Source: Pseudooceanicola sediminis (GTDB lineage: Bacteria > Pseudomonadota > Alphaproteobacteria > Rhodobacterales > Rhodobacteraceae). From it: DNA of 64,000 bases. The notes under the pieces are model-generated. The model saw only the letters and a list, made by a program, of their open reading frames with translations, was not told the origin of the DNA and did not search any database. Below are positions 1 through 64,000 of this stretch, piece after piece. Made by a program: the position numbers and the translations under genes. The first letter of the stretch is position 1. Every line of letters starts with the position of its first letter. Where the stretch lies: NCBI RefSeq assembly GCF_003575965.1, contig NZ_QWJJ01000013.1, positions 1 through 64,000 of the forward strand, given 5' to 3'.

Positions 1-112
1 ACCGCCCGGATACCGCCCAGATACCGACGTTGAAACCGATGCGGCTGCCGCCCCCGGCCTCCCCCCTCCTGGCACCGTCTCCGCCGCCCGGATACCGCCG
101 CGATACCGCTTG
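1..112. repeat. 11-bp tandem repeat units (GATACCGNNNN), left-edge cluster
   Basis: Units beginning GATACCG start at 9 and 20, and again at 91 and 102, so each pair is spaced exactly 11 bp. The first 8 bases of the window fit the tail of another unit cut by the edge, and 80-90 is a degenerate unit. The unit at 20-30 (GATACCGACGT) is identical to one at 25884-25894. The period is not a multiple of three and no convincing gene covers it, so it is a non-coding repeat downstream of the molybdenum hydroxylase gene. Confidence 0.6.
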
Positions 113-227
113 GCGACCGACCTTGCAGACCGCCGGGCCTTATCTGACCGCGCCCCCGGTGCACCAGATCCCGCCATGGCACACAGCGGTCACCACGCCA
201 TCAGGCCACCCCCGGAACCGTCGGGGC

Positions 228-2534
228 CTAAAGGGCCAAGTCCTCTATCCGTATGGGAAATTTCGTCGGGGTATAGCCCGTCGCATGACGAATGGCATTG
301 GCAATGGCCCCGACAGATCCGGTAATCCCGACCTCGCCCACCCCCTTGACGCCCAGCGCATTGACGTAAGGGTCGACCTCCTCGACCGTGATCGTCTCTA
401 TCGCCGGAATGTCCGCATGAACCGGGATGTGATACCCGGCCAGATCGTCGTTCAGCACCTTGCCCGACACCGGATCGAACACCGCTTCCTCGTGCAGCGC
501 AAAGGACAATCCCCAGATCATCCCGCCCTCCAGCTGACTGCGCACCATGCGCGGGTTCAGGATACGCCCGGCGGCAAAGGCCCCCACCATTCGCGTCACC
601 AGGATCTGCCCGATGTCGGGGTCGATCGCCACTTCGGCAAACACCGCGCCATGACTGAACATTGCGTACGCCCCGGCATGGGCAGCGTCGCGCTCCCCCA
701 CCCCGGTCCCGGCCAACTCGGCCAGCCCGGCGCGGGCCATGATATCGGTATAAGCCTCTCCCACCGTTGGATTATCTGCGCGCAGCAATCGCCCGTCGAC
801 GGCCAGAACGCCGCTGTTTCCGGCACCGAACAGCGGCGATTTCGGGTCGCTCAGGGCCAGCTCCGTCAGCTGCTGCACCACGGCTTTTCCGGCCTGCGAC
901 AGCGCCGTTCCGGCGGTGGCCGTGTGCCCCGATCCCCCCGCCACCGCCCCATCCGGCAGCACCGAACTGCCCGATCTCAGCACGACATTATCAGGCGAAA
1001 TCGCCAGTCCTTCGGCCGCCGTCTGTGCCAGAATGGTCCAGGCGCCCTGCCCCATATCCACGCCCGCCACCTCGGCCAGCGCAGTCCCCTCGCCGTGCAA
1101 AGTGACCCGCGCCTCTCCGCGATACATGGTGCACATGTACTGCGCCGTCCCCATGCCCCACCCCAGCAACCGCCCCCGTGCATCCCGCATGCTGCGCGCC
1201 GCCAATGGTCTGCCCGCCCAGCCGAACGCCGCCGCCCCCTGCGCATAGCACTCGCGTAACGCCTTGGAGGAAAAGGGATGTCCGGTTGAGGGATCGACCT
1301 CGGCATAATTGCGCAGCCGGAATTCCAGCGGGTCCAGCCCGACCGCATCGGCGGCGACATCCATCGCCACCTCCAGCGCGGCAGACCCGCTCGCCTCGCC
1401 CGGGGCCCGCATCGCCAGCGGCGTACCGATATCGCCCCGCAACCCGGTGTGCGACATGGCCAGGTTCGGCACCGCATAGAGGTGCTGAGAGGCCCGCCCC
1501 GCGGGCTCCACGAAATCCTCGAAACTGGAGGTAAGCGCCTGAACCTCATGCGAAAGTGCGGTCAGCCTGCCGTCCTTTCCGACCCCAAGCTTCAGCGCCT
1601 GCCGTGTGCCCGCGCGGTGCCCGACTGGCCCGTACATCTGCGCCCGCGTCAGCACGGTCTTGACCGGCCGACCCTGGCTTCGCGCCGCCAGCGCCGTCAG
1701 CAGCAGCGCACCATAGACCATCAACTTTGATCCGAAACCGCCGCCAATGAACGGCGTACGCAGGATCACGTCCTCGGCTGCGATCCCCAGATACCCCGCG
1801 ATCAGAGCCGCCGTCATGACCGGCCCCTGGTTCGGGGTGTTCAGCAGCAGCCGGGCACGCCCCTCCTGCTCGATCCATTCCGCGGCAATGGCATGTGGCT
1901 CCATCGCGTTGTGAAATTGCGCTGGTGTCTCAATAGTCGTTTGCGTCACCACGTCCGCATCGGCCAAGCCCTTGGCGACATTCCCGATTTCCTGCGCCGG
2001 TGGGGCAAAAAAGCCGACCATCCCGGGGTGCCACGGGGCCGATCCCTCGAACCCGATGCGCGGCGGCTCGGACACATAGCGCGGCGCAAGCAGGCGCGCG
2101 CCTTCGGTTGCCGCCTCAAGACTTTCGGCCAGCACCATGGCAATGGCCTGACCGGCATAGCGGATCGTGTCATCCTGCAAGGCCTCCAGCCGGAAATTGA
2201 ACGGGTGCCGTTTTTCGTCCGGGTGCTGTGCCAGTGCGGGGCGGTTCTGCGGCGTCAGCACCTCGACCACGCCCGGATGCGCCAATGCAGCCGCCACGTT
2301 CAGCGCCGCGACCCGCCCGCGTGCAATACCTGCGGCAACCACCACCCCGTACAGCCCGGCAGCAAGTGGGGTATCTGCCGCATAGCGCGCGCCGCCCGTG
2401 ACCTTGGCCAGCCCGTCGCGCCGCGCCAGGGACTGCCCACCAGTGCCAAAGCGGCGGGGCGCCGCGGCCATGCTGAACCCGTGATCCGCATCAGGCACCT
2501 TCGGCCCAAACAACGTGGTCGTATCCTGTTCCAT
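228..2534 (-). CDS. Molybdenum hydroxylase large (molybdopterin-binding) subunit, xanthine oxidase family
   Basis: This 768-residue protein is the catalytic subunit of a xanthine-dehydrogenase-family molybdenum hydroxylase, which would add oxygen from water to an aldehyde or an N-heteroaromatic carbon. Visible family motifs are GGGFGSK in the first molybdopterin domain, NAMEPHA, the segment AMRAPGE where cofactor-loop motifs lie, and the near-C-terminal GVGE whose Glu is the catalytic base in the family. The MRAPGE form resembles the aldehyde oxidoreductase PaoC/YagR group rather than form I CO dehydrogenase. The ATG at 2534 follows the FAD-subunit stop by 4 bases, and a longer reading frame upstream lies inside that gene. 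It is the last gene of a minus-strand run small-FAD-large. The substrate cannot be read from sequence. Confidence 0.9.
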   Translation of the reverse strand: MEQDTTTLFGPKVPDADHGFSMAAAPRRFGTGGQSLARRDGLAKVTGGARYAADTPLAAGLYGVVVAAGIARGRVAALNVAAALAHPGVVEVLTPQNRPALAQHPDEKRHPFNFRLEALQDDTIRYAGQAIAMVLAESLEAATEGARLLAPRYVSEPPRIGFEGSAPWHPGMVGFFAPPAQEIGNVAKGLADADVVTQTTIETPAQFHNAMEPHAIAAEWIEQEGRARLLLNTPNQGPVMTAALIAGYLGIAAEDVILRTPFIGGGFGSKLMVYGALLLTALAARSQGRPVKTVLTRAQMYGPVGHRAGTRQALKLGVGKDGRLTALSHEVQALTSSFEDFVEPAGRASQHLYAVPNLAMSHTGLRGDIGTPLAMRAPGEASGSAALEVAMDVAADAVGLDPLEFRLRNYAEVDPSTGHPFSSKALRECYAQGAAAFGWAGRPLAARSMRDARGRLLGWGMGTAQYMCTMYRGEARVTLHGEGTALAEVAGVDMGQGAWTILAQTAAEGLAISPDNVVLRSGSSVLPDGAVAGGSGHTATAGTALSQAGKAVVQQLTELALSDPKSPLFGAGNSGVLAVDGRLLRADNPTVGEAYTDIMARAGLAELAGTGVGERDAAHAGAYAMFSHGAVFAEVAIDPDIGQILVTRMVGAFAAGRILNPRMVRSQLEGGMIWGLSFALHEEAVFDPVSGKVLNDDLAGYHIPVHADIPAIETITVEEVDPYVNALGVKGVGEVGITGSVGAIANAIRHATGYTPTKFPIRIEDLAL

Positions 2535-2538
2535 ACCG

Positions 2539-3585
2539 TCAAGCCTTGGATAATGTGTCGAAAACCGACGCAGGCATGGCTGCATCAAGGGGCGCAACAC
2601 CAACCGTCGCGCGTTCAAAGGCACGCACGACGGTGCGCTTTGCCAGCTCGATCTTGAAACCGTTGTCGCCAGAGGCGGCGGCACCGCTCAGCGCGATCTC
2701 GGCTGCCGCGCGAAAGACGTCTGCCGTCGGGGGCCGGCCCCCCATGCAGTCTTCGGCGGCAGTCACGCGCCAGGGCTTTGGCGCCACCCCGCCAAGGGCA
2801 AGGCGTGCCGCCAGGATGCGCCCTTCCTTGATCTGGACCGCCGCTGCCGCCGACACCAACGCAAAGGCAAACGAGGTCCGCTCGCGCACTTTCAGGTATC
2901 GGCCATGCGCGGCAAAACCCGCCGCCGCTGCCGGAAGGATCAGGCCCGTGATGAAATCGCCCGCCCCCAACTGCGTCCGGCGCTGCGGTGTGTCACCGGG
3001 CAGCAACAGAAAATCGGCAAGGGCTACGCGGCGCAACCCCGACGGGCCGACAATCTCGACCATGGCATCCAAGGCGACCAGCGGCACGCAGAAATCCGAC
3101 GGATGCACGGCGCGACAGGATTCGGACCAGCCGATCACCGCGTGTTCGCGCCCCGCATGCAGACGCGCATCACACTCCTGCCCCCCGTCACGCCGACCAC
3201 AACCGGCATCCGGGTTGGAAAAATGTGCGCAGCGGGTCTCCTGCAACAGATTGCCCGCGACCGTCGCCATATTGCGAATTTGCGCCGACGCTCCTGACAG
3301 CAGCGCCTCGGCCACCATCGGGGAATGGCGCTGCAACAACGGGGACCGGGCCAACGTTGCATTGCGCACTGCCGCCCCGATCCGCAAGTCACCCGCCGCA
3401 TCCAGCGCAATGTCCTGCAAAGCGGACACGGCGGTCATGTCGACCAGGACATCAGGCGTTCTGGCATGGCTCTTCATGAGGTCCAGCAGGTTCGTGCCGC
3501 CGCCATAGGCCATCGCACCGGGACGCCGCAGTGCCTCGGCAGCCTCGGAGAGGGTGCGGGGCCGCAGGAACTGAAAGGGTTTCAT
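2539..3585 (-). CDS. Molybdenum hydroxylase FAD-binding (medium) subunit, probable extra 4Fe-4S cluster
   Basis: This 348-residue FAD-binding subunit passes electrons from the iron-sulfur subunit to an acceptor. The N-terminal part contains the FAD-binding segment YGGGTNLLDLMK near residue 30, and the C-terminal part is a CO-dehydrogenase-flavoprotein-type domain. Around residues 110-160 four cysteines occur in the contexts TRC, AGC, QEC and SESC. That spacing resembles the loop that binds a [4Fe-4S] cluster in PaoB and in 4-hydroxybenzoyl-CoA reductase beta. Cluster binding is inferred from this pattern only. The start ATG at 3585 lies 6 bases after the small-subunit stop, so the three subunits are one operon. 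Confidence 0.9.
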   Translation of the reverse strand: MKPFQFLRPRTLSEAAEALRRPGAMAYGGGTNLLDLMKSHARTPDVLVDMTAVSALQDIALDAAGDLRIGAAVRNATLARSPLLQRHSPMVAEALLSGASAQIRNMATVAGNLLQETRCAHFSNPDAGCGRRDGGQECDARLHAGREHAVIGWSESCRAVHPSDFCVPLVALDAMVEIVGPSGLRRVALADFLLLPGDTPQRRTQLGAGDFITGLILPAAAAGFAAHGRYLKVRERTSFAFALVSAAAAVQIKEGRILAARLALGGVAPKPWRVTAAEDCMGGRPPTADVFRAAAEIALSGAAASGDNGFKIELAKRTVVRAFERATVGVAPLDAAMPASVFDTLSKA

Positions 3586-3591
3586 GATGCG

Positions 3592-4077
3592 CTATCCCGT
3601 CTGTCCAGAGCGGGCGCGCAGGACCTGGCGGACCGCCGCGATGATACCCGGCTGCGCGCCGCAGCGGCACAGATTGCCGCTCATTCCTTCGCGGACGCGG
3701 GCGGTGTCCTCGCCACTCTCCCCCTCGTTCATCAACCCGATCGCGCTGAGGATCTGGCCCGGCGTGCAGAAACCGCATTGCAGGGCATCGTGGTCCAGAA
3801 AGGCCTGCTGCATCGGATGCAGTGCCCCCTGCGTCGCCAGCCCCTCAACCGTGACCACCTCGGCCCCCTGCACCGTGACGGCCAGGGTCAGGCAGGCATT
3901 CACCCGCACCCCGTCAATCAATACGGTGCAGGCGCCGCACTGGCCGCGATCACAGCCTTTCTTGGCGCCTGTCAGGCCCAGCCGTTCCCGCAACAGATCC
4001 AGCAGCGTGACCCGCGGATCATCGAGATCGACGGCGCACTCAGCCCCGTTCAGGGTGAATTTCACCGCCTGGGTCAT
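3592..4077 (-). CDS. Molybdenum hydroxylase small (2x [2Fe-2S]) subunit
   Basis: This 161-residue protein carries two [2Fe-2S] clusters and links the molybdenum site to FAD. The N-terminal plant-ferredoxin-like half has the motif CDRGQCGACTVLIDG, and the C-terminal helical half has CGFCTPGQ and CRCGAQPG. Length and motif order are normal for the CoxS/PaoA family. There is no twin-arginine or other signal peptide before MTQAVKFTLNG, so the enzyme is predicted to be cytoplasmic, unlike periplasmic PaoA. Its ATG overlaps the stop codon of the alcohol dehydrogenase gene by 4 bases, which ties the oxidase to that dehydrogenase. Confidence 0.93.
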   Translation of the reverse strand: MTQAVKFTLNGAECAVDLDDPRVTLLDLLRERLGLTGAKKGCDRGQCGACTVLIDGVRVNACLTLAVTVQGAEVVTVEGLATQGALHPMQQAFLDHDALQCGFCTPGQILSAIGLMNEGESGEDTARVREGMSGNLCRCGAQPGIIAAVRQVLRARSGQTG

Positions 4078-5162
4078 GAGAACATTGCGACGGACCGCGT
4101 GATGCCGTCCGAATGATCCAGGGCAACAAGTGCGTCGTCGACCTCGGCCAGACCGATATGAGCCGAAATCATCTCATCGACCTTCAGCACCCCGGCCTCG
4201 TACATCTTCATGTAGCGGGGAATGTCGATACGGAACCGGTTCGATCCCATGGACGACCCCTGCACGCGCCGATCAAAGGTCAGCATGGTGCTGTCGACCG
4301 ACACCTTTACGCCCTGCGGCAACAGCCCGACGATGGTTGCCACGCCACCGGCCTTTGTCACGTTGAACGCGGCCTCGGCCGTCGCAGCCAGGCCGACGGC
4401 CTCGAACGCGTGATCGACGCCGCCTTTGGTCATCTCGACAATCGCCGCCACCTCGGTCCCATCCGCAAGGATTGCATCGGTGGCGCCATAGCCCAGGGCG
4501 GCCTCGGCCTTGGCCGGTGAACGATCAACGGCGATGATGCGCCCGGCCCCGGTGATCCGCGCGGCCTGGATCGCGCTCAGGCCGATGCCGCCACAGCCGA
4601 TCACGGCCACCGTTTCACCGGGGCGCACCTGGGCGGTGTTGAAAACGGCCCCCATGCCGGTGGTGATGGCGCAGCCCATGATCGCGGCAACGTCCATCGG
4701 GATGTCACGGTCGATCCTGACAAGCGCGCGTTCGTGTACCAGCATCATCTCCGAAAACCCCGAAAGATTGACGAACTGCGACACCGGCTTGCCCTTGCGG
4801 GACAGACGCGGGCGGGCACCTTCGCTTCGCTGCAAGCCGCCGCCGATGCAGATGTTGGGGCGCCCCTTCAGACAGTTTTCGCATTCGCCGCAGAATGGCG
4901 TCAGGCAGCCGACGACGTGATCACCGGGGCTGAGGTAACTGACCTGAGAGCCGACCTTTTCCACCACGCCGGAACACTCGTGCCCGAGCACCAAGGGCAA
5001 CGGAAAGCTTGACCATTTGCCCTGCCGGAAATGCAGATCGCTGTGACACAGCCCGCAGGCACAGGTGCGCACCAGAACCTCGTGTTCCTGCGGCAGATCG
5101 ACGTCCAGGTCGTCGATCAGTTCCTGGGCGTGACCGGTCTCGTTCAGAATGAGGGCTTTCAT
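4074..5162 (-). CDS. Zinc-dependent alcohol dehydrogenase (MDR family)
   Basis: This 362-residue medium-chain dehydrogenase oxidises an alcohol to an aldehyde or ketone with a nicotinamide cofactor. Catalytic-zinc motifs are CGLCHSD and GHE, the structural-zinc motif is CGECENCLKGRPNIC, and the Rossmann motif is GCGGIGLSAIQ. The sequence resembles the class III/NDMA-dependent-like branch. The ATG at 5162 (MKALILNETG) is chosen because it begins the conserved N-terminus. A longer frame to 5219 adds unrelated residues and overlaps an intercistronic hairpin. It is preceded by a sugar-type binding protein and overlaps the molybdenum hydroxylase small subunit, so an alcohol-aldehyde-acid sequence of steps is plausible but unproven. 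Confidence 0.9.
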   Translation of the reverse strand: MKALILNETGHAQELIDDLDVDLPQEHEVLVRTCACGLCHSDLHFRQGKWSSFPLPLVLGHECSGVVEKVGSQVSYLSPGDHVVGCLTPFCGECENCLKGRPNICIGGGLQRSEGARPRLSRKGKPVSQFVNLSGFSEMMLVHERALVRIDRDIPMDVAAIMGCAITTGMGAVFNTAQVRPGETVAVIGCGGIGLSAIQAARITGAGRIIAVDRSPAKAEAALGYGATDAILADGTEVAAIVEMTKGGVDHAFEAVGLAATAEAAFNVTKAGGVATIVGLLPQGVKVSVDSTMLTFDRRVQGSSMGSNRFRIDIPRYMKMYEAGVLKVDEMISAHIGLAEVDDALVALDHSDGITRSVAMFS

Positions 5163-5188
5163 GGCAGGTCTTTCACGTAGTACGGATT

Positions 5189-5213
5189 GCGCGGCCCAAC
5201 CTTCGGGCCGCGC
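5189..5213 (-). terminator. Intercistronic stem-loop after the binding-protein gene
   Basis: A perfect 9-bp inverted repeat (GCGCGGCCC and GGGCCGCGC, 7-base loop) lies 12 bases after the stop codon of the ABC binding-protein gene. On the minus strand it is not followed by a T-run. It therefore looks more like a messenger-stabilising or processing hairpin than a strong terminator. Such hairpins often follow binding-protein genes that need high expression. Confidence 0.5.
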
Positions 5214-5225
5214 CAACAAACAGGG

Positions 5226-6203
5226 TTACTGAAGGCCGGGAAAGGCAATGCGCTCTTCGTAGGGCTTCCACTGGTCGATGGTCTCAGCCGTCCATTCCGG
5301 CACGTTTTCAGGCGTGAAAACGACCGTCTCGGCAGGCTTGTCCACCTTGCCTTGCAGGATATCGGCCACCCACATCGACAGGTCGTAGCCGACCTTCACC
5401 GGCTCCATGTCCCAGCTGGCGTCGATCAGCCCCTGCTTGATCCCCGCCTGTGCAAAGGCTTCGCCGTTGATGCCCGTCACGATGATGTCGCGGCCCGCAG
5501 ATTTCGCGGCCAGCCCGGCGCCCAGGGCCGGACCGTCACCGGATGTCCAGATCGCGGTCAGGTTGGGAAAACGGGTCAGCAGGTTTTCCGCGATCGGACG
5601 CGCGGTCGCGGAATCGTCGGGGATCGCGCGTTCCTCGGCCACGATTTTCAGGTCGGGGCAATGCGCCTGCATGGTTTCACGCGCCATGTCCCAACGCGGC
5701 GACAACGTGGGCAATTCGATGGTCTTGATCAGTGCCACCTCGCCCTTGCCGCCCGTGGCCTCGCACAGGTAGTCGCCCGAACGCACCCCCTGTTCCGCCG
5801 ACGGAATATCGGCCTGCACCACCAACGCGTCAAAGCCCGGCGTGCCGCCGATGCCGAACACCGGAATGCCCGCGGCCTCGGCGCGCTTCAGCGGGGCCAG
5901 CACCGCGTTCGGATCGCCCGCCACGTTGATCACCAGCGCGTCGACGCCCTCGGTCACGAACTGGTCGATCTGCGACACCTGCTTGTTGATGTCGAGCATT
6001 GCATCCAGGAACTTGTATTCGATACCGCGCTCTTTCAAACCGGCGGCGACGCCTTCGTATTGCGCGCGCGCAGCCGGAATGGCGTAGTTCGCGCCCAGGA
6101 TCCCGACAACGAAAGGCTCGTCCGCCTGCGCGCTGCCCAGGCTTGCCGCGAAACCGGCAGTCGCCAGCGCTCCGCTGGCCATAAGGGTCTTGAGGTAGCT
6201 CAT
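5226..6203 (-). CDS. Sugar-type ABC transporter substrate-binding protein
   Basis: This 325-residue periplasmic binding protein belongs to the ribose/autoinducer-2-type group (Peripla_BP_4). The start at 6203 gives a typical Sec signal peptide (MSYLKTLMASGALATAGFAA, cleavage near AQA-DEP). The mature part begins with a beta strand, FVVGILGANYAI, and contains ALVINVAGDP, the segment that usually precedes the ligand site in this fold. It lies directly downstream of a matching permease and a double-ATPase gene, so the three make one importer. The ligand is unknown. Given the neighbouring oxidoreductases it may be a catabolic substrate rather than a sugar. Confidence 0.88.
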   Translation of the reverse strand: MSYLKTLMASGALATAGFAASLGSAQADEPFVVGILGANYAIPAARAQYEGVAAGLKERGIEYKFLDAMLDINKQVSQIDQFVTEGVDALVINVAGDPNAVLAPLKRAEAAGIPVFGIGGTPGFDALVVQADIPSAEQGVRSGDYLCEATGGKGEVALIKTIELPTLSPRWDMARETMQAHCPDLKIVAEERAIPDDSATARPIAENLLTRFPNLTAIWTSGDGPALGAGLAAKSAGRDIIVTGINGEAFAQAGIKQGLIDASWDMEPVKVGYDLSMWVADILQGKVDKPAETVVFTPENVPEWTAETIDQWKPYEERIAFPGLQ

Positions 6204-6265
6204 GTGATCTTGCTCCGTGTTGGTGAATGCGGGCTCTGCCCTGCGTTGGTTATTGAAAAGTCTGC

Positions 6266-7249
6266 TTATTTCGCGCGAATGCGATCCAGGGCGATGGCTG
6301 CGATCAGCACCGCGCCGGTCGCGATGCCCTGCCAATAGGATGGGACGCCCGCCAGGGTGATGCCGTTTGCCAGCACGCCAAGGAACAGCACCCCGATGGC
6401 CGAACCGCCGATATTGCCTGACCCGCCAGCAAAGCTCGCGCCGCCCAGCAGCACCGCCGCCGCCGCCGACAGCTCCAGCCCGAGGGCGGCACTGACCGGC
6501 TGAGAAGACGTCAGCCGCCCTGTCAGCATGATGGCCGATACCCCGGCACAGGCGGCGGAAATGCCGTAAACCGCGACGCGCACGCGGGCGACATTGATCC
6601 CGGCCAATCGCGCAGCCGTCTCATTCCCGCCGACCGCATAGACGGAGCGGCCGAAGCGCGTCCATCGCATGACCGCATAGCCCAGCAGACCGATCAGCAC
6701 GGCCAACACGACGGGCACGGGCAGGCCGAGGACAACGCCATCCCCCACCCATTGCACCGGATCCCACATGAAGGTCGACGCAGGGACGCCATTTGAAATG
6801 ACCAGGGCCGCACCGCGCAGCAGCTGCATCATCGCCAGCGTAACCACGAAAAAGTTGAAACCGCCGTAGGCAATCAGCCCTCCGTTCACGACCGCACCCA
6901 GGATCGTACAGGCCGCAATCGTCAGGAAAATCGCCGGCCAAGCCCCCACACCCGAGGTCAGAAGCTCGGCGAGGAAGACGCCGCCGAGGGCGGTCATGGA
7001 ACCGACGGACAGGTCGAGACCCTGGCTGATGATCACGAAGGTCAGCCCGACCGCCGCCACGAACATCACCGAATTGGTCCGCAGGATATTCATGATGTTA
7101 TTGTATTTGAGGAAGTTTTCCTGGGTCAGCGACAGGAACACGATCAGCGCGACCAGCGCCGCCCCGACGCCGGCGTAGCGGCGCAGCAACGTCGGAAACG
7201 ACGTCGGTATCTTGTCGGTATCTGAGGAGTTTTCCGCGGCGGTCATCAT
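6266..7249 (-). CDS. ABC transporter permease (RbsC-type)
   Basis: This 327-residue inner-membrane permease belongs to the BPD_transp_2 family. It has many hydrophobic segments and the conserved stretch VGLTFVIISQGLDLSVGSM, which is characteristic of ribose/xylose/AI-2-type permeases. A second family feature is GGNETAARLAGINV in the cytoplasmic loop that contacts the ATPase. It would form a homodimeric channel with the ATPase encoded upstream and receive ligand from the binding protein encoded downstream. Length is normal. A 43-base gap separates it from the ATPase gene. Confidence 0.9.
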   Translation of the reverse strand: MMTAAENSSDTDKIPTSFPTLLRRYAGVGAALVALIVFLSLTQENFLKYNNIMNILRTNSVMFVAAVGLTFVIISQGLDLSVGSMTALGGVFLAELLTSGVGAWPAIFLTIAACTILGAVVNGGLIAYGGFNFFVVTLAMMQLLRGAALVISNGVPASTFMWDPVQWVGDGVVLGLPVPVVLAVLIGLLGYAVMRWTRFGRSVYAVGGNETAARLAGINVARVRVAVYGISAACAGVSAIMLTGRLTSSQPVSAALGLELSAAAAVLLGGASFAGGSGNIGGSAIGVLFLGVLANGITLAGVPSYWQGIATGAVLIAAIALDRIRAK

Positions 7250-7292
7250 GGCTTCTTTCGCTGTGTCATGGGGGCTGAGGTGTGCACGGGGG

Positions 7293-8828
7293 TCAGGCCG
7301 CGCCGATCAGGTGCGCGCCCGACGCCCAGTAGGCGAGTGTTTCCTCGCGCGCGTCGCGCGCCGGAATGTCGGCAACGATCTGGCCCTGGAACAGCACCAG
7401 GATCCGGTCGCAGACCCCGATCAGTTCCTGCAATTCGGACGAGGCGATCATCAGGCCCATGCCGCCCCGCACCAGGTGCGCGATCTGGGCATAGATATCC
7501 TCCTTGGCGCCGACATCGACACCACGGGTCGGCTCGTCCAGCAGCAGCAGGTCGGGCGTGATCGCCAGCTCGCGCGCGATCAGCACCTTTTGCTGGTTGC
7601 CGCCCGACAGCTCGGACACCGCCTGCCGCGGGTCGGCGGTGCGCACCTTGAGCCCCTGCGTGCCCTGCGCGTAGGCCGCCCGGTCGATGCGTTCGCTGAT
7701 CGGGGCCAATACAGGCAGCGCCGCGACCCGGGACAGCCCGGCATTGCGATACAGCGACCAGTGCATCACCAGCCCCTCGCCCTTGCGATCTTCGGGGACA
7801 TAGCCGACGCCCAGCTGACGCGCCTGGCGTGGAGAGCGGATGCGCACCGCCTTGCGGTTCAGGAACATCTCTCCCGCCTCCATCGGTCTGACGCCGGCAA
7901 TCGTGCGCAGCAGCGCGCTGCGCCCGCTGCCCACCAGCCCGGCCAGGCCGACGATCTCGCCCCGGTTCACCGTCAGGTCGATGGATTTCAACGGCCCGCG
8001 CGCCACCCGCACCATGCGCAACAGCGCATCTCCCTGCGCGACGCTGGCCTTGTGCCAGTAGGATTTCAGATCGCGCCCGACCATCATCGACACCAGTTCA
8101 TGTTCGTCGGTTTCCGATAGCTTGCGGGTGCCGATGTACTGACCATCGCGCAGCACCGTCGCGCGGTCGGCATGTTCCATGACCTCGGTCATGCGGTGCG
8201 AGACGAAGCCGATCGCGGTGCCGGCGGCGCGCAGGCGCGAGAGCAGGGCAAACAGCGTCCGGGTGTCTGCCTCGTCCAGCGAACTCGTCGCCTCGTCCAG
8301 CAACAGAACCTGCGGGCGGTCGGCCAGCGCCTTGGCAATCTCGACCATCTGCCGGCGCCCCAGGGACAGGGTGGACACCGCCACGCGGGGGTCGATATCC
8401 AATTGCAGCTCGGCCAGGATTTCGGCCGCGCGCCGGTGGGTTTCGCGCCAGCTGACGCCGCCCGCACGTCGCGGCAAGCGGCCCAGAAAGATGTTTTCAC
8501 CCACCGTCAGCGCCGGTGCCAGCTGTGGTTCCTGGCTGACCACGGCGATCCCCCTGGCGCGCGCCTCGGCCGGGGTCAAACCGACCAGATCACGCCCGTG
8601 CAGGGTGATGGTTCCTGCATCGGCGGGTTGCGCCCCGGCCAGGATGGTCAGCAGCGTCGATTTTCCCGACCCGTTTTCGCCCATCAGCGCATGGATTTCG
8701 CCGGGATAGAGCACCGCCTGCGCGTTATCCAGCGCGACTGTCGGGCCAAAGGTCTTGCGGATGCCGGTGGCCGTGATCAGCGGGTCCGCCTGTGTCGAAA
8801 GGCCGGAATTCGGGAGATCGCTGTTCAT
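7293..8828 (-). CDS. ABC transporter double ATP-binding protein (RbsA-type)
   Basis: This 511-residue ATPase has two fused nucleotide-binding domains that power the neighbouring permease. The first domain has Walker A GENGSGKST, signature LSLGRRQ and Walker B LLLDEAT. The second has the family-typical altered Walker A GLVGSGRSA (Lys to Arg), signature LSGGNQQ and Walker B LLLDEPTRG. The ATG at 8828 overlaps the SDR gene end by 4 bases, and a longer frame upstream is only the SDR gene read in another frame. Domain order and length match RbsA/XylG proteins. Confidence 0.92.
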   Translation of the reverse strand: MNSDLPNSGLSTQADPLITATGIRKTFGPTVALDNAQAVLYPGEIHALMGENGSGKSTLLTILAGAQPADAGTITLHGRDLVGLTPAEARARGIAVVSQEPQLAPALTVGENIFLGRLPRRAGGVSWRETHRRAAEILAELQLDIDPRVAVSTLSLGRRQMVEIAKALADRPQVLLLDEATSSLDEADTRTLFALLSRLRAAGTAIGFVSHRMTEVMEHADRATVLRDGQYIGTRKLSETDEHELVSMMVGRDLKSYWHKASVAQGDALLRMVRVARGPLKSIDLTVNRGEIVGLAGLVGSGRSALLRTIAGVRPMEAGEMFLNRKAVRIRSPRQARQLGVGYVPEDRKGEGLVMHWSLYRNAGLSRVAALPVLAPISERIDRAAYAQGTQGLKVRTADPRQAVSELSGGNQQKVLIARELAITPDLLLLDEPTRGVDVGAKEDIYAQIAHLVRGGMGLMIASSELQELIGVCDRILVLFQGQIVADIPARDAREETLAYWASGAHLIGAA

Positions 8829-9571
8829 GATTTCTTGATACCGCCGTCCAGAGAGATGATTTCGCCGGTCATGAAATCCGACCCGCTGCCAGCCATGAAC
8901 ACGGCCAGGGGGCCGATTTCGTCGGCCTGCCCGACGCGGCCCAGCGGTGTTTCGGCACTGATCGCCTGCATCACCTCCGGCACCGCCAGCAGATGCGCGT
9001 TGATGTCCGTCGCAAAGGCCCCCGGCGCGATGGCATTGACCGTCAGCCCCGGCGCCCATTCCCAGGCAAGTGTCTTGACCATCGCGTTCAGCGCGCCCTT
9101 GCTGGCCGCATAGGCGACCCAGCCTGCCGAGCCGCGAATGCCGATGTCGGACGAGGTCGCGATCAGCTTGCCCGACCCGCGGACCAGCATCCGCGCCCCG
9201 AAGGCGCGCAGGGTGGCAAAGCTGCCAAGGACGTTGGCCTCAACGATCCGGCGCATATCGGCATCGGTCGTGTCGGTCGCCGGTTTGGTCAGGCTGATCC
9301 CGGCATTGGCAAAGACCGTATCAACCGGGCCATTTGTCCATATCTTTTCGGCAAAGTCGTCGACGTCATTCGCGTCGGTGATATCAAGGGCATGTGTTTC
9401 GCAAGCCCCGCCGATTTCGGTGACTGCCGCCTTGGTCATTGCCAGCGCAGCCAGGTCGCGCCCGGTGACAATGACCGTCGCCCCTTCGGCAGCGAGGGCA
9501 ACCGCCATTGCGCGGCCCAGGCCACGGCTGGCGCCCGTCACGACAATTCGCTGTCCATTGAGAAGAGGCAT
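8825..9571 (-). CDS. Short-chain dehydrogenase/reductase (SDR)
   Basis: This 248-residue NAD(P)-dependent oxidoreductase is the first gene of the minus-strand run that ends with the molybdenum hydroxylase. It has the cofactor motif TGASRGLGRA near the N-terminus, NAG at the start of the helix 4 region, and YAASK as the catalytic Tyr-Lys pair with a Ser upstream (ATSSD). ATG 9571 is preferred over a TTG at 9589 because AAGAGA lies upstream at a sensible spacing and the conserved fold begins at MPLLNGQR. The substrate is unknown. Its place before a transporter and an alcohol dehydrogenase suggests a carbonyl/alcohol step of the same pathway. Confidence 0.88.
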   Translation of the reverse strand: MPLLNGQRIVVTGASRGLGRAMAVALAAEGATVIVTGRDLAALAMTKAAVTEIGGACETHALDITDANDVDDFAEKIWTNGPVDTVFANAGISLTKPATDTTDADMRRIVEANVLGSFATLRAFGARMLVRGSGKLIATSSDIGIRGSAGWVAYAASKGALNAMVKTLAWEWAPGLTVNAIAPGAFATDINAHLLAVPEVMQAISAETPLGRVGQADEIGPLAVFMAGSGSDFMTGEIISLDGGIKKS

Positions 9572-9748
9572 TCCGTCGATCTCTTGCAAGGGGGCATCCG
9601 TTTGCCCGATCTGGTCAGGGCGGAATTGGGATGCGGTTTAGCAAGAGCTTCCTGCAATATGTCCGTACCAGTCAAAAGTTAAATAATAATTTTGTCCATA
9701 TATATTTGCGGCCCGGTGCCTGCGCCTAATTCCGCAGCATCGGGCAGC
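9572..9748 (-). promoter_or_regulatory. Intergenic promoter region of the SDR-ABC-dehydrogenase run, with a TGGACAAAATT box at 9688-9698
   Basis: This AT-rich gap separates the TRAP permease gene from the downstream SDR gene, both on the minus strand. On the minus strand it contains TGGACAAAATT (9688-9698 on the plus coordinates) next to an AT-rich run. Very similar boxes occur upstream of the liv genes (17431-17440) and in the divergent region at 24050-24117. I infer a shared operator, probably for one of the two GntR regulators. No exact transcription start can be assigned. Confidence 0.4.
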
Positions 9749-11671
9749 TCAGGCCGCCGGCCTGCCCGCAGCCGCGCGCGCCATCGGCAGGCCGAGGCAC
9801 AGCAGGCCCGCCGCCGAAACCGCGTATTCCACACCCCAGCCCGCCGTTGTGTGCAGCGGCGCCATCATCGCGATGCCCAGCCCACCCCAGAGCACACGCA
9901 CCGGCCAGGACAGCGGGGTGCGGGCATGGCCGACCAATGCGCCGGTGACGAGGATCAGCGCGGCGGTCGCGCTGACAAAGACATAGCCGACGTCCCAGGC
10001 CGTTCCGCGCATCAGGATCGCGGGCTTGTAGATGAACAGGAAGGGCAGCAGGTAGGCGATCCAGCCAAAGCGAAAGGATTGCAGCCCCGTCTGGATCTGC
10101 GACGCCCCCGAAATCGACGCAGCCGCAAAGGCGGCCATGGCGATCGGCGGCGTGATCATCGACAACATGCCGTAGTAGAACACGAACATATGCGCGCGCA
10201 GGTCCGGCACGCCCAGTTGCACCAGCGCGGGCGCGGCCAGCGACGCCAGCAGCAGGTACACCCCCGAGGTCGGCAGGCCCAGCCCCAGCACGATGGCGAC
10301 CAGCCCGGTCAGGATCAGCAGGCCGAACAGGTTGTCCTGGCCAAAATCCATCAGGAAATAGCTGAGGGCGAAGCCGAGGCCGGTCACCGACAGCAGGCCG
10401 ATGATCATGCCCGCCGCCGCCGTGATCAGCAGGACATCGCAGGTTGTGCGCCCGGTGCGGACCACCGCCCGCAGCAGATCACGCCCCGACAGCCCCCCGA
10501 GGTTTGCGGCGTTGGCCACGAGGCCGAGCGCGGAAATGGCGAAGACGGTCCAGACGGCGGCGGTTTCGGCGCGCATCCTGAACTGAAAGATCAGCACCAG
10601 CAGGAGGACAAAGGCGACCACGGCAATCCAGCCGCGCCGCAGGATCGTCAGGACCGGCGCGCGCTCGGTGTCCTCGAGCGAGGCGATCCTGTCGCGCCGG
10701 GCGATAAAGTCGATCTGGGTGAAGATCGAGATGTAGTAGAGCGCGGCGGGCAGCAGGGCCGCGATCAGGATCTCCCGGTAGGGGATTTGCAGGATCTCGG
10801 CCATCAGGAACGCCGCCGCGCCCATGATCGGCGGCATCAGCTGACCGCCGGTCGAGGCGACCGCCTCGATCGCGCCGGCCTGCTCGGGGCGAAAGCCCGC
10901 GCGTTTCATCAGCGGTATGGTCATGACGCCGGTGGACATGACGTTCGACACGGCAGAGCCGGAGACGGAGCCCATCAGCGCCGAAGCCCCGACCGCGACC
11001 TTGGCGGCATTGCCGGGCCCGTTCCCCGCGGCCTTGAGCGCGAGCTGGGTGAAGAAGTCACCGCCCCCGACGGCGACCAGGATGCCGCCGAACAACACGA
11101 AGACCACGACGATGAACGCGGCAATCTGTAGCGCCTGCCCCCATGTCGCGGTGCTGTCGGCCCCCAGGAACTGCATGACTTCCAGAAACGGGATGGGCCG
11201 CCCGACGATGGCCTGCGGGGCGTGATCGGCAAACAGGGCATAGCCCAGAACCGCGACGAAAATGACCACCAGCGTCCAGCCAACTGCGCGGCGCAACCCC
11301 TCAAGCACGAGGCCGGTGACAAGGATACCCAGCACCGCGGTTTCGGTCGGACGGGTGTATTGCCCCTCGGCCAGCACCGGGAACCGCAGAAAGACCCAGA
11401 TCGCGACGGCGCCTGCCACCAGAGAGAGCAGGCCGTCCACCACCGCTGCCCCCCGCGACCTGTCGGAGATGCCCTTGAGATAGATCACCGACAGGGCGGC
11501 GCCCAGCATCACCCCGGCAATCTGTTCGGGATAGATCAGCAGCCCGACACGCTGGGGAAGCGACAGCACCCAGACGACGGCCAGAGCCGGCGTGGCAAAA
11601 CACAGGACGTTGGCATAGATCTCGGCACTTCGGCGGCGGACATTGTCGGGCATGGCAGGTTTCACGGTCAT
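9749..11671 (-). CDS. TRAP transporter fused permease (4TM/12TM), TAXI type
   Basis: This 640-residue integral membrane protein fuses the small (DctQ-like) and large (DctM-like) TRAP subunits, as is usual for TAXI-type TRAP systems. The N-terminal 200 residues form the small-subunit-like part. The rest contains DctM-type features such as SGSAVSNVMSTGVMT and GGQLMPPIMGAAAFLMAE. It would import an organic acid with a sodium or proton gradient together with the TAXI binding protein encoded just upstream. The start is uncertain: ATG 11671 (MTVKPAMP) is given, while GTG 11710 and ATG 11653 are alternatives with no clear ribosome-binding site. Confidence 0.9.
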   Translation of the reverse strand: MTVKPAMPDNVRRRSAEIYANVLCFATPALAVVWVLSLPQRVGLLIYPEQIAGVMLGAALSVIYLKGISDRSRGAAVVDGLLSLVAGAVAIWVFLRFPVLAEGQYTRPTETAVLGILVTGLVLEGLRRAVGWTLVVIFVAVLGYALFADHAPQAIVGRPIPFLEVMQFLGADSTATWGQALQIAAFIVVVFVLFGGILVAVGGGDFFTQLALKAAGNGPGNAAKVAVGASALMGSVSGSAVSNVMSTGVMTIPLMKRAGFRPEQAGAIEAVASTGGQLMPPIMGAAAFLMAEILQIPYREILIAALLPAALYYISIFTQIDFIARRDRIASLEDTERAPVLTILRRGWIAVVAFVLLLVLIFQFRMRAETAAVWTVFAISALGLVANAANLGGLSGRDLLRAVVRTGRTTCDVLLITAAAGMIIGLLSVTGLGFALSYFLMDFGQDNLFGLLILTGLVAIVLGLGLPTSGVYLLLASLAAPALVQLGVPDLRAHMFVFYYGMLSMITPPIAMAAFAAASISGASQIQTGLQSFRFGWIAYLLPFLFIYKPAILMRGTAWDVGYVFVSATAALILVTGALVGHARTPLSWPVRVLWGGLGIAMMAPLHTTAGWGVEYAVSAAGLLCLGLPMARAAAGRPAA

Positions 11672-11752
11672 GTTGGGGCACAAGGAGTCATCCCGGGCCC
11701 GCAGCAGCACCCACTGGCGCCAGCGCTGCGGACCCGAAACCGCAGGGCGGTG

Positions 11753-12712
11753 TCAGTCGGCGGGCCAGATGCCGACGCTCTTGTAATAGGCGACCGCGCC
11801 GGGGTGGTACTCCAGCTTTTGCGCGCTTGCCAGGCTGGTGGGGTCATAGGTCGCCCAAAGCGGCCCGTTCGCCTTCAGCTCCGCTTCGCCTTCGTACAGG
11901 GCCTTGGCCACCTTGGAGATGATCTCGTCCGAGACGTCGGCATTGGCGAACAGCATGTAGGGATAGCTGAACGTCAGGGTGCCCGACGAAATGCCGGGCA
12001 TTTCCTTTGCCCCGTCCCAGGCGGTCAGGCCGGTGCCGGGCAGGACCTTGTCCAGCGCAACCCCGTCCCCCTCCTTCATCGTCAGAAAGGTGACGCCGCC
12101 GACGGCTGCTTCGATGTCATAGGTCGCCTCCGATCCGACGGTCGCGATGGTCACATCCGTCAGCCCGTCCTTGATCGCCTGGAACATCGCGGGAAAGTTC
12201 GCCGTCGGCACCGGGGTCACATCGTCATAGCCGAGGTCGGCCGTCGCCAAGGCCGCCTTGAGGACGTAATCGCCCAGTGATCCGTCCGCGAACTTGGGAA
12301 CCTTCTTGCCTGCAAGCCCGCCGATATCGCTGATCCCGAGGGTGCTGGCCACCAGAAGGCCAACGTCAAAGGGGATCAGCGTCGCGACCATCTTGAGGTT
12401 GGGCATCGGCTGACCTTCGGACATGCCCTCGCCCAGAACGGCAAAGCTGGCCTGCGGCAGGTTGGCGATGCCCAGCTCCATGCGGCCCGCGTCGACCAGC
12501 GGCAGGTATTGCGAGGTATTGCCCATGGCCTGCGGCCGCACCAGCAGGTCCGATCCGTCAGAGATGACGGCGGCCAGCGCATTCGACAATTGCGCGGTGG
12601 CGCCGCCCTTGGTGGTGCCGATGGCAACGGTCTGGGCCAGCGCGGCACCAGAGGCGAACACCGTCAGGGCCGTGGCCATGGCGAACGTGCGGAAATTGGG
12701 TGTGATGAACAT
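11753..12712 (-). CDS. TAXI family TRAP transporter solute-binding protein
   Basis: This 319-residue periplasmic binding protein begins with a clear signal peptide (MFITPNFRTFAMATALTVFA, cleavage after GAALAQ). Family features are IGTTKGGATAQLSNALA at the mature N-terminus, QAMGNTSQYLPLVDAG, ELGIANLPQA, and the C-terminal YHPGAVAYYKSVGIWP, which is highly typical of TAXI proteins. It pairs with the fused permease 80 bases downstream. TAXI systems are generally linked to small organic acids, and in this neighbourhood a dicarboxylate or aromatic acid would be a reasonable guess. Confidence 0.93.
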   Translation of the reverse strand: MFITPNFRTFAMATALTVFASGAALAQTVAIGTTKGGATAQLSNALAAVISDGSDLLVRPQAMGNTSQYLPLVDAGRMELGIANLPQASFAVLGEGMSEGQPMPNLKMVATLIPFDVGLLVASTLGISDIGGLAGKKVPKFADGSLGDYVLKAALATADLGYDDVTPVPTANFPAMFQAIKDGLTDVTIATVGSEATYDIEAAVGGVTFLTMKEGDGVALDKVLPGTGLTAWDGAKEMPGISSGTLTFSYPYMLFANADVSDEIISKVAKALYEGEAELKANGPLWATYDPTSLASAQKLEYHPGAVAYYKSVGIWPAD

Positions 12713-12761
12713 CTTCGGTCTCCCGGATAAGGGCCGCGCCGGAGCGAGGCAGCGGCATGAA

Positions 12762-12794
12762 AGGGGCCCGCCGCGGAAGGGGACGCGGCGGGCC
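12762..12794 (-). terminator. Strong stem-loop between the liv binding-protein gene and the TAXI gene
   Basis: An 11-bp perfect inverted repeat (GGCCCGCCGCG at 12765-12775 and its complement at 12784-12794) has an 8-base loop. On the minus strand it is followed by CCTTT. It lies just after the stop codon of the liv-type binding protein. It may act as a partial terminator or as a messenger-stabilising hairpin. Confidence 0.6.
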
Positions 12795-12799
12795 GGGGA

Positions 12800-13975
12800 T
12801 CAGTCACATTTGTCGGCTGGGGCTTCGGCGAACTTGGTCCATTCGCCGCCTGTCACCTCGATCACGTAACCGGGCAGTTCGGCGTCATGGCCGACAAAGC
12901 AGATATTGTCACCGACAATCCCGTTGAACGACACGCCTTCCATGGCCGCGGCGAGCTCGGCGCGCTCCTCGTCCAGCTTGTCCTCGTCGCCCGTGACGCC
13001 GGTCTGTTCCATCAGCTGCTTGAGCAGGTAGACGCCGTCATAGGCCTGCGCATCGGTATGGTGCGCGCCCAGCTTGTGGATGCCCTTGTCCTCCAGCTGC
13101 GACAGGAATTCCGTGTTGAAGGTCGAGGCCGCGTCGGTCCGTCCCGGCCAGAACCCGGCCACGACCAGCGTGCCCTCGCCCTCGGGGCCGAACAGCTCGA
13201 CGATATTGGGGTCGGCAAAGATCTGGCTGCCGATGACCCGGCCCTCGTATCCCTGGCGGCGCAGCTCCTTGATGACCTTGGAGGCACTTTGCGGCAGGCC
13301 GGCAACGGCAACGACATCGGGGTTCTTCTTCATGATCGTCGCGACCTGCGCCGACACGTCAAAGCTCTTGAACTGAACCGGGATCGGTTCGCCCACCTCG
13401 ATACCCGCCTCCTTCATCAGGGCCGGGTACAGCTGCGTGCCCGCGCTGTTGGCGACAACCTCGTCGGAGACATAGACGATTTCGGCGGTCTCGTGCGGGA
13501 TGTCGGAGGCGGTCAGCGCGGCCAGAAGGCGGCCGAACTGCTTGCTTTCGTCCTCGGTCAGGCGCCAGCCGTATTTGCTGTCGTCCGTCAGACCGGGGGC
13601 CGAGGCCGCCGTCGGGATCATCAGCACCTTGAAGCGGTCGGCGTCGTTCAGCGCGACGCGCGCCTCGCCCGACGAGAACGGCCCGAGGATGGCGAGAACG
13701 TCATCATCCTGGATCAGCTTGCGCGCGCCGACCGAGGCCTGGCGCGGGTCAGAGCCTGAATCAAAGCGGATCAGTTCGATCGGTTTGCCGTTGACGCCAC
13801 CGGCATCGTTGATTTCCTTTACCGCGATATCAAAGGCGGTCAGCGCGCTTTCCCCGACGCTTTTCAAAAAGCCCGAGCTGGCAACGATATTGCCGATCTT
13901 GATTGTCTCTCCGGCAAAGGCGGGCAGCGCCGCCATGATCGCAACGGCCGACAACAGTGTGGTACGCAATTTCAT
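12800..13975 (-). CDS. Branched-chain amino acid-type ABC substrate-binding protein
   Basis: This 391-residue periplasmic protein belongs to the LivJ/Peripla_BP_6 family. The start at 13975 (MKLRTTLLSAVAIMAALPAF) gives a Sec signal peptide and has GGAGA 9 bases upstream. The ATG at 13987 lacks such a site. Family features are IKIGNIVASSGFLKSVGESA at the mature N-terminus and VLAILGPFSSGEARV. It is the last gene of a livH-livM-livG-livF-binding protein order. LivJ-type proteins in catabolic clusters often bind aromatic or heterocyclic acids instead of leucine, so the ligand should not be assumed. Confidence 0.9.
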   Translation of the reverse strand: MKLRTTLLSAVAIMAALPAFAGETIKIGNIVASSGFLKSVGESALTAFDIAVKEINDAGGVNGKPIELIRFDSGSDPRQASVGARKLIQDDDVLAILGPFSSGEARVALNDADRFKVLMIPTAASAPGLTDDSKYGWRLTEDESKQFGRLLAALTASDIPHETAEIVYVSDEVVANSAGTQLYPALMKEAGIEVGEPIPVQFKSFDVSAQVATIMKKNPDVVAVAGLPQSASKVIKELRRQGYEGRVIGSQIFADPNIVELFGPEGEGTLVVAGFWPGRTDAASTFNTEFLSQLEDKGIHKLGAHHTDAQAYDGVYLLKQLMEQTGVTGDEDKLDEERAELAAAMEGVSFNGIVGDNICFVGHDAELPGYVIEVTGGEWTKFAEAPADKCD

Positions 13976-14029
13976 CTTGGTCTCCATGTTGGATTTATTG
14001 TTTTTTTGCTTGGTTGGACCGGGTGCGGA

Positions 14030-14737
14030 TCAGGCCGCCCCCAGGTAGGCTTCGGCAAGGTGCGGGTTTGCCGCCAGTTCGGCGGCAGGCCCGGACAGCA
14101 TTTCGCGCCCCAGTTCCAGCACGACACCGCGTGCGGCAACCTCCAGCGCCATATGCGTGTTCTGTTCCACCAGCAGGATCGAGATCCCGTCGCGGTTCAG
14201 CTCCCGGATCAGGTCGAACAGCTTTTCCACGAACAGCGGCGACAGGCCCAGCGATGGCTCGTCCAGCATGATCAGCCGGGGGCGGGACACAAGCGCGCGC
14301 CCCAGGGCCAGCATCTGCTGTTCGCCCCCCGACAGGACGGTCGCCTTCATGTGCCGCCGTTCCGCGAGGTTGGGAAACCGGTCATAGATCGCGGCAAGGT
14401 CGCCATGCACGGCGTCGTCGCGGCGCATGTACCCCCCCATCAGCAGGTTTTCCTCGACCGTCATCGACACGAAGATCTGCCGGCCTTCGGGCACCAGCGC
14501 CATGCCACGGGCCACCCGCGCAGCCGGCGTCAGCGTGGTCATGTCCTCTCCGTCGAACAGGATCTGCCCGCCCTGCGGTTTGCGTGCGCCATGCAACGCC
14601 CGCAAGAGCGAGGTCTTGCCCGCGCCATTTGCGCCCAGGACGGTCACGATCTCGCCCTGGGCCACGCCGAAGGAAACCCCCTGAACCGCCCTTGTGCGGC
14701 CATAGGTGACCTCGAGATCCCTGACTTCAAGCAACAT
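14030..14737 (-). CDS. livF: LivF-type ABC transporter ATP-binding protein
   Basis: This 235-residue ATPase partners the LivG-type ATPase in a hydrophobic-amino-acid-type importer. It has Walker A GANGAGKTS, signature LSGGEQQ, Walker B LIMLDEPSLGL and the H-loop region VEQNTH. The ATG at 14737 (MLLEVRDLEV) starts the conserved fold and overlaps the livG end by 11 bases. A longer frame is only the livG gene in another frame. Length is normal for LivF. The symbol denotes family membership, not a demonstrated leucine substrate. Confidence 0.9.
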   Translation of the reverse strand: MLLEVRDLEVTYGRTRAVQGVSFGVAQGEIVTVLGANGAGKTSLLRALHGARKPQGGQILFDGEDMTTLTPAARVARGMALVPEGRQIFVSMTVEENLLMGGYMRRDDAVHGDLAAIYDRFPNLAERRHMKATVLSGGEQQMLALGRALVSRPRLIMLDEPSLGLSPLFVEKLFDLIRELNRDGISILLVEQNTHMALEVAARGVVLELGREMLSGPAAELAANPHLAEAYLGAA

Positions 14738-15518
14738 CGCTCGCCTCCGATTTGTCTGAATGGCGCGGGCCCAGGTAGGCCTCCAGCACCAAGGGATCGC
14801 GCTGCACCTCGGCGGTCGGACCATCGTAGATCTTGCGACCAAAGTTCAGCACGACCGCGCGCGTGCACAGCGACCGCACCAGTCCCATGTCGTGTTCGAC
14901 CACCAGCAGCGTCACCCCACTGGCCGAGATCCGGTCGAGGAAGGCCATCAGCTCCTCCGTCTCGGCCCCGTTCAGCCCGGCTGCGGGTTCGTCCAGCAGC
15001 AGCAGCCTGGGGCGCGCGGCCAGGGCGCGCACCAGCTCGATCTTCTTGCGGATGCCATAGGGCAGGGTCGACACGTCCTGCCCCGGCATGACCTCGATGC
15101 CCATCTCGGCCAGCAGCGCCTCCGCCTCGGCCCGCGCTTTCGATCGGCCAAGGAACGACAGCGGCGCCAACAGCCCACCGGGGCGATCGGCGCGCGAATG
15201 CTGCCCCAGCATGACGTTTTCCACCACGCCAAGGTGCGGCATCAGGCGGATGTTCTGAAAACTGCGCGCCATGCCGAACCCGATGCGCTGGCGGCTGGGC
15301 ACGGTGTCGATCAGCTGCCCGCCCAGGCGGACATGGCCGGCATCCTGGCGATAGACCCCGGACAGCAGGTTGAAGATCGTCGTCTTGCCCGCGCCATTGG
15401 GACCGATCAGCGCCAGCCGGCCCCCCTGTTCCAGCGTGAAACTGACGTCATCGATCACCTTCAGCCCCCCGAAGGAGATCGACAGGTTCTCGACCGACAA
15501 AAGGGGTACGGTGCTCAT
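14727..15518 (-). CDS. livG: LivG-type ABC transporter ATP-binding protein
   Basis: This 263-residue ATPase has Walker A GPNGAGKTT, a Walker B region LLLLDEPAAGL and the H-loop VEHDMGL. The LivG-typical segment GMARSFQNIRLMPHLGVVENV is present. The usual LSGGQ signature is replaced by the stretch STLPYGIRKKIELVRAL, which is normal for LivG proteins. It overlaps the livM stop by 4 bases (ATGA), so translation is coupled. It works with LivF, LivM, LivH and the binding protein encoded downstream. Confidence 0.92.
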   Translation of the reverse strand: MSTVPLLSVENLSISFGGLKVIDDVSFTLEQGGRLALIGPNGAGKTTIFNLLSGVYRQDAGHVRLGGQLIDTVPSRQRIGFGMARSFQNIRLMPHLGVVENVMLGQHSRADRPGGLLAPLSFLGRSKARAEAEALLAEMGIEVMPGQDVSTLPYGIRKKIELVRALAARPRLLLLDEPAAGLNGAETEELMAFLDRISASGVTLLVVEHDMGLVRSLCTRAVVLNFGRKIYDGPTAEVQRDPLVLEAYLGPRHSDKSEASDVA

Positions 15519-16450
15519 GCCTCGGCCTCCTTCTGGGTCGCGTTGGAGGAACGGCGGCGGAACGGATGCGACAGCCGTTCGACCAGCTGCCGCGTCACCA
15601 GCCCTTCGGAGCGGAACACCATCATCAGCACGGTCACGACACCCAGCAGCACGAAACGCCAGCTTTCGTCAGGCGGCGTCACCGCGCCCTCGACCCCGAA
15701 CACCGACATAACCGCGACCTTCATCTGCGGCAGCAGATTGCGCAGCAGTTCCGGAACCAGCGTAAAGAACGCAGCCCCCACCATCGGCCCCCACGGCGTT
15801 TGCGCCCCGCCCAGCAGCACGTACAACAGCACGTAGATCGATAGGGCGGAATTGAAGGTCTGCACTTCGACATAGGTATAGGCATGGGCGTACAATCCGC
15901 CCGACAGCCCGGCCAGCCCGGCGCCAAGGGCAAACATGGCGACACGCACCATGCGCACATCGACGCCCATCAGGTCCGAAACCACGTCGTCGTCATGCAC
16001 CGCGCGCACGACCAGCCCCAGCCGGGTCGACATGATGTAGAAACAGATCAACGCCGCCACGACGGCCCCGGCAACGGGCACGGGCCAGTCGATATAGTCG
16101 GGCACAGGCAGCCCCATCGCCCCGCCGAGCGCATCCGAGTTGATGATGATCCCCACCACCACCTCGGCAAAGGCAAATGTACCGAGCACCAGATACACAC
16201 CCTTCAGCCGCAGTATCGGAAAGGCGAAGGCAAAGCCGATCAGCCCTGTCACCAGGATCGATGCCGGGATCGTCACGTACAGCGGCATCCCCATTTCGGC
16301 CGACAGCCAGGCGGCGGAATAGGCCCCGATTGCCTGAAACCCGGCCCCGCCAAGGTTCAGCTGGCCGGTGGCGACCGCCAGGAAGATCCCGTAGGCAAAG
16401 ACGATATTGATCGCCAGGATCGTGATGATCCCGATCCAGTAACCGCTCAT
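15515..16450 (-). CDS. livM: LivM-type ABC transporter permease
   Basis: This 311-residue membrane permease has many hydrophobic segments. Family features are AVATGQLNLGGAGFQAIGAY near the N-terminus and GVDVRMVRVAMFALGAGLAGLSG, followed by the C-terminal LLGGAQTPWGPMVGAAFF. ATG 16450 is chosen because it gives a normal N-terminus (MSGYWIGIITILAIN) and overlaps the livH stop by one base. It forms the membrane channel with LivH. A longer frame upstream is the livH gene in another frame. Confidence 0.9.
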   Translation of the reverse strand: MSGYWIGIITILAINIVFAYGIFLAVATGQLNLGGAGFQAIGAYSAAWLSAEMGMPLYVTIPASILVTGLIGFAFAFPILRLKGVYLVLGTFAFAEVVVGIIINSDALGGAMGLPVPDYIDWPVPVAGAVVAALICFYIMSTRLGLVVRAVHDDDVVSDLMGVDVRMVRVAMFALGAGLAGLSGGLYAHAYTYVEVQTFNSALSIYVLLYVLLGGAQTPWGPMVGAAFFTLVPELLRNLLPQMKVAVMSVFGVEGAVTPPDESWRFVLLGVVTVLMMVFRSEGLVTRQLVERLSHPFRRRSSNATQKEAEA

Positions 16451-17367
16451 CACAATTTCCCCTTGCCGATGGCATTGTGGCCGAACAGGCCCTGTGGCCG
16501 CATCAGCAGCGTGACCAACAGCGCGCCCCAGACGGCGACCTGCACCGCATCCGCGCCGAAAAAGTGGATCGTCAGCATCTCGACCAGCCCGACGATGATG
16601 CCGCCCGCGACGGCCCCCCAGAGCGAACCGAGGCCACCGACGACCATCCCCGCGATGGCCTTGGAGCCGATGTCTTCGCCCATCTGCGGGCTGACTTCGC
16701 CGTAGTTCACCGCGAACAATGCCCCCGCAAGGCCGCACAGCAGCCCCGTCAACATGAAGACGACCGGTACGATCCTGTTCGGTTCGACCCCCAGGATCGA
16801 CGCCGCATCGGGGTTTTCCGCGATGGCGCGCAGCCCGCGCCCAATCCGGGTGGATTTCATCATCCAGACCAGCCCCAGGATCAGCAGCATGACGATGGCA
16901 AAGCTGACAAGCTGCGGAATGCGTACGAAAATACCGCCAATCTGCGCCGTCAGATCAGACGACGGGCCGGGAAAGCGCTGTGAATCCGACCCATAGAAAA
17001 TCCGGATGAGGTTTTCGAGGATCAGCAGAAACCCGAGGGACGACACCAGCGGAATGGCATGTTCGGTGGAATCGCCGTGGCGGGTGCGCATGTAGCGAAA
17101 CGTGAAACGTTCGACCAGCAGCGAACACAGGACCGAGGCCAGCCCCCCGACGGCCAGTGCCAGCGGCCAGGCCAAAGGTCCGCTCAGCCCGAATGGCAGC
17201 CCGAAATACGCCAGCCCCCAGCCCACCATCCCCGCCACCATGAACAGCGTCGGGATCGTGAAGTTGAGAAAATTCAGGATGCTTATCGTCAGCGTAAAGG
17301 CGACCGCAACTGTCACATAGACGGACCCCACCATCAGGCCGTTCACGATCTGCTGGACTAGCAACAT
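16450..17367 (-). CDS. livH: LivH-type ABC transporter permease
   Basis: This 305-residue permease is the first gene of the liv-type operon. The N-terminus (MLLVQQIVNGLMVGSVYVTV) and the segment MTIHFFGADAVQVAVWGALL near the C-terminus fit the LivH family. The loop NPDAASILGVEPNRIVPVVF matches the family's ATPase-coupling region (RAIAENPDAA). It is transcribed leftward from the large divergent region at 17368-17737. The likely partner substrate is set by the binding protein at 12800-13975. Confidence 0.9.
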   Translation of the reverse strand: MLLVQQIVNGLMVGSVYVTVAVAFTLTISILNFLNFTIPTLFMVAGMVGWGLAYFGLPFGLSGPLAWPLALAVGGLASVLCSLLVERFTFRYMRTRHGDSTEHAIPLVSSLGFLLILENLIRIFYGSDSQRFPGPSSDLTAQIGGIFVRIPQLVSFAIVMLLILGLVWMMKSTRIGRGLRAIAENPDAASILGVEPNRIVPVVFMLTGLLCGLAGALFAVNYGEVSPQMGEDIGSKAIAGMVVGGLGSLWGAVAGGIIVGLVEMLTIHFFGADAVQVAVWGALLVTLLMRPQGLFGHNAIGKGKL

Positions 17368-17737
17368 TGGGCAGCACCCAGGTTGCTGTAAGTTTCGGTA
17401 TACATATCACGCTCTCAATTTAATTTGGACTGGACAAATTTGAACATCAAAAAGCGGCATCGGTCCAGCCACTCTTCGGCGCAGGACAAAAACATTTCTG
17501 ACTCTGCCGGGTATATTTGCCCTAATATTGGGCAAAATGCGTCGAAATCAGCGTTTTGCGCAGAATTTTTGAGAGTTGCGGCCTGGATCTAAGCGTCGCC
17601 ATCTATCCTGCAACCGCGCCTCCACGGTGGATTGGCGGGCTCGACTGCATTTTCAAAGTTGATTTGTACTGACAATATGTGCACATTTGAGCCTGAAATT
17701 ACGGAACGCACATCACCTCGGAAGGAAGCGAATCGCG
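17368..17737. promoter_or_regulatory. Divergent promoter region with inverted repeats and a TGGACAAATT box
   Basis: This 370-bp AT-rich gap separates the leftward liv operon from the rightward monooxygenase operon. It contains TGGACAAATT at 17431-17440, matching boxes at two other promoters of the cluster. It also contains an inverted repeat TTTGCCC-N7-GGGCAAA at 17516-17536 and a 10-bp perfect palindrome ATGTGCACAT at 17677-17686. A purine-rich GGAAGGA at about 17720-17726 is the ribosome-binding site for the ATG at 17738. I see no gene in it. Confidence 0.5.
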
Positions 17738-18955
17738 ATGACACACAGCAAAGACGCAAGGTCGCGACGGGTAATCGTCGTCGGCGCGGGTCCGGTCGGC
17801 CTGGTCGCGGCATGTTCCCTGGTCGAAGAAGGCATCCCGGTCACCATCATCGAAAAGACGCCCGACCTGCCCGAAGACCTGCGTGCCTCGACCTTCCATC
17901 CGCCGACCCTCGACATGCTGGACCGGTTCGGCGTCACCGAGGGGTTGATCGAACGTGGTCTTGTCTGCCCGCACTGGCAGTTCCGGGACCGCGAGGAAGG
18001 TGTCGTCGCGACCTATGACCTCGGGGTGCTGAAGGACGACACCAACCACCCCTACCGCCTGCAATGCGAACAATGGAAGCTGACGCAGGCGCTGCGCGAC
18101 CTGCTTGAGGCCAGCGACCTGGCGGAACTGCTGTACAATCGGCGCGCCACTGCGCTGTCGCAGGACGACGACGGCGTGACCCTGACCGTCGAACACGACG
18201 ATGGCCGCGTCGAAACGATGGCTGCCGACTACGTGATCGCGGCGGATGGTGCGCATTCGGCGCTGCGCAAGACGCTTGAGATCCCGTTCGAAGGCATGAC
18301 CATACCCGAGATATTCCTGTCGATGTCGACCGAGTTCGACTTTCAGCAGGCGATGCCCGACCTCGCCCCCATTGCCTATCTGACCGACCCGCGGGAATGG
18401 GCGGTGCTGCTGCGCACGCCCAGCCTGTGGCGCGTCCTGCTGCCCACCGACCCCGACATGAGCGAGGCCCAGATCAAGGACCCGGCGCTGATGGAGACCC
18501 GCCTGCAAGCGCTGTGCCCCAAGGATACGCCCTATGAAGTCGTTCACGCCACCGCCTACCGCGTGCACCAGCGCGTCGCGCAAACCTATGTAAAGGGGCG
18601 CGTTTTCCTGGCCGGAGATTCGGCGCACCTGAACAATCCGCTGGGCGGCATGGGCATGAACGGCGGCGTGCATGACGCGGTCAACCTGGTAGACAAGCTG
18701 GCCCGTGTCTGGCGTGGAGAGGCCGCGCTCGACCTGCTCGACCTTTATGACCAGCAGCGCCGCAAGGCCTGTATCGACACGGTGCAATCCCAGTCGATCC
18801 GCAACCGTCGCATGATGGCCGAAACCGACCCCGCCGCCCGCGCCGCCTATCACGACGACATGCGCGCCGTGGTGGCCGACCCCGTGCGGCACCGCCAGTT
18901 CATGCTGCAATCGTCGATGATCCAATCCCTGCGCGACGTCGAAGCGCTCGCCTGA
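17738..18955 (+). CDS. FAD-dependent aromatic-type monooxygenase (PHBH fold)
   Basis: This 405-residue flavoprotein hydroxylase uses NAD(P)H and oxygen to hydroxylate an aromatic or heteroaromatic ring. It has the FAD motif GAGPVGLVAA near residue 15, the DG motif AADGAHSALRK, and the second FAD motif GDSAHLNNPLGGMGMNGG with the following HDAVNL helix. The segment STFHPPTLDMLDRFG is typical of the 3-(3-hydroxyphenyl)propionate/UbiH-like group. ATG 17738 is preferred over TTG 17687 because GGAAGGA lies just upstream. It is the first gene of a plus-strand run and is followed 24 bases later by a maleate-isomerase-like gene. The substrate is unknown; 6-hydroxynicotinate-type or pyrrole-type hydroxylation is possible. 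Confidence 0.88.
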   Translation: MTHSKDARSRRVIVVGAGPVGLVAACSLVEEGIPVTIIEKTPDLPEDLRASTFHPPTLDMLDRFGVTEGLIERGLVCPHWQFRDREEGVVATYDLGVLKDDTNHPYRLQCEQWKLTQALRDLLEASDLAELLYNRRATALSQDDDGVTLTVEHDDGRVETMAADYVIAADGAHSALRKTLEIPFEGMTIPEIFLSMSTEFDFQQAMPDLAPIAYLTDPREWAVLLRTPSLWRVLLPTDPDMSEAQIKDPALMETRLQALCPKDTPYEVVHATAYRVHQRVAQTYVKGRVFLAGDSAHLNNPLGGMGMNGGVHDAVNLVDKLARVWRGEAALDLLDLYDQQRRKACIDTVQSQSIRNRRMMAETDPAARAAYHDDMRAVVADPVRHRQFMLQSSMIQSLRDVEALA

Positions 18956-18979
18956 CCCCTGCCCGTGAGGACCCCCAAA

Positions 18980-19726
18980 ATGACCGACAGCCTTGGCTAC
19001 CGCATGAAATTCGGCGTGATCGCGCCCTCGACCAACACCTCTGTCCAGCCGGAATTCGACGACATGCGCCCGGTTGGCGTGACCAACCACTTCTCGCGTA
19101 TCGTCATCCCCGACGACCCGGTGCATTCGGACGAGGATTTCAACGAACTGGTGATGCGCATCCGGGCCGAGACGATGAACGCCATCGACGCCGTCAAGAC
19201 CTGCTCACCCGATGCCATGATCATGGGCATGTCCGCCGAAACCTTCTGGGATGGCAAGGACCGCGCCGACAGCCTCAAGGCCGAGGTCGAGGCCCGCGCC
19301 GGCATGAACGTCGCCATGGGATCGGACGCCTGCCAGAACGCGCTGAAATGCTTTGGCGACGTCAAGCGCATCGCGGTCGTGACCCCCTACATGCCCATCG
19401 GCGACGAACAGGTGCGCAAGTTCTTCACCGACTGCGGGTACGAGGTCGTCACCGTGAAAGGCCTGAAATGCACCAGCCCGATGCTGATCGCGCATGAAAC
19501 CGAAAAGACCCTGCGCGACGCCATCAACGAGGTGAACGACCCCTCGGTCGAGGCCATCGTGCAGGCCGGCACCAACCTTGCCATGGCCCGCGTCGGCGGG
19601 ATCGCCGAATTCTGGCTGGATAAGCCCGTCATCGCGATCAACACCGCCACCTATTGGCACGCGCTGCGCATGAACGGCATCCAGGACAAGGTGCAGGGCT
19701 ACGGCTCGTTGCTCAGCCACTACTGA
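18980..19726 (+). CDS. Asp/Glu racemase-superfamily protein, maleate isomerase-like but lacking both catalytic cysteines
   Basis: This 248-residue protein has the fold of maleate cis-trans isomerase and arylmalonate decarboxylase. The N-terminal FGVIAPSTNTSVQPEF matches the substrate-binding loop of that group. At the two places where maleate isomerases carry catalytic cysteines, this protein has Met84-Ser85 (segment GMSAE) and Gly197 (segment QAGTN). The paralogue at 24186-24968 keeps both. It may therefore catalyse a different reaction (for example decarboxylation or hydrolysis) or bind a ligand. ATG 18980 is chosen over GTG 18965 because GAGGA sits 8 bases upstream. It lies between the monooxygenase and the imidase-like gene. 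Confidence 0.8.
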   Translation: MTDSLGYRMKFGVIAPSTNTSVQPEFDDMRPVGVTNHFSRIVIPDDPVHSDEDFNELVMRIRAETMNAIDAVKTCSPDAMIMGMSAETFWDGKDRADSLKAEVEARAGMNVAMGSDACQNALKCFGDVKRIAVVTPYMPIGDEQVRKFFTDCGYEVVTVKGLKCTSPMLIAHETEKTLRDAINEVNDPSVEAIVQAGTNLAMARVGGIAEFWLDKPVIAINTATYWHALRMNGIQDKVQGYGSLLSHY

Positions 19727-19781
19727 CGCTTGCGGGCAGCGCCCCTGCCCGCCCCTCATCCCTTCAGATCAAGAGACCGCC

Positions 19782-20693
19782 ATGCACTACGACTTCGTCC
19801 CCCTTCCCGACCGAAACCCCCTGATCTGGCCGAACGGCAAGAAGCTGGCGGTGATCCTGACCACCAACCTTGAATACTGGGATCAGGAACGCGACGATCC
19901 CGCGCCCTACTACCCCGGTGGCCCCGGCATCGTCGGCGGCACGCTGGGCGGCGATGTCTATGACAACCCGAACTGGACATGGCGCGAATATGGCCAGCGC
20001 GTCGGCGTCTGGCGCATGTTCGATGTCTTCGCAGCCGAAGGCGTGCCGACCTCCTGCACCATGAACGCCAAGATGGGGCTGGAACGGCGCGCCGTGATCG
20101 ATGCCGCCGTTGCCCGTGGATACGAGGTGATCCCCCATAACTATGTCCAGTCCGATCTGCTGACCGATTTCGCCAAGGACAAGGAAAAGGAACGCGCCGT
20201 CATCCGCGAAACGCTGAAGGTCTATGCGGATGTCGTCGGCAAACCCGCCAAGGGCTGGCTGTCTTCCTCGCTGCGCTCTACCCTCAACACCGCAGACATC
20301 CTGGCGGAAGAGGGGCTGACCTTCTTCACCGACCTGCTCAACGACGACCAGCCCTACATGATCCAGACCGAAAGTGGCCGACCGCTGGTCTCGATCTCCT
20401 ATACCTCCGAGGTCAACGATTTCACCGTCTTCATGCGTCAGGGCATGGACGTCGACGGCGCCGCGCGGGTGTTCCAGGAACAATTCGACTGGCTGCGGCA
20501 AGAGGCGACGGACAGCGGTTCGGGCCGGTTCATGAACATCGGCCTGCACCCCCATGTCATCGGTCAGCCATTCCGGATCCGCGCGATCCGTGATTTCATC
20601 CGCTATGCCAAGCAATTCGACGACATCTGGTTCGCCACCCGCGAAGAGCTGGCGGACTGGTACGCCGAAAACCACGCGTCGCACATCGGATAA
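19782..20693 (+). CDS. Polysaccharide deacetylase-fold hydrolase, PuuE allantoinase/cyclic imidase-like
   Basis: This 303-residue cytoplasmic protein belongs to the NodB-fold family whose PuuE branch hydrolyses cyclic amides such as allantoin or cyclic imides. There is no signal peptide, which argues against a wall polysaccharide role. Features are TTNLEYWD near residue 27, a conserved GVWRMFDVFAAEGVPTSCTM segment, and GLHPHVIGQPFR near the C-terminus, which resembles the HPRLIGRPGR metal/active-site stretch of PuuE. Its neighbours are maleate-isomerase-like and amidase-like genes. Hydrolysis of a cyclic imide or lactam to a half-amide would fit, but this is inference from context. Confidence 0.75.
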   Translation: MHYDFVPLPDRNPLIWPNGKKLAVILTTNLEYWDQERDDPAPYYPGGPGIVGGTLGGDVYDNPNWTWREYGQRVGVWRMFDVFAAEGVPTSCTMNAKMGLERRAVIDAAVARGYEVIPHNYVQSDLLTDFAKDKEKERAVIRETLKVYADVVGKPAKGWLSSSLRSTLNTADILAEEGLTFFTDLLNDDQPYMIQTESGRPLVSISYTSEVNDFTVFMRQGMDVDGAARVFQEQFDWLRQEATDSGSGRFMNIGLHPHVIGQPFRIRAIRDFIRYAKQFDDIWFATREELADWYAENHASHIG

Positions 20694-20713
20694 GACCGCG
20701 CGAAAGGGACCGC

Positions 20714-21487
20714 ATGACGGACAGGGAAACGGAAATGGACGCCGACGCACTGGCCCAGATGAAACCGGCCGATCGCGCCTATCATGTGATCCGCGCCGCG
20801 ATCCTGTCCGGCGAATTGCGCCCCGGCGCCCATCTGGCGGAAAACCAGCTGGCCGAGATGTGCAATTCCTCGCGCACCCCCGTGCGCGAGGCGCTGCAAC
20901 GCCTGACCGCCGAGGGGCTGGCCCTGTCCGAACGGCGCAGCCGTTTCGTGGCCAATTTCTCCTACGAGGAAGTCTCGGTCGTGTTCGAGCTGCGGGCCCG
21001 GATCGAATCCTACCTGGCCCGGATCGCCGCCCGCAAGATCACGACCGAGGAGATGGCGCACATGCAGGACCTGATCCTGCGCATGGACGCCGAGGAGGCC
21101 CGCGACCCGATCATCTTTCACGATCTGAACACCCAGTTTCACGACGCCATCCTGCGCGCCACGCGCTCGGCGCAGTTGCGGTCGGTCACGCGGCAGGTCT
21201 TTGCCCTGCCCCTGGTCACGATCAAGCGCGCCTATTGCGATCAGCCGATTGATTCATCCCGCTCGAATGCCCAGCACCGCGATATCCTCGCGGCCTTTCG
21301 CAACCGGGACGAGGCCTGGGCGGAATCCGCGATGATGGGGCATATCCTGTCTGCCAAACCCACCCGCCCGCAGGACGACTCGCCCGAGGCGACGGCGCGC
21401 CAAAATGCCGAAGACGCCCTGACACGGGCGATGGCAAACAGCCTCGGCACCCCTGCGCACGGCGGCTTTTTCGGAGATCCCAAATGA
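20714..21487 (+). CDS. GntR-family transcriptional regulator, FCD (FadR) subfamily
   Basis: This 257-residue regulator has an N-terminal winged helix-turn-helix (about residues 15-75, with LAENQLAEMCNSSRTPVREAL as the core) and a C-terminal all-helical FCD ligand domain. The FCD domain shows the usual metal/ligand Asp and His residues (FHDLNTQFHDAI and HRDILAAF). FCD regulators normally sense carboxylic acids. It sits inside the plus-strand catabolic run, 20 bases after the imidase-like gene, and its stop overlaps the next SDR start by 4 bases. It is a candidate controller of the TGGAC-box promoters described elsewhere. Confidence 0.9.
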   Translation: MTDRETEMDADALAQMKPADRAYHVIRAAILSGELRPGAHLAENQLAEMCNSSRTPVREALQRLTAEGLALSERRSRFVANFSYEEVSVVFELRARIESYLARIAARKITTEEMAHMQDLILRMDAEEARDPIIFHDLNTQFHDAILRATRSAQLRSVTRQVFALPLVTIKRAYCDQPIDSSRSNAQHRDILAAFRNRDEAWAESAMMGHILSAKPTRPQDDSPEATARQNAEDALTRAMANSLGTPAHGGFFGDPK

Positions 21488-22317
21488 CATCCACCACCCG
21501 CCCGCTTGGCGGCAAGACCGCCATCGTCACAGGCGCTTCACGCGGCCTTGGGCGCGAAATGGCGCTGGAACTGGCGCAGGCCGGGGCAAATCTGGTTCTG
21601 TTGGGTCGCACCGACGGCGCCGCCTTGCAAGACGCGCGCGCCCAAGTTGCGCAACTGGGTGCCGAAACGCTGGCGCTGGCCTGCGACGTGGCCGACCCGG
21701 TGCAATGCCAGGCCGCCGTGACCGCAGCGATTGACCGCTTTGGCGCGATTGACGTGCTGATCAACAATGCCGGGATCGGGATGCGCGCGATTTCCGAAAC
21801 CTTCAATACCGTCCCGACACGCTTTTGGGACGCCACGCCGGAGGCCTGGGCCGCGATCATCGCCGCCAACGTCAATGGCCCCTTCAACATGGCGCGCTTT
21901 GCCACGCCGCAGATGCTGGCGCAGGGCGCGGGCAAGATCATCAATATCTCGACCTCCGATCAGACCATGGTGCGGCGTGGCTATGCGCCCTATGGCCCGT
22001 CCAAGGCCGCGCTCGAAGCCGCCTCGCGCGTCTGGGCGCAGGATCTCGACGGCACCGGCGTCACGGTCAATGTCTACCTGCCCGGCGGCGCGGCGGACAC
22101 CGATCTGCTCCCCCCGTCGGCGCAGAAAAAGGGGGCCGACGGCAATCTGCTCTCGGCCGCGATCATGCGCCGCGCCATCGTCTGGCTGTGTGGCGCGGGG
22201 TCCGACGGCGTCACCGGCGCGCGTTTCATCGCCCGCCACTGGAACCCCGACCTGCCTGATGCCGAGGCCGCCGCCGCCGCCCGCTGCCGCCATGTCGACA
22301 AGCCGGAAATCATGTAA
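21484..22317 (+). CDS. Short-chain dehydrogenase/reductase (SDR)
   Basis: This 277-residue NAD(P)-dependent enzyme has the cofactor motif TGASRGLGREM, NNAG in the fourth strand region, and YGPSK as the catalytic Tyr-Lys with Ser in INISTSDQ. After the catalytic helix a loop NVYLPGGAADTDLLPP replaces the common PG(x)T segment. It overlaps the regulator stop by ATGA and its own stop overlaps the ATG of the next hydrolase by one base. Translational coupling on both sides suggests it works in the same pathway. The substrate is unknown. Confidence 0.88.
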   Translation: MTSTTRPLGGKTAIVTGASRGLGREMALELAQAGANLVLLGRTDGAALQDARAQVAQLGAETLALACDVADPVQCQAAVTAAIDRFGAIDVLINNAGIGMRAISETFNTVPTRFWDATPEAWAAIIAANVNGPFNMARFATPQMLAQGAGKIINISTSDQTMVRRGYAPYGPSKAALEAASRVWAQDLDGTGVTVNVYLPGGAADTDLLPPSAQKKGADGNLLSAAIMRRAIVWLCGAGSDGVTGARFIARHWNPDLPDAEAAAAARCRHVDKPEIM

Positions 22318-23216
22318 TGGTCGCCCTCGGCCCCCATGCCAGTGTCGAACGGGTGATCGACATCGACCCGTTCCGACTGCCGCTCGACTTCCTGTTCCCC
22401 GACGCGCAGCTCGGCACGCTGGCCACGGCGCGCGGCTGGCTGGCCCCGCATCACGTCGATTTCGACCGGGCCGAGGTGCTTTTGGGCGTGCAGAGCCACC
22501 TGTTGCGCATCGGCGGTCGCGTGATCCTGATCGACAGCTGCGTCGGCGAACACAAGCACCGCCCCAACCGTGCCGACTGGCACATGCGCGCCGACACCGG
22601 CTATCTGGCCCGGCTGGCCGCGCACGGCGTCACGCCCGCCGATGTCGATGTGGTCTTCTGCACCCACCTGCACGCCGATCACGTCGGCTGGAACACCCGG
22701 CTTGAGGATGGCCGCTGGGTGCCGACCTTTCCCAACGCCCGCTACCTGGTGGGCAGGACCGAGCTGGCCCACTGGCAAACCCACGCCGCGGCCAACCACG
22801 GTGCCTTCACCGACAGTGTCGCCCCCCTGCTCGAGGCCGGCTGCGTCGACGTCGTGGACGATGGCGCGGACCTCGGCGGCAAGATGCAGCTGGCGCCCGC
22901 CAGGCTTGACGCAACCGACCTCAGTGGCCATTCGCCCGGACAGCTCGGCCTTGTCGTGCAGGGCGGGGGCACACGCGCGATCTTTTGCGGCGATGCCATC
23001 CACAACCCGGCGCAGCTGGTGCGGCCCGACTGGACATCGCAGTTCTGCCATGACCGCGCCCTTGCGGCCCGCACGCGGCGTCAGCTGCTGCAAGACGCCA
23101 GCGATACCGGCAGCTACATCATCCCCGCGCACCTGCGGCACGCCATGGCGTTCCGCCCGCTGCCCCGGCATGACAACGGGCACGACACATGGCAGCCGCT
23201 ATGGCTTCAGGATTGA
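22317..23216 (+). CDS. Metallo-beta-lactamase-fold hydrolase (lactonase-like)
   Basis: This 299-residue metallohydrolase has the metal motif THLHADHVGWN near residues 116-126, a later metal His in the segment SGHSPGQLG, and Asp in FCGDAIHNP. That set defines a dinuclear-zinc centre of the lactonase/parathion-hydrolase-like branch. There is no signal peptide. A pathway lactone, cyclic ester or lactam could be its substrate; 4-pyridoxolactonase is a family member with a similar SDR neighbour in vitamin B6 degradation, which is a parallel and not an identification. It ends convergently with the UTRA regulator, overlapping its 3' end by 10 bases. Confidence 0.85.
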   Translation: MVALGPHASVERVIDIDPFRLPLDFLFPDAQLGTLATARGWLAPHHVDFDRAEVLLGVQSHLLRIGGRVILIDSCVGEHKHRPNRADWHMRADTGYLARLAAHGVTPADVDVVFCTHLHADHVGWNTRLEDGRWVPTFPNARYLVGRTELAHWQTHAAANHGAFTDSVAPLLEAGCVDVVDDGADLGGKMQLAPARLDATDLSGHSPGQLGLVVQGGGTRAIFCGDAIHNPAQLVRPDWTSQFCHDRALAARTRRQLLQDASDTGSYIIPAHLRHAMAFRPLPRHDNGHDTWQPLWLQD

Positions 23217-23977
23217 CCGCGGTTCCGGCGAATACGCATCTTGTAACTCAGCTGCTCGGCCGGGTGCCAGTTGCACGACGTGATCAGAACCCCTTCGGAC
23301 GTCCGGTAGCGGCGCAGCAATTGCAGCGCGATGGCACCCGGGGCCAGGCCCAGCAGCCTTTGCGCGGCCTCGGGCATCGGGGCGGCGCTGATCTCCTGCT
23401 CGCATTCGTCGATCGGCACCACCGAATGGCTCTCAAGCAGGTTGAAGAACGGGCCGTTATAGTCCTGAAACTGCGGCACCAGATGGGCGAAGGCCGCCGG
23501 AACATAGCTCTGGATATAGGCCAGCGGCCGCCCCCCCGGACGGGTCCAGCGGACACCGTTCACGCGGGTCCATGCCTCGCCCGGCTTGCCGCCGACAATC
23601 TGCGCCAGCGCCTTGTCCAGTGTAATCACCTCACTGCCCAGCACGACATAGTAGGTTTCCACCGCAACCTGGAACAGCTCCTGCAGGCTGTCGAAGGTCT
23701 GGCTGTAGCGCACCTGCGGCTGGGTCGAAATCACCCGCGTGCCAAGGCCCTGACGACGCTCGACAAAACCGTTGTCCGTCAGGTTGCGCAGCGCCTCACG
23801 GACGGTAAAGCGCGAGGTGTCGAATTCCGCCGAAAGCTCCACCTCGGTCGGCATCAGCGACCCGATCGGATAGGTGCCGTCGCGCAGCCGCGTTTCCAGA
23901 ATGCGCTGGATGCGCGCATAGCGCGGCCCTGCCCCCTCACCACCGGAGGTCAGTTTATCAGACGAATTTCCGGACAT
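23207..23977 (-). CDS. GntR-family transcriptional regulator, UTRA (HutC) subfamily
   Basis: This 256-residue regulator has an N-terminal winged helix-turn-helix around residues 17-80 (core LMPTEVELSAEFDTSRFTVR) and a C-terminal UTRA ligand-binding domain of about 150 residues. It is transcribed leftward, away from the operon that begins at 24186, across a 208-bp gap with two TGGAC-type boxes. Regulation of that operon and of itself is the simplest reading. The ligand is unknown, but HutC-type proteins usually respond to a pathway intermediate. Confidence 0.9.
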   Translation of the reverse strand: MSGNSSDKLTSGGEGAGPRYARIQRILETRLRDGTYPIGSLMPTEVELSAEFDTSRFTVREALRNLTDNGFVERRQGLGTRVISTQPQVRYSQTFDSLQELFQVAVETYYVVLGSEVITLDKALAQIVGGKPGEAWTRVNGVRWTRPGGRPLAYIQSYVPAAFAHLVPQFQDYNGPFFNLLESHSVVPIDECEQEISAAPMPEAAQRLLGLAPGAIALQLLRRYRTSEGVLITSCNWHPAEQLSYKMRIRRNRGQS

Positions 23978-24185
23978 CAGCGCCTCGTACCTTGCAATGG
24001 CCTACCTCTACCTGCTGCAACCTACAGGAGTCTCTGCTTATTTTGACCATTTAGTCCAGCCTGTCCCCTTTTCCTGCACAATCTTGAACACGCGCGCCCA
24101 ATAGATATGGACATTTAAATATCGCCATGAAATATTTGAACGGACAAGGGGTGACCACCATCCCGTCGTCACCGGAAACACGATA
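23978..24185. promoter_or_regulatory. Divergent promoter region with two TGGAC-type boxes
   Basis: The gap between the UTRA regulator (minus) and the maleate-isomerase-like gene (plus) contains TGGACTAAAT on the minus strand at 24050-24059 and TGGACATTTA on the plus strand at 24108-24117. A further TTTGAACGGACAA lies at about 24134-24146. The 24040-24060 and 24100-24140 stretches are AT-rich, unlike the surrounding genes. Together with the boxes at 9688 and 17431 these suggest a shared operator. Confidence 0.45.
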
Positions 24186-24968
24186 ATGCCTGCGCCTCTC
24201 GCCTCTTCTCGCCGCATTGCGCGCCGCGCCTCCTCCTACGGCACACGTGGGCGGCTCGGGCTGATCACGCCGCCCACCAATACCGTGAACGAGGCGGAAT
24301 GGGCGCGCATGATCCCGATGGGGGTCACCAGCCACAGCCACCGGATGCGTCTGCACGCCGACACGACCAGCCCGGCGGGCCTGCAATCCCTGCATGATGA
24401 CCTTGATGCCGCGATTGCCATGCTGGCGGCGGCTGACGTCGACGTGGTGGCCTATGCCTGCACCGCGGGGTCGATGATCACCCCTGCCGCTGCCTTGCCC
24501 AATGACCTGACGGCGCGCAACCAAATCCCCGTTGTCACCACCGCCGCCGCGATCATCGATGCGCTCACGGCCCTCGGCGCGACCCGGATCAGCGTGGCCA
24601 CCCCCTATCACGATGCCCTGAATGACCACGAGGCGCACTTTCTGGCCGATCACGGCATCGAGGCGCTGTCGATTTCGGGCCTCGGCCTGGGGGCAAACGG
24701 CCCTGCGGAATATTCGCTGATCGCGCAGACACCTCTGGATCAGGTGATGGCCCACGCGCGCCGCGCCTTTGTCCACGGGTCCGATGCCCTGCTCCTCTCG
24801 TGTACCGACTTCCCGACGCTGCCGATCATTCCCGCGCTTGAGGCGGAACTGGGCGTACCGGTCGTGTCCTCGAACACCGCGACCCTGTTTGCCGCCCTGA
24901 ACGCAGCGGGCCTGACAGGCGAAAAAATAACCGGAGCCGGGCGCCTGCTGTCCGGCGCATTCACCTGA
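24186..24968 (+). CDS. Maleate isomerase-like Asp/Glu racemase-superfamily protein (both catalytic cysteines present)
   Basis: This 260-residue protein resembles maleate cis-trans isomerase (NicE/MaiA family). The substrate loop GLITPPTNTVNEAEW is present. The first cysteine is Cys92 (segment YACTAGS) and the second is Cys206 (segment LSCTDFP), the positions that form a covalent intermediate in the family. Conversion of maleate, or a substituted maleate, to the fumarate form is the expected reaction. It opens an operon with an ICL/PEP-mutase-type lyase, an isochorismatase-type amidase and an SDR, which supports a half-amide to diacid to C-C cleavage order. The exact start is uncertain because no strong ribosome-binding site precedes the ATG. 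Confidence 0.82.
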   Translation: MPAPLASSRRIARRASSYGTRGRLGLITPPTNTVNEAEWARMIPMGVTSHSHRMRLHADTTSPAGLQSLHDDLDAAIAMLAAADVDVVAYACTAGSMITPAAALPNDLTARNQIPVVTTAAAIIDALTALGATRISVATPYHDALNDHEAHFLADHGIEALSISGLGLGANGPAEYSLIAQTPLDQVMAHARRAFVHGSDALLLSCTDFPTLPIIPALEAELGVPVVSSNTATLFAALNAAGLTGEKITGAGRLLSGAFT

Positions 24969-24983
24969 TCAGGAGCAGTCCCC

Positions 24984-25847
24984 ATGGCCAACCCCGCACT
25001 CCGACAAAAGCTCACCTCGGGCGACTTCATCCTCGCTCCCGGTGTCTTCGACCTGATCTCGACCCTGATTGCGGATCGCGCCGGGTTTCCCGCGCTCTAC
25101 GTCACCGGCTACGGCACCGTTGCCTCTCACCTCGGGCTGCCGGACGCGGGCCTTGCCACCTATACCGAAATGCTGGGCCGCATTTCCCAGATGGTGAAAC
25201 GGGCTGACACCCCGATCATCGCCGATGCCGACACCGGCTATGGCGGCCTGCTGAACGTGCGCCACACCGTGCAGGGGTATGAGGACGCGGGCGTCACCGC
25301 CATTCAGATCGAGGATCAGGAGTTTCCCAAGAAATGCGGCCATACCCCCGGCCGCCGTGTCGTCGCGATGCAGGATATGGTGCGCAAGGTCGAGGTCGCG
25401 GTCGACAGTCGCCGCTCGGATGATTTCCTGATCATCGCCCGCACCGATGCCCGCACCACCCTCGGCCTTGACGAGGCGATCCGCCGGGGCAAGGCCTATG
25501 CCGCCGCCGGGGCCGACATCGTCTTTGTCGAAAGCCCGGAATCCCCCGAAGAGATGCGCCGCATTGCCGACGAGATCGACCGCCCCCTGATGGCCAACAT
25601 GGTCGAAGGCGGCCGCACCCCGATCCTGACCGCCGAGGCGCTGGCCGATCTGGGCTATGCCCTCGCCATTCACCCTGCCACCGGCTTCCTCGCTGTCGGT
25701 GCGGCGCTGACGGCGGCCTACGCCGACCTGCTGGCCCATGGCGAAACCACCGAGGCGATCCCGATGCATTCCTTTTCCGATTTCAACACCCTTGTCGGGT
25801 TCGAGGACGTCTGGGCCTTCGAACGCCGTTTTCCCGAAATCGACTGA
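24984..25847 (+). CDS. Isocitrate lyase/PEP mutase-superfamily carbon-carbon lyase
   Basis: This 287-residue TIM-barrel enzyme cleaves or forms carbon-carbon bonds next to a carboxylate. It has the catalytic loop KKCGH at residues 116-120, whose Cys is the lyase general acid, and the metal/substrate segment ADADTGYGG. Those features fit methylisocitrate lyase, 2,3-dimethylmalate lyase or oxaloacetate decarboxylase-like members. AGGAG lies upstream of the ATG. Next to maleate isomerase- and amidase-like genes it could split a hydrated, substituted maleate into two usable fragments such as pyruvate plus a short acid. No hydratase is visible in the window. Confidence 0.87.
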   Translation: MANPALRQKLTSGDFILAPGVFDLISTLIADRAGFPALYVTGYGTVASHLGLPDAGLATYTEMLGRISQMVKRADTPIIADADTGYGGLLNVRHTVQGYEDAGVTAIQIEDQEFPKKCGHTPGRRVVAMQDMVRKVEVAVDSRRSDDFLIIARTDARTTLGLDEAIRRGKAYAAAGADIVFVESPESPEEMRRIADEIDRPLMANMVEGGRTPILTAEALADLGYALAIHPATGFLAVGAALTAAYADLLAHGETTEAIPMHSFSDFNTLVGFEDVWAFERRFPEID

Positions 25848-25850
25848 CCA

Positions 25851-25894
25851 GACACCGCTCCGACACCGCTTCGATACCGACAGGATACCGACGT
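25851..25894. repeat. Four 11-bp tandem repeats (GAYACCGNNNN) filling an intergenic gap
   Basis: Units start at 25851, 25862, 25873 and 25884, exactly 11 bp apart, and read GACACCG, GACACCG, GATACCG, GATACCG plus four variable bases. They occupy nearly the whole 48-base gap between the lyase stop and the amidase start. The ATG at 25896 follows the last unit, and AGGA at 25882-25885 inside the array is the only ribosome-binding candidate. The last unit is identical to 20-30 of the window. Confidence 0.75.
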
Positions 25895-25895
25895 T

Positions 25896-26543
25896 ATGAC
25901 CGACGACCTGACAGACAACTACGCCCGGGCCTATGGCGGCTCCGCAGGCTTCGGCGCGCGCCCCGCGCTGGTGCTGGTCGACTTCGCCCAGGGCTACTTC
26001 GACCCCGACTGCCCGCTCTATGGGGGCGAGGGGTGCCGCACCGCCCTCGCCTCCGCGCTGCGCATCCGCGCCGCCGCCCACGCCGCGCGCCTTCCGGTGA
26101 TCCTGACCGAGGTCAGCTATCCCGACGACACGGGTCTGACAGGCGGGCGTTTCTGGCAAAAAGCCAAGCCTTTATCGGCCTTTATCAAGGGCCGCAGCAC
26201 CGCCGCCTTTGCCGACGGGCTGGTGCCCCAAGACAACGAAGTCATCGTGACCAAGCATTATCCGTCGGCCTTTTTCGGCACGTCCCTTGCCCCGATGCTG
26301 ACCGCCATGGGTATCGACAACGTGATCCTGGCGGGTCTGACCACCTCGGGTTGCATCCGCGCCAGCTGCGTCGACGCGATGAGCCATGGGTTCATCACAA
26401 CGGTGGTTTCAGATGCCTGCGGCGACCGTCACCCTGGCCCACACGATGCTAACCTGTTCGATATGAACGCAAAATATGCCGATGTGGTCTCCGAGGAAAC
26501 CATCCTCGCCCATATCGCCTCGCTCCGCTCCGGCGGCAATTGA
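25896..26543 (+). CDS. Isochorismatase-family amidohydrolase (maleamate/N-carbamoylsarcosine amidase-like)
   Basis: This 215-residue cysteine hydrolase has the full catalytic triad Asp29 (LVLVDFAQ), Lys120 (VTKHYPSAFFGT) and Cys153 (TTSGCIRAS). The C-terminal ANLFDMNAKYADVV stretch is typical of the N-carbamoylsarcosine amidase/maleamate amidase (NicF) group. It should cleave a linear amide, and beside a maleate isomerase-like gene a half-amide such as maleamate is the natural candidate. The start ATG lies at the end of an 11-bp tandem repeat array that supplies its weak ribosome-binding site. Isochorismate itself is an unlikely substrate here. Confidence 0.87.
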   Translation: MTDDLTDNYARAYGGSAGFGARPALVLVDFAQGYFDPDCPLYGGEGCRTALASALRIRAAAHAARLPVILTEVSYPDDTGLTGGRFWQKAKPLSAFIKGRSTAAFADGLVPQDNEVIVTKHYPSAFFGTSLAPMLTAMGIDNVILAGLTTSGCIRASCVDAMSHGFITTVVSDACGDRHPGPHDANLFDMNAKYADVVSEETILAHIASLRSGGN

Positions 26544-26563
26544 CCCCAAGGAAAGGCCAGGAC

Positions 26564-27322
26564 ATGGCACTGCAAGAAAACGGCGCGCTGCACGCGCCAA
26601 AAACCATCGCCGTCCTCGGCGGTGCCGGTGGCATCGGCCGCACCCTGGTCGCCAGCCTTCAGAACCTTGGCCACACGGTCACTGTCCTGGACCTTCCGAC
26701 CTCTCTGAAAGCGCATAAAATCAACGGGATAGAGATCGACGCCGCGGATGAAGCAGGCGTCGCCCGGGCGATGGACGACCTCTCCGTGCGCCATGCAGAC
26801 GGCCTTGATGGCTTCGTGAATCTTGCGGGCTGGAACTCGGTCATCCAGCCGCTGAGCGAGACCCCGGCGTCCTATTTCGACGATGTCGTGCAGGGCAACC
26901 TGCGCTCCACCTTCCTCGCAACCAAGGCCGTGGCACCCCTGCTGCGTGACGGCGGCGCGATTGTGCTGTGTTCTTCGGGGCTTGGCAGCTTCATTCGGCC
27001 CGGGTTCGGGCCCTACGCGGCCTCCAAGGCCGGGGTCATCGCGCTGACCAAGACCTTCGCCCTCGAACTTGCGCCACGTCTGCGGGTCAATGCCGTCGGC
27101 CCTGCCGTCGTCGACACCGCCTTTCTGCGCGGCGGAACGGGGCGTTCGGACGAAAGCAGCGAAAACGTGTTGGATATCGAACGTCACAAGGCGATGACGC
27201 CACTGGAGCGCGTCGCGCAGCCCGAAGATGTCGCTGGCCCGATCCGCTTTTTGCTGGGACCGGATTCCAGCTTCATGACAGGTCAGGTACTGTGGGTGAA
27301 CGGCGGCGCCTACATGCCCTGA
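26564..27322 (+). CDS. Short-chain dehydrogenase/reductase (SDR)
   Basis: This 252-residue NAD(P)-dependent oxidoreductase has GGAGGIGRTL as its cofactor motif, NLAG in the central strand, Ser in LCSSGLG and YAASK as the catalytic Tyr-Lys. The C-terminal FMTGQVLWVNGGAYMP is standard for the family. ATG 26564 is chosen over TTG 26540 because AAGGAAAGG lies at a proper distance upstream. It is the fourth gene of the 24186 operon. The substrate is unknown. It is the third SDR within 18 kb, which points to several alcohol/ketone steps. Confidence 0.9.
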   Translation: MALQENGALHAPKTIAVLGGAGGIGRTLVASLQNLGHTVTVLDLPTSLKAHKINGIEIDAADEAGVARAMDDLSVRHADGLDGFVNLAGWNSVIQPLSETPASYFDDVVQGNLRSTFLATKAVAPLLRDGGAIVLCSSGLGSFIRPGFGPYAASKAGVIALTKTFALELAPRLRVNAVGPAVVDTAFLRGGTGRSDESSENVLDIERHKAMTPLERVAQPEDVAGPIRFLLGPDSSFMTGQVLWVNGGAYMP

Positions 27323-27389
27323 CACGGCGGCACAGTGCCTGCCGACTGACCTGACCTTGACGCGAGTTTCCGTGACTATTCAAACAGAT

Positions 27390-28514
27390 ATGACGTCGAA
27401 CACCTTCCGCGACCCCGGTTTCCGCCGCGCCACGGCACGGCGGATCTCGGTCTGGTTGGCGCTTGCGGTGTTGTCTGCGGCGCTGGCCTGGGCGCTGGAA
27501 CTTGTTCACCTGCCGGCGGCCTTGTTGCTGGGGCCGATGATCGCCGCCATCGTGATGGCCGCCACCGGTGCGACCGGCGGCTCGGGGCCGTTTCACGTCA
27601 TGGCCATCCCGCGCCCCCTGTTCGGCATTGCCCAGTCCGCCATCGGCGTCATGATCGCCACCACGATCCCGCCCGAGACCCTGCGCGATATCCAGCAGAA
27701 CTGGCAGGTGTTCCTGTTCGGTGTCGTCTCGGTCATCATCGTCTCGACAACGCTGGGATACCTGCTGGCGATACGCCAGGTGCTGCCGGGGGCCACGGCG
27801 ATCTGGGGATCGACCCCCGGCGCGGCCCAGGCGATGGTCTTTCTGGCCGAGGCGCATGGATCCGATATGCGGCTTGTCGCCGTCATGCAGTATCTTCGGG
27901 TTGGCCTGGTCGCCGCAGGTGCGTCACTTGTCGCCCGTTTCTGGGTTGGCGCGCCAGAGGTCGCCCCGGCGGCGATCGTCTGGTTTCCGCCGCTCGAAAC
28001 CGGCGTTCTGCATACCATGGGCCTCATGCTTCTGGGGGTCGGCGTGACCCGCGTCCTGCGCATTCCGGCGGGGGAATTCCTGGTGCCGCTGCTGGTCGGC
28101 GCCGCGGCACAGGGGCTGGGCCTGGTTCATCCTGCCGTGCCCCCTTGGCTGCTGGTGATCGCCTTTGCCCTTTGCGGCTGGATGATCGGCCTGCGGTTTA
28201 CCCGCGAAATCCTCGTGCACGCATGGAAAGCGCTGCCCAGGCTGGTCATGTCGATCATCGTGCTGATGACGCTTTGCGGGGCGCTGGCCGCCCTCTTGTC
28301 GTGGTGGCTGGGCATCGACCCGCTGACGGCCTATCTGGCGACCAGTCCCGGCGGCGCGGATTCCGTCGCGGTCATCGCTGCCTCCAGCAATGTCGACATG
28401 GCATTCGTGATGTCGATGCAGACCTTGCGGTTCATCCTGGTGCTGATCTCGGGGCCTATCGTCTCTCGCTGGTTTGCCAGACGCCTCGCGGCACGCAACG
28501 CCAACCCAGCCTGA
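27390..28514 (+). CDS. AbrB-family integral membrane protein (putative transporter)
   Basis: This membrane protein of about 374 residues matches the family named AbrB/AmoR-like (PF05145 type). Despite that name it is not the Bacillus DNA-binding AbrB. It has many hydrophobic segments and an internal duplication, shown by GSTPGAAQAMVFLAEAHGSD in the first half and ATSPGGADSVAVIAASSNVD in the second. The function is unsettled; transport is the usual proposal. It follows the SDR gene by 67 bases and is probably part of the same operon, where it could move a substrate or product. Start choice is uncertain (TTG 27357, GTG 27372 or ATG 27390). Confidence 0.8.
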   Translation: MTSNTFRDPGFRRATARRISVWLALAVLSAALAWALELVHLPAALLLGPMIAAIVMAATGATGGSGPFHVMAIPRPLFGIAQSAIGVMIATTIPPETLRDIQQNWQVFLFGVVSVIIVSTTLGYLLAIRQVLPGATAIWGSTPGAAQAMVFLAEAHGSDMRLVAVMQYLRVGLVAAGASLVARFWVGAPEVAPAAIVWFPPLETGVLHTMGLMLLGVGVTRVLRIPAGEFLVPLLVGAAAQGLGLVHPAVPPWLLVIAFALCGWMIGLRFTREILVHAWKALPRLVMSIIVLMTLCGALAALLSWWLGIDPLTAYLATSPGGADSVAVIAASSNVDMAFVMSMQTLRFILVLISGPIVSRWFARRLAARNANPA

Positions 28515-28639
28515 AACCGATTTGGTGGGCGATGCGCCCCCCCTGCTGCACAATCCGCTGCGTCAACGGCACCCGGCCCCTAGGGTCGGCACGATTTTGC
28601 CCCTTGCCCGAGGCCGGTGACGCCCCTAAGACGGGGACG

Positions 28640-28816
28640 CTTCGGTCCGGCGGAAATCTGTCCGGATAATAGGGAACGTGGTGCGGGTTTCGGCCCAATT
28701 CCATGACTGCCCCCGCAACTGTAAGCGGTGAGCGAAGCCGGAACATGTCACTGTCGCGTTTCGCGATGGGAAGACCCGGCCCAGCATCGACCCGCAAGTC
28801 AGGAGACCTGCCGAAG
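28640..28816 (+). promoter_or_regulatory. Cobalamin (adenosylcobalamin-type) riboswitch
   Basis: The stretch shows the conserved cobalamin riboswitch pieces in order: ATAATAGGGAA with GTGCGGG (28676-28687), the B12-box-like GCCCCCGCAACTGTAAGCGG (28709-28728), and GCAAGTCAGGAGACCTGCC (28794-28812). The outer stem pairs CTTCGG at 28640-28645 with CCGAAG at 28811-28816. It lies about 145 bases upstream of a BtuB-type receptor gene. High B12 would switch off the uptake operon that follows. Confidence 0.93.
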
Positions 28817-28927
28817 CCGATCACCCAGTTGCCGTGCGGGGCGCGCGCGCGACGGCGGACTGTCCGCAGAGGTGGCATTTGCAACCGTCTGAGGCAGGGA
28901 TACCCCCTCCAACGACCAGATCGAACA

Positions 28928-28943
28928 TGCCGGACAACCGGCA
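28928..28943 (+). promoter_or_regulatory. Short hairpin before the btuB ribosome-binding site
   Basis: TGCCGG-ACAA-CCGGCA is a perfect 6-bp stem with a four-base loop, ending 5 bases before AGGAGA (28949-28954), the site used by the ATG at 28961. It could be part of the riboswitch expression platform that hides or exposes the ribosome-binding site. This role is inferred from position only. Confidence 0.4.
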
Positions 28944-28960
28944 GACATAGGAGACGGGTC

Positions 28961-30820
28961 ATGAATACCCCCCGCCTTGCGGTACTGCGCGCCGCCACAG
29001 CCATGACGACACTTGCCCTGACGGGTGCCGTGTCACAGACCGCCATTGCACAGGATGCAATCGATCTGGACGCGATCACCGTCACCGCCAACAGGGGCGA
29101 AACGACCGAACGCAGCCGCACGGGGTCGTCCGTCGACGTGGTAACCGAAGAAGACCTGAAATCGAGCGGGACGACACGCCTGGCCGACTATCTGATCAGC
29201 CTTCCCGGTATCAGCCTCAGCGGGAACGGCGGCATCGGCGCGTCGACCAACCTGCGGATCAGGGGCGCCGACGGGCGGTACATTGGCGTTTATATTGACG
29301 GCATCGACGTGAATGACCCGGCCTCGACGCAGGTCTCGTTCGACTTTGGCTCGCTCACCACCCAAGGGATCAGCCGCATCGAGATCCTGAAAGGCGCGCA
29401 GTCTGCTCTCTACGGGTCCGAAGCGATTGCCGGCGTGATCAACATCACCACCAACCAGGCGACAGAACCCGGCCTGAGCCAAAGCATCGCAACGGAATAC
29501 GGCAGCTACAACACCACCAAGCTGGCCTATAACCTCAGCTATCTGGGTGCGCGCGGCAGTTTCGCGACGACGCTGTCGCATATCCGCACCGACGGCTTCT
29601 CGACCGCCGACGAGAACGATGGCAACACCGAAGCGGATGGGCACGAAGCGACCCGGCTGAGCTTTTCCGGCGACTACCAGCTGACCGACACCGTGACAGT
29701 CGGGGGCGCCGCCTTCTGGGCAACGTCGGAGTCAGAGTATGACGAATATTCCGGAGGGCCCGTCGATGGCCTGACACACGACGAAACGTCGGAAAAGGAT
29801 CAGCTGGGCCTGCGCGCCTTTGCCCGGGTCGATGCTGGCGCGGTGCAGCACGAATTTTCGGCGCAATATTATCAGAATGACCGGCTTTCCTCGGGCACCA
29901 ACAGCTATGGTGCCTTTGCATATCCCTATTTCGGGCAACGCTGGAGCCTTGGCTATCACGGCCAGACCGAGCTGTCGGTCGCGACCCTGACCTTCGGCGC
30001 GGACGCCACCCGCGAATCCTACAAGAACGACGGCGATTCCGGGGCCAATGACATGCTGGGCCTCTGGGCGCAGGCAGACTGGCATCTGGCCGACGAATGG
30101 GAGCTGGTGACGGTCCTGCGCCACGACGACCATTCCACGTTCGGCGGTACGACGACGGGGCGGGTTTCGCTGGCCTGGCTGCCGGACCCGGATCTGACCC
30201 TGCGGGCCGCCGTCGGCACCGGCTTTCGCGCCCCCTCGCCATACGAACTCTACGCCAGCTACTATGGCAATCCCGACCTGCAACCTGAAACGTCGACCAG
30301 TTACGAACTGGGGATCGAGAAACGCTTGGGCGCGGGCAGTTTCAATGCCACCCTGTTCCGTACCGAGATCACGGACCTGATCGGCTATGATCGCGCCACA
30401 TATGCCTATACCCAAACCGAAGGAACCAGCTGGATGCAGGGACTGGAACTGTCGGCCAAGTCGCAGCTGAGCGATCGCATCGCGGTTTCGGCGGCCTATA
30501 CCTGGACGGACAGCCGCGATGCCAAGACGGGTGATCGGCTGGCGCGGGTTCCCCTGCACGACATCGCGCTCCGCCTGAATGCGGACCTGACGCCCGAGAT
30601 CAGCGGCGCGCTGTCGGTGCGCCACGTTGCGGGGCTGAACGACAGCACGGGATCCCTGCCAGATTACACCACGGCGGATGTCTCGGTGCGCTACGCCATA
30701 TCGGATGAGAGCGACGTCTACCTCAGGATCGAAAACCTGCTTGATGAACAATACCAGACGGCGCGCGGATATGGCACGTCGGACCGAGCGGTGTATTTCG
30801 GACTGCGGAGCAGTTTCTGA
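28961..30820 (+). CDS. btuB: BtuB-type TonB-dependent vitamin B12 receptor
   Basis: This 619-residue outer-membrane receptor imports cobalamins with energy from TonB. A signal peptide precedes AIAQDAIDL, a TonB-box-like DAITVTANRG follows, and the plug domain (about residues 40-150) has LRIRGADGRYIGVYIDGIDV and a KGAQSALYGSEAIAGVINI segment. The rest is a 22-strand-type barrel ending in Phe (RSSF). Length is close to E. coli BtuB. Control by the cobalamin riboswitch directly upstream, and the btuFCD-cbiZ genes behind it, make the B12 assignment firm. AGGAGA at 28949-28954 sets the start. Confidence 0.95.
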   Translation: MNTPRLAVLRAATAMTTLALTGAVSQTAIAQDAIDLDAITVTANRGETTERSRTGSSVDVVTEEDLKSSGTTRLADYLISLPGISLSGNGGIGASTNLRIRGADGRYIGVYIDGIDVNDPASTQVSFDFGSLTTQGISRIEILKGAQSALYGSEAIAGVINITTNQATEPGLSQSIATEYGSYNTTKLAYNLSYLGARGSFATTLSHIRTDGFSTADENDGNTEADGHEATRLSFSGDYQLTDTVTVGGAAFWATSESEYDEYSGGPVDGLTHDETSEKDQLGLRAFARVDAGAVQHEFSAQYYQNDRLSSGTNSYGAFAYPYFGQRWSLGYHGQTELSVATLTFGADATRESYKNDGDSGANDMLGLWAQADWHLADEWELVTVLRHDDHSTFGGTTTGRVSLAWLPDPDLTLRAAVGTGFRAPSPYELYASYYGNPDLQPETSTSYELGIEKRLGAGSFNATLFRTEITDLIGYDRATYAYTQTEGTSWMQGLELSAKSQLSDRIAVSAAYTWTDSRDAKTGDRLARVPLHDIALRLNADLTPEISGALSVRHVAGLNDSTGSLPDYTTADVSVRYAISDESDVYLRIENLLDEQYQTARGYGTSDRAVYFGLRSSF

Positions 30821-31629
30821 TGCTGCGGCGCGCGCTGTGCCTCCTGTTGGCGTTCGCGGCTCCGGCTGCGGCCCAGCAGGCACCTGCGCGCGTCGTCTCG
30901 ATGAACTTGTGCACCGATCAGATGGCCATGTTGCTGGCCGCACCGGGACAGTTGATATCGGTGTCGTCGCTGGCGCGTGACAGACAAAGCTCGGCCATGG
31001 CAGACGAGGCCATGCGCTATCCTGTCAATCACGGGCTGGCGGAAGAAATCTGGCTGCTCAAGCCCGACCTGGTGATTGCCGGAACCTTTACCGCCCGCGC
31101 CTCTGTCGAGATGCTCAAACGGCTTGGCGTGCCCGTGCTCACCGTGCCTCCGGCATACGGGCTGGCCGATATCGCGGAGCGTCTGCGCCTGGTTGGGGAT
31201 GCTATCGGGCAGCGCGACACCACGGATGCAGTGATCACGGACTTTAAAACGCGGCTTGCTGCGCTGCGCGCCAGGACGGGACGTCGCCCCTCGGCGGCAC
31301 TGTATTATGCGAATGGCTATACCACTGGCAATCAGACACTGGCGGGGGAAATCCTGCTGACAGCCGGGTTTGCCAATATCGCAGGTGACGGCGGCGGTGG
31401 TCGCATGTCGCTAGAGGCTCTGGCGATGGCCAGCCCCGAAGCGCTGATCACGGGACAGCCCTATCCGGGCGCGTCCCGATCCGAAGAGATCCTGGATCAC
31501 CCGGTGGTGCGCCGGATCCGGGCCGCGCGGGCGTCGCGATCAGTCACCGACAGCGATTGGCTCTGCGGAACGCCCTATGTATTGCGCGCGATCAGCGACC
31601 TTTCCGCCTTGCGTCAGGAAATCGAATGA
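30820..31629 (+). CDS. btuF: BtuF-type periplasmic cobalamin-binding protein
   Basis: This 269-residue protein has a signal peptide (MLRRALCLLLAFAAPAAAQQ) and a class III helical-backbone binding fold (Peripla_BP_2). The mature N-terminus RVVSMNLCTDQMAMLLA is typical of cobalamin/haem/siderophore binding proteins. Its ATG overlaps the btuB stop by 1 base and its own stop overlaps the permease start by 4 bases. It hands the ligand to the BtuCD complex. The riboswitch and cbiZ in the same operon favour cobinamide or cobalamin as ligand over a siderophore. Confidence 0.88.
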   Translation: MLRRALCLLLAFAAPAAAQQAPARVVSMNLCTDQMAMLLAAPGQLISVSSLARDRQSSAMADEAMRYPVNHGLAEEIWLLKPDLVIAGTFTARASVEMLKRLGVPVLTVPPAYGLADIAERLRLVGDAIGQRDTTDAVITDFKTRLAALRARTGRRPSAALYYANGYTTGNQTLAGEILLTAGFANIAGDGGGGRMSLEALAMASPEALITGQPYPGASRSEEILDHPVVRRIRAARASRSVTDSDWLCGTPYVLRAISDLSALRQEIE

Positions 31630-32609
31630 CTCGTCCCATTTTCCTCCTCCTGATGCTGGTCGCGCTGCTGGCCATCGGATCCCTTTCGATCGGGCCCGCC
31701 AATCTGCCCTTTGCCGATGGCCTGCGGGCCCTTGTCGCGGGCGGCGATGGCCCGCTGGTGCTGGTAATGCGGGAAATCCGGCTGCCCAGAATGGTACTGG
31801 CGGTGATGATCGGCGGCACCCTGGGCCTGGCTGGGGCCGCGATGCAGGGATACCTGCGCAACCCGCTGGCCGAACCGGGCCTGTTGGGCGTTTCGGGGTG
31901 CGCCGCGCTTGGTGCCGTTCTGGCAATTCAAACCGGAATGTCGGCTGCCTTTGCGCTGGCGCTGCCGCTGAGCGCCCTCGCCGGGGCGGTCCTTGCCGTC
32001 GTGATCCTGGTCGTGCTGACCGGACCAAGGGGCGAAACGCTGACCCTGATTTTGGGGGGAATTGCCATTTCTGCCATCGCCGGCGCGCTGACCTCTCTGG
32101 TTCTGAACCTGTCGCCCAATCCGTTCGCCGCGAACGAGATCATTTTCTGGATGATGGGATCACTGGCGGATCGTTCGATGTTGCACGTCTGGCTTGCCCT
32201 GCCGTTCATGATCGTCGGACTGGCGCTGCTGGCAGGTGTGGGGCGCGGGCTGGATGCATTGACACTTGGCGAGGATGCCGCCGCCGCCATGGGGTTCGAC
32301 CTGGGAATGCTGCGGCTGCGTATCGTGCTTGGCACGGCCTGCGTCGTAGGGGCAGGAACCGCCGTCGCAGGGTCCATAGGCTTTGTCGGGCTGGTGGTGC
32401 CGCACCTGCTGCGGGGAACCGTCGGCGGACGTCCCGGCCCGCTTTTGTGGGTGTCGGCCCTGGGCGGGGCCGCCATGCTGCTCGGCGCCGATATAGCCGT
32501 GCGGCTGATCGCCCCGGACCGAGATCTGAAACTTGGCGTCCTGACGGCGCTGGTCGGCGCGCCGTTCTTCCTGCACCTCGTCTGGCGCAGCCGGAGGCAA
32601 CGGGCATGA
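31626..32609 (+). CDS. btuC: BtuC-type ABC permease (FecCD family)
   Basis: This 327-residue permease has about ten hydrophobic segments. Family motifs are REIRLPRMVLAVMIGGTLGLAG in the N-terminal half and GFVGLVVPHLLRGTVG with the C-terminal GADIAVRLIAPDRDLKLGV. ATG 31626 is chosen because it overlaps the btuF stop and starts a normal first membrane helix (MTRPIFLLLMLVALLAIG); the longer frame begins inside btuF. It forms the transport channel with the ATPase encoded next. Confidence 0.9.
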   Translation: MTRPIFLLLMLVALLAIGSLSIGPANLPFADGLRALVAGGDGPLVLVMREIRLPRMVLAVMIGGTLGLAGAAMQGYLRNPLAEPGLLGVSGCAALGAVLAIQTGMSAAFALALPLSALAGAVLAVVILVVLTGPRGETLTLILGGIAISAIAGALTSLVLNLSPNPFAANEIIFWMMGSLADRSMLHVWLALPFMIVGLALLAGVGRGLDALTLGEDAAAAMGFDLGMLRLRIVLGTACVVGAGTAVAGSIGFVGLVVPHLLRGTVGGRPGPLLWVSALGGAAMLLGADIAVRLIAPDRDLKLGVLTALVGAPFFLHLVWRSRRQRA

Positions 32610-33343
32610 CCCTGCTCACCCTGACACAGATGTCCGTCAACCTGCGCGGCCGGTCCGTGTTGACCGATGTCAATCTGACTGTCAGCGCCGGCGAGGTCGT
32701 TGGCCTGATCGGCCGCAATGGCGTGGGCAAGACGACCCTGATGCGCGCAGCCCTTGGCCTGATCCCGGCGTCAGGGCACAGCTCGCTGGCAGATATGTCT
32801 GCCAACGCGCGCGCAAGGGCCGCCGCATGGATGCCGCAAACCCGTGAAATCGCCTGGCCCGTGTCCGTCGCGGACCTCGTGGCCCTTGGGCGCCTGCCGC
32901 ACGACGACAATGCCCAGGCGCCGGTGGAAGCGGCTCTGGCCCACATGGCCCTAGGCCCCTTGCGCAATCGCCGTGCCACGAACCTGTCCGGCGGCGAACA
33001 GGCCCGTGCCCTGATTGCCCGCGCGCTGGCGCAGGAAACGCCGCTGTTGATGGCGGACGAACCGATCTCCGGGTTGGACCCGGCGCACCAGATCGCCACG
33101 ATGGAAGTTTTTGCCGGTATTGCCGCAGCGGGCCGGGGCGTGATGCTGACGCTGCACGACATTGGCCTTGCAGCGCGCCACTGCACGCGCCTGGTGATCC
33201 TGTCCGATGGCGGGGTATTGGCAGATGGCCCCCCCGGCGAGGTACTGACCCCCGCCAATCTTGCGCAGGCATTCGGTATCAGCGCCTTTCACGCCGACAG
33301 CCCGGATGGCCCGGTTTTTCAGCCCCTGCGCCGCGTGACATGA
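32606..33343 (+). CDS. btuD: BtuD-type ABC ATPase
   Basis: This 245-residue ATPase has Walker A GRNGVGKTT, signature LSGGEQARAL, Walker B LLMADEP and an H-loop (TLHDIGLA). Its ATG overlaps the permease stop by 4 bases, and its own stop overlaps the cbiZ start by 4 bases, so the four genes are translationally coupled. It energises B12 or cobinamide import through BtuC. Confidence 0.9.
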   Translation: MTLLTLTQMSVNLRGRSVLTDVNLTVSAGEVVGLIGRNGVGKTTLMRAALGLIPASGHSSLADMSANARARAAAWMPQTREIAWPVSVADLVALGRLPHDDNAQAPVEAALAHMALGPLRNRRATNLSGGEQARALIARALAQETPLLMADEPISGLDPAHQIATMEVFAGIAAAGRGVMLTLHDIGLAARHCTRLVILSDGGVLADGPPGEVLTPANLAQAFGISAFHADSPDGPVFQPLRRVT

Positions 33344-33978
33344 CGGTTCACCTGTCGCGTCCCTGGCTGGATTTTGACCTGGGCGAAGAGATGACCGTTT
33401 TGCCCTGGGCCCCGCACAGGCCCGGGTTTGTCACCGCCAGCCGCATCCTCTGGCGCGAGGTGCGCAATGCCGATCTGCCACCCGATCTTGACGCGACTGC
33501 CTGGCTGGCCGCCATGCTGCGAGAGCGTCAGGCGACGGATGCGGTGTGCTTTCTGACCTCACGCGACCTGGGGCCGTTCGTGCACAGATGCGCCACGGTC
33601 GAAGATGTGCAGGTCGAGGTCGTGGCAACCGTCGGGTTGAGCAATGCCGAGAGGATCGGCGCCCGGGTTGACCGCACCGGGCAGACCTGGGGCACCATCA
33701 ATATTGCCGTGCGGGTCTTGCCCGGACTGACCCGGCCTGCGCTGATCGAGGCGATGACGATTGCCGCACAGGCCCGCACGGCAGCGGTGATCGACACAGG
33801 CCCGATCCTTGCAACCGGGCAATCCACCGGTACCGGCACGGATTGCATCGCCGTCGCCAGCCCCGAGGGATATACCCACTACGCCGGTCTGCACACCGCG
33901 ACCGGAGAGGCAATCGGGCGCGCGGTTTACGAGGCCGTCACCGCAGGGGCACGCGCCGCAACGGCCACGCGCCCCTGA
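33340..33978 (+). CDS. cbiZ: Adenosylcobinamide amidohydrolase
   Basis: This 212-residue enzyme cleaves the aminopropanol amide of adenosylcobinamide (and in some bacteria of pseudocobalamin) to give adenosylcobyric acid, so that imported corrinoids can be remodelled. CbiZ features are the segment GQSTGTGTDCIAVASP near residue 165 and the C-terminal GLHTATGEAIGRAV. ATG overlaps the btuD stop by 4 bases, consistent with a salvage operon under the riboswitch. Length is normal for stand-alone CbiZ. Confidence 0.92.
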   Translation: MTVHLSRPWLDFDLGEEMTVLPWAPHRPGFVTASRILWREVRNADLPPDLDATAWLAAMLRERQATDAVCFLTSRDLGPFVHRCATVEDVQVEVVATVGLSNAERIGARVDRTGQTWGTINIAVRVLPGLTRPALIEAMTIAAQARTAAVIDTGPILATGQSTGTGTDCIAVASPEGYTHYAGLHTATGEAIGRAVYEAVTAGARAATATRP

Positions 33979-34121
33979 CGCCGGCCCAGACGCCGGCCAT
34001 GGCGCCCCTTGCGCCCACATCCGGCTCGTGCGCAAGTCACGTCAGAGCAAGTAAACACTTGCAAGCCTTCCTCAGCAGCGCCATTCAGGTCGTCGTGAAA
34101 AAGTCATCAGATCAGGCACCC

Positions 34122-35129
34122 ATGTCGTTGGCCACACTCGGCTGGTCGGCGTTTTTCGACGCACAGCTCGCCCCGCAAGAGGCCGGGCTGGTCGCCATGC
34201 GCATTGCCACGGTGCATCGCAGCCGATTGACGGCGGAGTCGATTGACGGGCCTCAGCGCCTGACGCTGGCGCCCAACATCAACACCACCGATTTTGCCGT
34301 CGGTGACTGGGTTCTGGTCGAGCCCGAAACGCATCTGCTGCACCGCCGCCTCGAACGGCTGGCGCTGTTGCAGCGCCATACCGAAGGCGGCAGATCACCC
34401 CAGCTGATCGCCGCGAACATAGATACTTTGTTCATCGTCACCTCGTGCAACGAAGATTTCAATCCAGCCCGCCTGGAACGCTACCTGGCCCTCGCCAACG
34501 AGGCAGGCACGAACCCCGTGATCGTTCTGACCAAGGCAGACAAGATCACCGATACCTCGGGCTATGTCGAACAGGCAGCCGCCCTGCAATCGGGTCTGAC
34601 TGTCGTGACGTTGAACGCCAAAGCGGCCGACGCGATCGACACCCTTGCCCCCTGGTGCGGGCCGGGACAGACCGTTGCGCTGGTCGGATCATCGGGGGTT
34701 GGCAAGTCGACGTTGCTGAATACCCTGTCAGGCAAAACCGACGAAGATGCACAGGCGACAGGCAGCATCCGCGAAGGCGATGCCAAGGGTCGCCACACCA
34801 CCACGTCCAGGTCGCTTCACGCCATCGCTGGCGGAGGCTGGGTGATCGACACACCGGGAATGCGCACCCTGCACGTCAGTGACGTCTCTGCCGGTCTCGA
34901 CATGTTGTTTGCCGAAATCGTCGCGCTGGCCCCCGACTGTCGGTTCCGCGATTGCACCCACGCGCATGAACCCGGATGCGCGGTTCAGGCCGCGATATCA
35001 GCCGGCACGCTGGATGCCGCCCGGCTGGAACGCTGGCGCAAGCTTCAGGACGAAAACCGCGCCAATACGCCTGTACAGACCGGTCCACGGGGCAACAAGG
35101 TTCAGAAACCGCGCGGCTGGCGCCGCTAG
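34122..35129 (+). CDS. rsgA: Ribosome small-subunit-dependent GTPase RsgA
   Basis: This 335-residue circularly permuted GTPase assists late 30S ribosome maturation. The N-terminal part is an OB-fold. G-motif order is G4 TKAD, then G1 GSSGVGKST, then G3 DTPGMR, and the C-terminal zinc-binding knuckle has Cys-X-X-X-X-Cys with His and Cys (CRFRDCTHAHEPGC). ATG 34122 (MSLATLGW) begins the conserved fold; an upstream frame reads through cbiZ sequence. It follows the B12 operon by 143 bases but is not obviously linked to it. Confidence 0.94.
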   Translation: MSLATLGWSAFFDAQLAPQEAGLVAMRIATVHRSRLTAESIDGPQRLTLAPNINTTDFAVGDWVLVEPETHLLHRRLERLALLQRHTEGGRSPQLIAANIDTLFIVTSCNEDFNPARLERYLALANEAGTNPVIVLTKADKITDTSGYVEQAAALQSGLTVVTLNAKAADAIDTLAPWCGPGQTVALVGSSGVGKSTLLNTLSGKTDEDAQATGSIREGDAKGRHTTTSRSLHAIAGGGWVIDTPGMRTLHVSDVSAGLDMLFAEIVALAPDCRFRDCTHAHEPGCAVQAAISAGTLDAARLERWRKLQDENRANTPVQTGPRGNKVQKPRGWRR

Positions 35130-35180
35130 GCAAAACGCGGTGCGGCGGCAGCCCCCTGCACGCCTTGCCAAACCTTGGCC

Positions 35181-35888
35181 TTACTCTTCGCAATAGGTCC
35201 GCGGCGTACCGTCGTCGCGCGTGAACATCACGCAGGGCCCGGACGAGTTGCGGGGATCATAGGAAAATCCGTGCCCGTTCATCGACGCAAAGATATCCCG
35301 CACCCCCGCCAGGCCATACAGGTGATCATGCAGTTCCATGAACACCCGGTCGATGCCATCCAGATCAGCCGCCGCAAGCAGATCCCGTTCGGCCCCCTCG
35401 ATATCCATCACCAGAACATTCACCTCATGCTCGGCAATGAAGGCCTCCAGGTTCTGTGACCCGATATCGATCACGTCCTCGTAGGGGCCCTGACTTTCGA
35501 TCATCGACGACATCCAGAAATCCCGGCGCACATAGAACGAATGCGTTTCCGGCGCGCCGGACATCAGCAGCCCTTGGCGAAAGGTAACGTTGTCGATCTC
35601 GTTCGCCGCCGCGACACGCTCTGCCAGCTCGATGGTGTGCGGATTGGCATCGAAAGACCAGATCGTGACACCCGGCGTCTGGGCCATGACAGCGGTGATC
35701 ACACCGATACCGGCCCCAAGTTCCAGCACGCGATCACCGGTATGCAACAGCTTGCGCACCTGCCGGGCCTCTTTCGCCTCGTACTTTCCGCTCTCCAGAG
35801 CTTGCCAGATGATCGGTGACACATCCTCCGAGGTAATAGGAAGGCGAATGCCATGGATGATCATGCCAATGTCTGTTGCGGTGTTCAT
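35181..35888 (-). CDS. FkbM-family SAM-dependent methyltransferase
   Basis: This 235-residue protein has the SAM-binding motif VLELGAGIGVITAVMA and the FkbM-type segment VLVMDIEGAERDLLAAADL. FkbM members methylate hydroxyl groups of sugars or small molecules. The C-terminal GFSYDPRNSSGPCVMF resembles others in the family. It stands alone on the minus strand between rsgA and the GGDEF-EAL gene, so its substrate cannot be inferred. A link to the surface-polysaccharide genes in the second half of the window is possible. Confidence 0.85.
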   Translation of the reverse strand: MNTATDIGMIIHGIRLPITSEDVSPIIWQALESGKYEAKEARQVRKLLHTGDRVLELGAGIGVITAVMAQTPGVTIWSFDANPHTIELAERVAAANEIDNVTFRQGLLMSGAPETHSFYVRRDFWMSSMIESQGPYEDVIDIGSQNLEAFIAEHEVNVLVMDIEGAERDLLAAADLDGIDRVFMELHDHLYGLAGVRDIFASMNGHGFSYDPRNSSGPCVMFTRDDGTPRTYCEE

Positions 35889-36096
35889 GAAGACCTCAAA
35901 TCAGGTGAGAATATAACTGCCCCAACAGGCAAAATGTCTTGAGCAGTAAGGGCATTAGCGACGGGCGACGCAGCCGCGCCAATGGTTATTGAGCCGGCGC
36001 AAGCGGGTCAACCCACTAGCCCCCACTTGTCACGGTGTCGCCCTGTCTGCGGTTTCACGGGCGCAATCGGCCGTTGGAAAGCGCGGATGCTGCCCC

Positions 36097-38037
36097 TCAT
36101 GCCACATGCAGAAAGTCGAGCATGGACGCCTTGACAGGACGCGCGAAATAAAACCCCTGGCTGACCTGGCACCCCATGCGCCGGATGCACTGATGTTGTG
36201 CTTCCGTCTCGATACCTTCGATGATCACGGTGCGGCCAAGGTGATTGCCCACGTCTATCACCAACTTGACCAGCGCCTCGGCTTCCGGGCTGACGGCGAT
36301 ATCGCGTACGAATGCCTTGTCGAGCTTGATGGTATCGAACGGAATGTCGCGCAACACGGCCAAGGAAGAATACCCGGTTCCGAAATCGTCGATCGCGATG
36401 GTCACACCAAGCGCGCGCAGATCGTTCAGGATATCGACAACGCCGTTGCGATCATTCAGCACAACCGTCTCGGTGATCTCAAGTTCAAGGCGCGCCGGGT
36501 CCAGCCCGGTTTCGTTCAGGATTTCCAAGACGGTGCCAACGATACCGGGGGCCTGCAACTGGATAGGGGACAGGTTGACCGCAATCTTGATCGGCTTTGT
36601 CCATTTCGTCGCCTCGATACACGCCCGGCGCAAGATCACCTCGCCCAGCTCGACGATGATCCCCAGTTCCTCGGCAATCGGGATGAAGGCCGCCGGTGAA
36701 ATCTGGCCACGCGTCGGATGGTTCCAGCGCACCAGCGCTTCCACACCATGCACGTTCAGCGACATCACCTCGACCTGCTTCTGATAGACCAGTTCGAATT
36801 CATCGCGCTCAACGGCCAGCCGCAGGTCATGCTCCAGCTCTTGCCGGTCATCGAACTCCGCCTGCATGTAGTCCTCGAACAGGCAGATACGTTCCTGCAT
36901 CGACGCCTTCGCGCGGTACAGGCCGATATCGGCGCGTTTGAACAGCATCTGGGCGTCGTCGCATCGCGGCTGATCTGCGTTGGCCAGGCCGACGGAACAC
37001 CCGATACGGATCTCGCGATTGAATATCTTGTAAGGCAGCGCGATCCACCCTGCCAGGCCACGCGCAAACGCCAGGCTCTCGTCCAGCGTCTTGCCCACCA
37101 GCAGGCAGGCGAATTCATCGCCGCCGAGACGACAGAACATCTGCGCATCGGTCCCGAACTTCAGCATGCGCGCGCTGACCTGATCCAGCAGCATGTCCCC
37201 CAGGTCATGCCCCATGGTGTCATTGATGCTCTTGAAATCATCGAGATCGAGCAGCAGCAGGGTAACACTGGACGCACCTGGCTCCGACGCCTTCAGTGCC
37301 TTTTCCAACTCTTCCCAGAACAAGACGCGATTGGGCAGCTTGGTCAGTGAATCGTAATGGGCCAGATATTCGAGACGACGGTTCTTTTCCCGCAACTCCT
37401 GGCCCGCCGCACTCAGACTGTTGTTGAGGCCTTCGGCTTCTTTCTGGGCCTGTTTCAGCAGACGGTTGTGGCGGAACACCAAAATGACCAGCACACCCCA
37501 GCACAGGATCAGGAACGCCACCACCAGGCTGTAAATCAGGTGCAGGTTCTCGAGCGCTTCCAGGTTGCCCTCGATATCCTCCCAGCTTTTCTGCACGCTT
37601 TGCGCGGACAAATGCGTCAGCGGGCCATTCAGGGCGCTCATCCTGACGAGGATATCCTCGATCTGAGCGACGTCCATCGTGTCCAGATTCTTGTCGAGCT
37701 CGTCAATCAGGCTGACAAGCTCGGTGATCGTGTCCTTGCGAAACGGTTTGGATTCCAGGAAATCCTTCAGCGTGCCTTCCTTGAACGAAATCGTGCGGCT
37801 GATGATGATGTCCAGTCGCAGCCGCACATCGTCGATCGAGGTTTCTTCCAGCGACAGAGAATAGAACGCCAGTTGCGCCTCCAGGCGCATGAATTCCGAA
37901 ACGGTCTGGCTGATTGCCCATGTGTCATTGTGATGCGCGACCTCGCGCAGCACCGACTGCCTCTGCGCAACCGTACTGGACATGTACACCGTTGCCCCGA
38001 TGAACATGCAGATCAGAATACCCAGAAGACGGGTCAC
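36097..38037 (-). CDS. Membrane-bound GGDEF-EAL cyclic-di-GMP signalling protein
   Basis: This 646-residue protein has two transmembrane segments (residues about 5-24 and 167-188) that enclose a periplasmic helical sensor of about 140 residues. A coiled region leads to a GGDEF domain with an intact GGDEF motif near residue 305, followed by an EAL domain with EALVRW near residue 431 and DDFGTGYSS further on. Both active motifs are intact, so it could make or break cyclic di-GMP. It is the second gene of an operon with a small secreted protein 8 bases upstream, which is the likely ligand-sensing partner. Confidence 0.93.
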   Translation of the reverse strand: MTRLLGILICMFIGATVYMSSTVAQRQSVLREVAHHNDTWAISQTVSEFMRLEAQLAFYSLSLEETSIDDVRLRLDIIISRTISFKEGTLKDFLESKPFRKDTITELVSLIDELDKNLDTMDVAQIEDILVRMSALNGPLTHLSAQSVQKSWEDIEGNLEALENLHLIYSLVVAFLILCWGVLVILVFRHNRLLKQAQKEAEGLNNSLSAAGQELREKNRRLEYLAHYDSLTKLPNRVLFWEELEKALKASEPGASSVTLLLLDLDDFKSINDTMGHDLGDMLLDQVSARMLKFGTDAQMFCRLGGDEFACLLVGKTLDESLAFARGLAGWIALPYKIFNREIRIGCSVGLANADQPRCDDAQMLFKRADIGLYRAKASMQERICLFEDYMQAEFDDRQELEHDLRLAVERDEFELVYQKQVEVMSLNVHGVEALVRWNHPTRGQISPAAFIPIAEELGIIVELGEVILRRACIEATKWTKPIKIAVNLSPIQLQAPGIVGTVLEILNETGLDPARLELEITETVVLNDRNGVVDILNDLRALGVTIAIDDFGTGYSSLAVLRDIPFDTIKLDKAFVRDIAVSPEAEALVKLVIDVGNHLGRTVIIEGIETEAQHQCIRRMGCQVSQGFYFARPVKASMLDFLHVA

Positions 38038-38045
38038 CGGGACAC

Positions 38046-38552
38046 CTATCTGACGATCAGTCGCGTCACCTGCCAGGCCGAGCGCGCGTAGTAGGCCTGA
38101 TTTTGAAAGGTGGGATTACTGTCATATGGATAGATCAGAAAGATGGGTCCCTTGTCGCGAACCTCCATATCCTGACCGTCCAGCTTCATGGCAAGTATCA
38201 TGCCGGTTTCCTGTGCATCCGACATCGGAACTTCGGTTTCATAGTCGTTCAGGGCGACGGCATTGATCGTCGTGCCTTTTGCCCCGACCAACTCCATCAG
38301 ATCCTTCATTGGCACGCCCGAAAAGGTCTTTACCTCGTCGTACCAGGGCGAATTCGTCGAGATGTCGACCATGCCGATCTCTTCGAGCATGGCGCGATCA
38401 AACTTCGCCGCCTCTCCGTCATTCGTGTTGGAAATGTTGCCTGAAACGGTCAGGACCACGTCGCCAACGGGTTTGGCGAGCGGCTCGGCCAGGCTCATGT
38501 TTGCAAACATCAGGCCTGTAAGCAAGGCCGCGAGGGACGGGAGTAACTTCAT
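38046..38552 (-). CDS. Small secreted protein with sulfite-oxidase/molybdopterin-like fold, no cysteines
   Basis: This 168-residue protein has a signal peptide (MKLLPSLAALLTGLMFANMS, cleavage before EPLAKP). The mature part resembles the oxidoreductase molybdopterin-binding domain: DVVLTVSGNISN, the FSGVPMKDLMELVG segment, YETEVPMSD and MEVRDKGPIFLIYPYD. The sequence has no cysteine at all, so it cannot supply the molybdenum-ligating Cys of YedY- or sulfite-oxidase-type enzymes. A non-catalytic sensory or ligand-binding role for the downstream GGDEF-EAL protein is likely. The ATG at 38552 begins the signal peptide; a longer upstream frame is unsupported. Confidence 0.8.
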   Translation of the reverse strand: MKLLPSLAALLTGLMFANMSLAEPLAKPVGDVVLTVSGNISNTNDGEAAKFDRAMLEEIGMVDISTNSPWYDEVKTFSGVPMKDLMELVGAKGTTINAVALNDYETEVPMSDAQETGMILAMKLDGQDMEVRDKGPIFLIYPYDSNPTFQNQAYYARSAWQVTRLIVR

Positions 38553-38980
38553 GGCAGCCTTCTGAATTTTGAGTTTGTCACCGAAGATCACTATACAGAC
38601 AAGGCAATATATACGGCGCTCACATGCCTTAAGTCCATTAACAAATATGCTGAACAATATTGCACGATATGTCCAGACCGCTCGAATGCACAGCCCAACG
38701 GCCATTCCCCCGTCGCTATTTCACGCCATTACGGTGTCAAATCCGGACGCCGTTCAGCCCAGGCACACGTCTGCGGCAGCGCAGAAATGCAGGAATGTAC
38801 CGCACGCGGACAAGACCGCAGACACAGCCACCGAAGTGCGTGAGCATCTCTTGCGCACGCATTCCGGCACCGCTTTGCGATGAAACAGGAATTTCATATA
38901 TGTCGGCGGGTTACAAACATGTCGGCACACAGACGTAACGGAAAGCGACGCGCCTGTGCGTGCCAGCGTGCGTGCCAGCG
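38553..38980. other. Gene-free stretch, promoter region of the sensory operon
   Basis: No convincing gene is present. The stretch near 38590-38660 is AT-rich and probably holds the minus-strand promoter of the sensory operon. At its right end a 12-bp sequence (GCGTGCCAGCGT) is tandemly duplicated at 38958-38981, ending on the first base of the stop codon of the cyclic-nucleotide-binding gene. Confidence 0.5.
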
Positions 38981-39421
38981 TCAGTGAGAGACGTGAACCA
39001 GATCGGCCATCTTGACGTCACGGTCGCTCAGCGCGCGCACGATCTGCGCCATGGTATGCGGGCAGCAAGCCAGAAGTTGTTGAAAAAATGAGCGTTGGAT
39101 GCGCAGCGTCTCGAGCGGTGTTTTCGCGCGGACGGAATATTGCCGCGGACGTTCGGACAGGATCGCTCCTTCGCCCACCACATCCTGCGTGCTTTTTTCT
39201 TCGAAAGTTTTCGGGCCGTCTTCGGTATCTGCCATCATTTCGGCAACGCCCGACAAGATGACATAGGCGCAATCTGACGTATCGCCCTGACGGTACATGA
39301 ACTGTCCGGGCGCAAAGCTGACGCGGTCCGACGCGAAAGCCAAGAGTTTCAACTTGGAGCCTTTGATGCCAGAAAAAAGTTGCACGCGGCTCAGTAGATT
39401 CACTTCGTCAGTCAAGAGCAT
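38981..39421 (-). CDS. Stand-alone cyclic nucleotide-binding domain protein
   Basis: This 146-residue protein is essentially one cNMP-binding domain of the CRP/FNR fold, with no helix-turn-helix. The beta roll contains FAPGQFMYRQGDTSDCAYVILSG and a phosphate-binding-cassette-like stretch VGEGAILSERPRQYSVRA with the Gly-Glu and the Arg in the usual places. It lies 86 bases downstream of a degenerate ABC-exporter-like gene on the same strand. Coupling of nucleotide signals or another ligand to that protein is a reasonable guess. It could also be a simple scaffold. Confidence 0.85.
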   Translation of the reverse strand: MLLTDEVNLLSRVQLFSGIKGSKLKLLAFASDRVSFAPGQFMYRQGDTSDCAYVILSGVAEMMADTEDGPKTFEEKSTQDVVGEGAILSERPRQYSVRAKTPLETLRIQRSFFQQLLACCPHTMAQIVRALSDRDVKMADLVHVSH

Positions 39422-39507
39422 TGCAGACTGTCGCTCCTACGAAACTTCATCTTCGACTGGCACGTCGTACGCGCCAATTGTGAAGAAACGCTAACAATAT
39501 ACCCTGA

Positions 39508-42189
39508 TCAAGTCACGTTATTTTCGTCCGAGACAATTGCCCGCTCCTCAAACACGATTGTGCGCTGAAAATACTTGGTAAATGCCTGCGAGATAAGCAC
39601 CCAGATGACACTGCGATCCTCGCCATGCTCCTGAAGAAAGGCCAGTGAGTCGCTGACGATCTGGTGTTGTTGCTGGGCATCCAGCGCCGACAGGGGCCGG
39701 TTGAAGACATAATAATCGGACTGCCGGATCAAGGCCCGGGCAAAGTTCAGCTTCTGCCGCTGAACCACCGACAGCCGACGCCCCGCCGCGCCCAGGTTGT
39801 AATCCAGCCCGACACTGAACACCCGATTGTACAGATCCGGCTGTTCCAGCATCATTTCCTTGATGACTTCTCGGACCTGGCGCTCCGCGTCATTGACCCG
39901 GCTGTTGATCTTGCCCAGCACAATATTGTCGATCATGTTGCCGGAGACCAGGTAGCTGTCCTGATCATACCGTTCAAAGTAAGGCCGCAGGCGCCGCGGG
40001 ATACCCTTCTGGAACAGCTCCCGCACCTCGATGATGCGGCGCATCAGGGGCTCCTGCAATACGCCGAAACGGTGGTGCGGCTCAACGTAGAGAAAGCTCA
40101 GCCGGATGATCGCGATACGGTCCGCAATGGCCACGCTTTCATACGCCTGCCCCCGCAAGCGCGACACGAGCGTCTTGAACTTGGGGATCTCGCTTGCATC
40201 CATAAAGCTAAGGCGTTCGAAGAACGGGTGATCCGGCGGCAGATCCTCGAACAGGTCCAGCGTCGTCTCGGCAATCTGAAAGCCCATGTCGAAAAGCTGT
40301 CTGCCCAGACCGGTTTCGCGGATCGTGTTGTAAAGATAGGCCCGGCCCTCTTCCGCCTTCGCCTGGTCTTTCACTTCCAGCAGAACCCCGAAAAGAAGGT
40401 TGTCGACCACACTCGCTTCGAGGTTATAGCTTCCCGCTTCGAATGGCATGATCAGATGGCTCAGACCGCGCTGCTCCAGCTCGCTTCCCAGGGCGCCGCG
40501 CAGCGACATCAGCTGATCCGCCAGATCAGGCTCTGCCGCAACGTCGAAGGTCGAATTCAGGGCGAATTCGAACACCTGATCAGACAGGCGAACGACATCC
40601 AGCACCTTCATCATCGCGCCCTGCAGCCCCCCTTCGGCTGTCGCACCGTTCGTCAGCGAAAGGTCGATCCAGTTATCGTGGACGTTCAGGGCGCTGTTAC
40701 CGGACTTTTCTGCTTCTGCCAGCCAGCGGTTCTGGCTGTTTGTCAGCTCTCCCCCGCCGTCTGCGCCGTCGATCGGGCGATGCTTCAGTCCATACAGCAG
40801 GTTTTCCCGCAGGCTGCCGAAAAAGAAGAAGGTGTCGGCCGCAGCATAGGAAATGCGACGCCCGGTGACCGATTCCGGCAGGGCCAGAAAATCATGGTCT
40901 CCGACCGTGACCTTGCCACTGACCGGACGCACGATACCACCCAGCACTTCGGCCACGCTTTCCGCGCCGCTGGTTGCGTTACCGATGATCGCCACGGTTT
41001 CGCCAGGCACGAAGCGCAGGGATACATGGTCCAACGCCTTGCCACCGGCATCATCCTCCACAACCAGGTTCTGGATCTTCAGCGGCTGGTTGATGCGATC
41101 AATGCCCGACACATCCGAATACTGAAGTTGCGGGTCCATCAGGTCGCCCTTGTCGAACTGATCGACCACCTGCTCGTATTTCACCTGCACGTCCTGGCGG
41201 CTCAGATCCCAGTCGATCAACTCCTTCAACGGACCGGGCAGTTCCTTGTAGGCGTTGATCACCGCGATCAGCTGCCCCACGTCAAGCCGCCCCACGATCG
41301 TCAGATAGCCCCCGATCATGTAGAATAGAAACGGCGTCAACTGAGCCAGAAAGTTGTTCAGAAACTTGACGATAAACTTGCGCTGATAGATCCTGTAGCG
41401 GATCGAGAAGATCGTCCCCAACCGGTTCGAGATATCTGCGCGTTCGAAGTTCGACGTATCGTTGGTGTGGATGGTGCTGATCCCATCCGCGATTTCGGCC
41501 ACCCGCCCCGACAATTCGCGCGCCGTCAGCTGCCGCTCTCGGCCCAGCACGATCAGCTGACGCCGAAGCCTCGGGATGATCGCCAGCTGGATCGCCGCCA
41601 TGAACAGGGCAATCACGCCCAGCCAGAAATGCTGCACGAAGATGAAGATCATCGCGGTCAGCGCCTGCCCCCCCAGCATCGCCGGTTGCACGAAGGCGTC
41701 GCCGGTGAATCCGCCAAGCGGTTCGACCTCGTCCTTGACCATGCTCGATATTTCGCCGGCCTTGATGTGCTTGAAATGCTGTGGCTGGAACCGCAGGATC
41801 CTGTCGACCAGCTCATACCGGATGCGGCGCAACAGGCGTTCGCCCAGCAAACCCTTGTAGGTATTGATATAAAACTTGAACAGGCCATTGATGACCACCA
41901 GGCACAGAAAGGTCAGGCTCAACCCGATCAGGGTCGAAATCCGGTCCAATTCCATTCCCCCGACCAGGTCGATCTGGCCGATAAACGGCAAACTGAAACT
42001 GGCGGGCAGAAATGGCTGGGTCGCACCGGGGGTTTCGAAACCAACGCCTTGAATGGGGCCGTTGACGATATTCTTCGGCAGATCCAGCGCCAGGTAATAG
42101 GGCAACATCGACAAGACGACGACGCAGACGATCCAGACCTGCTGCCGGCGCGTGTGAGTCCAGATATAGCGCGAAAAATTGGGTTCCAT
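39508..42189 (-). CDS. ABC-exporter-like protein with a degenerate, repeated nucleotide-binding region
   Basis: This 893-residue protein has an ABC exporter (type IV) transmembrane domain in about residues 1-340 and a very unusual C-terminal half. The expected Walker A reads GNATSGAES near residue 400 (the Lys is replaced by Glu). A Q-loop-type segment occurs three times (FGSLRENLLYG, YNLEASVVDNLLFG and YLVSGNMIDNIVLG), and a single signature-like LSVVQ precedes YYVFNRPLSALD, where Walker B Asp and the catalytic Glu are missing. ATP hydrolysis by this chain is doubtful. ATG 42189 is preferred over TTG 42207. It follows three glycosyltransferase genes and precedes a cNMP-binding protein. Confidence 0.85.
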   Translation of the reverse strand: MEPNFSRYIWTHTRRQQVWIVCVVVLSMLPYYLALDLPKNIVNGPIQGVGFETPGATQPFLPASFSLPFIGQIDLVGGMELDRISTLIGLSLTFLCLVVINGLFKFYINTYKGLLGERLLRRIRYELVDRILRFQPQHFKHIKAGEISSMVKDEVEPLGGFTGDAFVQPAMLGGQALTAMIFIFVQHFWLGVIALFMAAIQLAIIPRLRRQLIVLGRERQLTARELSGRVAEIADGISTIHTNDTSNFERADISNRLGTIFSIRYRIYQRKFIVKFLNNFLAQLTPFLFYMIGGYLTIVGRLDVGQLIAVINAYKELPGPLKELIDWDLSRQDVQVKYEQVVDQFDKGDLMDPQLQYSDVSGIDRINQPLKIQNLVVEDDAGGKALDHVSLRFVPGETVAIIGNATSGAESVAEVLGGIVRPVSGKVTVGDHDFLALPESVTGRRISYAAADTFFFFGSLRENLLYGLKHRPIDGADGGGELTNSQNRWLAEAEKSGNSALNVHDNWIDLSLTNGATAEGGLQGAMMKVLDVVRLSDQVFEFALNSTFDVAAEPDLADQLMSLRGALGSELEQRGLSHLIMPFEAGSYNLEASVVDNLLFGVLLEVKDQAKAEEGRAYLYNTIRETGLGRQLFDMGFQIAETTLDLFEDLPPDHPFFERLSFMDASEIPKFKTLVSRLRGQAYESVAIADRIAIIRLSFLYVEPHHRFGVLQEPLMRRIIEVRELFQKGIPRRLRPYFERYDQDSYLVSGNMIDNIVLGKINSRVNDAERQVREVIKEMMLEQPDLYNRVFSVGLDYNLGAAGRRLSVVQRQKLNFARALIRQSDYYVFNRPLSALDAQQQHQIVSDSLAFLQEHGEDRSVIWVLISQAFTKYFQRTIVFEERAIVSDENNVT

Positions 42190-42242
42190 GGCACTCTGCT
42201 TTCCCAACCGGGCGACTCTGACGTTCTGCTGCGGGTCCGGCC

Positions 42243-43415
42243 TCAGCGGGCCGATGATCTTGTCGGCGAAGCCGCGAGCAAGGTTCGCAGAATCCCCGCC
42301 GTCCGTGCGGCACCTTGCGTGGCCAAGGATGGCGCGTCGCGCACCGGCGCCTGGGCCAGGCTACGTTGGATTGCCTGGGCCAACCCGTCGCCAGTCAGGT
42401 CAGCTTCGGCCAGAACGGTGGCCCGCCCGATTTGCTGCAACCGCGCTGCGCGGTCCGATTGCTCGGTCTCGCCACCTGCACAATAGGGGATCAGCAATGC
42501 GCGGCACCCTGCCTGAAGGATATCGCCCACGGTGTTGTACCCGGCTTGGGACACCGACACTTTGGCATTGACCAGCAGGCCGGGAAAATCGGTTCTGAAC
42601 CGCACCAAGCTGACCTGCTCTGGCGCGCTTGCACGAAACCGATCGAAATCGCCCTGCGGCATGTTCGGCCCCGCGATCACGCACCAACTGGCAATTTCCG
42701 GCAGCAGGCGCGCGGCATCCAGCGCCGCAGCGACCACCCCTGCCCCGACTGCACCGCCGCCTGCGGATACGACAATCTCGTACCGGTCCGGGGCGGGAAC
42801 AGGGGCAGGACCGCAGACCAGTCCGGTATAGTGAATGCGATCGGCAATGTCCGACGCCAGCGGGAACGTGTCGTCCAGCCGCGCAAAGTCTTGGTCACCG
42901 TGCACAAGAACACCGTCGAAATGCCGACGTATCACCGCCACGGTCTCTTCGTCGCGTGCCGGTTTACTGCGCCGTTGCAGGATATCGCGCAGCGACGTCA
43001 TCAACAGCGGGCGCGGCGTAGTGCCCTCGATCGCATCAATCAGGGCGCGCAGTTCGAACCGAACCTGACGGCGACCAAAGGGGTAGGCTTCGATCAGGAC
43101 CACGTCGGGGGTCGCGTCACGGAACGCAGCCAGCAGATCAGCCTGACGGCGGGCCCGAAATGCATCATCAACCGGGCGGCCGGCCGCGTCGACCAGCGCT
43201 GAAAAGTCGCCGTCACTGACAGCCATGGCAGGCAAGGCAACATGGTCGATGCCCGGGCACGGAAACCCGGCCACCGGCAGGCCCCCGGTCACCAGAGTCA
43301 CATGGAACCCGTCGTTCACCAGCGCATTTGCGATCCGGCTGGCGCGGGCCAAGTGGCCGATACCCAGCAGATGCTGCACGTAGAAAAAGACGCGAGGCGA
43401 TGTCGGGGCAGTCAT
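42243..43415 (-). CDS. MurG-like glycosyltransferase
   Basis: This 390-residue protein has the GT-B fold of MurG-like (GT28) enzymes. The N-terminus contains VQHLLGIGHLARASRIANAL, the glycine-histidine loop that binds phosphate of the donor or acceptor. The C-terminal half has SVSQAGYNTVGDILQAG followed by PYCAGGETEQSDRAA, the nucleotide-sugar binding segment. The start at 43415 overlaps the stop of the next glycosyltransferase by 4 bases. It resembles the gene at 44662-45846 and both probably act in one surface-glycan pathway. Confidence 0.85.
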   Translation of the reverse strand: MTAPTSPRVFFYVQHLLGIGHLARASRIANALVNDGFHVTLVTGGLPVAGFPCPGIDHVALPAMAVSDGDFSALVDAAGRPVDDAFRARRQADLLAAFRDATPDVVLIEAYPFGRRQVRFELRALIDAIEGTTPRPLLMTSLRDILQRRSKPARDEETVAVIRRHFDGVLVHGDQDFARLDDTFPLASDIADRIHYTGLVCGPAPVPAPDRYEIVVSAGGGAVGAGVVAAALDAARLLPEIASWCVIAGPNMPQGDFDRFRASAPEQVSLVRFRTDFPGLLVNAKVSVSQAGYNTVGDILQAGCRALLIPYCAGGETEQSDRAARLQQIGRATVLAEADLTGDGLAQAIQRSLAQAPVRDAPSLATQGAARTAGILRTLLAASPTRSSAR

Positions 43416-44665
43416 GCGGTCTGGGTCCACTCTTTCTCGAACAAGTCGACGAGTTGCGCCACACTGACATGATAATCAAGCGTTTTGCGCACCTTTTGCT
43501 GTGCAGCAGCGCCCAATACCCTGCGCATTTCAGGATGGCGAATGGCCTTTTCCAGGGCCTGCGCCAAGGCGGTTGGATCTTCCGCAGGCACCAGCAGACC
43601 ATTTTCTCCATCGCTGAACAGTTCTGGAATTCCGGAAATCGACGTGGAAACGCACGTCAGACCCTGGCTGGCCGCCTCGACCAGCACGTTTGGCAAACCG
43701 TCGCGATCGCCATCTGAGGTTACCCGACAGGCCAGCGCAAAGATATCGGAACGACGATACAGCGCCAAGACCTCGGCCTGGTCCAGCGCACCCCGCCAAT
43801 CGATATGTGCGCTCAGACCCAGGCGCGCGGCCTGCGCGCGCAACGCGGTGACATCGCCGCCCCCGGCATGGACAAAGCGCCAGCTCAGATCCGCAGGCAA
43901 CAGTGCCAGCGCCTCCAAAAGAAAGTCATAGCCCTTTTTCGGCACCAGCCGCCCCACGCTTATCAACCGCACGGGATCGTCTGCCTGCTGCCCGTCACGG
44001 GCAGGGCGATCATCGACATGCGGCGGAAACCGCTCCAGGTTCAGGCCGTGATAGCTCAGATTTACCCGCGCCGACGCTGGTCCGGCAAGCTGCTGCAAAT
44101 GCCGGTGCCCGCTGGCGGTGCAGGTCACGGTCCAGCGCGCCGCGCGAAGTTTGCGTTGCAGATCCCAGTCGGGCGATGTCCAGATATCCTTGGCGTGGGC
44201 CGAAACAGTCCACGGTAGCCCCACGATACGCGCGGCATATTCCGCGACAGAGGCCGGCGTGTGAATGAAATGCGCGTGCAACCAGCCCGCCCCCTCGGGC
44301 CATTCCGCCGCCAGCACCAGCGCCTGCCCCAGACGCCGCACCCTGTTGCGGCTGGGATCGCGGCGCAAATCGGCCAGGAAATCCGACCAGAGGCCCCGCA
44401 TTCCCGGCCGCCGCAAACCCGACCAGACCGCGCGCATCACGCGGATCGGTTCACGATGCAGGTATTCCGGCAGGTAATGCACGGGCGCGGTGATTTCGCC
44501 ATGAACCGCGTGACGCTTGCGATCGGTCGGATGCCGCAGCGCCACGATGACCAGCTCCAGCCCCGCCAGTTCCAGCCCTCGGATTTCCTGCGCGATAAAG
44601 GTCTCTGACAACCGCGGATAGCCCTTGACCACGATCACCACCTTGCGCCGCACAGGCGCGCTCAT
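43412..44665 (-). CDS. Family 4 glycosyltransferase
   Basis: This 417-residue GT-B enzyme begins with VVKGYPRLSETFIAQEIRGL, typical of GT4 proteins that build exopolysaccharide or lipopolysaccharide. The C-terminal domain contains SVGRLVPKKGYDFLLEALAL and the nucleotide-sugar motif DGLPNVLVEAASQGLT. It is translationally coupled on both sides (4-base overlaps with neighbours). The sugar donor cannot be deduced. Confidence 0.9.
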   Translation of the reverse strand: MSAPVRRKVVIVVKGYPRLSETFIAQEIRGLELAGLELVIVALRHPTDRKRHAVHGEITAPVHYLPEYLHREPIRVMRAVWSGLRRPGMRGLWSDFLADLRRDPSRNRVRRLGQALVLAAEWPEGAGWLHAHFIHTPASVAEYAARIVGLPWTVSAHAKDIWTSPDWDLQRKLRAARWTVTCTASGHRHLQQLAGPASARVNLSYHGLNLERFPPHVDDRPARDGQQADDPVRLISVGRLVPKKGYDFLLEALALLPADLSWRFVHAGGGDVTALRAQAARLGLSAHIDWRGALDQAEVLALYRRSDIFALACRVTSDGDRDGLPNVLVEAASQGLTCVSTSISGIPELFSDGENGLLVPAEDPTALAQALEKAIRHPEMRRVLGAAAQQKVRKTLDYHVSVAQLVDLFEKEWTQTA

Positions 44666-45846
44666 GCGGGGGCCTGCCGCAGGGTAGTGCCGACAACTTC
44701 GGCGATATTGGTCAGTCCGTCCAGCGTCAGGCCCGGGGCCGCCTGCGAGGGGACATCGCGCATCGGCAGGGCCTTCAGCGCCTTCCCCAATTGCATCGGG
44801 TCACGCGATTGTTCCGGCATCAACATGTCGACCATCCCCAGTTCGGCCGCCCGGCGGGCCCGCAGCAACTGTTCCTCGCGGGGTGTCGTGCGCGGGATGA
44901 TCAAGGCCGGTTTGTCGAACGACAGGATTTCGCAGTATGTGTTGTACCCGCCCATGGCAACCACCGCCCTGGAGCTGGCAATCAGCTCCTCCATGCGGGT
45001 GTCGAACTCGATCACCTCGATGGCGGGAATCTTCTGCCCCTTGCGCAGGAGTTCGGCGCGCTGTTCGCCCGGCATGTAAGGGCCGAGCACGATCAGCGCC
45101 TTGTGCGAAAGGTCGGGATCGGCCAGGTACGCATTCATCACGTCATCGACCAGGTCTGCCCCGTCGCCGCCGCCCCCCGTCGTGACCAGGATGTAATCGC
45201 CGCTGGGACGATGTGTCGACAGCGCCTCGTGCAAGGCGCGCCGTTTCAGGAAGCCCATGAAATGCATGCGTGCGCGAACAGTGTCCGGCACCGTCATTCC
45301 GGTCAGCGGGTCATAGAAATCGGGCGGCCCGTACACCCAGATATCGTCGTAGGTCTTTTCGATCTTGGCCATGACGTCGTTGTGCTGCCATTCCGCCTCC
45401 AACAGGTGCGGCGCATCCATCACCTCGCGCAGCCCCAGGACCAGCCGGGTGCCCTGGCCCTTGAGATAGCGCAACGTCTCCTCTATCTCGCCGCGCAGAC
45501 CCATCGGCTCCTTGTCGACGATAAAGATGTCCGGCTGGAACGTCTCTGCCGTGTGGCGGATGATCGACTTGCGCATCTCGATCGTGTCACTCAGGTCGAT
45601 GTGCTGTGCAAGCGAACTGTATTCACCATTGCGCAGCTTGATCACGCTGGGAATCTTCACGAAATCGACCCGCGCACGATAGTCGAAGGCACCGGCGATC
45701 TGGGCCCCAGAGATGATCAGCACGCTCAGCCCGCTGTAGGTTTCGACCAGGGCGTGGGCGATGGTACGGCAGCGCCGCAAATGCCCCAGGCCAAAGGTGT
45801 CATGGCTATACATCAGAATGCGTTTGCCGTCGAACCGTGTCGTCAT
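44662..45846 (-). CDS. MurG-like glycosyltransferase
   Basis: This 394-residue GT-B protein carries YSHDTFGLGHLRRCRTIAHAL at the N-terminus and VAMGGYNTYCEILSFDKPAL with PRTTPREEQLLRARR in the C-terminal domain, matching the nucleotide-sugar site of MurG-like enzymes. The start at 45846 is chosen because it begins the conserved fold; an upstream frame adds unrelated residues. It is the first of three glycosyltransferase genes placed after the oligopeptide-type transporter genes, and it shares its layout with the gene at 42243. Confidence 0.85.
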   Translation of the reverse strand: MTTRFDGKRILMYSHDTFGLGHLRRCRTIAHALVETYSGLSVLIISGAQIAGAFDYRARVDFVKIPSVIKLRNGEYSSLAQHIDLSDTIEMRKSIIRHTAETFQPDIFIVDKEPMGLRGEIEETLRYLKGQGTRLVLGLREVMDAPHLLEAEWQHNDVMAKIEKTYDDIWVYGPPDFYDPLTGMTVPDTVRARMHFMGFLKRRALHEALSTHRPSGDYILVTTGGGGDGADLVDDVMNAYLADPDLSHKALIVLGPYMPGEQRAELLRKGQKIPAIEVIEFDTRMEELIASSRAVVAMGGYNTYCEILSFDKPALIIPRTTPREEQLLRARRAAELGMVDMLMPEQSRDPMQLGKALKALPMRDVPSQAAPGLTLDGLTNIAEVVGTTLRQAPA

Positions 45847-45917
45847 TCGATGTCTTTCACTCGGCCTGATCGACCGCAGGCGTCTCGAAGGGGGTGTCTC
45901 AAAGTGGTCCCTCCGGT

Positions 45918-47099
45918 TCATTTGTAAGGATCGGCGGCATCGCGTAGACCGTCGCCAAGGAAATTAAAAGCTAAAATGACCAGTATCACCGGGATGACCG
46001 GCGCCATGAGCCATGGGTATAGCGCGATAATGTTGACGCTGCGCGCCTCGGTCAGCAAAATTCCCCAACTTGTGATCGGCGGTCGCAATCCGATCCCCAG
46101 AAAGCTCAATGCGGTTTCCCCCAGGATCATCCCCGGAATGGTCAGGGTGGCACTGGCGATCAGGTGCGACATGAAACCGGGGATCAGATGCCGCCGGATG
46201 ATCCGGCCGCTGCCAGCGCCCATCAGTTTGGCCGCCAGCACATAATCCTCTTCTCGCAGGGCCAGCAGTTTTGAACGCACGGCCCGCGCCAACCCCGTCC
46301 AGTCCAGCATCCCCAGGATCACGGTGATCCCGATAAACACCAGGATCGGACTCCAGGTAACGGGAATGATCGCCGCCAGGGCCATCCACAACGGGATGCT
46401 CGGGATAGATTGCAGAACCTCGATCACCCTCTGGACCAGCAGATCGAAGGTTCCACCATGATATCCCGCCAAGCCACCGATGATGATCCCAAGTGCAAAG
46501 CTCATGCTGACTCCAAGGATGCCGATGGTCAGGGATATTCGCGCGCCGTAAATCATGCGCGAAAGGACATCCCGTCCCAGCCGATCGGTCCCCAACAGGA
46601 ACAGCTCTCCTCCTTTCGCCGGACAGATCAGGTGCAGATCGGCGGGGATCAGGTTCCAGAACTCATACGGGTCGCCCCGGCAAAAGAACCGCAGCGGCTG
46701 CACGTCGTCGGTATCGTCCCGGTAGATCCGGCGCAGGTTTTCCATGTCCAGCGTCATCTCGCGCCCATAGGTGTATGGCCAGACCAGCTGTCCGTCTCGG
46801 ATCACGTGAACCGCCTGTGGCGGCGCATAGATGTAATCCGTGTTGCGCCGGTTCAGGCTGTAGGGTGCCAGAACTTCGCAGATCAGGATCGAGGCATAGA
46901 TCGCGCAGAGGAAAATGCCCGAGGCAAAGGCCAGCCGGTGCCGCCGGAACCGCCACCACATGATCTGCCCAGGTGTCGCCTGCGCCGTGCCCTGATCCGT
47001 CGCCAGCCGATCCGCCGCATAGGGATCGAACGGCGCTGTCGAGGCGCTGTGCTCGAGCGGCGGGTGGTCCTGCGTCGCGGGCTCTCTTGGCGTCGTCAT
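45918..47099 (-). CDS. Oligopeptide-type ABC permease (OppC/DppC family)
   Basis: This 393-residue inner-membrane permease has a long N-terminal tail before the first membrane segment. The binding-protein-dependent transport core has LGTDRLGRDVLSRMIYGARI and EEDYVLAAKLMGAGSGRIIRR, the EAA-type loop for the ATPase. An extra loop between the first two membrane segments contains two cysteines and is typical of this subgroup, where the proteins are often called YejE-like. It overlaps the OppB-type gene by 4 bases. Confidence 0.9.
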   Translation of the reverse strand: MTTPREPATQDHPPLEHSASTAPFDPYAADRLATDQGTAQATPGQIMWWRFRRHRLAFASGIFLCAIYASILICEVLAPYSLNRRNTDYIYAPPQAVHVIRDGQLVWPYTYGREMTLDMENLRRIYRDDTDDVQPLRFFCRGDPYEFWNLIPADLHLICPAKGGELFLLGTDRLGRDVLSRMIYGARISLTIGILGVSMSFALGIIIGGLAGYHGGTFDLLVQRVIEVLQSIPSIPLWMALAAIIPVTWSPILVFIGITVILGMLDWTGLARAVRSKLLALREEDYVLAAKLMGAGSGRIIRRHLIPGFMSHLIASATLTIPGMILGETALSFLGIGLRPPITSWGILLTEARSVNIIALYPWLMAPVIPVILVILAFNFLGDGLRDAADPYK

Positions 47100-48094
47100 T
47101 TGCTGCTGCCCCCGCCCAGTCGAATCCGCGGGTCCAGCAAGGCCAGCGCGATATCCGAGACGAGCACCCCCAGAACCGTCAGGAAGGCCAGAAACATCAG
47201 GAACGACCCCGCCAGATACATGTCCTGGCTCTGCAACGCCTTGATCAGCATCGGACCGGTGGTTTCCAGCGACAGCACGATGGCCGTCACCTCGGCCCCC
47301 GAGATGATCGCGGGCAGGATGGACCCGATATCCGAGATGAAAAAGTTCAGCGCCATGCGCAACGGATATTTCAGCAGGATGCGCAGCGGGTGCAGCCCCT
47401 TGGCGCGGGCGGTGACGACATACTGCTTTTGCAATTCATCCAGCAGGTTGGCGCGCAGCCGCCGCACCATGCCTGCCGTCCCCGCCGTGCCGATGATCAG
47501 CACCGGTATCCACATGTGTTCGGCAATCGACATCAGCTTGTCCCAGCTCACCGGCTGGTCAAGGTATTCGCGCGCCATCAGCCCACCGATCGACGTGCCG
47601 AACCAGATGTTGGCGAAATACATCATCACCAGCGCCAGCATGAAATTCGGCACCGCGATACCGATCAGCCCGACAAAGGTCAGACCGTAGTCACCCCAGC
47701 TGTATTGGTGCGTCGCCGAGTAGATGCCGATGGGAAAGGCCAGCAGCCAGGTAAAGATAATGGTGACCGTCGACAGCAGGATCGTCAGCCACAGCCGATC
47801 CCCCACCACCTCGCTAACCGGCAGCCGGTATTCAAACGAATAACCGAAGTCCCCGACAAAAAAACCGCCGACCCAGTGGAAATACCGCACGACCATCGGC
47901 TGATCGAAACCGTACCGCGCCTTGAGCAATTCGATTTCGGCCAAGTCCGCCTCTTCGCCCATCGCCCGCAACTCGGACACGTAGCTTTCGAAATAGTCGC
48001 CAGGCGGCAGTTCGATGATGGTAAAGACCAGCGCCGAAATCAGGAAAAGGGTGGGAACCATCGCCGCGATCCGCCACAGGATATACCGCACCAT
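47096..48094 (-). CDS. Oligopeptide-type ABC permease (OppB/DppB family)
   Basis: This 332-residue permease begins with MVRYILWRIAAMVPTLFLIS, the standard first segment of OppB proteins, and contains the EAA-type loop QYVVTARAKGLHPLRILLKY. The start at 48094 follows the binding-protein stop by 2 bases; a longer frame upstream lies inside that gene. It pairs with the OppC-type permease, and the whole system imports a peptide or other oligomer. Confidence 0.9.
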   Translation of the reverse strand: MVRYILWRIAAMVPTLFLISALVFTIIELPPGDYFESYVSELRAMGEEADLAEIELLKARYGFDQPMVVRYFHWVGGFFVGDFGYSFEYRLPVSEVVGDRLWLTILLSTVTIIFTWLLAFPIGIYSATHQYSWGDYGLTFVGLIGIAVPNFMLALVMMYFANIWFGTSIGGLMAREYLDQPVSWDKLMSIAEHMWIPVLIIGTAGTAGMVRRLRANLLDELQKQYVVTARAKGLHPLRILLKYPLRMALNFFISDIGSILPAIISGAEVTAIVLSLETTGPMLIKALQSQDMYLAGSFLMFLAFLTVLGVLVSDIALALLDPRIRLGGGSSK

Positions 48095-48096
48095 GC

Positions 48097-50004
48097 TCAG
48101 TCCGCCCCCTGGTACCAGAAGGTATCCGGCATGTAGGCGCCCAGATAGCTGGTCGGTTCGAACCCGAACAGCGCCTCTTCGGGAACATTGCGCAGGCGGC
48201 TCGACTTGACGACCGGTTGCAGGGCGCCGTTGACCGTGCCGATGGTAAAGACCTGATCGGCATGGATCTCCAGCATCTTCGTCCAGATGTCCACGCGCTG
48301 CGCGCTGGTGGTGGTCTGGCGCCATTGACGCAACAGCGCAACCAGCTGACGCGCAGCAGGCAGGTCCGGCCCCTCACCCGAGGTTTCGGCGGACATGTAG
48401 TGCAACCCCCACAGCGGCCATTGCATCTGATCGTCCGACGTCGGCGCCAGCTCGTTCGGGGACATTTCCGAGGTCGGAACGCCGTTGTCCAACCCCTGCC
48501 AGACCGACATCATCACCGCGCCTCCCAGGGCCCGGCTGCGAAAGATGTCGCGCTGCGACGTGCGGATATACAGCGGCAGCCCGACCTCGCGGAAATGGTC
48601 GGTGATCAGCTCCAGCACATCTGTCTCTAGGGTGCTTTCGCCCGCGCTCTCCACCATGATCCCCGCCTTGCGACCATCGGGCAGCAGACGCGTGCCCGAC
48701 CGATCGCGGCGCGCCAGCCCGACCTCGTCCAGCAGTGCGTTTGCCATGTCGGGATCATGCTGCGCCCAGGCCGTCGCATAGCCCGGCTTGAACAGGGGGC
48801 TTTCGGGCAGGATGGTGTTCGCGCTCTCGCGGGCCAGCCCATAGTACAGCACCTTGTTGATCTCGGCGCGGTCGATCGCCAGCGACATCGCCCGGCGCAT
48901 CCGCACATCCCGGAACAAGCCGCGCCAGACCGGGTCGCCGCAGTTGAGGTTGGGCATCAGCGCCACGCTCGACCCCTGGGTCCGGGTCCAGAGCGATACC
49001 TTCTGCGGATAGCTGTGCTGGGCGTGTTTCAGCAACGTGTAATCGGGAAAGCTGATGCCACCCAATTGCAGATCGCTTTCCCCCGTGGCCGTCTTTGCCG
49101 TGATGATTTCCGAAGACGAGACATTGAACAGCCAACGGTCGATATAGGGCAATTGCACCCCGTCCGCATCGACCCGGTGGAAATACGGATTGCGTTCGAA
49201 CACGAATTGTTCGGCGGGCGGGGCGGTCCGCGGCCTCCAGGCTTCCAGCGTCGGCAGATCAGGGTTTTCTGGTCGGTTCTGCCGCGAAACCTTCGTATGC
49301 AGCGACGGCCAGTCGTCCACCCGGTAGCGCACGATCAGATCCCCCAATTTCTCGGGTGTCTGGTAACGCGCATGAAAGTCGCGCAGATAGGCCGACGGCA
49401 ACGCCAGAACCAGCGGCACGGGCGCCGCCAGCCGGGTCAGGAACGCCGGCGCCGGACGGCTCCAGGAATACCGAACGCTGAGCGGCCCCAGCACTTCGAA
49501 ACGCGCCACCTCGCCATCGACCTTCAGATCTGCGGGCGGGCCGCCACGCAGCAGATCACGGTTTTCGATCACATCTTCCCAGCAATAGCGGAAATCTTCT
49601 GAGGTGAACGGACTGCCATCCGACCAGCGGTGCCCGTCGCGCAGGTGAAAGGTATAGATCCGGTCGTCCTCGACCGTGTACTCCGCCAGGATATCGGGTT
49701 GCAGCGTCAGGGACGCGTCATAGCCCACCAACCGGGAATAGCTGTTGATCGGCATCAGGCGCACGTCCCGCTGCCCGCCGATCAGCGTCCGCAGCGTCCC
49801 GCCCCGGATGCCGGGTTGCCGCCCCATCGCCGCAAGGTCGATCACCCTGGGGTTTCGCGGCAACCGGTCCGCCGCCGACAGCCGCTGATATTCCAGTTCC
49901 GCCGGATCGGTGGCCCTGATCTCGCTTGCCCAGGGCCGCGCTGGCAGCCCGCACAGGGCGCCGACACCGGCCAGACAGGACAACAGGCGGCGCCGACCGA
50001 TCAC
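48097..50004 (-). CDS. Oligopeptide-type ABC substrate-binding protein
   Basis: This 635-residue periplasmic binding protein belongs to the OppA/SBP_bac_5 family. A GTG start at 50004 overlaps the ATPase stop by GTGA and yields an arginine-rich signal sequence ([19 protein letters not shown]). The mature part has [20 protein letters not shown] and [18 protein letters not shown], both typical of the family. Its size is in the range of YejA-like proteins that bind peptides such as microcin C, which would fit the accompanying permeases. The ligand remains unknown. Confidence 0.88.
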
Positions 50005-51995
50005 GGCTGGACCTCGCTCAGATCCGCGCTCTTGCGCGCCAGCACGAAATGCCCGCCCCCAAGGTCCAGCGGCGCCAGGTCGCGCCCACCACCGTCGTCG
50101 CGGAACGCCGGTGCCCAGCCGGCGCTGGACGCAGTGCTGCTTTCCCCGGCACGGGCGAAATTCAGCGGTCGGTCCAGATCGGGATAGGGCACCGCCTCCA
50201 GCAGCGACCGGGTATAGGGATGCGCCGGCGACCGCATGATCACCTCGCGCGGCGCGATTTCCACGATCTTTCCCGCCCACATCACCGCCACGCGGTCGGC
50301 CATGTAATCCACCACCGCCAGGTTGTGCGAGATGAACAGGTACGTCAGCCCCAGATCCTTTTGCAGATCCTTGAGCAGGTTCAGGATCTGCGCCTGCACC
50401 GAAACATCCAGCGCCGAGACAGGCTCGTCACAGACAATCAGGCTGGGGGCCAGCGCCAGCGCCCGTGCAATCCCGATCCGCTGGCGCTGGCCGCCGGAAA
50501 AACTGTGCGGATACCGTCGTGCCGCCGACGGGTCCAGGCCAATGACCTTCAGCAGCGCCGAGACCGCGTCCTTGCGCGCGGCGCGGGTACCCCGTTTGTG
50601 AATGTCGAAGGGTTCGCTCAGGATGCTGCCGACGGACATGCGCGGCGACAGCGACGACACGGGGTCCTGAAACACCATCTGCACGCGGGTGCGCAGCGCC
50701 TGCAAATCGTCACCCCGTGCTGCCAGCACGTCGATCGGACCTGCCCCGTCATCGAAGACGACCGACCCGCTGTCGGGTGTCACAGCGCGCATCAGGATCT
50801 TGCTGACGGTGGTCTTGCCACAGCCGCTTTCCCCCACCAACCCCAGGCATTCCCCTCGGCGGATGTCAAAGCTCACGTTATCCACGGCGGGCCTCTGTGG
50901 GGCGGCGCGCCCGACCTTCCAGTCCTGCTTGCGGGTCTGAAAGGTCTTGCGGAGGTTGCGCACCGACAACAGCACCTCGGGAAACCCGCCCGCCTTCTCC
51001 CTCGGTGCGGTCACGTCGGCGGGCCGCACCGCCGCCGCCTGCGCCGAGGCAGCGACAGGCTCGGCCGCGACGGCTGTTTCCGCCACGGGCGCCGTCAGCC
51101 CGCCCAGCAAAGTCTGGTGATCGACCACGATCTCGCGCAGTGGCTTCAGCCGCTCTCCCTTCGGCATGTCGAAATGCGGCACCGCCGCCATCAACCCTTT
51201 CAGATAGGGGTGTTTCGGCGCGCGGAAGATCGGGCCGACAGGGCCGGACTCCATGATCTCGCCCTGATAGATCACCACGACTTCGTCCGCGATATTGGCC
51301 ACGACGCCCAGATCATGGGTGATCAGCAGGATGGCCATATCCATCTTTTCCTGCAGGTCGCGCAGCAACTTCAGGATCTGCGCCTGGATTGTCACATCCA
51401 GCGCCGTTGTCGGCTCGTCCGCGATCAGCAGCGCGGGCCGACAGATCAGTGCCATCGCGATCATTGCCCTCTGACGCATCCCCCCGGACAGTTCGAACGG
51501 ATACATGTCGAACACGCGCCGTGGATCGCTGAACCCCACAAGGCCCAGCATCTCCTCGCATTCCTCGCGCCGGGCGGCCGGGCTCAGCGTTGTATGCACC
51601 CGCAATGCCTCGCTGATCTGGTTGCCAACCGTATGCAGCAGCGAAAATGACGTCATCGGCTCTTGAAAGATCATCCCGATGCGGCTGCCACGAATGGCCC
51701 GCAATTGGCGACCGTCCCTGGGCAGTTTCAGCAGGTCAACCGGCGCGGCAGAGGCCTTGCTTGCCCCCGGATCGGCAAAAAGCACCTGCCCGCGCACATC
51801 TGCAAACGCTGGTTGCAACCCCATGATGGCCTGGCTGATCACCGATTTGCCCGACCCGGATTCACCGACAAGTGCCGTTACCTTGCCTGGCAGCACCCGC
51901 AGGCTTGCGCTTTTCACGGCCTGCAACCTGCCCTGCATCAGCGGAAAGGCGATGCTCAGATCGTTGATGCGCAGTAACTCCGGCCCGATGGTCAT
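50001..51995 (-). CDS. Fused double ABC ATPase of an oligopeptide-type transporter
   Basis: This 664-residue protein joins two OppD/OppF-type nucleotide-binding domains. The first has Walker [10 protein letters not shown], signature [11 protein letters not shown] and Walker [13 protein letters not shown]. The second has [19 protein letters not shown] and [13 protein letters not shown] linker of about 60 residues rich in Ala, Val and Pro joins them. It is the first gene of the transporter operon and is followed by the binding protein and two permeases. Such a fusion resembles YejF. Confidence 0.93.
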
Positions 51996-52200
51996 GGCGT
52001 CACGCCCCTTTCTACAGATGCGGACCCTGCGACGGCATTCGGGCTCGGGGTAGCAGATGCGATAACGCTAGAGCAGCGAAAAAACGCTGTCCATCCTGAA
52101 CCGTTGAAATTGCGTCCGGTCCTGCATACCGACCTCACCTTGCGCTTTTTCAGCCTTTGCAGCAGGTTGCCAGCACTCACTGACGCGCGAATGGAAAGCC

Positions 52201-53157
52201 ATGTCCGACAAACAGCGCCTGAACCGCCGCCTCGCGGACGCAGCGACGCTCCGTCTTGCGGGCGATTACCCGCGCGCCGCCGAGATTCTGGCCGAGGTCG
52301 CACAGGATCCCGGTGTCGGCGCGCTCGGGCCCGTGACCTCGCTGGGTATGCCCCGGCGCCTGCAGGCGGCGCATCTCCGGCTGGCCAAGGCCGAGGGCGA
52401 CGCGCTGCGGCGCATCGGCTATCAATTCCACCTTGTCCCGCCCCCGGCCCAGCTCGCGCCTTTTGCGCGCTTTACCCCGCAGGAGCGCCGCGACATCAAT
52501 CACGCCAACCGCCAGCCGGTTCCCCATGTCCTGCACCAGATCTGGATCGGGGATCAGCCCGTGCCCCCCGCCTGCGCCGCCTGGGCCGATTACGCCCGCG
52601 CGCGGGGCTACGACTATCGCCTCTGGCGCGCAGCGGATCTGGAACAGCTGGGCGTGAACGACACTCCGGTCTTCGCGGCGATGCTGGCACGTGGCGATTA
52701 TCCCGGCGCGGTAGATATCGCGCGCTATGCCATCCTGGCACGTGATGGCGGTATCTACCTTGACTGCGACTGGTACCCGGCACGCAGGGACATCGGCTTT
52801 CATGACCTGCTTCCCCTGACCGGCCTGACGGCATTGGCCGAAGATATCCCGCGCAACACGGGCATGGGCGGGCTGCTGCTGGCAAATTCCATGATCGCCA
52901 CGCCGCCGGATCACCCGGTTCTGCATCGCCTCAACAGCGTGCTGGACGATGTCGTCGCCGCGATCCCCGGCGCCCCGGCCTGGTGGTCGACCGGACCGCT
53001 GATCTTTACAATGGTCGCGCGCGCGGGCGCTGTCGCGCTGGCCGGCAACGGCCTGGTGGCTGGCACCCTTCCGCGCGGCGCCCCGTTCGGTGATGTCGAG
53101 GCCCTGCGCGCCGCCGCACCCGAGGATGCCCTGCTGATCGCGTGGAAATCCTGGTAA
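52201..53157 (+). CDS. DXD-type glycosyltransferase (capsular polysaccharide synthesis-like)
   Basis: This 318-residue protein has IPHVLHQIWIGDQPVPPACAAW-type sequence (residues about 102-122) followed by YDYRLWRAADLE and the catalytic DXD region ARDGGIYLDCDWYP, all typical of the Gly_transf_sug/OCH1-like family. It transfers a sugar to a glycan or lipid carrier. It is the only plus-strand gene between two minus-strand blocks and ends 1 base before the deacetylase-fold gene on the other strand, so the two converge. Confidence 0.85.
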   Translation: MSDKQRLNRRLADAATLRLAGDYPRAAEILAEVAQDPGVGALGPVTSLGMPRRLQAAHLRLAKAEGDALRRIGYQFHLVPPPAQLAPFARFTPQERRDINHANRQPVPHVLHQIWIGDQPVPPACAAWADYARARGYDYRLWRAADLEQLGVNDTPVFAAMLARGDYPGAVDIARYAILARDGGIYLDCDWYPARRDIGFHDLLPLTGLTALAEDIPRNTGMGGLLLANSMIATPPDHPVLHRLNSVLDDVVAAIPGAPAWWSTGPLIFTMVARAGAVALAGNGLVAGTLPRGAPFGDVEALRAAAPEDALLIAWKSW

Positions 53158-53158
53158 C

Positions 53159-53899
53159 CTAGGACGCCCCGTTCAGCAACTCGGCCAAGCCGACCCAGCG
53201 ACAGGCCGGATGCCCCGCCGTGGTCGCGAACAGCCGCTCAAGAAATTGCCAGACCGCCGCGTCATGCACCAGGTGATGCGTCAGCACTCCGATATCCTGC
53301 CCACGCACGATCCTTGGTACGATCTCTGCCAGCAGGTCCGCTTCGGATCGCCCCCCGCGTGTGCCACGCCAGTCGATAACGTCGATATGCGTGTTCACCA
53401 TGCGCACGGGGCAATCGTCGCGTTCCGCCCCGAAAACCGAAACCCCCAGATACCCAAGCGGAGCAAGCCCCTCCAGCACCTCCGGGGCAATCCGGTTCCA
53501 GGGCGGCACAAGCACCGGCAGCAGTTGGTCGCCATGGCGCGACAGCAACTCGGCGCGCCCCCGGGCCAGTTCTTCCAGAACGATCGCCACGGGGCGATGC
53601 GCGCCCAACTCCTGCTTTTTCTCTTCCATGGGGGCGTGGTTTTGGTGCGACCATCCATGCACGGCAACGCAGACCCCCGCACAACGGCGCAAACGCGCCG
53701 CCAATGCGGCATCGCTGAAGGCCGGAATGACGGCAAGCGTCAGCGGAACGTCATGCGCTTCGGTCAGCGCCAGCAGATGCTCAAGTGCGGCAGTCGGCGT
53801 CACCGCATCGTCATCGCGCAACCAGAACCGCACCGGCGGCGCGCCTGCCGGACGCATGTTCAGCGCGCGGGTCAGTTCCTGAAATACCGGATCGTTCAT
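53159..53899 (-). CDS. Polysaccharide deacetylase-fold protein
   Basis: This 246-residue protein has the NodB-type metal-binding features RDDDAVTP (Asp residues) near residue 28 and HGWSHQNH (His pair) near residue 80, followed by PPWNRI and a C-terminal VLTHHLVHD segment. It should remove acyl groups from a sugar or a related substrate. There is no signal peptide, which suggests a cytoplasmic step of glycan assembly. The start at 53899 overlaps the glycosyltransferase stop by 4 bases. Confidence 0.82.
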   Translation of the reverse strand: MNDPVFQELTRALNMRPAGAPPVRFWLRDDDAVTPTAALEHLLALTEAHDVPLTLAVIPAFSDAALAARLRRCAGVCVAVHGWSHQNHAPMEEKKQELGAHRPVAIVLEELARGRAELLSRHGDQLLPVLVPPWNRIAPEVLEGLAPLGYLGVSVFGAERDDCPVRMVNTHIDVIDWRGTRGGRSEADLLAEIVPRIVRGQDIGVLTHHLVHDAAVWQFLERLFATTAGHPACRWVGLAELLNGAS

Positions 53900-54993
53900 G
53901 TCCTGCCCCCCGTGATATCGCCCAGGGTCTGCTTTAGCGCAGCCGCGGCAACCTGCAATGTATGGTGCTGCGCAACCCTGGCCCGCGCGCCTTGCGCCAG
54001 TGCCGCGCGGCGCGGTGCATCCTGCAACAGTGACGCCAGCGCATCGGCATAGGCACCGTCGTCGCCTTCGGGTGTCAGCACACCGCTGACCCCGTCCGCG
54101 ACTACCTCCGGCACACCAGCCGTCCGCCAGGCCAGCACCGGCACCCCCGCAGCCTGCGCCTCGAGGTAGGCCAGGCCAAAGGCTTCGCCACACCCGGGCC
54201 AGACATAGATCGCGGACTGCGCCAGCAACCCGGCAATCGTCGCTTCGTCCTGCTGGCCCACCCAGCTCAGGCGCTCCGGTGCGAACGCCGCAAAGCGTGC
54301 CTCGATCTGTGCCCTGGCCGGGCCGTCGCCCACGATGGTCAGATGCCACGGCAGGTCCTGCAACCGGTCCAGTGCGGCGGCCAGATGCGCATAGCTGTCG
54401 GCCTTGTCCCCCGCCCGCATCATCGCCACGCAGATCAGGCGCGTCGGCTGCGGCTCAGGGGCGCGCTTTAAAAGCGCCGTCGCGTCGATAAAGGGCGCCA
54501 ACCGGGCAAGCCGCGCCCGCGGCACGCCCTCTTTCAACCCGTCATGATCGCGCGCCGTCAGGCAGATGTTCACCGACGCCGCACTGACAGCCGCGTGAAC
54601 CTGTGCCTGCATCCCCGCCCAGATCCCATGATTGCGCCGCGCCGAATACGATGCCTCGACCGTCACATAGGGCCGCGAAAATTCCTTGCACAGCGCCGGC
54701 CCGATCAGATCGGGCGCCTTGTAGTAGGGGTGATAACACAGCCAAAGGTCCGGGGGCCCGTCCCGCTGCCACAGCGCGCGCAGGCGGTCACGTTCGACGT
54801 CTGCCGCAGCCTGCAACTTGGCCAGCCCCTGCCAATCCTGCGCATCTCCAAGATAACTGCGCAGCTGTGACGCCAGTTCGACCCTATCCTCGCCCTGGCG
54901 CAACGCCGCCATGAGCAGCCTCGCCATAAGCCGATCCCCCGAGGGCACCGGGTGGTCCGGCGATTTCAACGGGGCGTAGAACGCGATCCTCAT
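53896..54993 (-). CDS. Family 4 glycosyltransferase
   Basis: This 365-residue GT-B protein begins with MRIAFYAPLKSPDHPVPSGD, where the acceptor loop lies, and has the donor-site stretch WPGCGEAFGLAYLEAQAAGV near residue 270, the GT4 E-X7-E motif. Upstream, ICVAMMRAGDKADSYAHL is the usual linker before the C-terminal domain. It forms a two-gene operon with the deacetylase-fold gene and likely builds a surface glycan. Confidence 0.9.
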   Translation of the reverse strand: MRIAFYAPLKSPDHPVPSGDRLMARLLMAALRQGEDRVELASQLRSYLGDAQDWQGLAKLQAAADVERDRLRALWQRDGPPDLWLCYHPYYKAPDLIGPALCKEFSRPYVTVEASYSARRNHGIWAGMQAQVHAAVSAASVNICLTARDHDGLKEGVPRARLARLAPFIDATALLKRAPEPQPTRLICVAMMRAGDKADSYAHLAAALDRLQDLPWHLTIVGDGPARAQIEARFAAFAPERLSWVGQQDEATIAGLLAQSAIYVWPGCGEAFGLAYLEAQAAGVPVLAWRTAGVPEVVADGVSGVLTPEGDDGAYADALASLLQDAPRRAALAQGARARVAQHHTLQVAAAALKQTLGDITGGRT

Positions 54994-55425
54994 TGTCGCA
55001 CGTCCTGCTGGGCGGCCAAGGGCCTGCCAACGGCGCCTCTCGGCCTCATAGATCCGCGCCTGCCTGGCATCCCGTCCTGTCCAATTCCCATCCCGTCCGT
55101 CTCATCGCGGGGTGATCTGCCGGGCCACGTCGGCGGCACCTGCTATCGGGGCCGAAAAGGCCACCCACTGCCCGCTCGCGCCGTGCATAGCATCCCGCCC
55201 GCGCGGGCAAAAGCACCGCCATTCCCCGGCGCGACGGAAAGACCGCAGAAATGAAAACGGCGCGCGCCCCGCTGCGCCTGCCGAAATGTGCGGGGGATGG
55301 CGACCGGCATGTCGACGTGCCACGCACCACCAGCACGGCGGCAACGCTGGCGGGGTCCCGGCCTTGACACACCCCCTGAATCCACGCATCTGGACCAGGC
55401 TACCAGCCCTGACCGCGGAGCATAA
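54994..55425. other. Gene-free stretch between divergent surface-glycan genes
   Basis: This 432-base stretch separates a minus-strand glycosyltransferase from the plus-strand nucleotide-sugar dehydrogenase. Reading frames in it do not resemble any protein family I know and have no clear start signals. It presumably contains the two divergent promoters. No repeat or hairpin of note was found. Confidence 0.4.
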
Positions 55426-56775
55426 ATGCAACCGAGCATCACCAATCCCGCCGCCGACGGCCTTCTCGAACTGATCCGGTCTCGCAGCGCCCGGGTGGGG
55501 GTGATCGGCCTCGGCTATGTCGGCCTGCCGCTGGCGATGACCATCGCGCGTGCCGGTTTTACCGTTGCGGGCTTTGACACCGATCCGGGCAAGATCGTCG
55601 CGATCGACGCCCGCCAAAGCTATATCGAGGCCGTCTCGGACGAAGAGCTGGCGACCGAGGCGAACGCCGGGCGCTTCAGCGCGGGTTGCGACTTTTCCGG
55701 CCTCGGGCGCTGCGATGTCATCGTCATCTGCGTGCCGACCCCCCTGACGCGGCATCGCGAACCCGACCTGTCCTTCGTGTCGCGCACCTGTGCCCATATC
55801 GCCGCCACCCTGCGGCCGGGGCAACTGATCGTACTGGAATCCACCACCTATCCCGGCACCACCGACGGCCCGGTCAAGACCATCCTCGAAGAAACCGGCC
55901 TGCGCTCGGCCGAGGATTTTTTCCTCGGCTTTTCCCCCGAACGCGAAGACCCAGGCAATCGTGCCTTCGACACCTCGACCATCCCCAAGGTCGTGGCCGG
56001 TGATGGCGATGCCGCCGGCGCCCTGATGCAGGCCTTTTACGGCGCGGTGGTCAAGACGGTCGTGCCCGTTTCCTCCACCGCGACGGCCGAGGCGGTCAAG
56101 CTGACCGAAAACGTCTTTCGCGCCGTCAACATCGCCTTGGTGAACGAACTCAAGGTCATCTACGAAGCCATGGGCGTCGACGTGTGGGAGGTGATTCAGG
56201 CCGCCAGCACCAAACCATTCGGCTACATGCCCTTTTATCCTGGCCCCGGCCTTGGCGGTCACTGCATCCCGATCGACCCGTTCTATCTGACCTGGAAATC
56301 CCGCGAATACGACCTGACCACCCGTTTCATCGAACTCGCGGGCGAGATCAATTCCGCCATGCCGCGCCATGTCGTCGAACGGCTGGCGCTGGCCCTCGAC
56401 CAGAAACGCGGTCGCGCGCTCAGCCGGTCGCGGATCCTGGTGATTGGTCTGGCCTACAAGAAGAACGTCCCCGACATCCGCGAAAGCCCCTCCCTCAAGC
56501 TGATCGAGCTGATCGAGGAACGCGGCGGCACGGCCAGCTATCACGACCCCTACGTCAGCGAGATCCCCCAGACCCGTGCCTATGGCGCGCTCAAGGGGCG
56601 CAGGTCGCAACCCTGGGACAAGGACGCGATATCGGGCTACGACGCGGTGCTGATCGCCACCGATCACGATGGCCTGGACTATGCCGCGCTGGCAGATTGG
56701 GCCCCTCTGGTCATCGACACCCGCAACGTCTTTGCCCGCCTCGGGATCAGCGGCGACCACATCGTCAAGGCGTGA
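55426..56775 (+). CDS. Nucleotide-sugar 6-dehydrogenase (WbpA/TviB-like)
   Basis: This 449-residue enzyme oxidises a UDP-sugar, probably UDP-N-acetylglucosamine or a close relative, to the uronic acid. It has the NAD motif GLGYVGLPLAMTIA near residue 27, the central-domain segment KLTENVFRAVNIALVNEL, and the catalytic-Cys stretch GPGLGGHCIPIDPFYLTW near residue 280, which matches WbpA-type enzymes better than UDP-glucose dehydrogenase. The C-terminal NAD-type domain contains GLAYKKNVPDIRESPS. Its product would feed the surrounding glycosyltransferases. Confidence 0.92.
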   Translation: MQPSITNPAADGLLELIRSRSARVGVIGLGYVGLPLAMTIARAGFTVAGFDTDPGKIVAIDARQSYIEAVSDEELATEANAGRFSAGCDFSGLGRCDVIVICVPTPLTRHREPDLSFVSRTCAHIAATLRPGQLIVLESTTYPGTTDGPVKTILEETGLRSAEDFFLGFSPEREDPGNRAFDTSTIPKVVAGDGDAAGALMQAFYGAVVKTVVPVSSTATAEAVKLTENVFRAVNIALVNELKVIYEAMGVDVWEVIQAASTKPFGYMPFYPGPGLGGHCIPIDPFYLTWKSREYDLTTRFIELAGEINSAMPRHVVERLALALDQKRGRALSRSRILVIGLAYKKNVPDIRESPSLKLIELIEERGGTASYHDPYVSEIPQTRAYGALKGRRSQPWDKDAISGYDAVLIATDHDGLDYAALADWAPLVIDTRNVFARLGISGDHIVKA

Positions 56776-58571
56776 TGACCCGTGGCACGCCCCCGCTGAC
56801 CGGAGCAGCCGCCGTCGCGGTCATTGCCGATGCCCATCTCCACGACATCCACGGCGATTACGGTGGGCCGCCCTTCCTGATGGACGGTGCCCCGCTGACC
56901 CTGCGCAGCTGGGCCGATACCCGCACCGGCGCGCGGGCCTTCAACGAAAGCGTTGCCGCCCTGAACGCCGCCCTGACCGAAATCAGCGCCCGCGGCATTC
57001 GTCATGTCGTCCTGCTGGGCGATTACACCGACGACGGCCAGATCCTGGCCACCCGCCGCCTTGCCGCACGCCTGCGCACATGGCGCGACCGGGCGGGGCT
57101 GAACTTCTACGCCCTGCCCGGCAACCACGATGTGTTTGGCCCGCATGGCAAGCATAACGCGACCCGCTTTGTCACCGCGCCAGGCCGCACCCGGCTGGTA
57201 ACCAGCGATCCCGACCTGGCCGCAACCGAACCCGATACCGCTTGCCTCAGCCCCGGCATGTTCTGCGCCGGCCAGCCTGCGGGCTTGACACCGATGGCCG
57301 AATTCGGGCTGTTTCGAAACCCGCGCTACCTGCATTGGGAAACCCCCTTCGGCCTCGATGACAGCCCCGCCGCGCGCCAGTACACGGCACGGTCCCCCGA
57401 TGGGCAGATCAGCCACCGCCTGATGGATGCCTCCTATCTGGTCGAACCGGCGCCCGGATTGTGGCTGCTGATGATCGACGCCAATGTGTTCGAACCGCGC
57501 AACAACCGGCACGACCCGACCCGCAAAAAGGCGTTTGCCGACCCCGGTACGGCGGGTTGGAACGCGCTGTTGCGGGTGAAACCCTTTCTGATCGACTGGA
57601 TCGGTGATGTCGTCGGCCGCGCAAGGGCAGCCGGAAAATCGCTGATGGCGTTTTCCCATTATCCCGTCCTGGATCCGTTTCGCGATCCTGCCGGCGCCGA
57701 AACCGCCATGTTCGGACAGACCACGATTGCGCGGCGCACCCCCGGGCCAGCTGTTGCACAGACCCTGTCCGAGGTCGGCCTGCGTCAGCATTTCAGTGGC
57801 CACATGCACGTGCACGGCGGCGGACCGCCCCATGGCCTGCAAGCGGTCCCATCCACCGCTGCCCGCGCCGAACGGCCCGGCGCATCGGCGCCCGCGCTTG
57901 CCGCCGGGGCCGCCCCTGCCGTCGATACAGACCTGACGGATATCTGCGTACCCTCGCTTGTGTCCTTCCCCCCCGCCTTCGTGGTGGCCACGCCCGGGGC
58001 CGACCGGGCGACGGTGGAAACCGTCAGCCTTTCGGCCCAGCCGCTGGCCCCCGACCTCATGCTCTTCTACGCCTCCGAGGCGGCGCTGCATCCTCACCCA
58101 GGGCTTGACGACCAAGGGCTGAATGCGCACGGCTACGGCGATCTGCTCCTTGCGCAACTGCGCGCACGCGCGATGCAGCGCCTGCCGCGCCACTGGCCCG
58201 CGGATATCCTGCGTGATCTTCCCGATGCCACGGCGGCAACAGTGCTCGCCCTGATGCTCAGCCCGGCACGCACCACCGTGACCCTGCGCACCTGCATCGA
58301 CCGCTCCGTTCCCGTCCAGATACCGACGTCTGCCACCGCCGATCTTGCGGACGTGCCACTCGGGATTCTGGTTGCCGATTGGTATGCACTGCGCCAGGCG
58401 GGGGCTCTGCTTCTGCCCCACCTCAGCCCGCAAAGACTGCATGTCCTGCAAACCCTCGCAGCCCTCGCCCCGACGGCCCCGGCCGCAGATGACTCGGCGC
58501 AACGCCAGTTTTTCTGCTGGTTCCTGCTGCGACTGACCGGATACCTGTCACGCCTCCACCCCCGGCCATGA
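56775..58571 (+). CDS. Large calcineurin-like metallophosphoesterase
   Basis: This 598-residue protein carries all calcineurin-type metal motifs: DAHLHDIHGD, LLGDYTDDG, LPGNHDVFG, FSHYP and FSGHMHVHGG. The N-terminal 350 residues hold the phosphoesterase domain and the remaining 250 residues show no family I recognise. The ATG at 56775 overlaps the dehydrogenase stop by one base, so expression is coupled. There is no clear signal peptide. A role in turning over a glycan-lipid or nucleotide phosphate is possible. Confidence 0.87.
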   Translation: MTRGTPPLTGAAAVAVIADAHLHDIHGDYGGPPFLMDGAPLTLRSWADTRTGARAFNESVAALNAALTEISARGIRHVVLLGDYTDDGQILATRRLAARLRTWRDRAGLNFYALPGNHDVFGPHGKHNATRFVTAPGRTRLVTSDPDLAATEPDTACLSPGMFCAGQPAGLTPMAEFGLFRNPRYLHWETPFGLDDSPAARQYTARSPDGQISHRLMDASYLVEPAPGLWLLMIDANVFEPRNNRHDPTRKKAFADPGTAGWNALLRVKPFLIDWIGDVVGRARAAGKSLMAFSHYPVLDPFRDPAGAETAMFGQTTIARRTPGPAVAQTLSEVGLRQHFSGHMHVHGGGPPHGLQAVPSTAARAERPGASAPALAAGAAPAVDTDLTDICVPSLVSFPPAFVVATPGADRATVETVSLSAQPLAPDLMLFYASEAALHPHPGLDDQGLNAHGYGDLLLAQLRARAMQRLPRHWPADILRDLPDATAATVLALMLSPARTTVTLRTCIDRSVPVQIPTSATADLADVPLGILVADWYALRQAGALLLPHLSPQRLHVLQTLAALAPTAPAADDSAQRQFFCWFLLRLTGYLSRLHPRP

Positions 58572-58655
58572 TCCCCACGCGCACAGCGGCACCGGGACGG
58601 CCCGGTCAAAAACCGGAACCGGCAAGCATCTGAAGTATCAACATAAAAGGTAAGG

Positions 58656-58745
58656 TGGCGGAGACGATGGGATTCGAACCCACGAGACCCTTCCGGGCCT
58701 ACTCCCTTAGCAGGGGAGCGCCTTCGACCACTCGGCCACATCTCC
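58656..58745 (-). tRNA. tRNA-Ser (anticodon GCU)
   Basis: Read on the minus strand, the gene starts GGAGATGTGGCCGAGTGG and ends with CGTCTCC, discriminator G and an encoded CCA. The acceptor stem GGAGATG pairs with CGTCTCC (one G-U pair), the anticodon loop has CTGCTAA (anticodon GCU), a long variable arm follows, and the T-loop reads GTTCGAATC. These match a class II tRNA-Ser reading AGC/AGU. Confidence 0.97.
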
Positions 58746-59285
58746 GTTGGCGTGTCTATGCGGCGACAGACCGAGAAACAAGTGAAAAATGCCCAGATTT
58801 TGCCAAAAGGAATTCCGCGCCCCGCGGCCTCTCCCGCATCGCGCTCCAACACGCCATGACCGCCGTTTCACAGTGATATTTTACAGGATTCCAAAGGCGC
58901 GCGCTGAATTGCGATGGGCCGGACAGGCCCGCGACCTCCTCCAAAAGGGCCAGACTTTCCGAAAACAAGTCTCCCCGACAGGCCATCGGTCGGACCGGGC
59001 AGACCGCGTCACACAGAGAATTCCCCGTTTCCTGAAACATCTTGCAGCACGGCGTGATCGCAGCCAACACCTATGATTTCCTGCATTTGAAGGCCGGTTC
59101 CGCGCCCTGTCCCGGCAAGGTCCCGCTGACCCCAAGTCAGCCAGAGGAACGTTTCAACCCCGCCTTCCGTTGTCCCTTCATAGCGAGGACAGGCCATGCC
59201 GGCCGCCCCTCGGAAACTCCGGTTCGACCCCGGGGCGGCAGCCGCCAGCCCTGGCAAGATCCAAAAAAGACCAGGAGATACAAAG
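58746..59285. other. Gene-free stretch between tRNA-Ser and the SH3-type gene
   Basis: About 540 bases contain no frame with a recognisable product. The left end should hold the minus-strand tRNA promoter. The right end carries AGGAGA at about 59274-59279, the ribosome-binding site of the next gene, preceded by a purine-rich AAAAAAGACC stretch. I see no repeat or RNA structure that I can name. Confidence 0.45.
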
Positions 59286-59936
59286 ATGTATGCCAAGATC
59301 GTAGGCCTCAGCGCCGCCGCCGTCCTGACTGCAACCAGCGCGATGGCCGCAACCAACGCCACCGCCACGACGGACCTCAACCTTCGCGCCGGCCCCGGCC
59401 CGATGGCCGAGATCCTCGACGTTATCCCGGGGGACGAAACGGTCGAAATCGAACAATGCGCAACCGGCCTGGAATGGTGCAAGGTCACCTACGACGGCAC
59501 CGAAGGCTGGGCCTACAGCCCCTACCTGACCGCCACGATCGATAGCGAACCGGTCGTCGTCTATGACAACGTCAAGCGCCTCGATGTTGAATCGGTCGAC
59601 GTGAACGAAGACGACCGCGCCGCATCGGCAACCGCCGGTGGCCTGACGGCAGGCGCGCTGGCAATGTCGCTGGTCGGTGGACCCGCCGCTGTTGCAGCTG
59701 GCGTCCTGGCCGGGACCGCCCTGGGTGCCGCAGCCGTGCCTGAGAAAACCGTGACCTACGTGACCGAGCACCCTGTCGAGCCGGTGTACCTGAACGGTGA
59801 AGTCGTCGTCGGCGCGGGCATTCCGCAAGAGGTTACCCTTGCCGATATTCCCGACACCCCCGAAAGCTATGCCTACGTCAACGGCCAGCCTGTCATCGTC
59901 GACCAGGACCGCACCATCATCCACGTCGTGCGCTGA
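59286..59936 (+). CDS. Secreted SH3-domain and DUF1236-type protein
   Basis: This 216-residue protein has a signal peptide (MYAKIVGLSAAAVLTATSAM, then AATNATA). Residues about 28-82 are a bacterial SH3 domain (DLNLRAGPGPMAEILDVIP to GWAYSPYL). A hydrophobic Gly/Ala-rich segment follows (GLTAGALAMSLVGG), and the C-terminal part (PVEPVYLNGEVVVGAGIPQ through VIVDQDRTIIHVVR) resembles the alphaproteobacterial DUF1236 repeat. It likely acts in the periplasm. The ATG is preceded by AGGAGA. Confidence 0.85.
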   Translation: MYAKIVGLSAAAVLTATSAMAATNATATTDLNLRAGPGPMAEILDVIPGDETVEIEQCATGLEWCKVTYDGTEGWAYSPYLTATIDSEPVVVYDNVKRLDVESVDVNEDDRAASATAGGLTAGALAMSLVGGPAAVAAGVLAGTALGAAAVPEKTVTYVTEHPVEPVYLNGEVVVGAGIPQEVTLADIPDTPESYAYVNGQPVIVDQDRTIIHVVR

Positions 59937-59959
59937 ACCGATACGGTTTGAAAAAGCTC

Positions 59960-59990
59960 GGCCCGCCTCCTCATCGGGGGCGGGCCTTTG
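59960..59990 (+). terminator. Rho-independent terminator of the SH3-type gene
   Basis: An 8-bp perfect stem GGCCCGCC...GGCGGGCC (59960-59967 and 59979-59986), extended by CC/GG within the loop, is followed by TTTG. It lies 24 bases after the stop codon and matches a simple intrinsic terminator. Confidence 0.85.
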
Positions 59991-60148
59991 CATTGCCAGT
60001 GGTCTGGCATCGCCTGTGCTTTACCGGTCGTATGCGGGGCGGCCAGGGCCGGCGCGCCCTACCGCCAGATGACGGTGCCCCCCCCACGAACGAGGGTCTC
60101 ACCCAACTGTCCGGTCAGGCCCGGCACCAAGCCCGTTCGATCCCGCGA

Positions 60149-61246
60149 TCAGGTGTTGAACAGGAAATGCAGCACATCGCCGTCCTTGACGGTATAGGCC
60201 TTGCCCTCGGCGCGCATCTTGCCTGCTTCCTTGGCTCCGCTCTCTCCCTTGCAGGCCACGAAATCGTCATAGGCAATCGTCTCGGCGCGAATGAACCCCT
60301 TTTCGAAATCGCCATGGATCACGCCTGCGGCCTGCGGCGCGCTCGTGCCCTGACGAATCGTCCAGGCCCGCGCTTCCTTCGGGCCGACAGTGAAATAGGT
60401 CTCGAGGTGCAGCAGGTCATAGCCCGCGCGGATCAGCCGATCCAGCCCGGGCTCCTCCAACCCCATCTCGCTCAGGAACATCTCGGCCTCGTCATCCTCA
60501 AGCTGGCTGATCTCTTCCTCGATCTGCGCCGAGATGATGACATGCGAATTGCCCTGCGCCGCCGCCATTTCCGCCACGGCAGCGGAATGCGCATTCCCCG
60601 TCGCCGCATCCGCCTCGGACACGTTGCAGACATACAGAACCGGCTTGCCCGTCAGCAATTGCAACAGCTTCCATGCCCGCAGATCCTCGGCATCGACCTG
60701 GACGGTGCGCGCCGGCTTGCCCTCTTCCAGTGCAGCCTGCGCAGCGGCCAGAAGGCGATCCTGTTGGGCTGCATCCTTGTCATTGCCCTTCAGCTTGCGC
60801 ACGAGCCCCGCGCGTCGCTTCTCGACACTCTCGAGGTCAGCCAGCATCAATTCGGTCTCGATGGTCTCGGCATCCGCAACCGGGGACACCCGCCCCTCGA
60901 CGTGCGTGACGTCATCATCCTCGAAACACCGCAGCACATGCGCAATGGCATCCGTTTCACGGATGTTGGCCAGAAACTGGTTGCCCAGCCCTTCGCCCTT
61001 GCTTGCGCCTTTCACCAGGCCCGCAATATCGACAAAGGTCATCCGCGTCGGAATGATCTGCCTGGACCCTGCGATTGCGGCCAGGGTGTCAAGCCGCGCA
61101 TCCGGCACGTTCACTTCGCCGACGTTGGGCTCGATGGTGCAGAAGGGAAAGTTTGCCGCCTGCGCGGCGGCCGTCCTGGTCAGCGCATTGAACAGTGTCG
61201 ACTTGCCGACGTTCGGCAGCCCCACGATGCCCATCTTGAATCCCAT
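60149..61246 (-). CDS. ychF: Redox-regulated ATPase/GTPase YchF
   Basis: This 365-residue protein is an Obg-family P-loop ATPase. It has MGFKMGIVGLPNVGKSTLFN at the start, G3-type DIAGLVKGASKGEGLGNQFL, the altered G4 motif NVSE that gives ATP preference, a coiled-coil insertion around residues 130-200 and a C-terminal TGS domain ending KDGDVLHFLFNT. Length is normal. A longer frame upstream lacks support. Housekeeping function. Confidence 0.96.
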   Translation of the reverse strand: MGFKMGIVGLPNVGKSTLFNALTRTAAAQAANFPFCTIEPNVGEVNVPDARLDTLAAIAGSRQIIPTRMTFVDIAGLVKGASKGEGLGNQFLANIRETDAIAHVLRCFEDDDVTHVEGRVSPVADAETIETELMLADLESVEKRRAGLVRKLKGNDKDAAQQDRLLAAAQAALEEGKPARTVQVDAEDLRAWKLLQLLTGKPVLYVCNVSEADAATGNAHSAAVAEMAAAQGNSHVIISAQIEEEISQLEDDEAEMFLSEMGLEEPGLDRLIRAGYDLLHLETYFTVGPKEARAWTIRQGTSAPQAAGVIHGDFEKGFIRAETIAYDDFVACKGESGAKEAGKMRAEGKAYTVKDGDVLHFLFNT

Positions 61247-61408
61247 GACGACGCTCCTTTGAATGATCCCGCGCGTCATAGTTTGCTGCGGGCCACACCG
61301 CAAGCCGAACCATGCGCGGCACCCATATCTCCATGGTAAATCCGCGCCTCTGCCCACTGGGCTGCCCTGTCCACCGATGTCGGGGGCCTCCGGCGGGGGT
61401 ATTTTCAG

Positions 61409-61446
61409 CCAGATGACAGGGGGAGCCATGTCTCCCTGTCATCTGG
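61409..61446. repeat. 13-bp perfect inverted repeat
   Basis: CCAGATGACAGGG (61409-61421) and CCCTGTCATCTGG (61434-61446) form a perfect inverted repeat with a 12-base spacer. Two further pairs inside the spacer (61423-61424 with 61431-61432) lengthen the stem after one mismatch. Confidence 0.85.
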
Positions 61447-61479
61447 CGTCAAGTACCCTGGGGGAGCGCCGCAAGGCGC

Positions 61480-61498
61480 GGGGGCAAAGCCCCCCTTT
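61480..61498 (+). terminator. Terminator-like hairpin upstream of trpA
   Basis: GGGGGC (61480-61485), AAA, GCCCCC (61489-61494), then CTTT form a compact hairpin with a short T-run on the plus strand. Its position, about 80 bases upstream of the trpA start, suggests it ends a transcript from the left or belongs to the dispersed intergenic repeat. No tryptophan-rich leader peptide is seen. Confidence 0.45.
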
Positions 61499-61576
61499 GG
61501 TGACCCCGCCTACTCCACCATTGCCATCGCAGCCCTTTTCCGCCAAACCCTGAGGAAAATATCATGGGGACAGGAC

Positions 61577-62368
61577 ATGAGCCGTATCGACGCCACTTTC
61601 GCCGCGCTGAAGCAAAGTAACCGCAAGGGATTTGTCGCCTATATCATGGCCGGCGACCCGGACGAGGCGCGGTCGCTTGCCGTGATGAAGGGCCTTCCTG
61701 CCGCGGGTGTCGACGTGATCGAACTGGGTGTGCCCTTCACCGATCCGATGGCCGATGGCCCGACCATCCAGCTGGCCGGGCAACGCGCCCTGGAAGCGGG
61801 CATGACATTGGACAAGACCCTGGCGATGGCGCGCGTCTTTCGCGCCGACGACGACACCACTCCGATCGTTCTGATGGGATATTACAACCCGATCTATTCC
61901 CGTGGCGTCGAGACCTTCCTGGCCGAGGCGCAGGAGGCCGGGATCGACGGGCTGATCGTCGTCGACCTGCCCCCCGAAGAGGACGACGAGCTGTGCCTGC
62001 CGGCCCAGGCAGCCGGGCTGAACTTCATCCGCCTTGCCACGCCGACCACGGATGCCCGGCGCCTGCCCAAGGTGCTGACCAATACCTCCGGCTTTGTCTA
62101 TTATGTCTCGATCACCGGCATCACCGGCGCGGCCGAGGCGAATGCCGCCGCCGTTGCGCCCGAAGTCAGCCGCATCAAGGCGTCGACCGATCTGCCGATC
62201 ATCGTCGGTTTCGGCGTCAAGACGCCCGAAACCGCCCGCGCCATCGCCGGCATCGCCGATGGCTGTGTCGTCGGATCGGCCATTGTCGAACAGATCGCCT
62301 CCGGCAAGCCGGTGGACGAGATCCTGGGGTTCGTCAAAAGCCTTTCCGACGGCGCGCATTCCGCCTGA
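61577..62368 (+). CDS. trpA: Tryptophan synthase alpha subunit
   Basis: This 263-residue TIM-barrel enzyme releases indole from indole-3-glycerol phosphate. The catalytic Glu and Asp lie in [16 protein letters not shown]. Further family motifs are [18 protein letters not shown] and [16 protein letters not shown] with the phosphate-binding [11 protein letters not shown]. Length and motif order are normal. It stands alone here, separated from other trp genes, as is common in alphaproteobacteria with trpFB elsewhere. Confidence 0.96.
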
Positions 62369-62514
62369 CGGCGGAGCCACGCCGAGCCTTCGCCCTGCCC
62401 CGTGGCGCGCCAACATCCCTTTGGCGCGCCGTCGCTTTTCTGGCACCCTGCTGCAAAATGCGCCGTGGCAGATGCCGCGTGCGGGGTCGACAAGAACCAG
62501 AAAGCAGGCGGCAC

Positions 62515-63660
62515 ATGAACCTTTCCAGACGAACCTTCGGATTTGGGCTGACCGCCCTTGGCCTCTCGGCCTGCAGCGGCGCCGGCGGCCCCGTGATGCG
62601 CGGCTCGAACGCGTCGGCAGAGCTGGCGGACGATCTGCGCCCGGTCCCCAATGCGGGTTATACCGCCTGGGTCGCCGCCTTTCGCAGCCGCGCCGGGGCG
62701 CAGGGGATTTCCGACGCCACCCTGTCGCGCGCATTCCGTCACGCGGGCTATCTGCCCGGCGTTGTCACCCGAGACCGCAACCAGACCGAATTCACCCGCA
62801 CGCTGGAGGACTACCTCTCCATCGCCGCGTCGGACGAACGTGTCGCCAAGGGCCGTGCCGCCTTTGCCCGCCATCGCAGCACGCTGACCGCGCTGGAGGC
62901 GAAATACGGCGTCGACGCCGAAATCATCGCCGCGATCTGGGGGCTGGAGAGTTTTTACGGAGAGCGGCGCGGCAATGTGCCCGTGATCTCGTCGACCTCG
63001 ACGCTGGCCTATGACGGGCGGCGCGGCGCATTTTTCGAAAAACAGCTGATCGCGGCCCTTCGCATCGTTCAGAACGGCGATATCGACGCCGATCACATGA
63101 CCGGCAGCTGGGCCGGCGCCATGGGGCACACCCAGTTCATCCCAACATCGTACCAGTCGTTTGCGGTGGATTTCACCGGCGACGGCCGGCGTGACATCTG
63201 GTCGGACGATCCGACGGATGCGCTGGCCTCGACCGCCGCTTACCTCGCCCGCAACGGTTGGACCCGGGGCGCCCGCTGGGGCGGAGAGGTCGGCAATGGC
63301 GCGCCCGGCGGTGACATCATCCAGCCGCAGCCGGGTGGCCCGCGCTTTGCCGTCACCGGCAATTTCCGCGCCATCAAGCGCTATAACAACTCGGATTCCT
63401 ATGCCATTGGCGTCGGGCACCTGGCCGACCGCATCGGCGGGGCCGGCCCACTGCGTGCCAGCTTCCCCCCCGATGCCTATGGTCTGACCAAGGACGACCG
63501 CATCGCCCTGCAACAGCGCCTGACGGCACGGGGGTTCGACACCGGCGGCACCGACGGCGTTATCGGCCCGAAAAGCCGCGAGGCGATCAGCGCCTATCAG
63601 TCCAGCCGGGGCCTGCCCGCCAGCGGCGATCCCTCTCGCGCGCTGTTGACCAGCCTCTAG
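62515..63660 (+). CDS. Lytic murein transglycosylase (SltB type) with peptidoglycan-binding domain, Tat-type lipoprotein
   Basis: This 381-residue protein cleaves peptidoglycan. The N-terminus MNLSRRTFGFGLTALGLSAC has a twin-arginine motif (SRRTFGF) and a lipobox (LSAC), so a Tat-exported lipoprotein is predicted. The SLT_2 domain contains the catalytic Glu in IWGLESFYG, then GAMGHTQFIPTSY and YLARNGW. Residues about 315-375 form a PG-binding-1 domain (IALQQRLTARGFDTGGTDGV). ATG 62515 begins the signal; a longer frame upstream overlaps trpA. Confidence 0.93.
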   Translation: MNLSRRTFGFGLTALGLSACSGAGGPVMRGSNASAELADDLRPVPNAGYTAWVAAFRSRAGAQGISDATLSRAFRHAGYLPGVVTRDRNQTEFTRTLEDYLSIAASDERVAKGRAAFARHRSTLTALEAKYGVDAEIIAAIWGLESFYGERRGNVPVISSTSTLAYDGRRGAFFEKQLIAALRIVQNGDIDADHMTGSWAGAMGHTQFIPTSYQSFAVDFTGDGRRDIWSDDPTDALASTAAYLARNGWTRGARWGGEVGNGAPGGDIIQPQPGGPRFAVTGNFRAIKRYNNSDSYAIGVGHLADRIGGAGPLRASFPPDAYGLTKDDRIALQQRLTARGFDTGGTDGVIGPKSREAISAYQSSRGLPASGDPSRALLTSL

Positions 63661-63736
63661 TCCGCGCCAAACAGGCATTGCCCCCTGCCCCCCGGATTGG
63701 TAAAAAATCCTAACCACAGTCCGGGGGACCGCCGCG

Positions 63737-64000
63737 ATGCCCGTCATCACCAACATCAACGATCTCAAGCGCCTGCACAAACGCCGCACGCCCAAGATGT
63801 TCTACGACTACTGCGAAAGCGGATCGTGGAGCGAACAGACCTTCCGCGAGAACACCTCGGATTTCGACCAGATCCGCCTGCGCCAGCGCGTCGCCGTCGA
63901 CATGTCCGACCGGTCGCTGGAAACCGAGATGATCGGCCAGAAGGTCACCATGCCCGTCGCCCTGGCCCCCGTGGGCCTGACCGGGATGCAGCGCGCGGAT
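63737..64000 (+). CDS. L-lactate dehydrogenase-type FMN-dependent alpha-hydroxy-acid oxidising protein (partial)
   Basis: The gene starts at ATG 63737 and runs off the window; 88 residues are visible. They begin MPVITNINDLKRLHKRRTPK and contain MFYDYCESGSWSEQTFREN, FDQIRLRQRVAVDMSDR and PVALAPVGLTGMQ, the N-terminal FMN-binding part of the LldD/glycolate-oxidase family. The complete protein would oxidise L-lactate or another 2-hydroxy acid to the keto acid. No catalytic residues of the C-terminal part can be examined. Confidence 0.88.
   Translation, partial: MPVITNINDLKRLHKRRTPKMFYDYCESGSWSEQTFRENTSDFDQIRLRQRVAVDMSDRSLETEMIGQKVTMPVALAPVGLTGMQRAD

Follow-up and report, generated by a model that had tools for sequence, protein, structure and literature searches.

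Analysis of a 64,000-nucleotide window of the Pseudooceanicola sediminis genome (the whole stretch of DNA examined) revealed a rare yet widely shared gene set that probably serves this marine bacterium in the breakdown of a nitrogen-containing ring compound. On balance, the block at 9749-28514 is best read as a patchily distributed catabolic island, through which an N-ring compound would be imported and degraded for carbon and nitrogen. It includes a conserved protein in which the cysteines that are catalytic in known relatives are missing, referred to below as the Cys-less protein. Gene content, conservation, co-occurrence, active-site residues and the predicted fold of the Cys-less protein were obtained. 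The cluster genes listed at 17738-27322 in the initial annotation were all found as open reading frames at their positions (Table 1); the list is sound in its entries but omitted the gene of the Cys-less protein and the importers at 9749-17367. An open reading frame at 23189-24046 (plus strand), antisense to the GntR-UTRA gene and with no family match, was rejected as a gene.

Table 1. Predicted genes of the block, with positions in the window and supporting matches
Predicted product	Position	Strand	Match and occurrence
Fused TRAP transporter permease	9749-11710	-	TIGR02123 526 bits, exceeding cut-off 321
TAXI-type TRAP solute-binding protein	11753-12712	-	Pfam NMT1_3
LivK-like solute-binding protein	12800-13987	-	Pfam Peripla_BP_6; 36/70 loci
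LivF-like ATPase	14030-14842	-	Pfam ABC_tran; 36/70 loci; first-start ORF, internal true start possible
LivG-like ATPase	14727-15518	-	Pfam ABC_tran and BCA_ABC_TP_C; 36/70 loci
LivM-like permease	15515-16738	-	Pfam BPD_transp_2; 38/70 loci; true start probably internal
LivH-like permease	16450-17367	-	Pfam BPD_transp_2; 40/70 loci
FAD monooxygenase, PnpA/HspB-like	17738-18955	+	Pfam FAD_binding_3 227 bits; 49/70 loci
Cys-less arylmalonate-decarboxylase/maleate-isomerase-fold protein, IgiC relative	18965-19726	+	
PuuE-like ring/imide hydrolase (activity inferred)	19782-20693	+	TIGR03212 131 bits
GntR-FCD regulator	20714-21487	+	Pfam GntR and FCD; 6/70 loci
SDR dehydrogenase 1	21484-22317	+	Pfam adh_short; 14/70 loci and 5/5 of L088-L092
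MBL-fold hydrolase, lactonase-like	22317-23216	+	AidB lactonase model 75 bits, cut-off 360; 29/70 loci
GntR-UTRA regulator	23207-23977	-	Pfam GntR and UTRA; 18/70 loci
Two-Cys maleate-isomerase-like protein	24186-24968	+	Nearest solved structure 2xec, maleate isomerase
ICL/PEP-mutase-family lyase, predicted 2-alkylmalate type	24984-25847	+	PrpB model 271 bits
Isochorismatase-family amidase	25896-26543	+	Nearest solved structure N-carbamoylsarcosine amidohydrolase 26st, also 3ot4/3uao
SDR dehydrogenase 2	~26567-27322	+	PRK07231 145 bits, cut-off 215; 25/70 loci
AbrB-family membrane protein, possible transporter	27357-28514	+	Pfam AbrB 303 bits; 5/70 loci and Thioclava

The initial annotation had staked its pathway model in part on recurrence of the genes elsewhere, and on this point the model survives, since the cluster genes were found together in many other genomes. 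Among 198 genomes of the family, the Cys-less gene occurs in 14, the FAD monooxygenase gene in at least 14 and both in at least 13, the FAD gene counts being lower bounds because nine candidates per genome were scored. The overlap in 13 genomes indicates an association beyond chance (Fisher p 2.5e-18, with kinship ignored and a sample of nearly one genome per genus). No other gene is coupled as tightly to the FAD enzyme as the Cys-less gene, and the two lie less than 3 kb apart in all 13 family genomes that have both. The amidase accompanies the Cys-less gene in 11 of 14 family genomes (E<=1e-60) and the lyase in 8 of 14. The isolate P. spongiae HQ09 has the same cluster. A nearly complete, collinear cluster is present on an Allorhizobium plasmid and in genome G188, and in Novosphingobium capsulatum the SDR, amidase, PuuE-like, ICL, FAD and Cys-less genes are located close to P450 and TonB-receptor genes.

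Counts over 70 loci leave out L073 (32% identity). The 67-locus count for the Cys-less gene leaves out L093, which repeats L036. Also left out are L001, L002, L078 and L099, which comprise copies of the window, a paralogue from the same genome and a duplicate short stretch, and L079-L087, each some 3.7 kb long; of the latter, L079, L081 and L083-L087 duplicate longer loci already counted. L080 and L082 have no duplicate among the counted loci, and only the Cys-less gene is visible in them. Near-identical loci from one environment (e.g. L016, L022, L039) were counted individually, and L100-L108 are nine places picked out of 33 plasmid records with a match. The count for the PuuE-like gene is inflated because most loci were found through it; of the 236 plasmid records with a match to it, four were examined.

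The LivKFGMH and TAXI-TRAP importers travel with the cluster. The position of the TRAP permease is conserved in P. spongiae, P. nanhaiensis, M. alkaliphilus, Albimonas donghaensis and Allorhizobium, and the TAXI gene also adjoins the Cys-less gene in L088-L092, loci with no PuuE-like gene. No hint of the ligand came from searching solved structures with the LivK-like sequence. The molybdenum hydroxylase that had been annotated at 228-4077 is real and has three subunits, but, tested by linkage as a candidate first step, it is peripheral to the cluster. A distance of about 17 kb is kept in P. spongiae, and likewise in Maritimibacter alkaliphilus, where the copy has one internal TGA, if contig C1 of G200 is the L005 contig; its homologues are on another contig in G188, and the L004 genome has no match at E<=1e-100.

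The closest solved structures to the FAD monooxygenase are PnpA (223 bits) and HspB (172 bits). Its partner belongs, by its predicted structure, to the fold of maleate isomerase, arylmalonate decarboxylase and EutA. It scores 59 bits with the Pfam Amdase model, above the cut-off of 25.9, and falls below the cut-offs of the EutA (64 bits against 318) and arylmalonate decarboxylase (57 against 225) models. The two catalytic cysteines of the superfamily are missing: their positions are occupied by Met and Gly in all 52 aligned copies, and cysteine is absent from them in all 29 rows of an alignment that has IgiC-type proteins among its members.

Kinship with IgiC of indigoidine-type operons also favours the N-ring reading, indigoidine being built from a 2,6-dioxopyridine-type unit. 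A copy from Leisingera caerulea, recognised as IgiC by gene order and located in an indigoidine-type operon, is 43% identical to the Cys-less protein, and the IgiC-type clade stands beside the catabolic Cys-less members. What IgiC of the Leisingera indigoidine operons (PMC5014874) has in common with the cluster is the Cys-less family itself; it adjoins an NRPS in a biosynthetic operon, and not an FAD monooxygenase of the cluster's family. We tentatively suggest, as one possibility, that the Cys-less family has a new activity on hydroxylated dioxo-N-heterocycles, for example as a cysteine-independent tautomerase or ring hydrolase. Such an enzyme would stand in for the ring-opening dioxygenases in an aerobic pathway for N-heterocycles that is as yet undescribed, and would perform a related step in indigoidine synthesis.

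The PuuE-like hydrolase does not reach the 424.6 bits required by the PuuE equivalog model, although its family profile matches the PuuE structures 1z7a (E 1e-47) and 3cl6 (E 3e-46). As annotated, it has no signal peptide, judged by eye. Its place in the pathway is less general than was proposed, since eight of the 13 genomes in the family that carry the FAD and Cys-less pair have no match to it (E<=1e-60); nor was it found in the Thioclava cluster. The amidase is an isochorismatase-family amidohydrolase of the NicF/CSHase kind, with the annotated Asp29/Lys120/Cys153 triad conserved in 38 of 38 aligned copies.

The ICL/PEP-mutase-type lyase does carry the KKCGH motif, at residues 116-120, and Cys118 in a motif of this type is found in 40 of 40 copies. 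Its PrpB score falls short of the methylisocitrate lyase equivalog cut-off (354.4 bits). At the position of PrpB Arg241, which we take to be the residue binding the third carboxylate and on which the argument is based, the family has Leu in 37 of 40 copies, Arg in two and a gap in one. The second-best solved match (194 bits) is the petal death protein, presumably a 2-alkylmalate lyase, which shares the PKKCGH and EGG-TP motifs and likewise has no Arg at this position; the two differ at Pro231, which is Ser in the petal death protein. Among the 67 Cys-less loci, 28 have the ICL-type gene only, 8 have CoA-transferase and/or HMG-CoA-lyase-type genes only, 7 have both and 24 have neither. Both the Leu and the eight loci of the second kind point to a 2-alkylmalate lyase, in line with the alkyl-substituted maleate suggested initially. 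The two types are possibly exchangeable carbon-carbon lyases, though the seven loci with both mean that they are not strict alternatives.

Cys92 and Cys206 of the maleate-isomerase-like protein are present as described, but a homologue occurs at 8 of 70 loci, five of which have the cysteine pair. Of the order first proposed, hydroxylation, C-N hydrolysis, deamidation and C-C cleavage fit the protein families. We infer every reaction of the pathway, as well as an alkyl-substituted N-heterocycle as its substrate. After import of the substrate by LivKFGMH and/or the TAXI-TRAP system, the SDR and MBL-fold enzymes would remove part of a side chain or open a lactone, and the FAD monooxygenase would then hydroxylate the ring. 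The hydroxylated ring, as a lactam or imide tautomer, would pass to the Cys-less protein for tautomerisation or hydrolysis rather than cysteine-based racemisation. Where present, the PuuE-like hydrolase would open the C-N bond, and the amidase would release ammonia from the half-amide. Hydration of the unsaturated diacid, for which a LeuCD-type enzyme encoded outside the cluster is the probable candidate, would yield a 2-alkylmalate, from which the ICL-type lyase would produce pyruvate and a short acid.

Several observations speak against the N-ring reading. No hydratase preceding the lyase step was found in the cluster; in favour of the reading, LeuC-type genes occur near some loci, and also beside an ICL and an FAD paralogue elsewhere in the host genome. 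The 24 loci with neither lyase type count against it, as do 12 of the 67 with no FAD gene within 5 kb, two of them on short contigs. Among the matches listed, none of the metabolic enzymes at 17738-26543 reaches a curated NCBIfam cut-off, and no substrate-specific gene was found in the cluster.

The nic/VPP route is the nicotinate/2,5-dihydroxypyridine pathway. It resembles the cluster in its HspB/PnpA-kind FAD hydroxylase, its isochorismatase-family amidase (near 3uao, presumably the maleamate amidohydrolase NicF) and a maleate-isomerase-like protein, and differs in that the cluster adds a C-C lyase and its isomerase homologue is infrequent. The noted absence of nicX and nicD holds among the cluster genes: no NicX ring-opening dioxygenase or NicD deformylase was recognised among them, all matching other families. 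Vitamin B6 breakdown, suggested by the SDR, lactonase and FAD genes, was dropped because the 4-pyridoxolactonase model gave 30 bits against 325. Homarine catabolism was considered because the relatives are marine, and the literature search found no paper on such a pathway by title. A search of titles and abstract beginnings for the gene combination and for imide pathways found no description of the cluster.

The nicotinate pathway of Aspergillus nidulans proceeds through an FAD hydroxylase, a dehydrogenase (an SDR-type step), a PuuE/HpPgdA-related cyclic imidase and an amidase (PMC9304392). This order of steps favours the proposed route, which has hydrolytic C-N ring opening in common with it. 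However, no old-yellow-enzyme gene was recognised in the cluster, the amidases belong to different families (FAAH-like HxnN, isochorismatase-type here), and nothing in the described Hxn steps (PMC9304392) corresponds to the Cys-less protein, the malate-type lyase or the ABC/TRAP importers. The parallel of FAD, SDR, PuuE-related imidase and amidase genes to HxnV/HxnW/HxnM/HxnN, the relationship to IgiC of a pigment operon, and sister loci L095/L096, which join a molybdenum hydroxylase large subunit to FAD and Cys-less genes, would suit a six-membered route. In it, 2,3,6-trihydroxypyridine or glutaconimide would give 2-oxo- or 2-hydroxyglutaramate, deamidated as in A. nidulans and in Arthrobacter nicotine degradation, with the lyases acting on side products or substituted versions. 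We consider this unlikely: a malate-type lyase would be superfluous for a glutarate-type product, whereas 43 of 67 loci carry ICL or CoA-transferase/HMG-CoA-lyase genes, and the PuuE-like protein has Gln123 in place of the His of HpPgdA (3qbu), the structure nearest to HxnM.

Quite improbable is a pyrimidine/hydantoin-type (ureido) catabolism, in which a pyrimidine- or purine-like ring would be oxidised and then processed by a PuuE-like hydantoinase, an isochorismatase-type carbamoyl hydrolase and a Cys-less relative of hydantoin racemase. The known racemase chemistry of this fold depends on the cysteines that are absent here, alkylmalate/HMG-type lyases have no evident role in ureide breakdown, and the RutB model gives just 45 bits against 378. 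Two unrelated adjacent operons (17738-23216 and 24186-28514), each with its own substrate, might be suspected from the two GntR regulators, the divergent gene at 23207-23977 and the many loci with FAD, Cys-less and PuuE-like genes and no ICL or amidase gene nearby, but this is very improbable, as both halves recur jointly, reordered, in distant genomes (e.g. L013, L019, L044, L077, L088-L090, L113).

If the N-ring reading is correct, genes with ordinary annotations (arylmalonate decarboxylase, polysaccharide deacetylase, isochorismatase, isocitrate lyase-like) would together form one unrecognised ring degradation pathway, spread through marine and soil Proteobacteria. Ring cleavage by dioxygenases would then have a hydrolytic alternative. 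The reading would further provide a testable function for a branch without cysteines in what is, by the textbook, a superfamily of cysteine enzymes, as well as a handle on IgiC.

The cluster lies on contig C6, of which positions 1-64000 were analysed, in a 4.44 Mb genome that is close to Pseudooceanicola spongiae (98% identity for the PuuE-like protein). Reading frame and residue checks recovered every gene listed in the initial annotation, with the residues as described. The genes at 17738-23216 form a single-direction run with intergenic gaps of -4 to 55 bases, and a second tight run spans 24186-28514. The Cys-less protein is predicted to have the arylmalonate decarboxylase/maleate isomerase fold and is related to IgiC, without the catalytic cysteines of this superfamily. 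On the minus strand, 228-9589 encodes the three-subunit molybdenum hydroxylase, a zinc-type alcohol dehydrogenase, a sugar-type ABC importer and an SDR; the distance from the molybdenum hydroxylase to the cluster is the same in P. spongiae and probably also in M. alkaliphilus. On the plus strand, 28703-33978 encodes a BtuB-like TonB receptor, a solute-binding protein, a heme/corrinoid-type ABC ATPase reading frame and a CbiZ-type amidohydrolase, and looks like an ordinary cobamide uptake and salvage set adjoining the cluster.

Genes of the cluster
Feature	Positions	Remarks
Importers (LivKFGMH, TAXI-TRAP)	9749-17367	opposite strand; absent from the initial annotation
FAD monooxygenase	17738-18955	
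Cys-less protein	18965-19726	starts 9 bases past the FAD gene; absent from the initial annotation
PuuE-like hydrolase	19782-20693	
SDR1	21484-22317	
MBL hydrolase	22317-23216	
GntR-UTRA regulator	23207-23977	opposite to the 17738-23216 run
Maleate isomerase homologue	24186-24968	
ICL-type lyase	24984-25847	
Amidase	25896-26543	
SDR2	26567-27322	

Pattern-based searching with the PuuE-like protein as query gave 71 loci in the species-genome collection, 70 of them (L003-L072) at 48-98% identity. Neighbouring homologues were counted within about 10 kb at ≥40% identity (36% for LivK, MBL and GntR-UTRA), and because 18 of the 70 stretches are shorter than 15 kb the counts are lower bounds: FAD monooxygenase at least 49, Cys-less protein 45, LivH 40, LivM 38, LivF, LivG and LivK 36 each, ICL-type lyase 31, MBL 29, SDR2 25, amidase 24, GntR-UTRA 18, SDR1 14, TRAP 11, TAXI 9 and maleate isomerase 8. 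Both cysteines are present in the maleate isomerase homologues of five of these eight loci, and a 43% copy with the first cysteine only occurs at L023, L024 and L031. Nearly the entire island is collinear on an Allorhizobium pseudoryzae plasmid (with no LivH match and an extra aldehyde dehydrogenase) and in genome G188, where TAXI is inverted. Gene order differs among the Rhodobacterales, Rhizobiales, Acetobacteraceae, SAR116-like, sphingomonad and gammaproteobacterial records, and passive linkage is therefore an unlikely cause of the shared gene content.

Within the family sample (198 genomes, about one per genus, including the genome studied), the Cys-less (E≤1e-30) and FAD (E≤1e-70) genes were each found in 14 genomes and together in 13, always less than 3 kb apart; G137 carries only the former and G048 only the latter. 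The PuuE-like gene (E≤1e-60) occurs in five genomes, all with both of these genes, while the lyase (E≤1e-70) and amidase (E≤1e-60) genes occur in 14 each, of which 8 and 11, respectively, also carry the Cys-less gene. Fisher tests of association with the Cys-less gene gave, uncorrected for kinship, p values of 2.5e-18 (FAD), 3.7e-13 (amidase), 1.5e-7 (lyase) and 8.3e-7 (PuuE-like). In the phylum sample the Cys-less gene (E≤1e-40) is rare (4/398 genomes, the studied one among them); the three further places have the amidase in all cases and the FAD and lyase genes in two each. Among these, L111, which lacks the FAD gene, lies on a contig that starts 3 kb upstream.

Eight of the 13 family genomes with both FAD and Cys-less genes have no PuuE-like match. 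Five loci from such genomes (L088-L092; G106, G126, G113, G101 and G183) combine FAD, Cys-less, SDR1 and TAXI-TRAP genes, with amidase and SDR2 at four each and the lyase at three. Thus the PuuE-like hydrolase is an optional step, or an enzyme unrecognised here substitutes for it. Among 67 Cys-less loci, the FAD gene is within 5 kb at 55 and the amidase at 36; carbon-carbon lyase genes comprise the ICL type alone (28), CoA-transferase/HMG-CoA-lyase alone (8), both (7) or neither (24). On Tistrella pTM1 the Cys-less gene is accompanied by genes for a CoA-transferase, an HMG-CoA lyase and an amidase; L098 has these types too, together with a LeuC-type gene. At L095 (7740-14847) and L096 (4946-9185) the gene for a divergent Cys-less protein lies beside those for a molybdenum hydroxylase large subunit and the FAD monooxygenase; no Fe-S subunit was recognised among the reading frames tested, which at L095 included DctM/DctP-type transporter genes. 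At plasmid loci L102 and L103 no enzyme of the set lies near the Cys-less gene.

Other settings of the Cys-less gene were also observed. In Roseomonas haemaphysalidis (L108, 12004-13865) it lies downstream of ABC importer genes and directly 5' of a RutA gene scoring above the curated cut-off, and in Salipiger abyssi (L104, 10402-12287) it adjoins a glutamate cyclase domain gene, with two TRAP systems close by. A Rhizobium jaguaris plasmid (L106, 7783-16337) has an igiBCDF-like gene order, a rhizobial case of a pigment-type NRPS, with YcaO/TOMM-type genes adjacent.

The genes of the initial annotation do co-occur in other genomes. Its linear imide pathway is partly supported: the PuuE-like step and the maleate isomerase step can each be dispensed with, and the molybdenum hydroxylase is peripheral to the cluster. 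The most diagnostic gene is the overlooked Cys-less one.

The closest solved proteins to the FAD enzyme are PnpA and HspB. PuuE can be aligned to the PuuE-like family along most of the family's length (E 1e-47). One His (119) is retained; since Gln123 occupies the position of the second His of HpPgdA, a deacetylase-kind zinc site looks unlikely from this single alignment. The amidase triad is invariant (38/38 aligned). In the lyase alignment of 40, into which some stretches entered twice, the catalytic Cys is found throughout, and the position of methylisocitrate lyase Arg241, presumably the binder of the third carboxylate, is Leu in 37; two sequences, L041 and paralogue L109, have Arg there, and one has a gap. 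The lyase motifs resemble those of petal death protein, which we take to be a 2-alkylmalate lyase.

A second locus of the same genome (contig C10, about 39-49 kb) carries an FAD paralogue (44-45%) and an ICL-type lyase (42%) together with genes of the LeuC and LeuD types, the hydratase- and lyase-type genes being side by side. Because LeuC and LeuD both pass isopropylmalate dehydratase cut-offs, their serving the cluster is only a guess. This locus (L109, 4965-14951), whose lyase keeps the Arg lost in the cluster copy, is perhaps a sister pathway; of three genes there with TctABC-like sizes and order, the one tested had no family match.

By analogy, the nearest worked template is the fungal nicotinate pathway, in which the steps described comprise hydroxylation, reduction, a dehydrogenase, a PuuE-related cyclic imidase and an amidase (PMC9304392). 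Compared with those steps, the cluster adds a lyase for malate-type acids, so a four-carbon backbone would be needed after deamidation. An alkyl-substituted imide or lactam chain through an alkylmaleate is therefore preferred, as the best-supported reading, to a six-membered glutaconimide route, which appears improbable, and to a ureide route, which appears slightly more so. In the alkyl-substituted chain, FAD-dependent hydroxylation would give the imide or lactam, C-N hydrolysis and deamidation would lead to the alkylmaleate, and hydration followed by cleavage would release pyruvate and a short acid.
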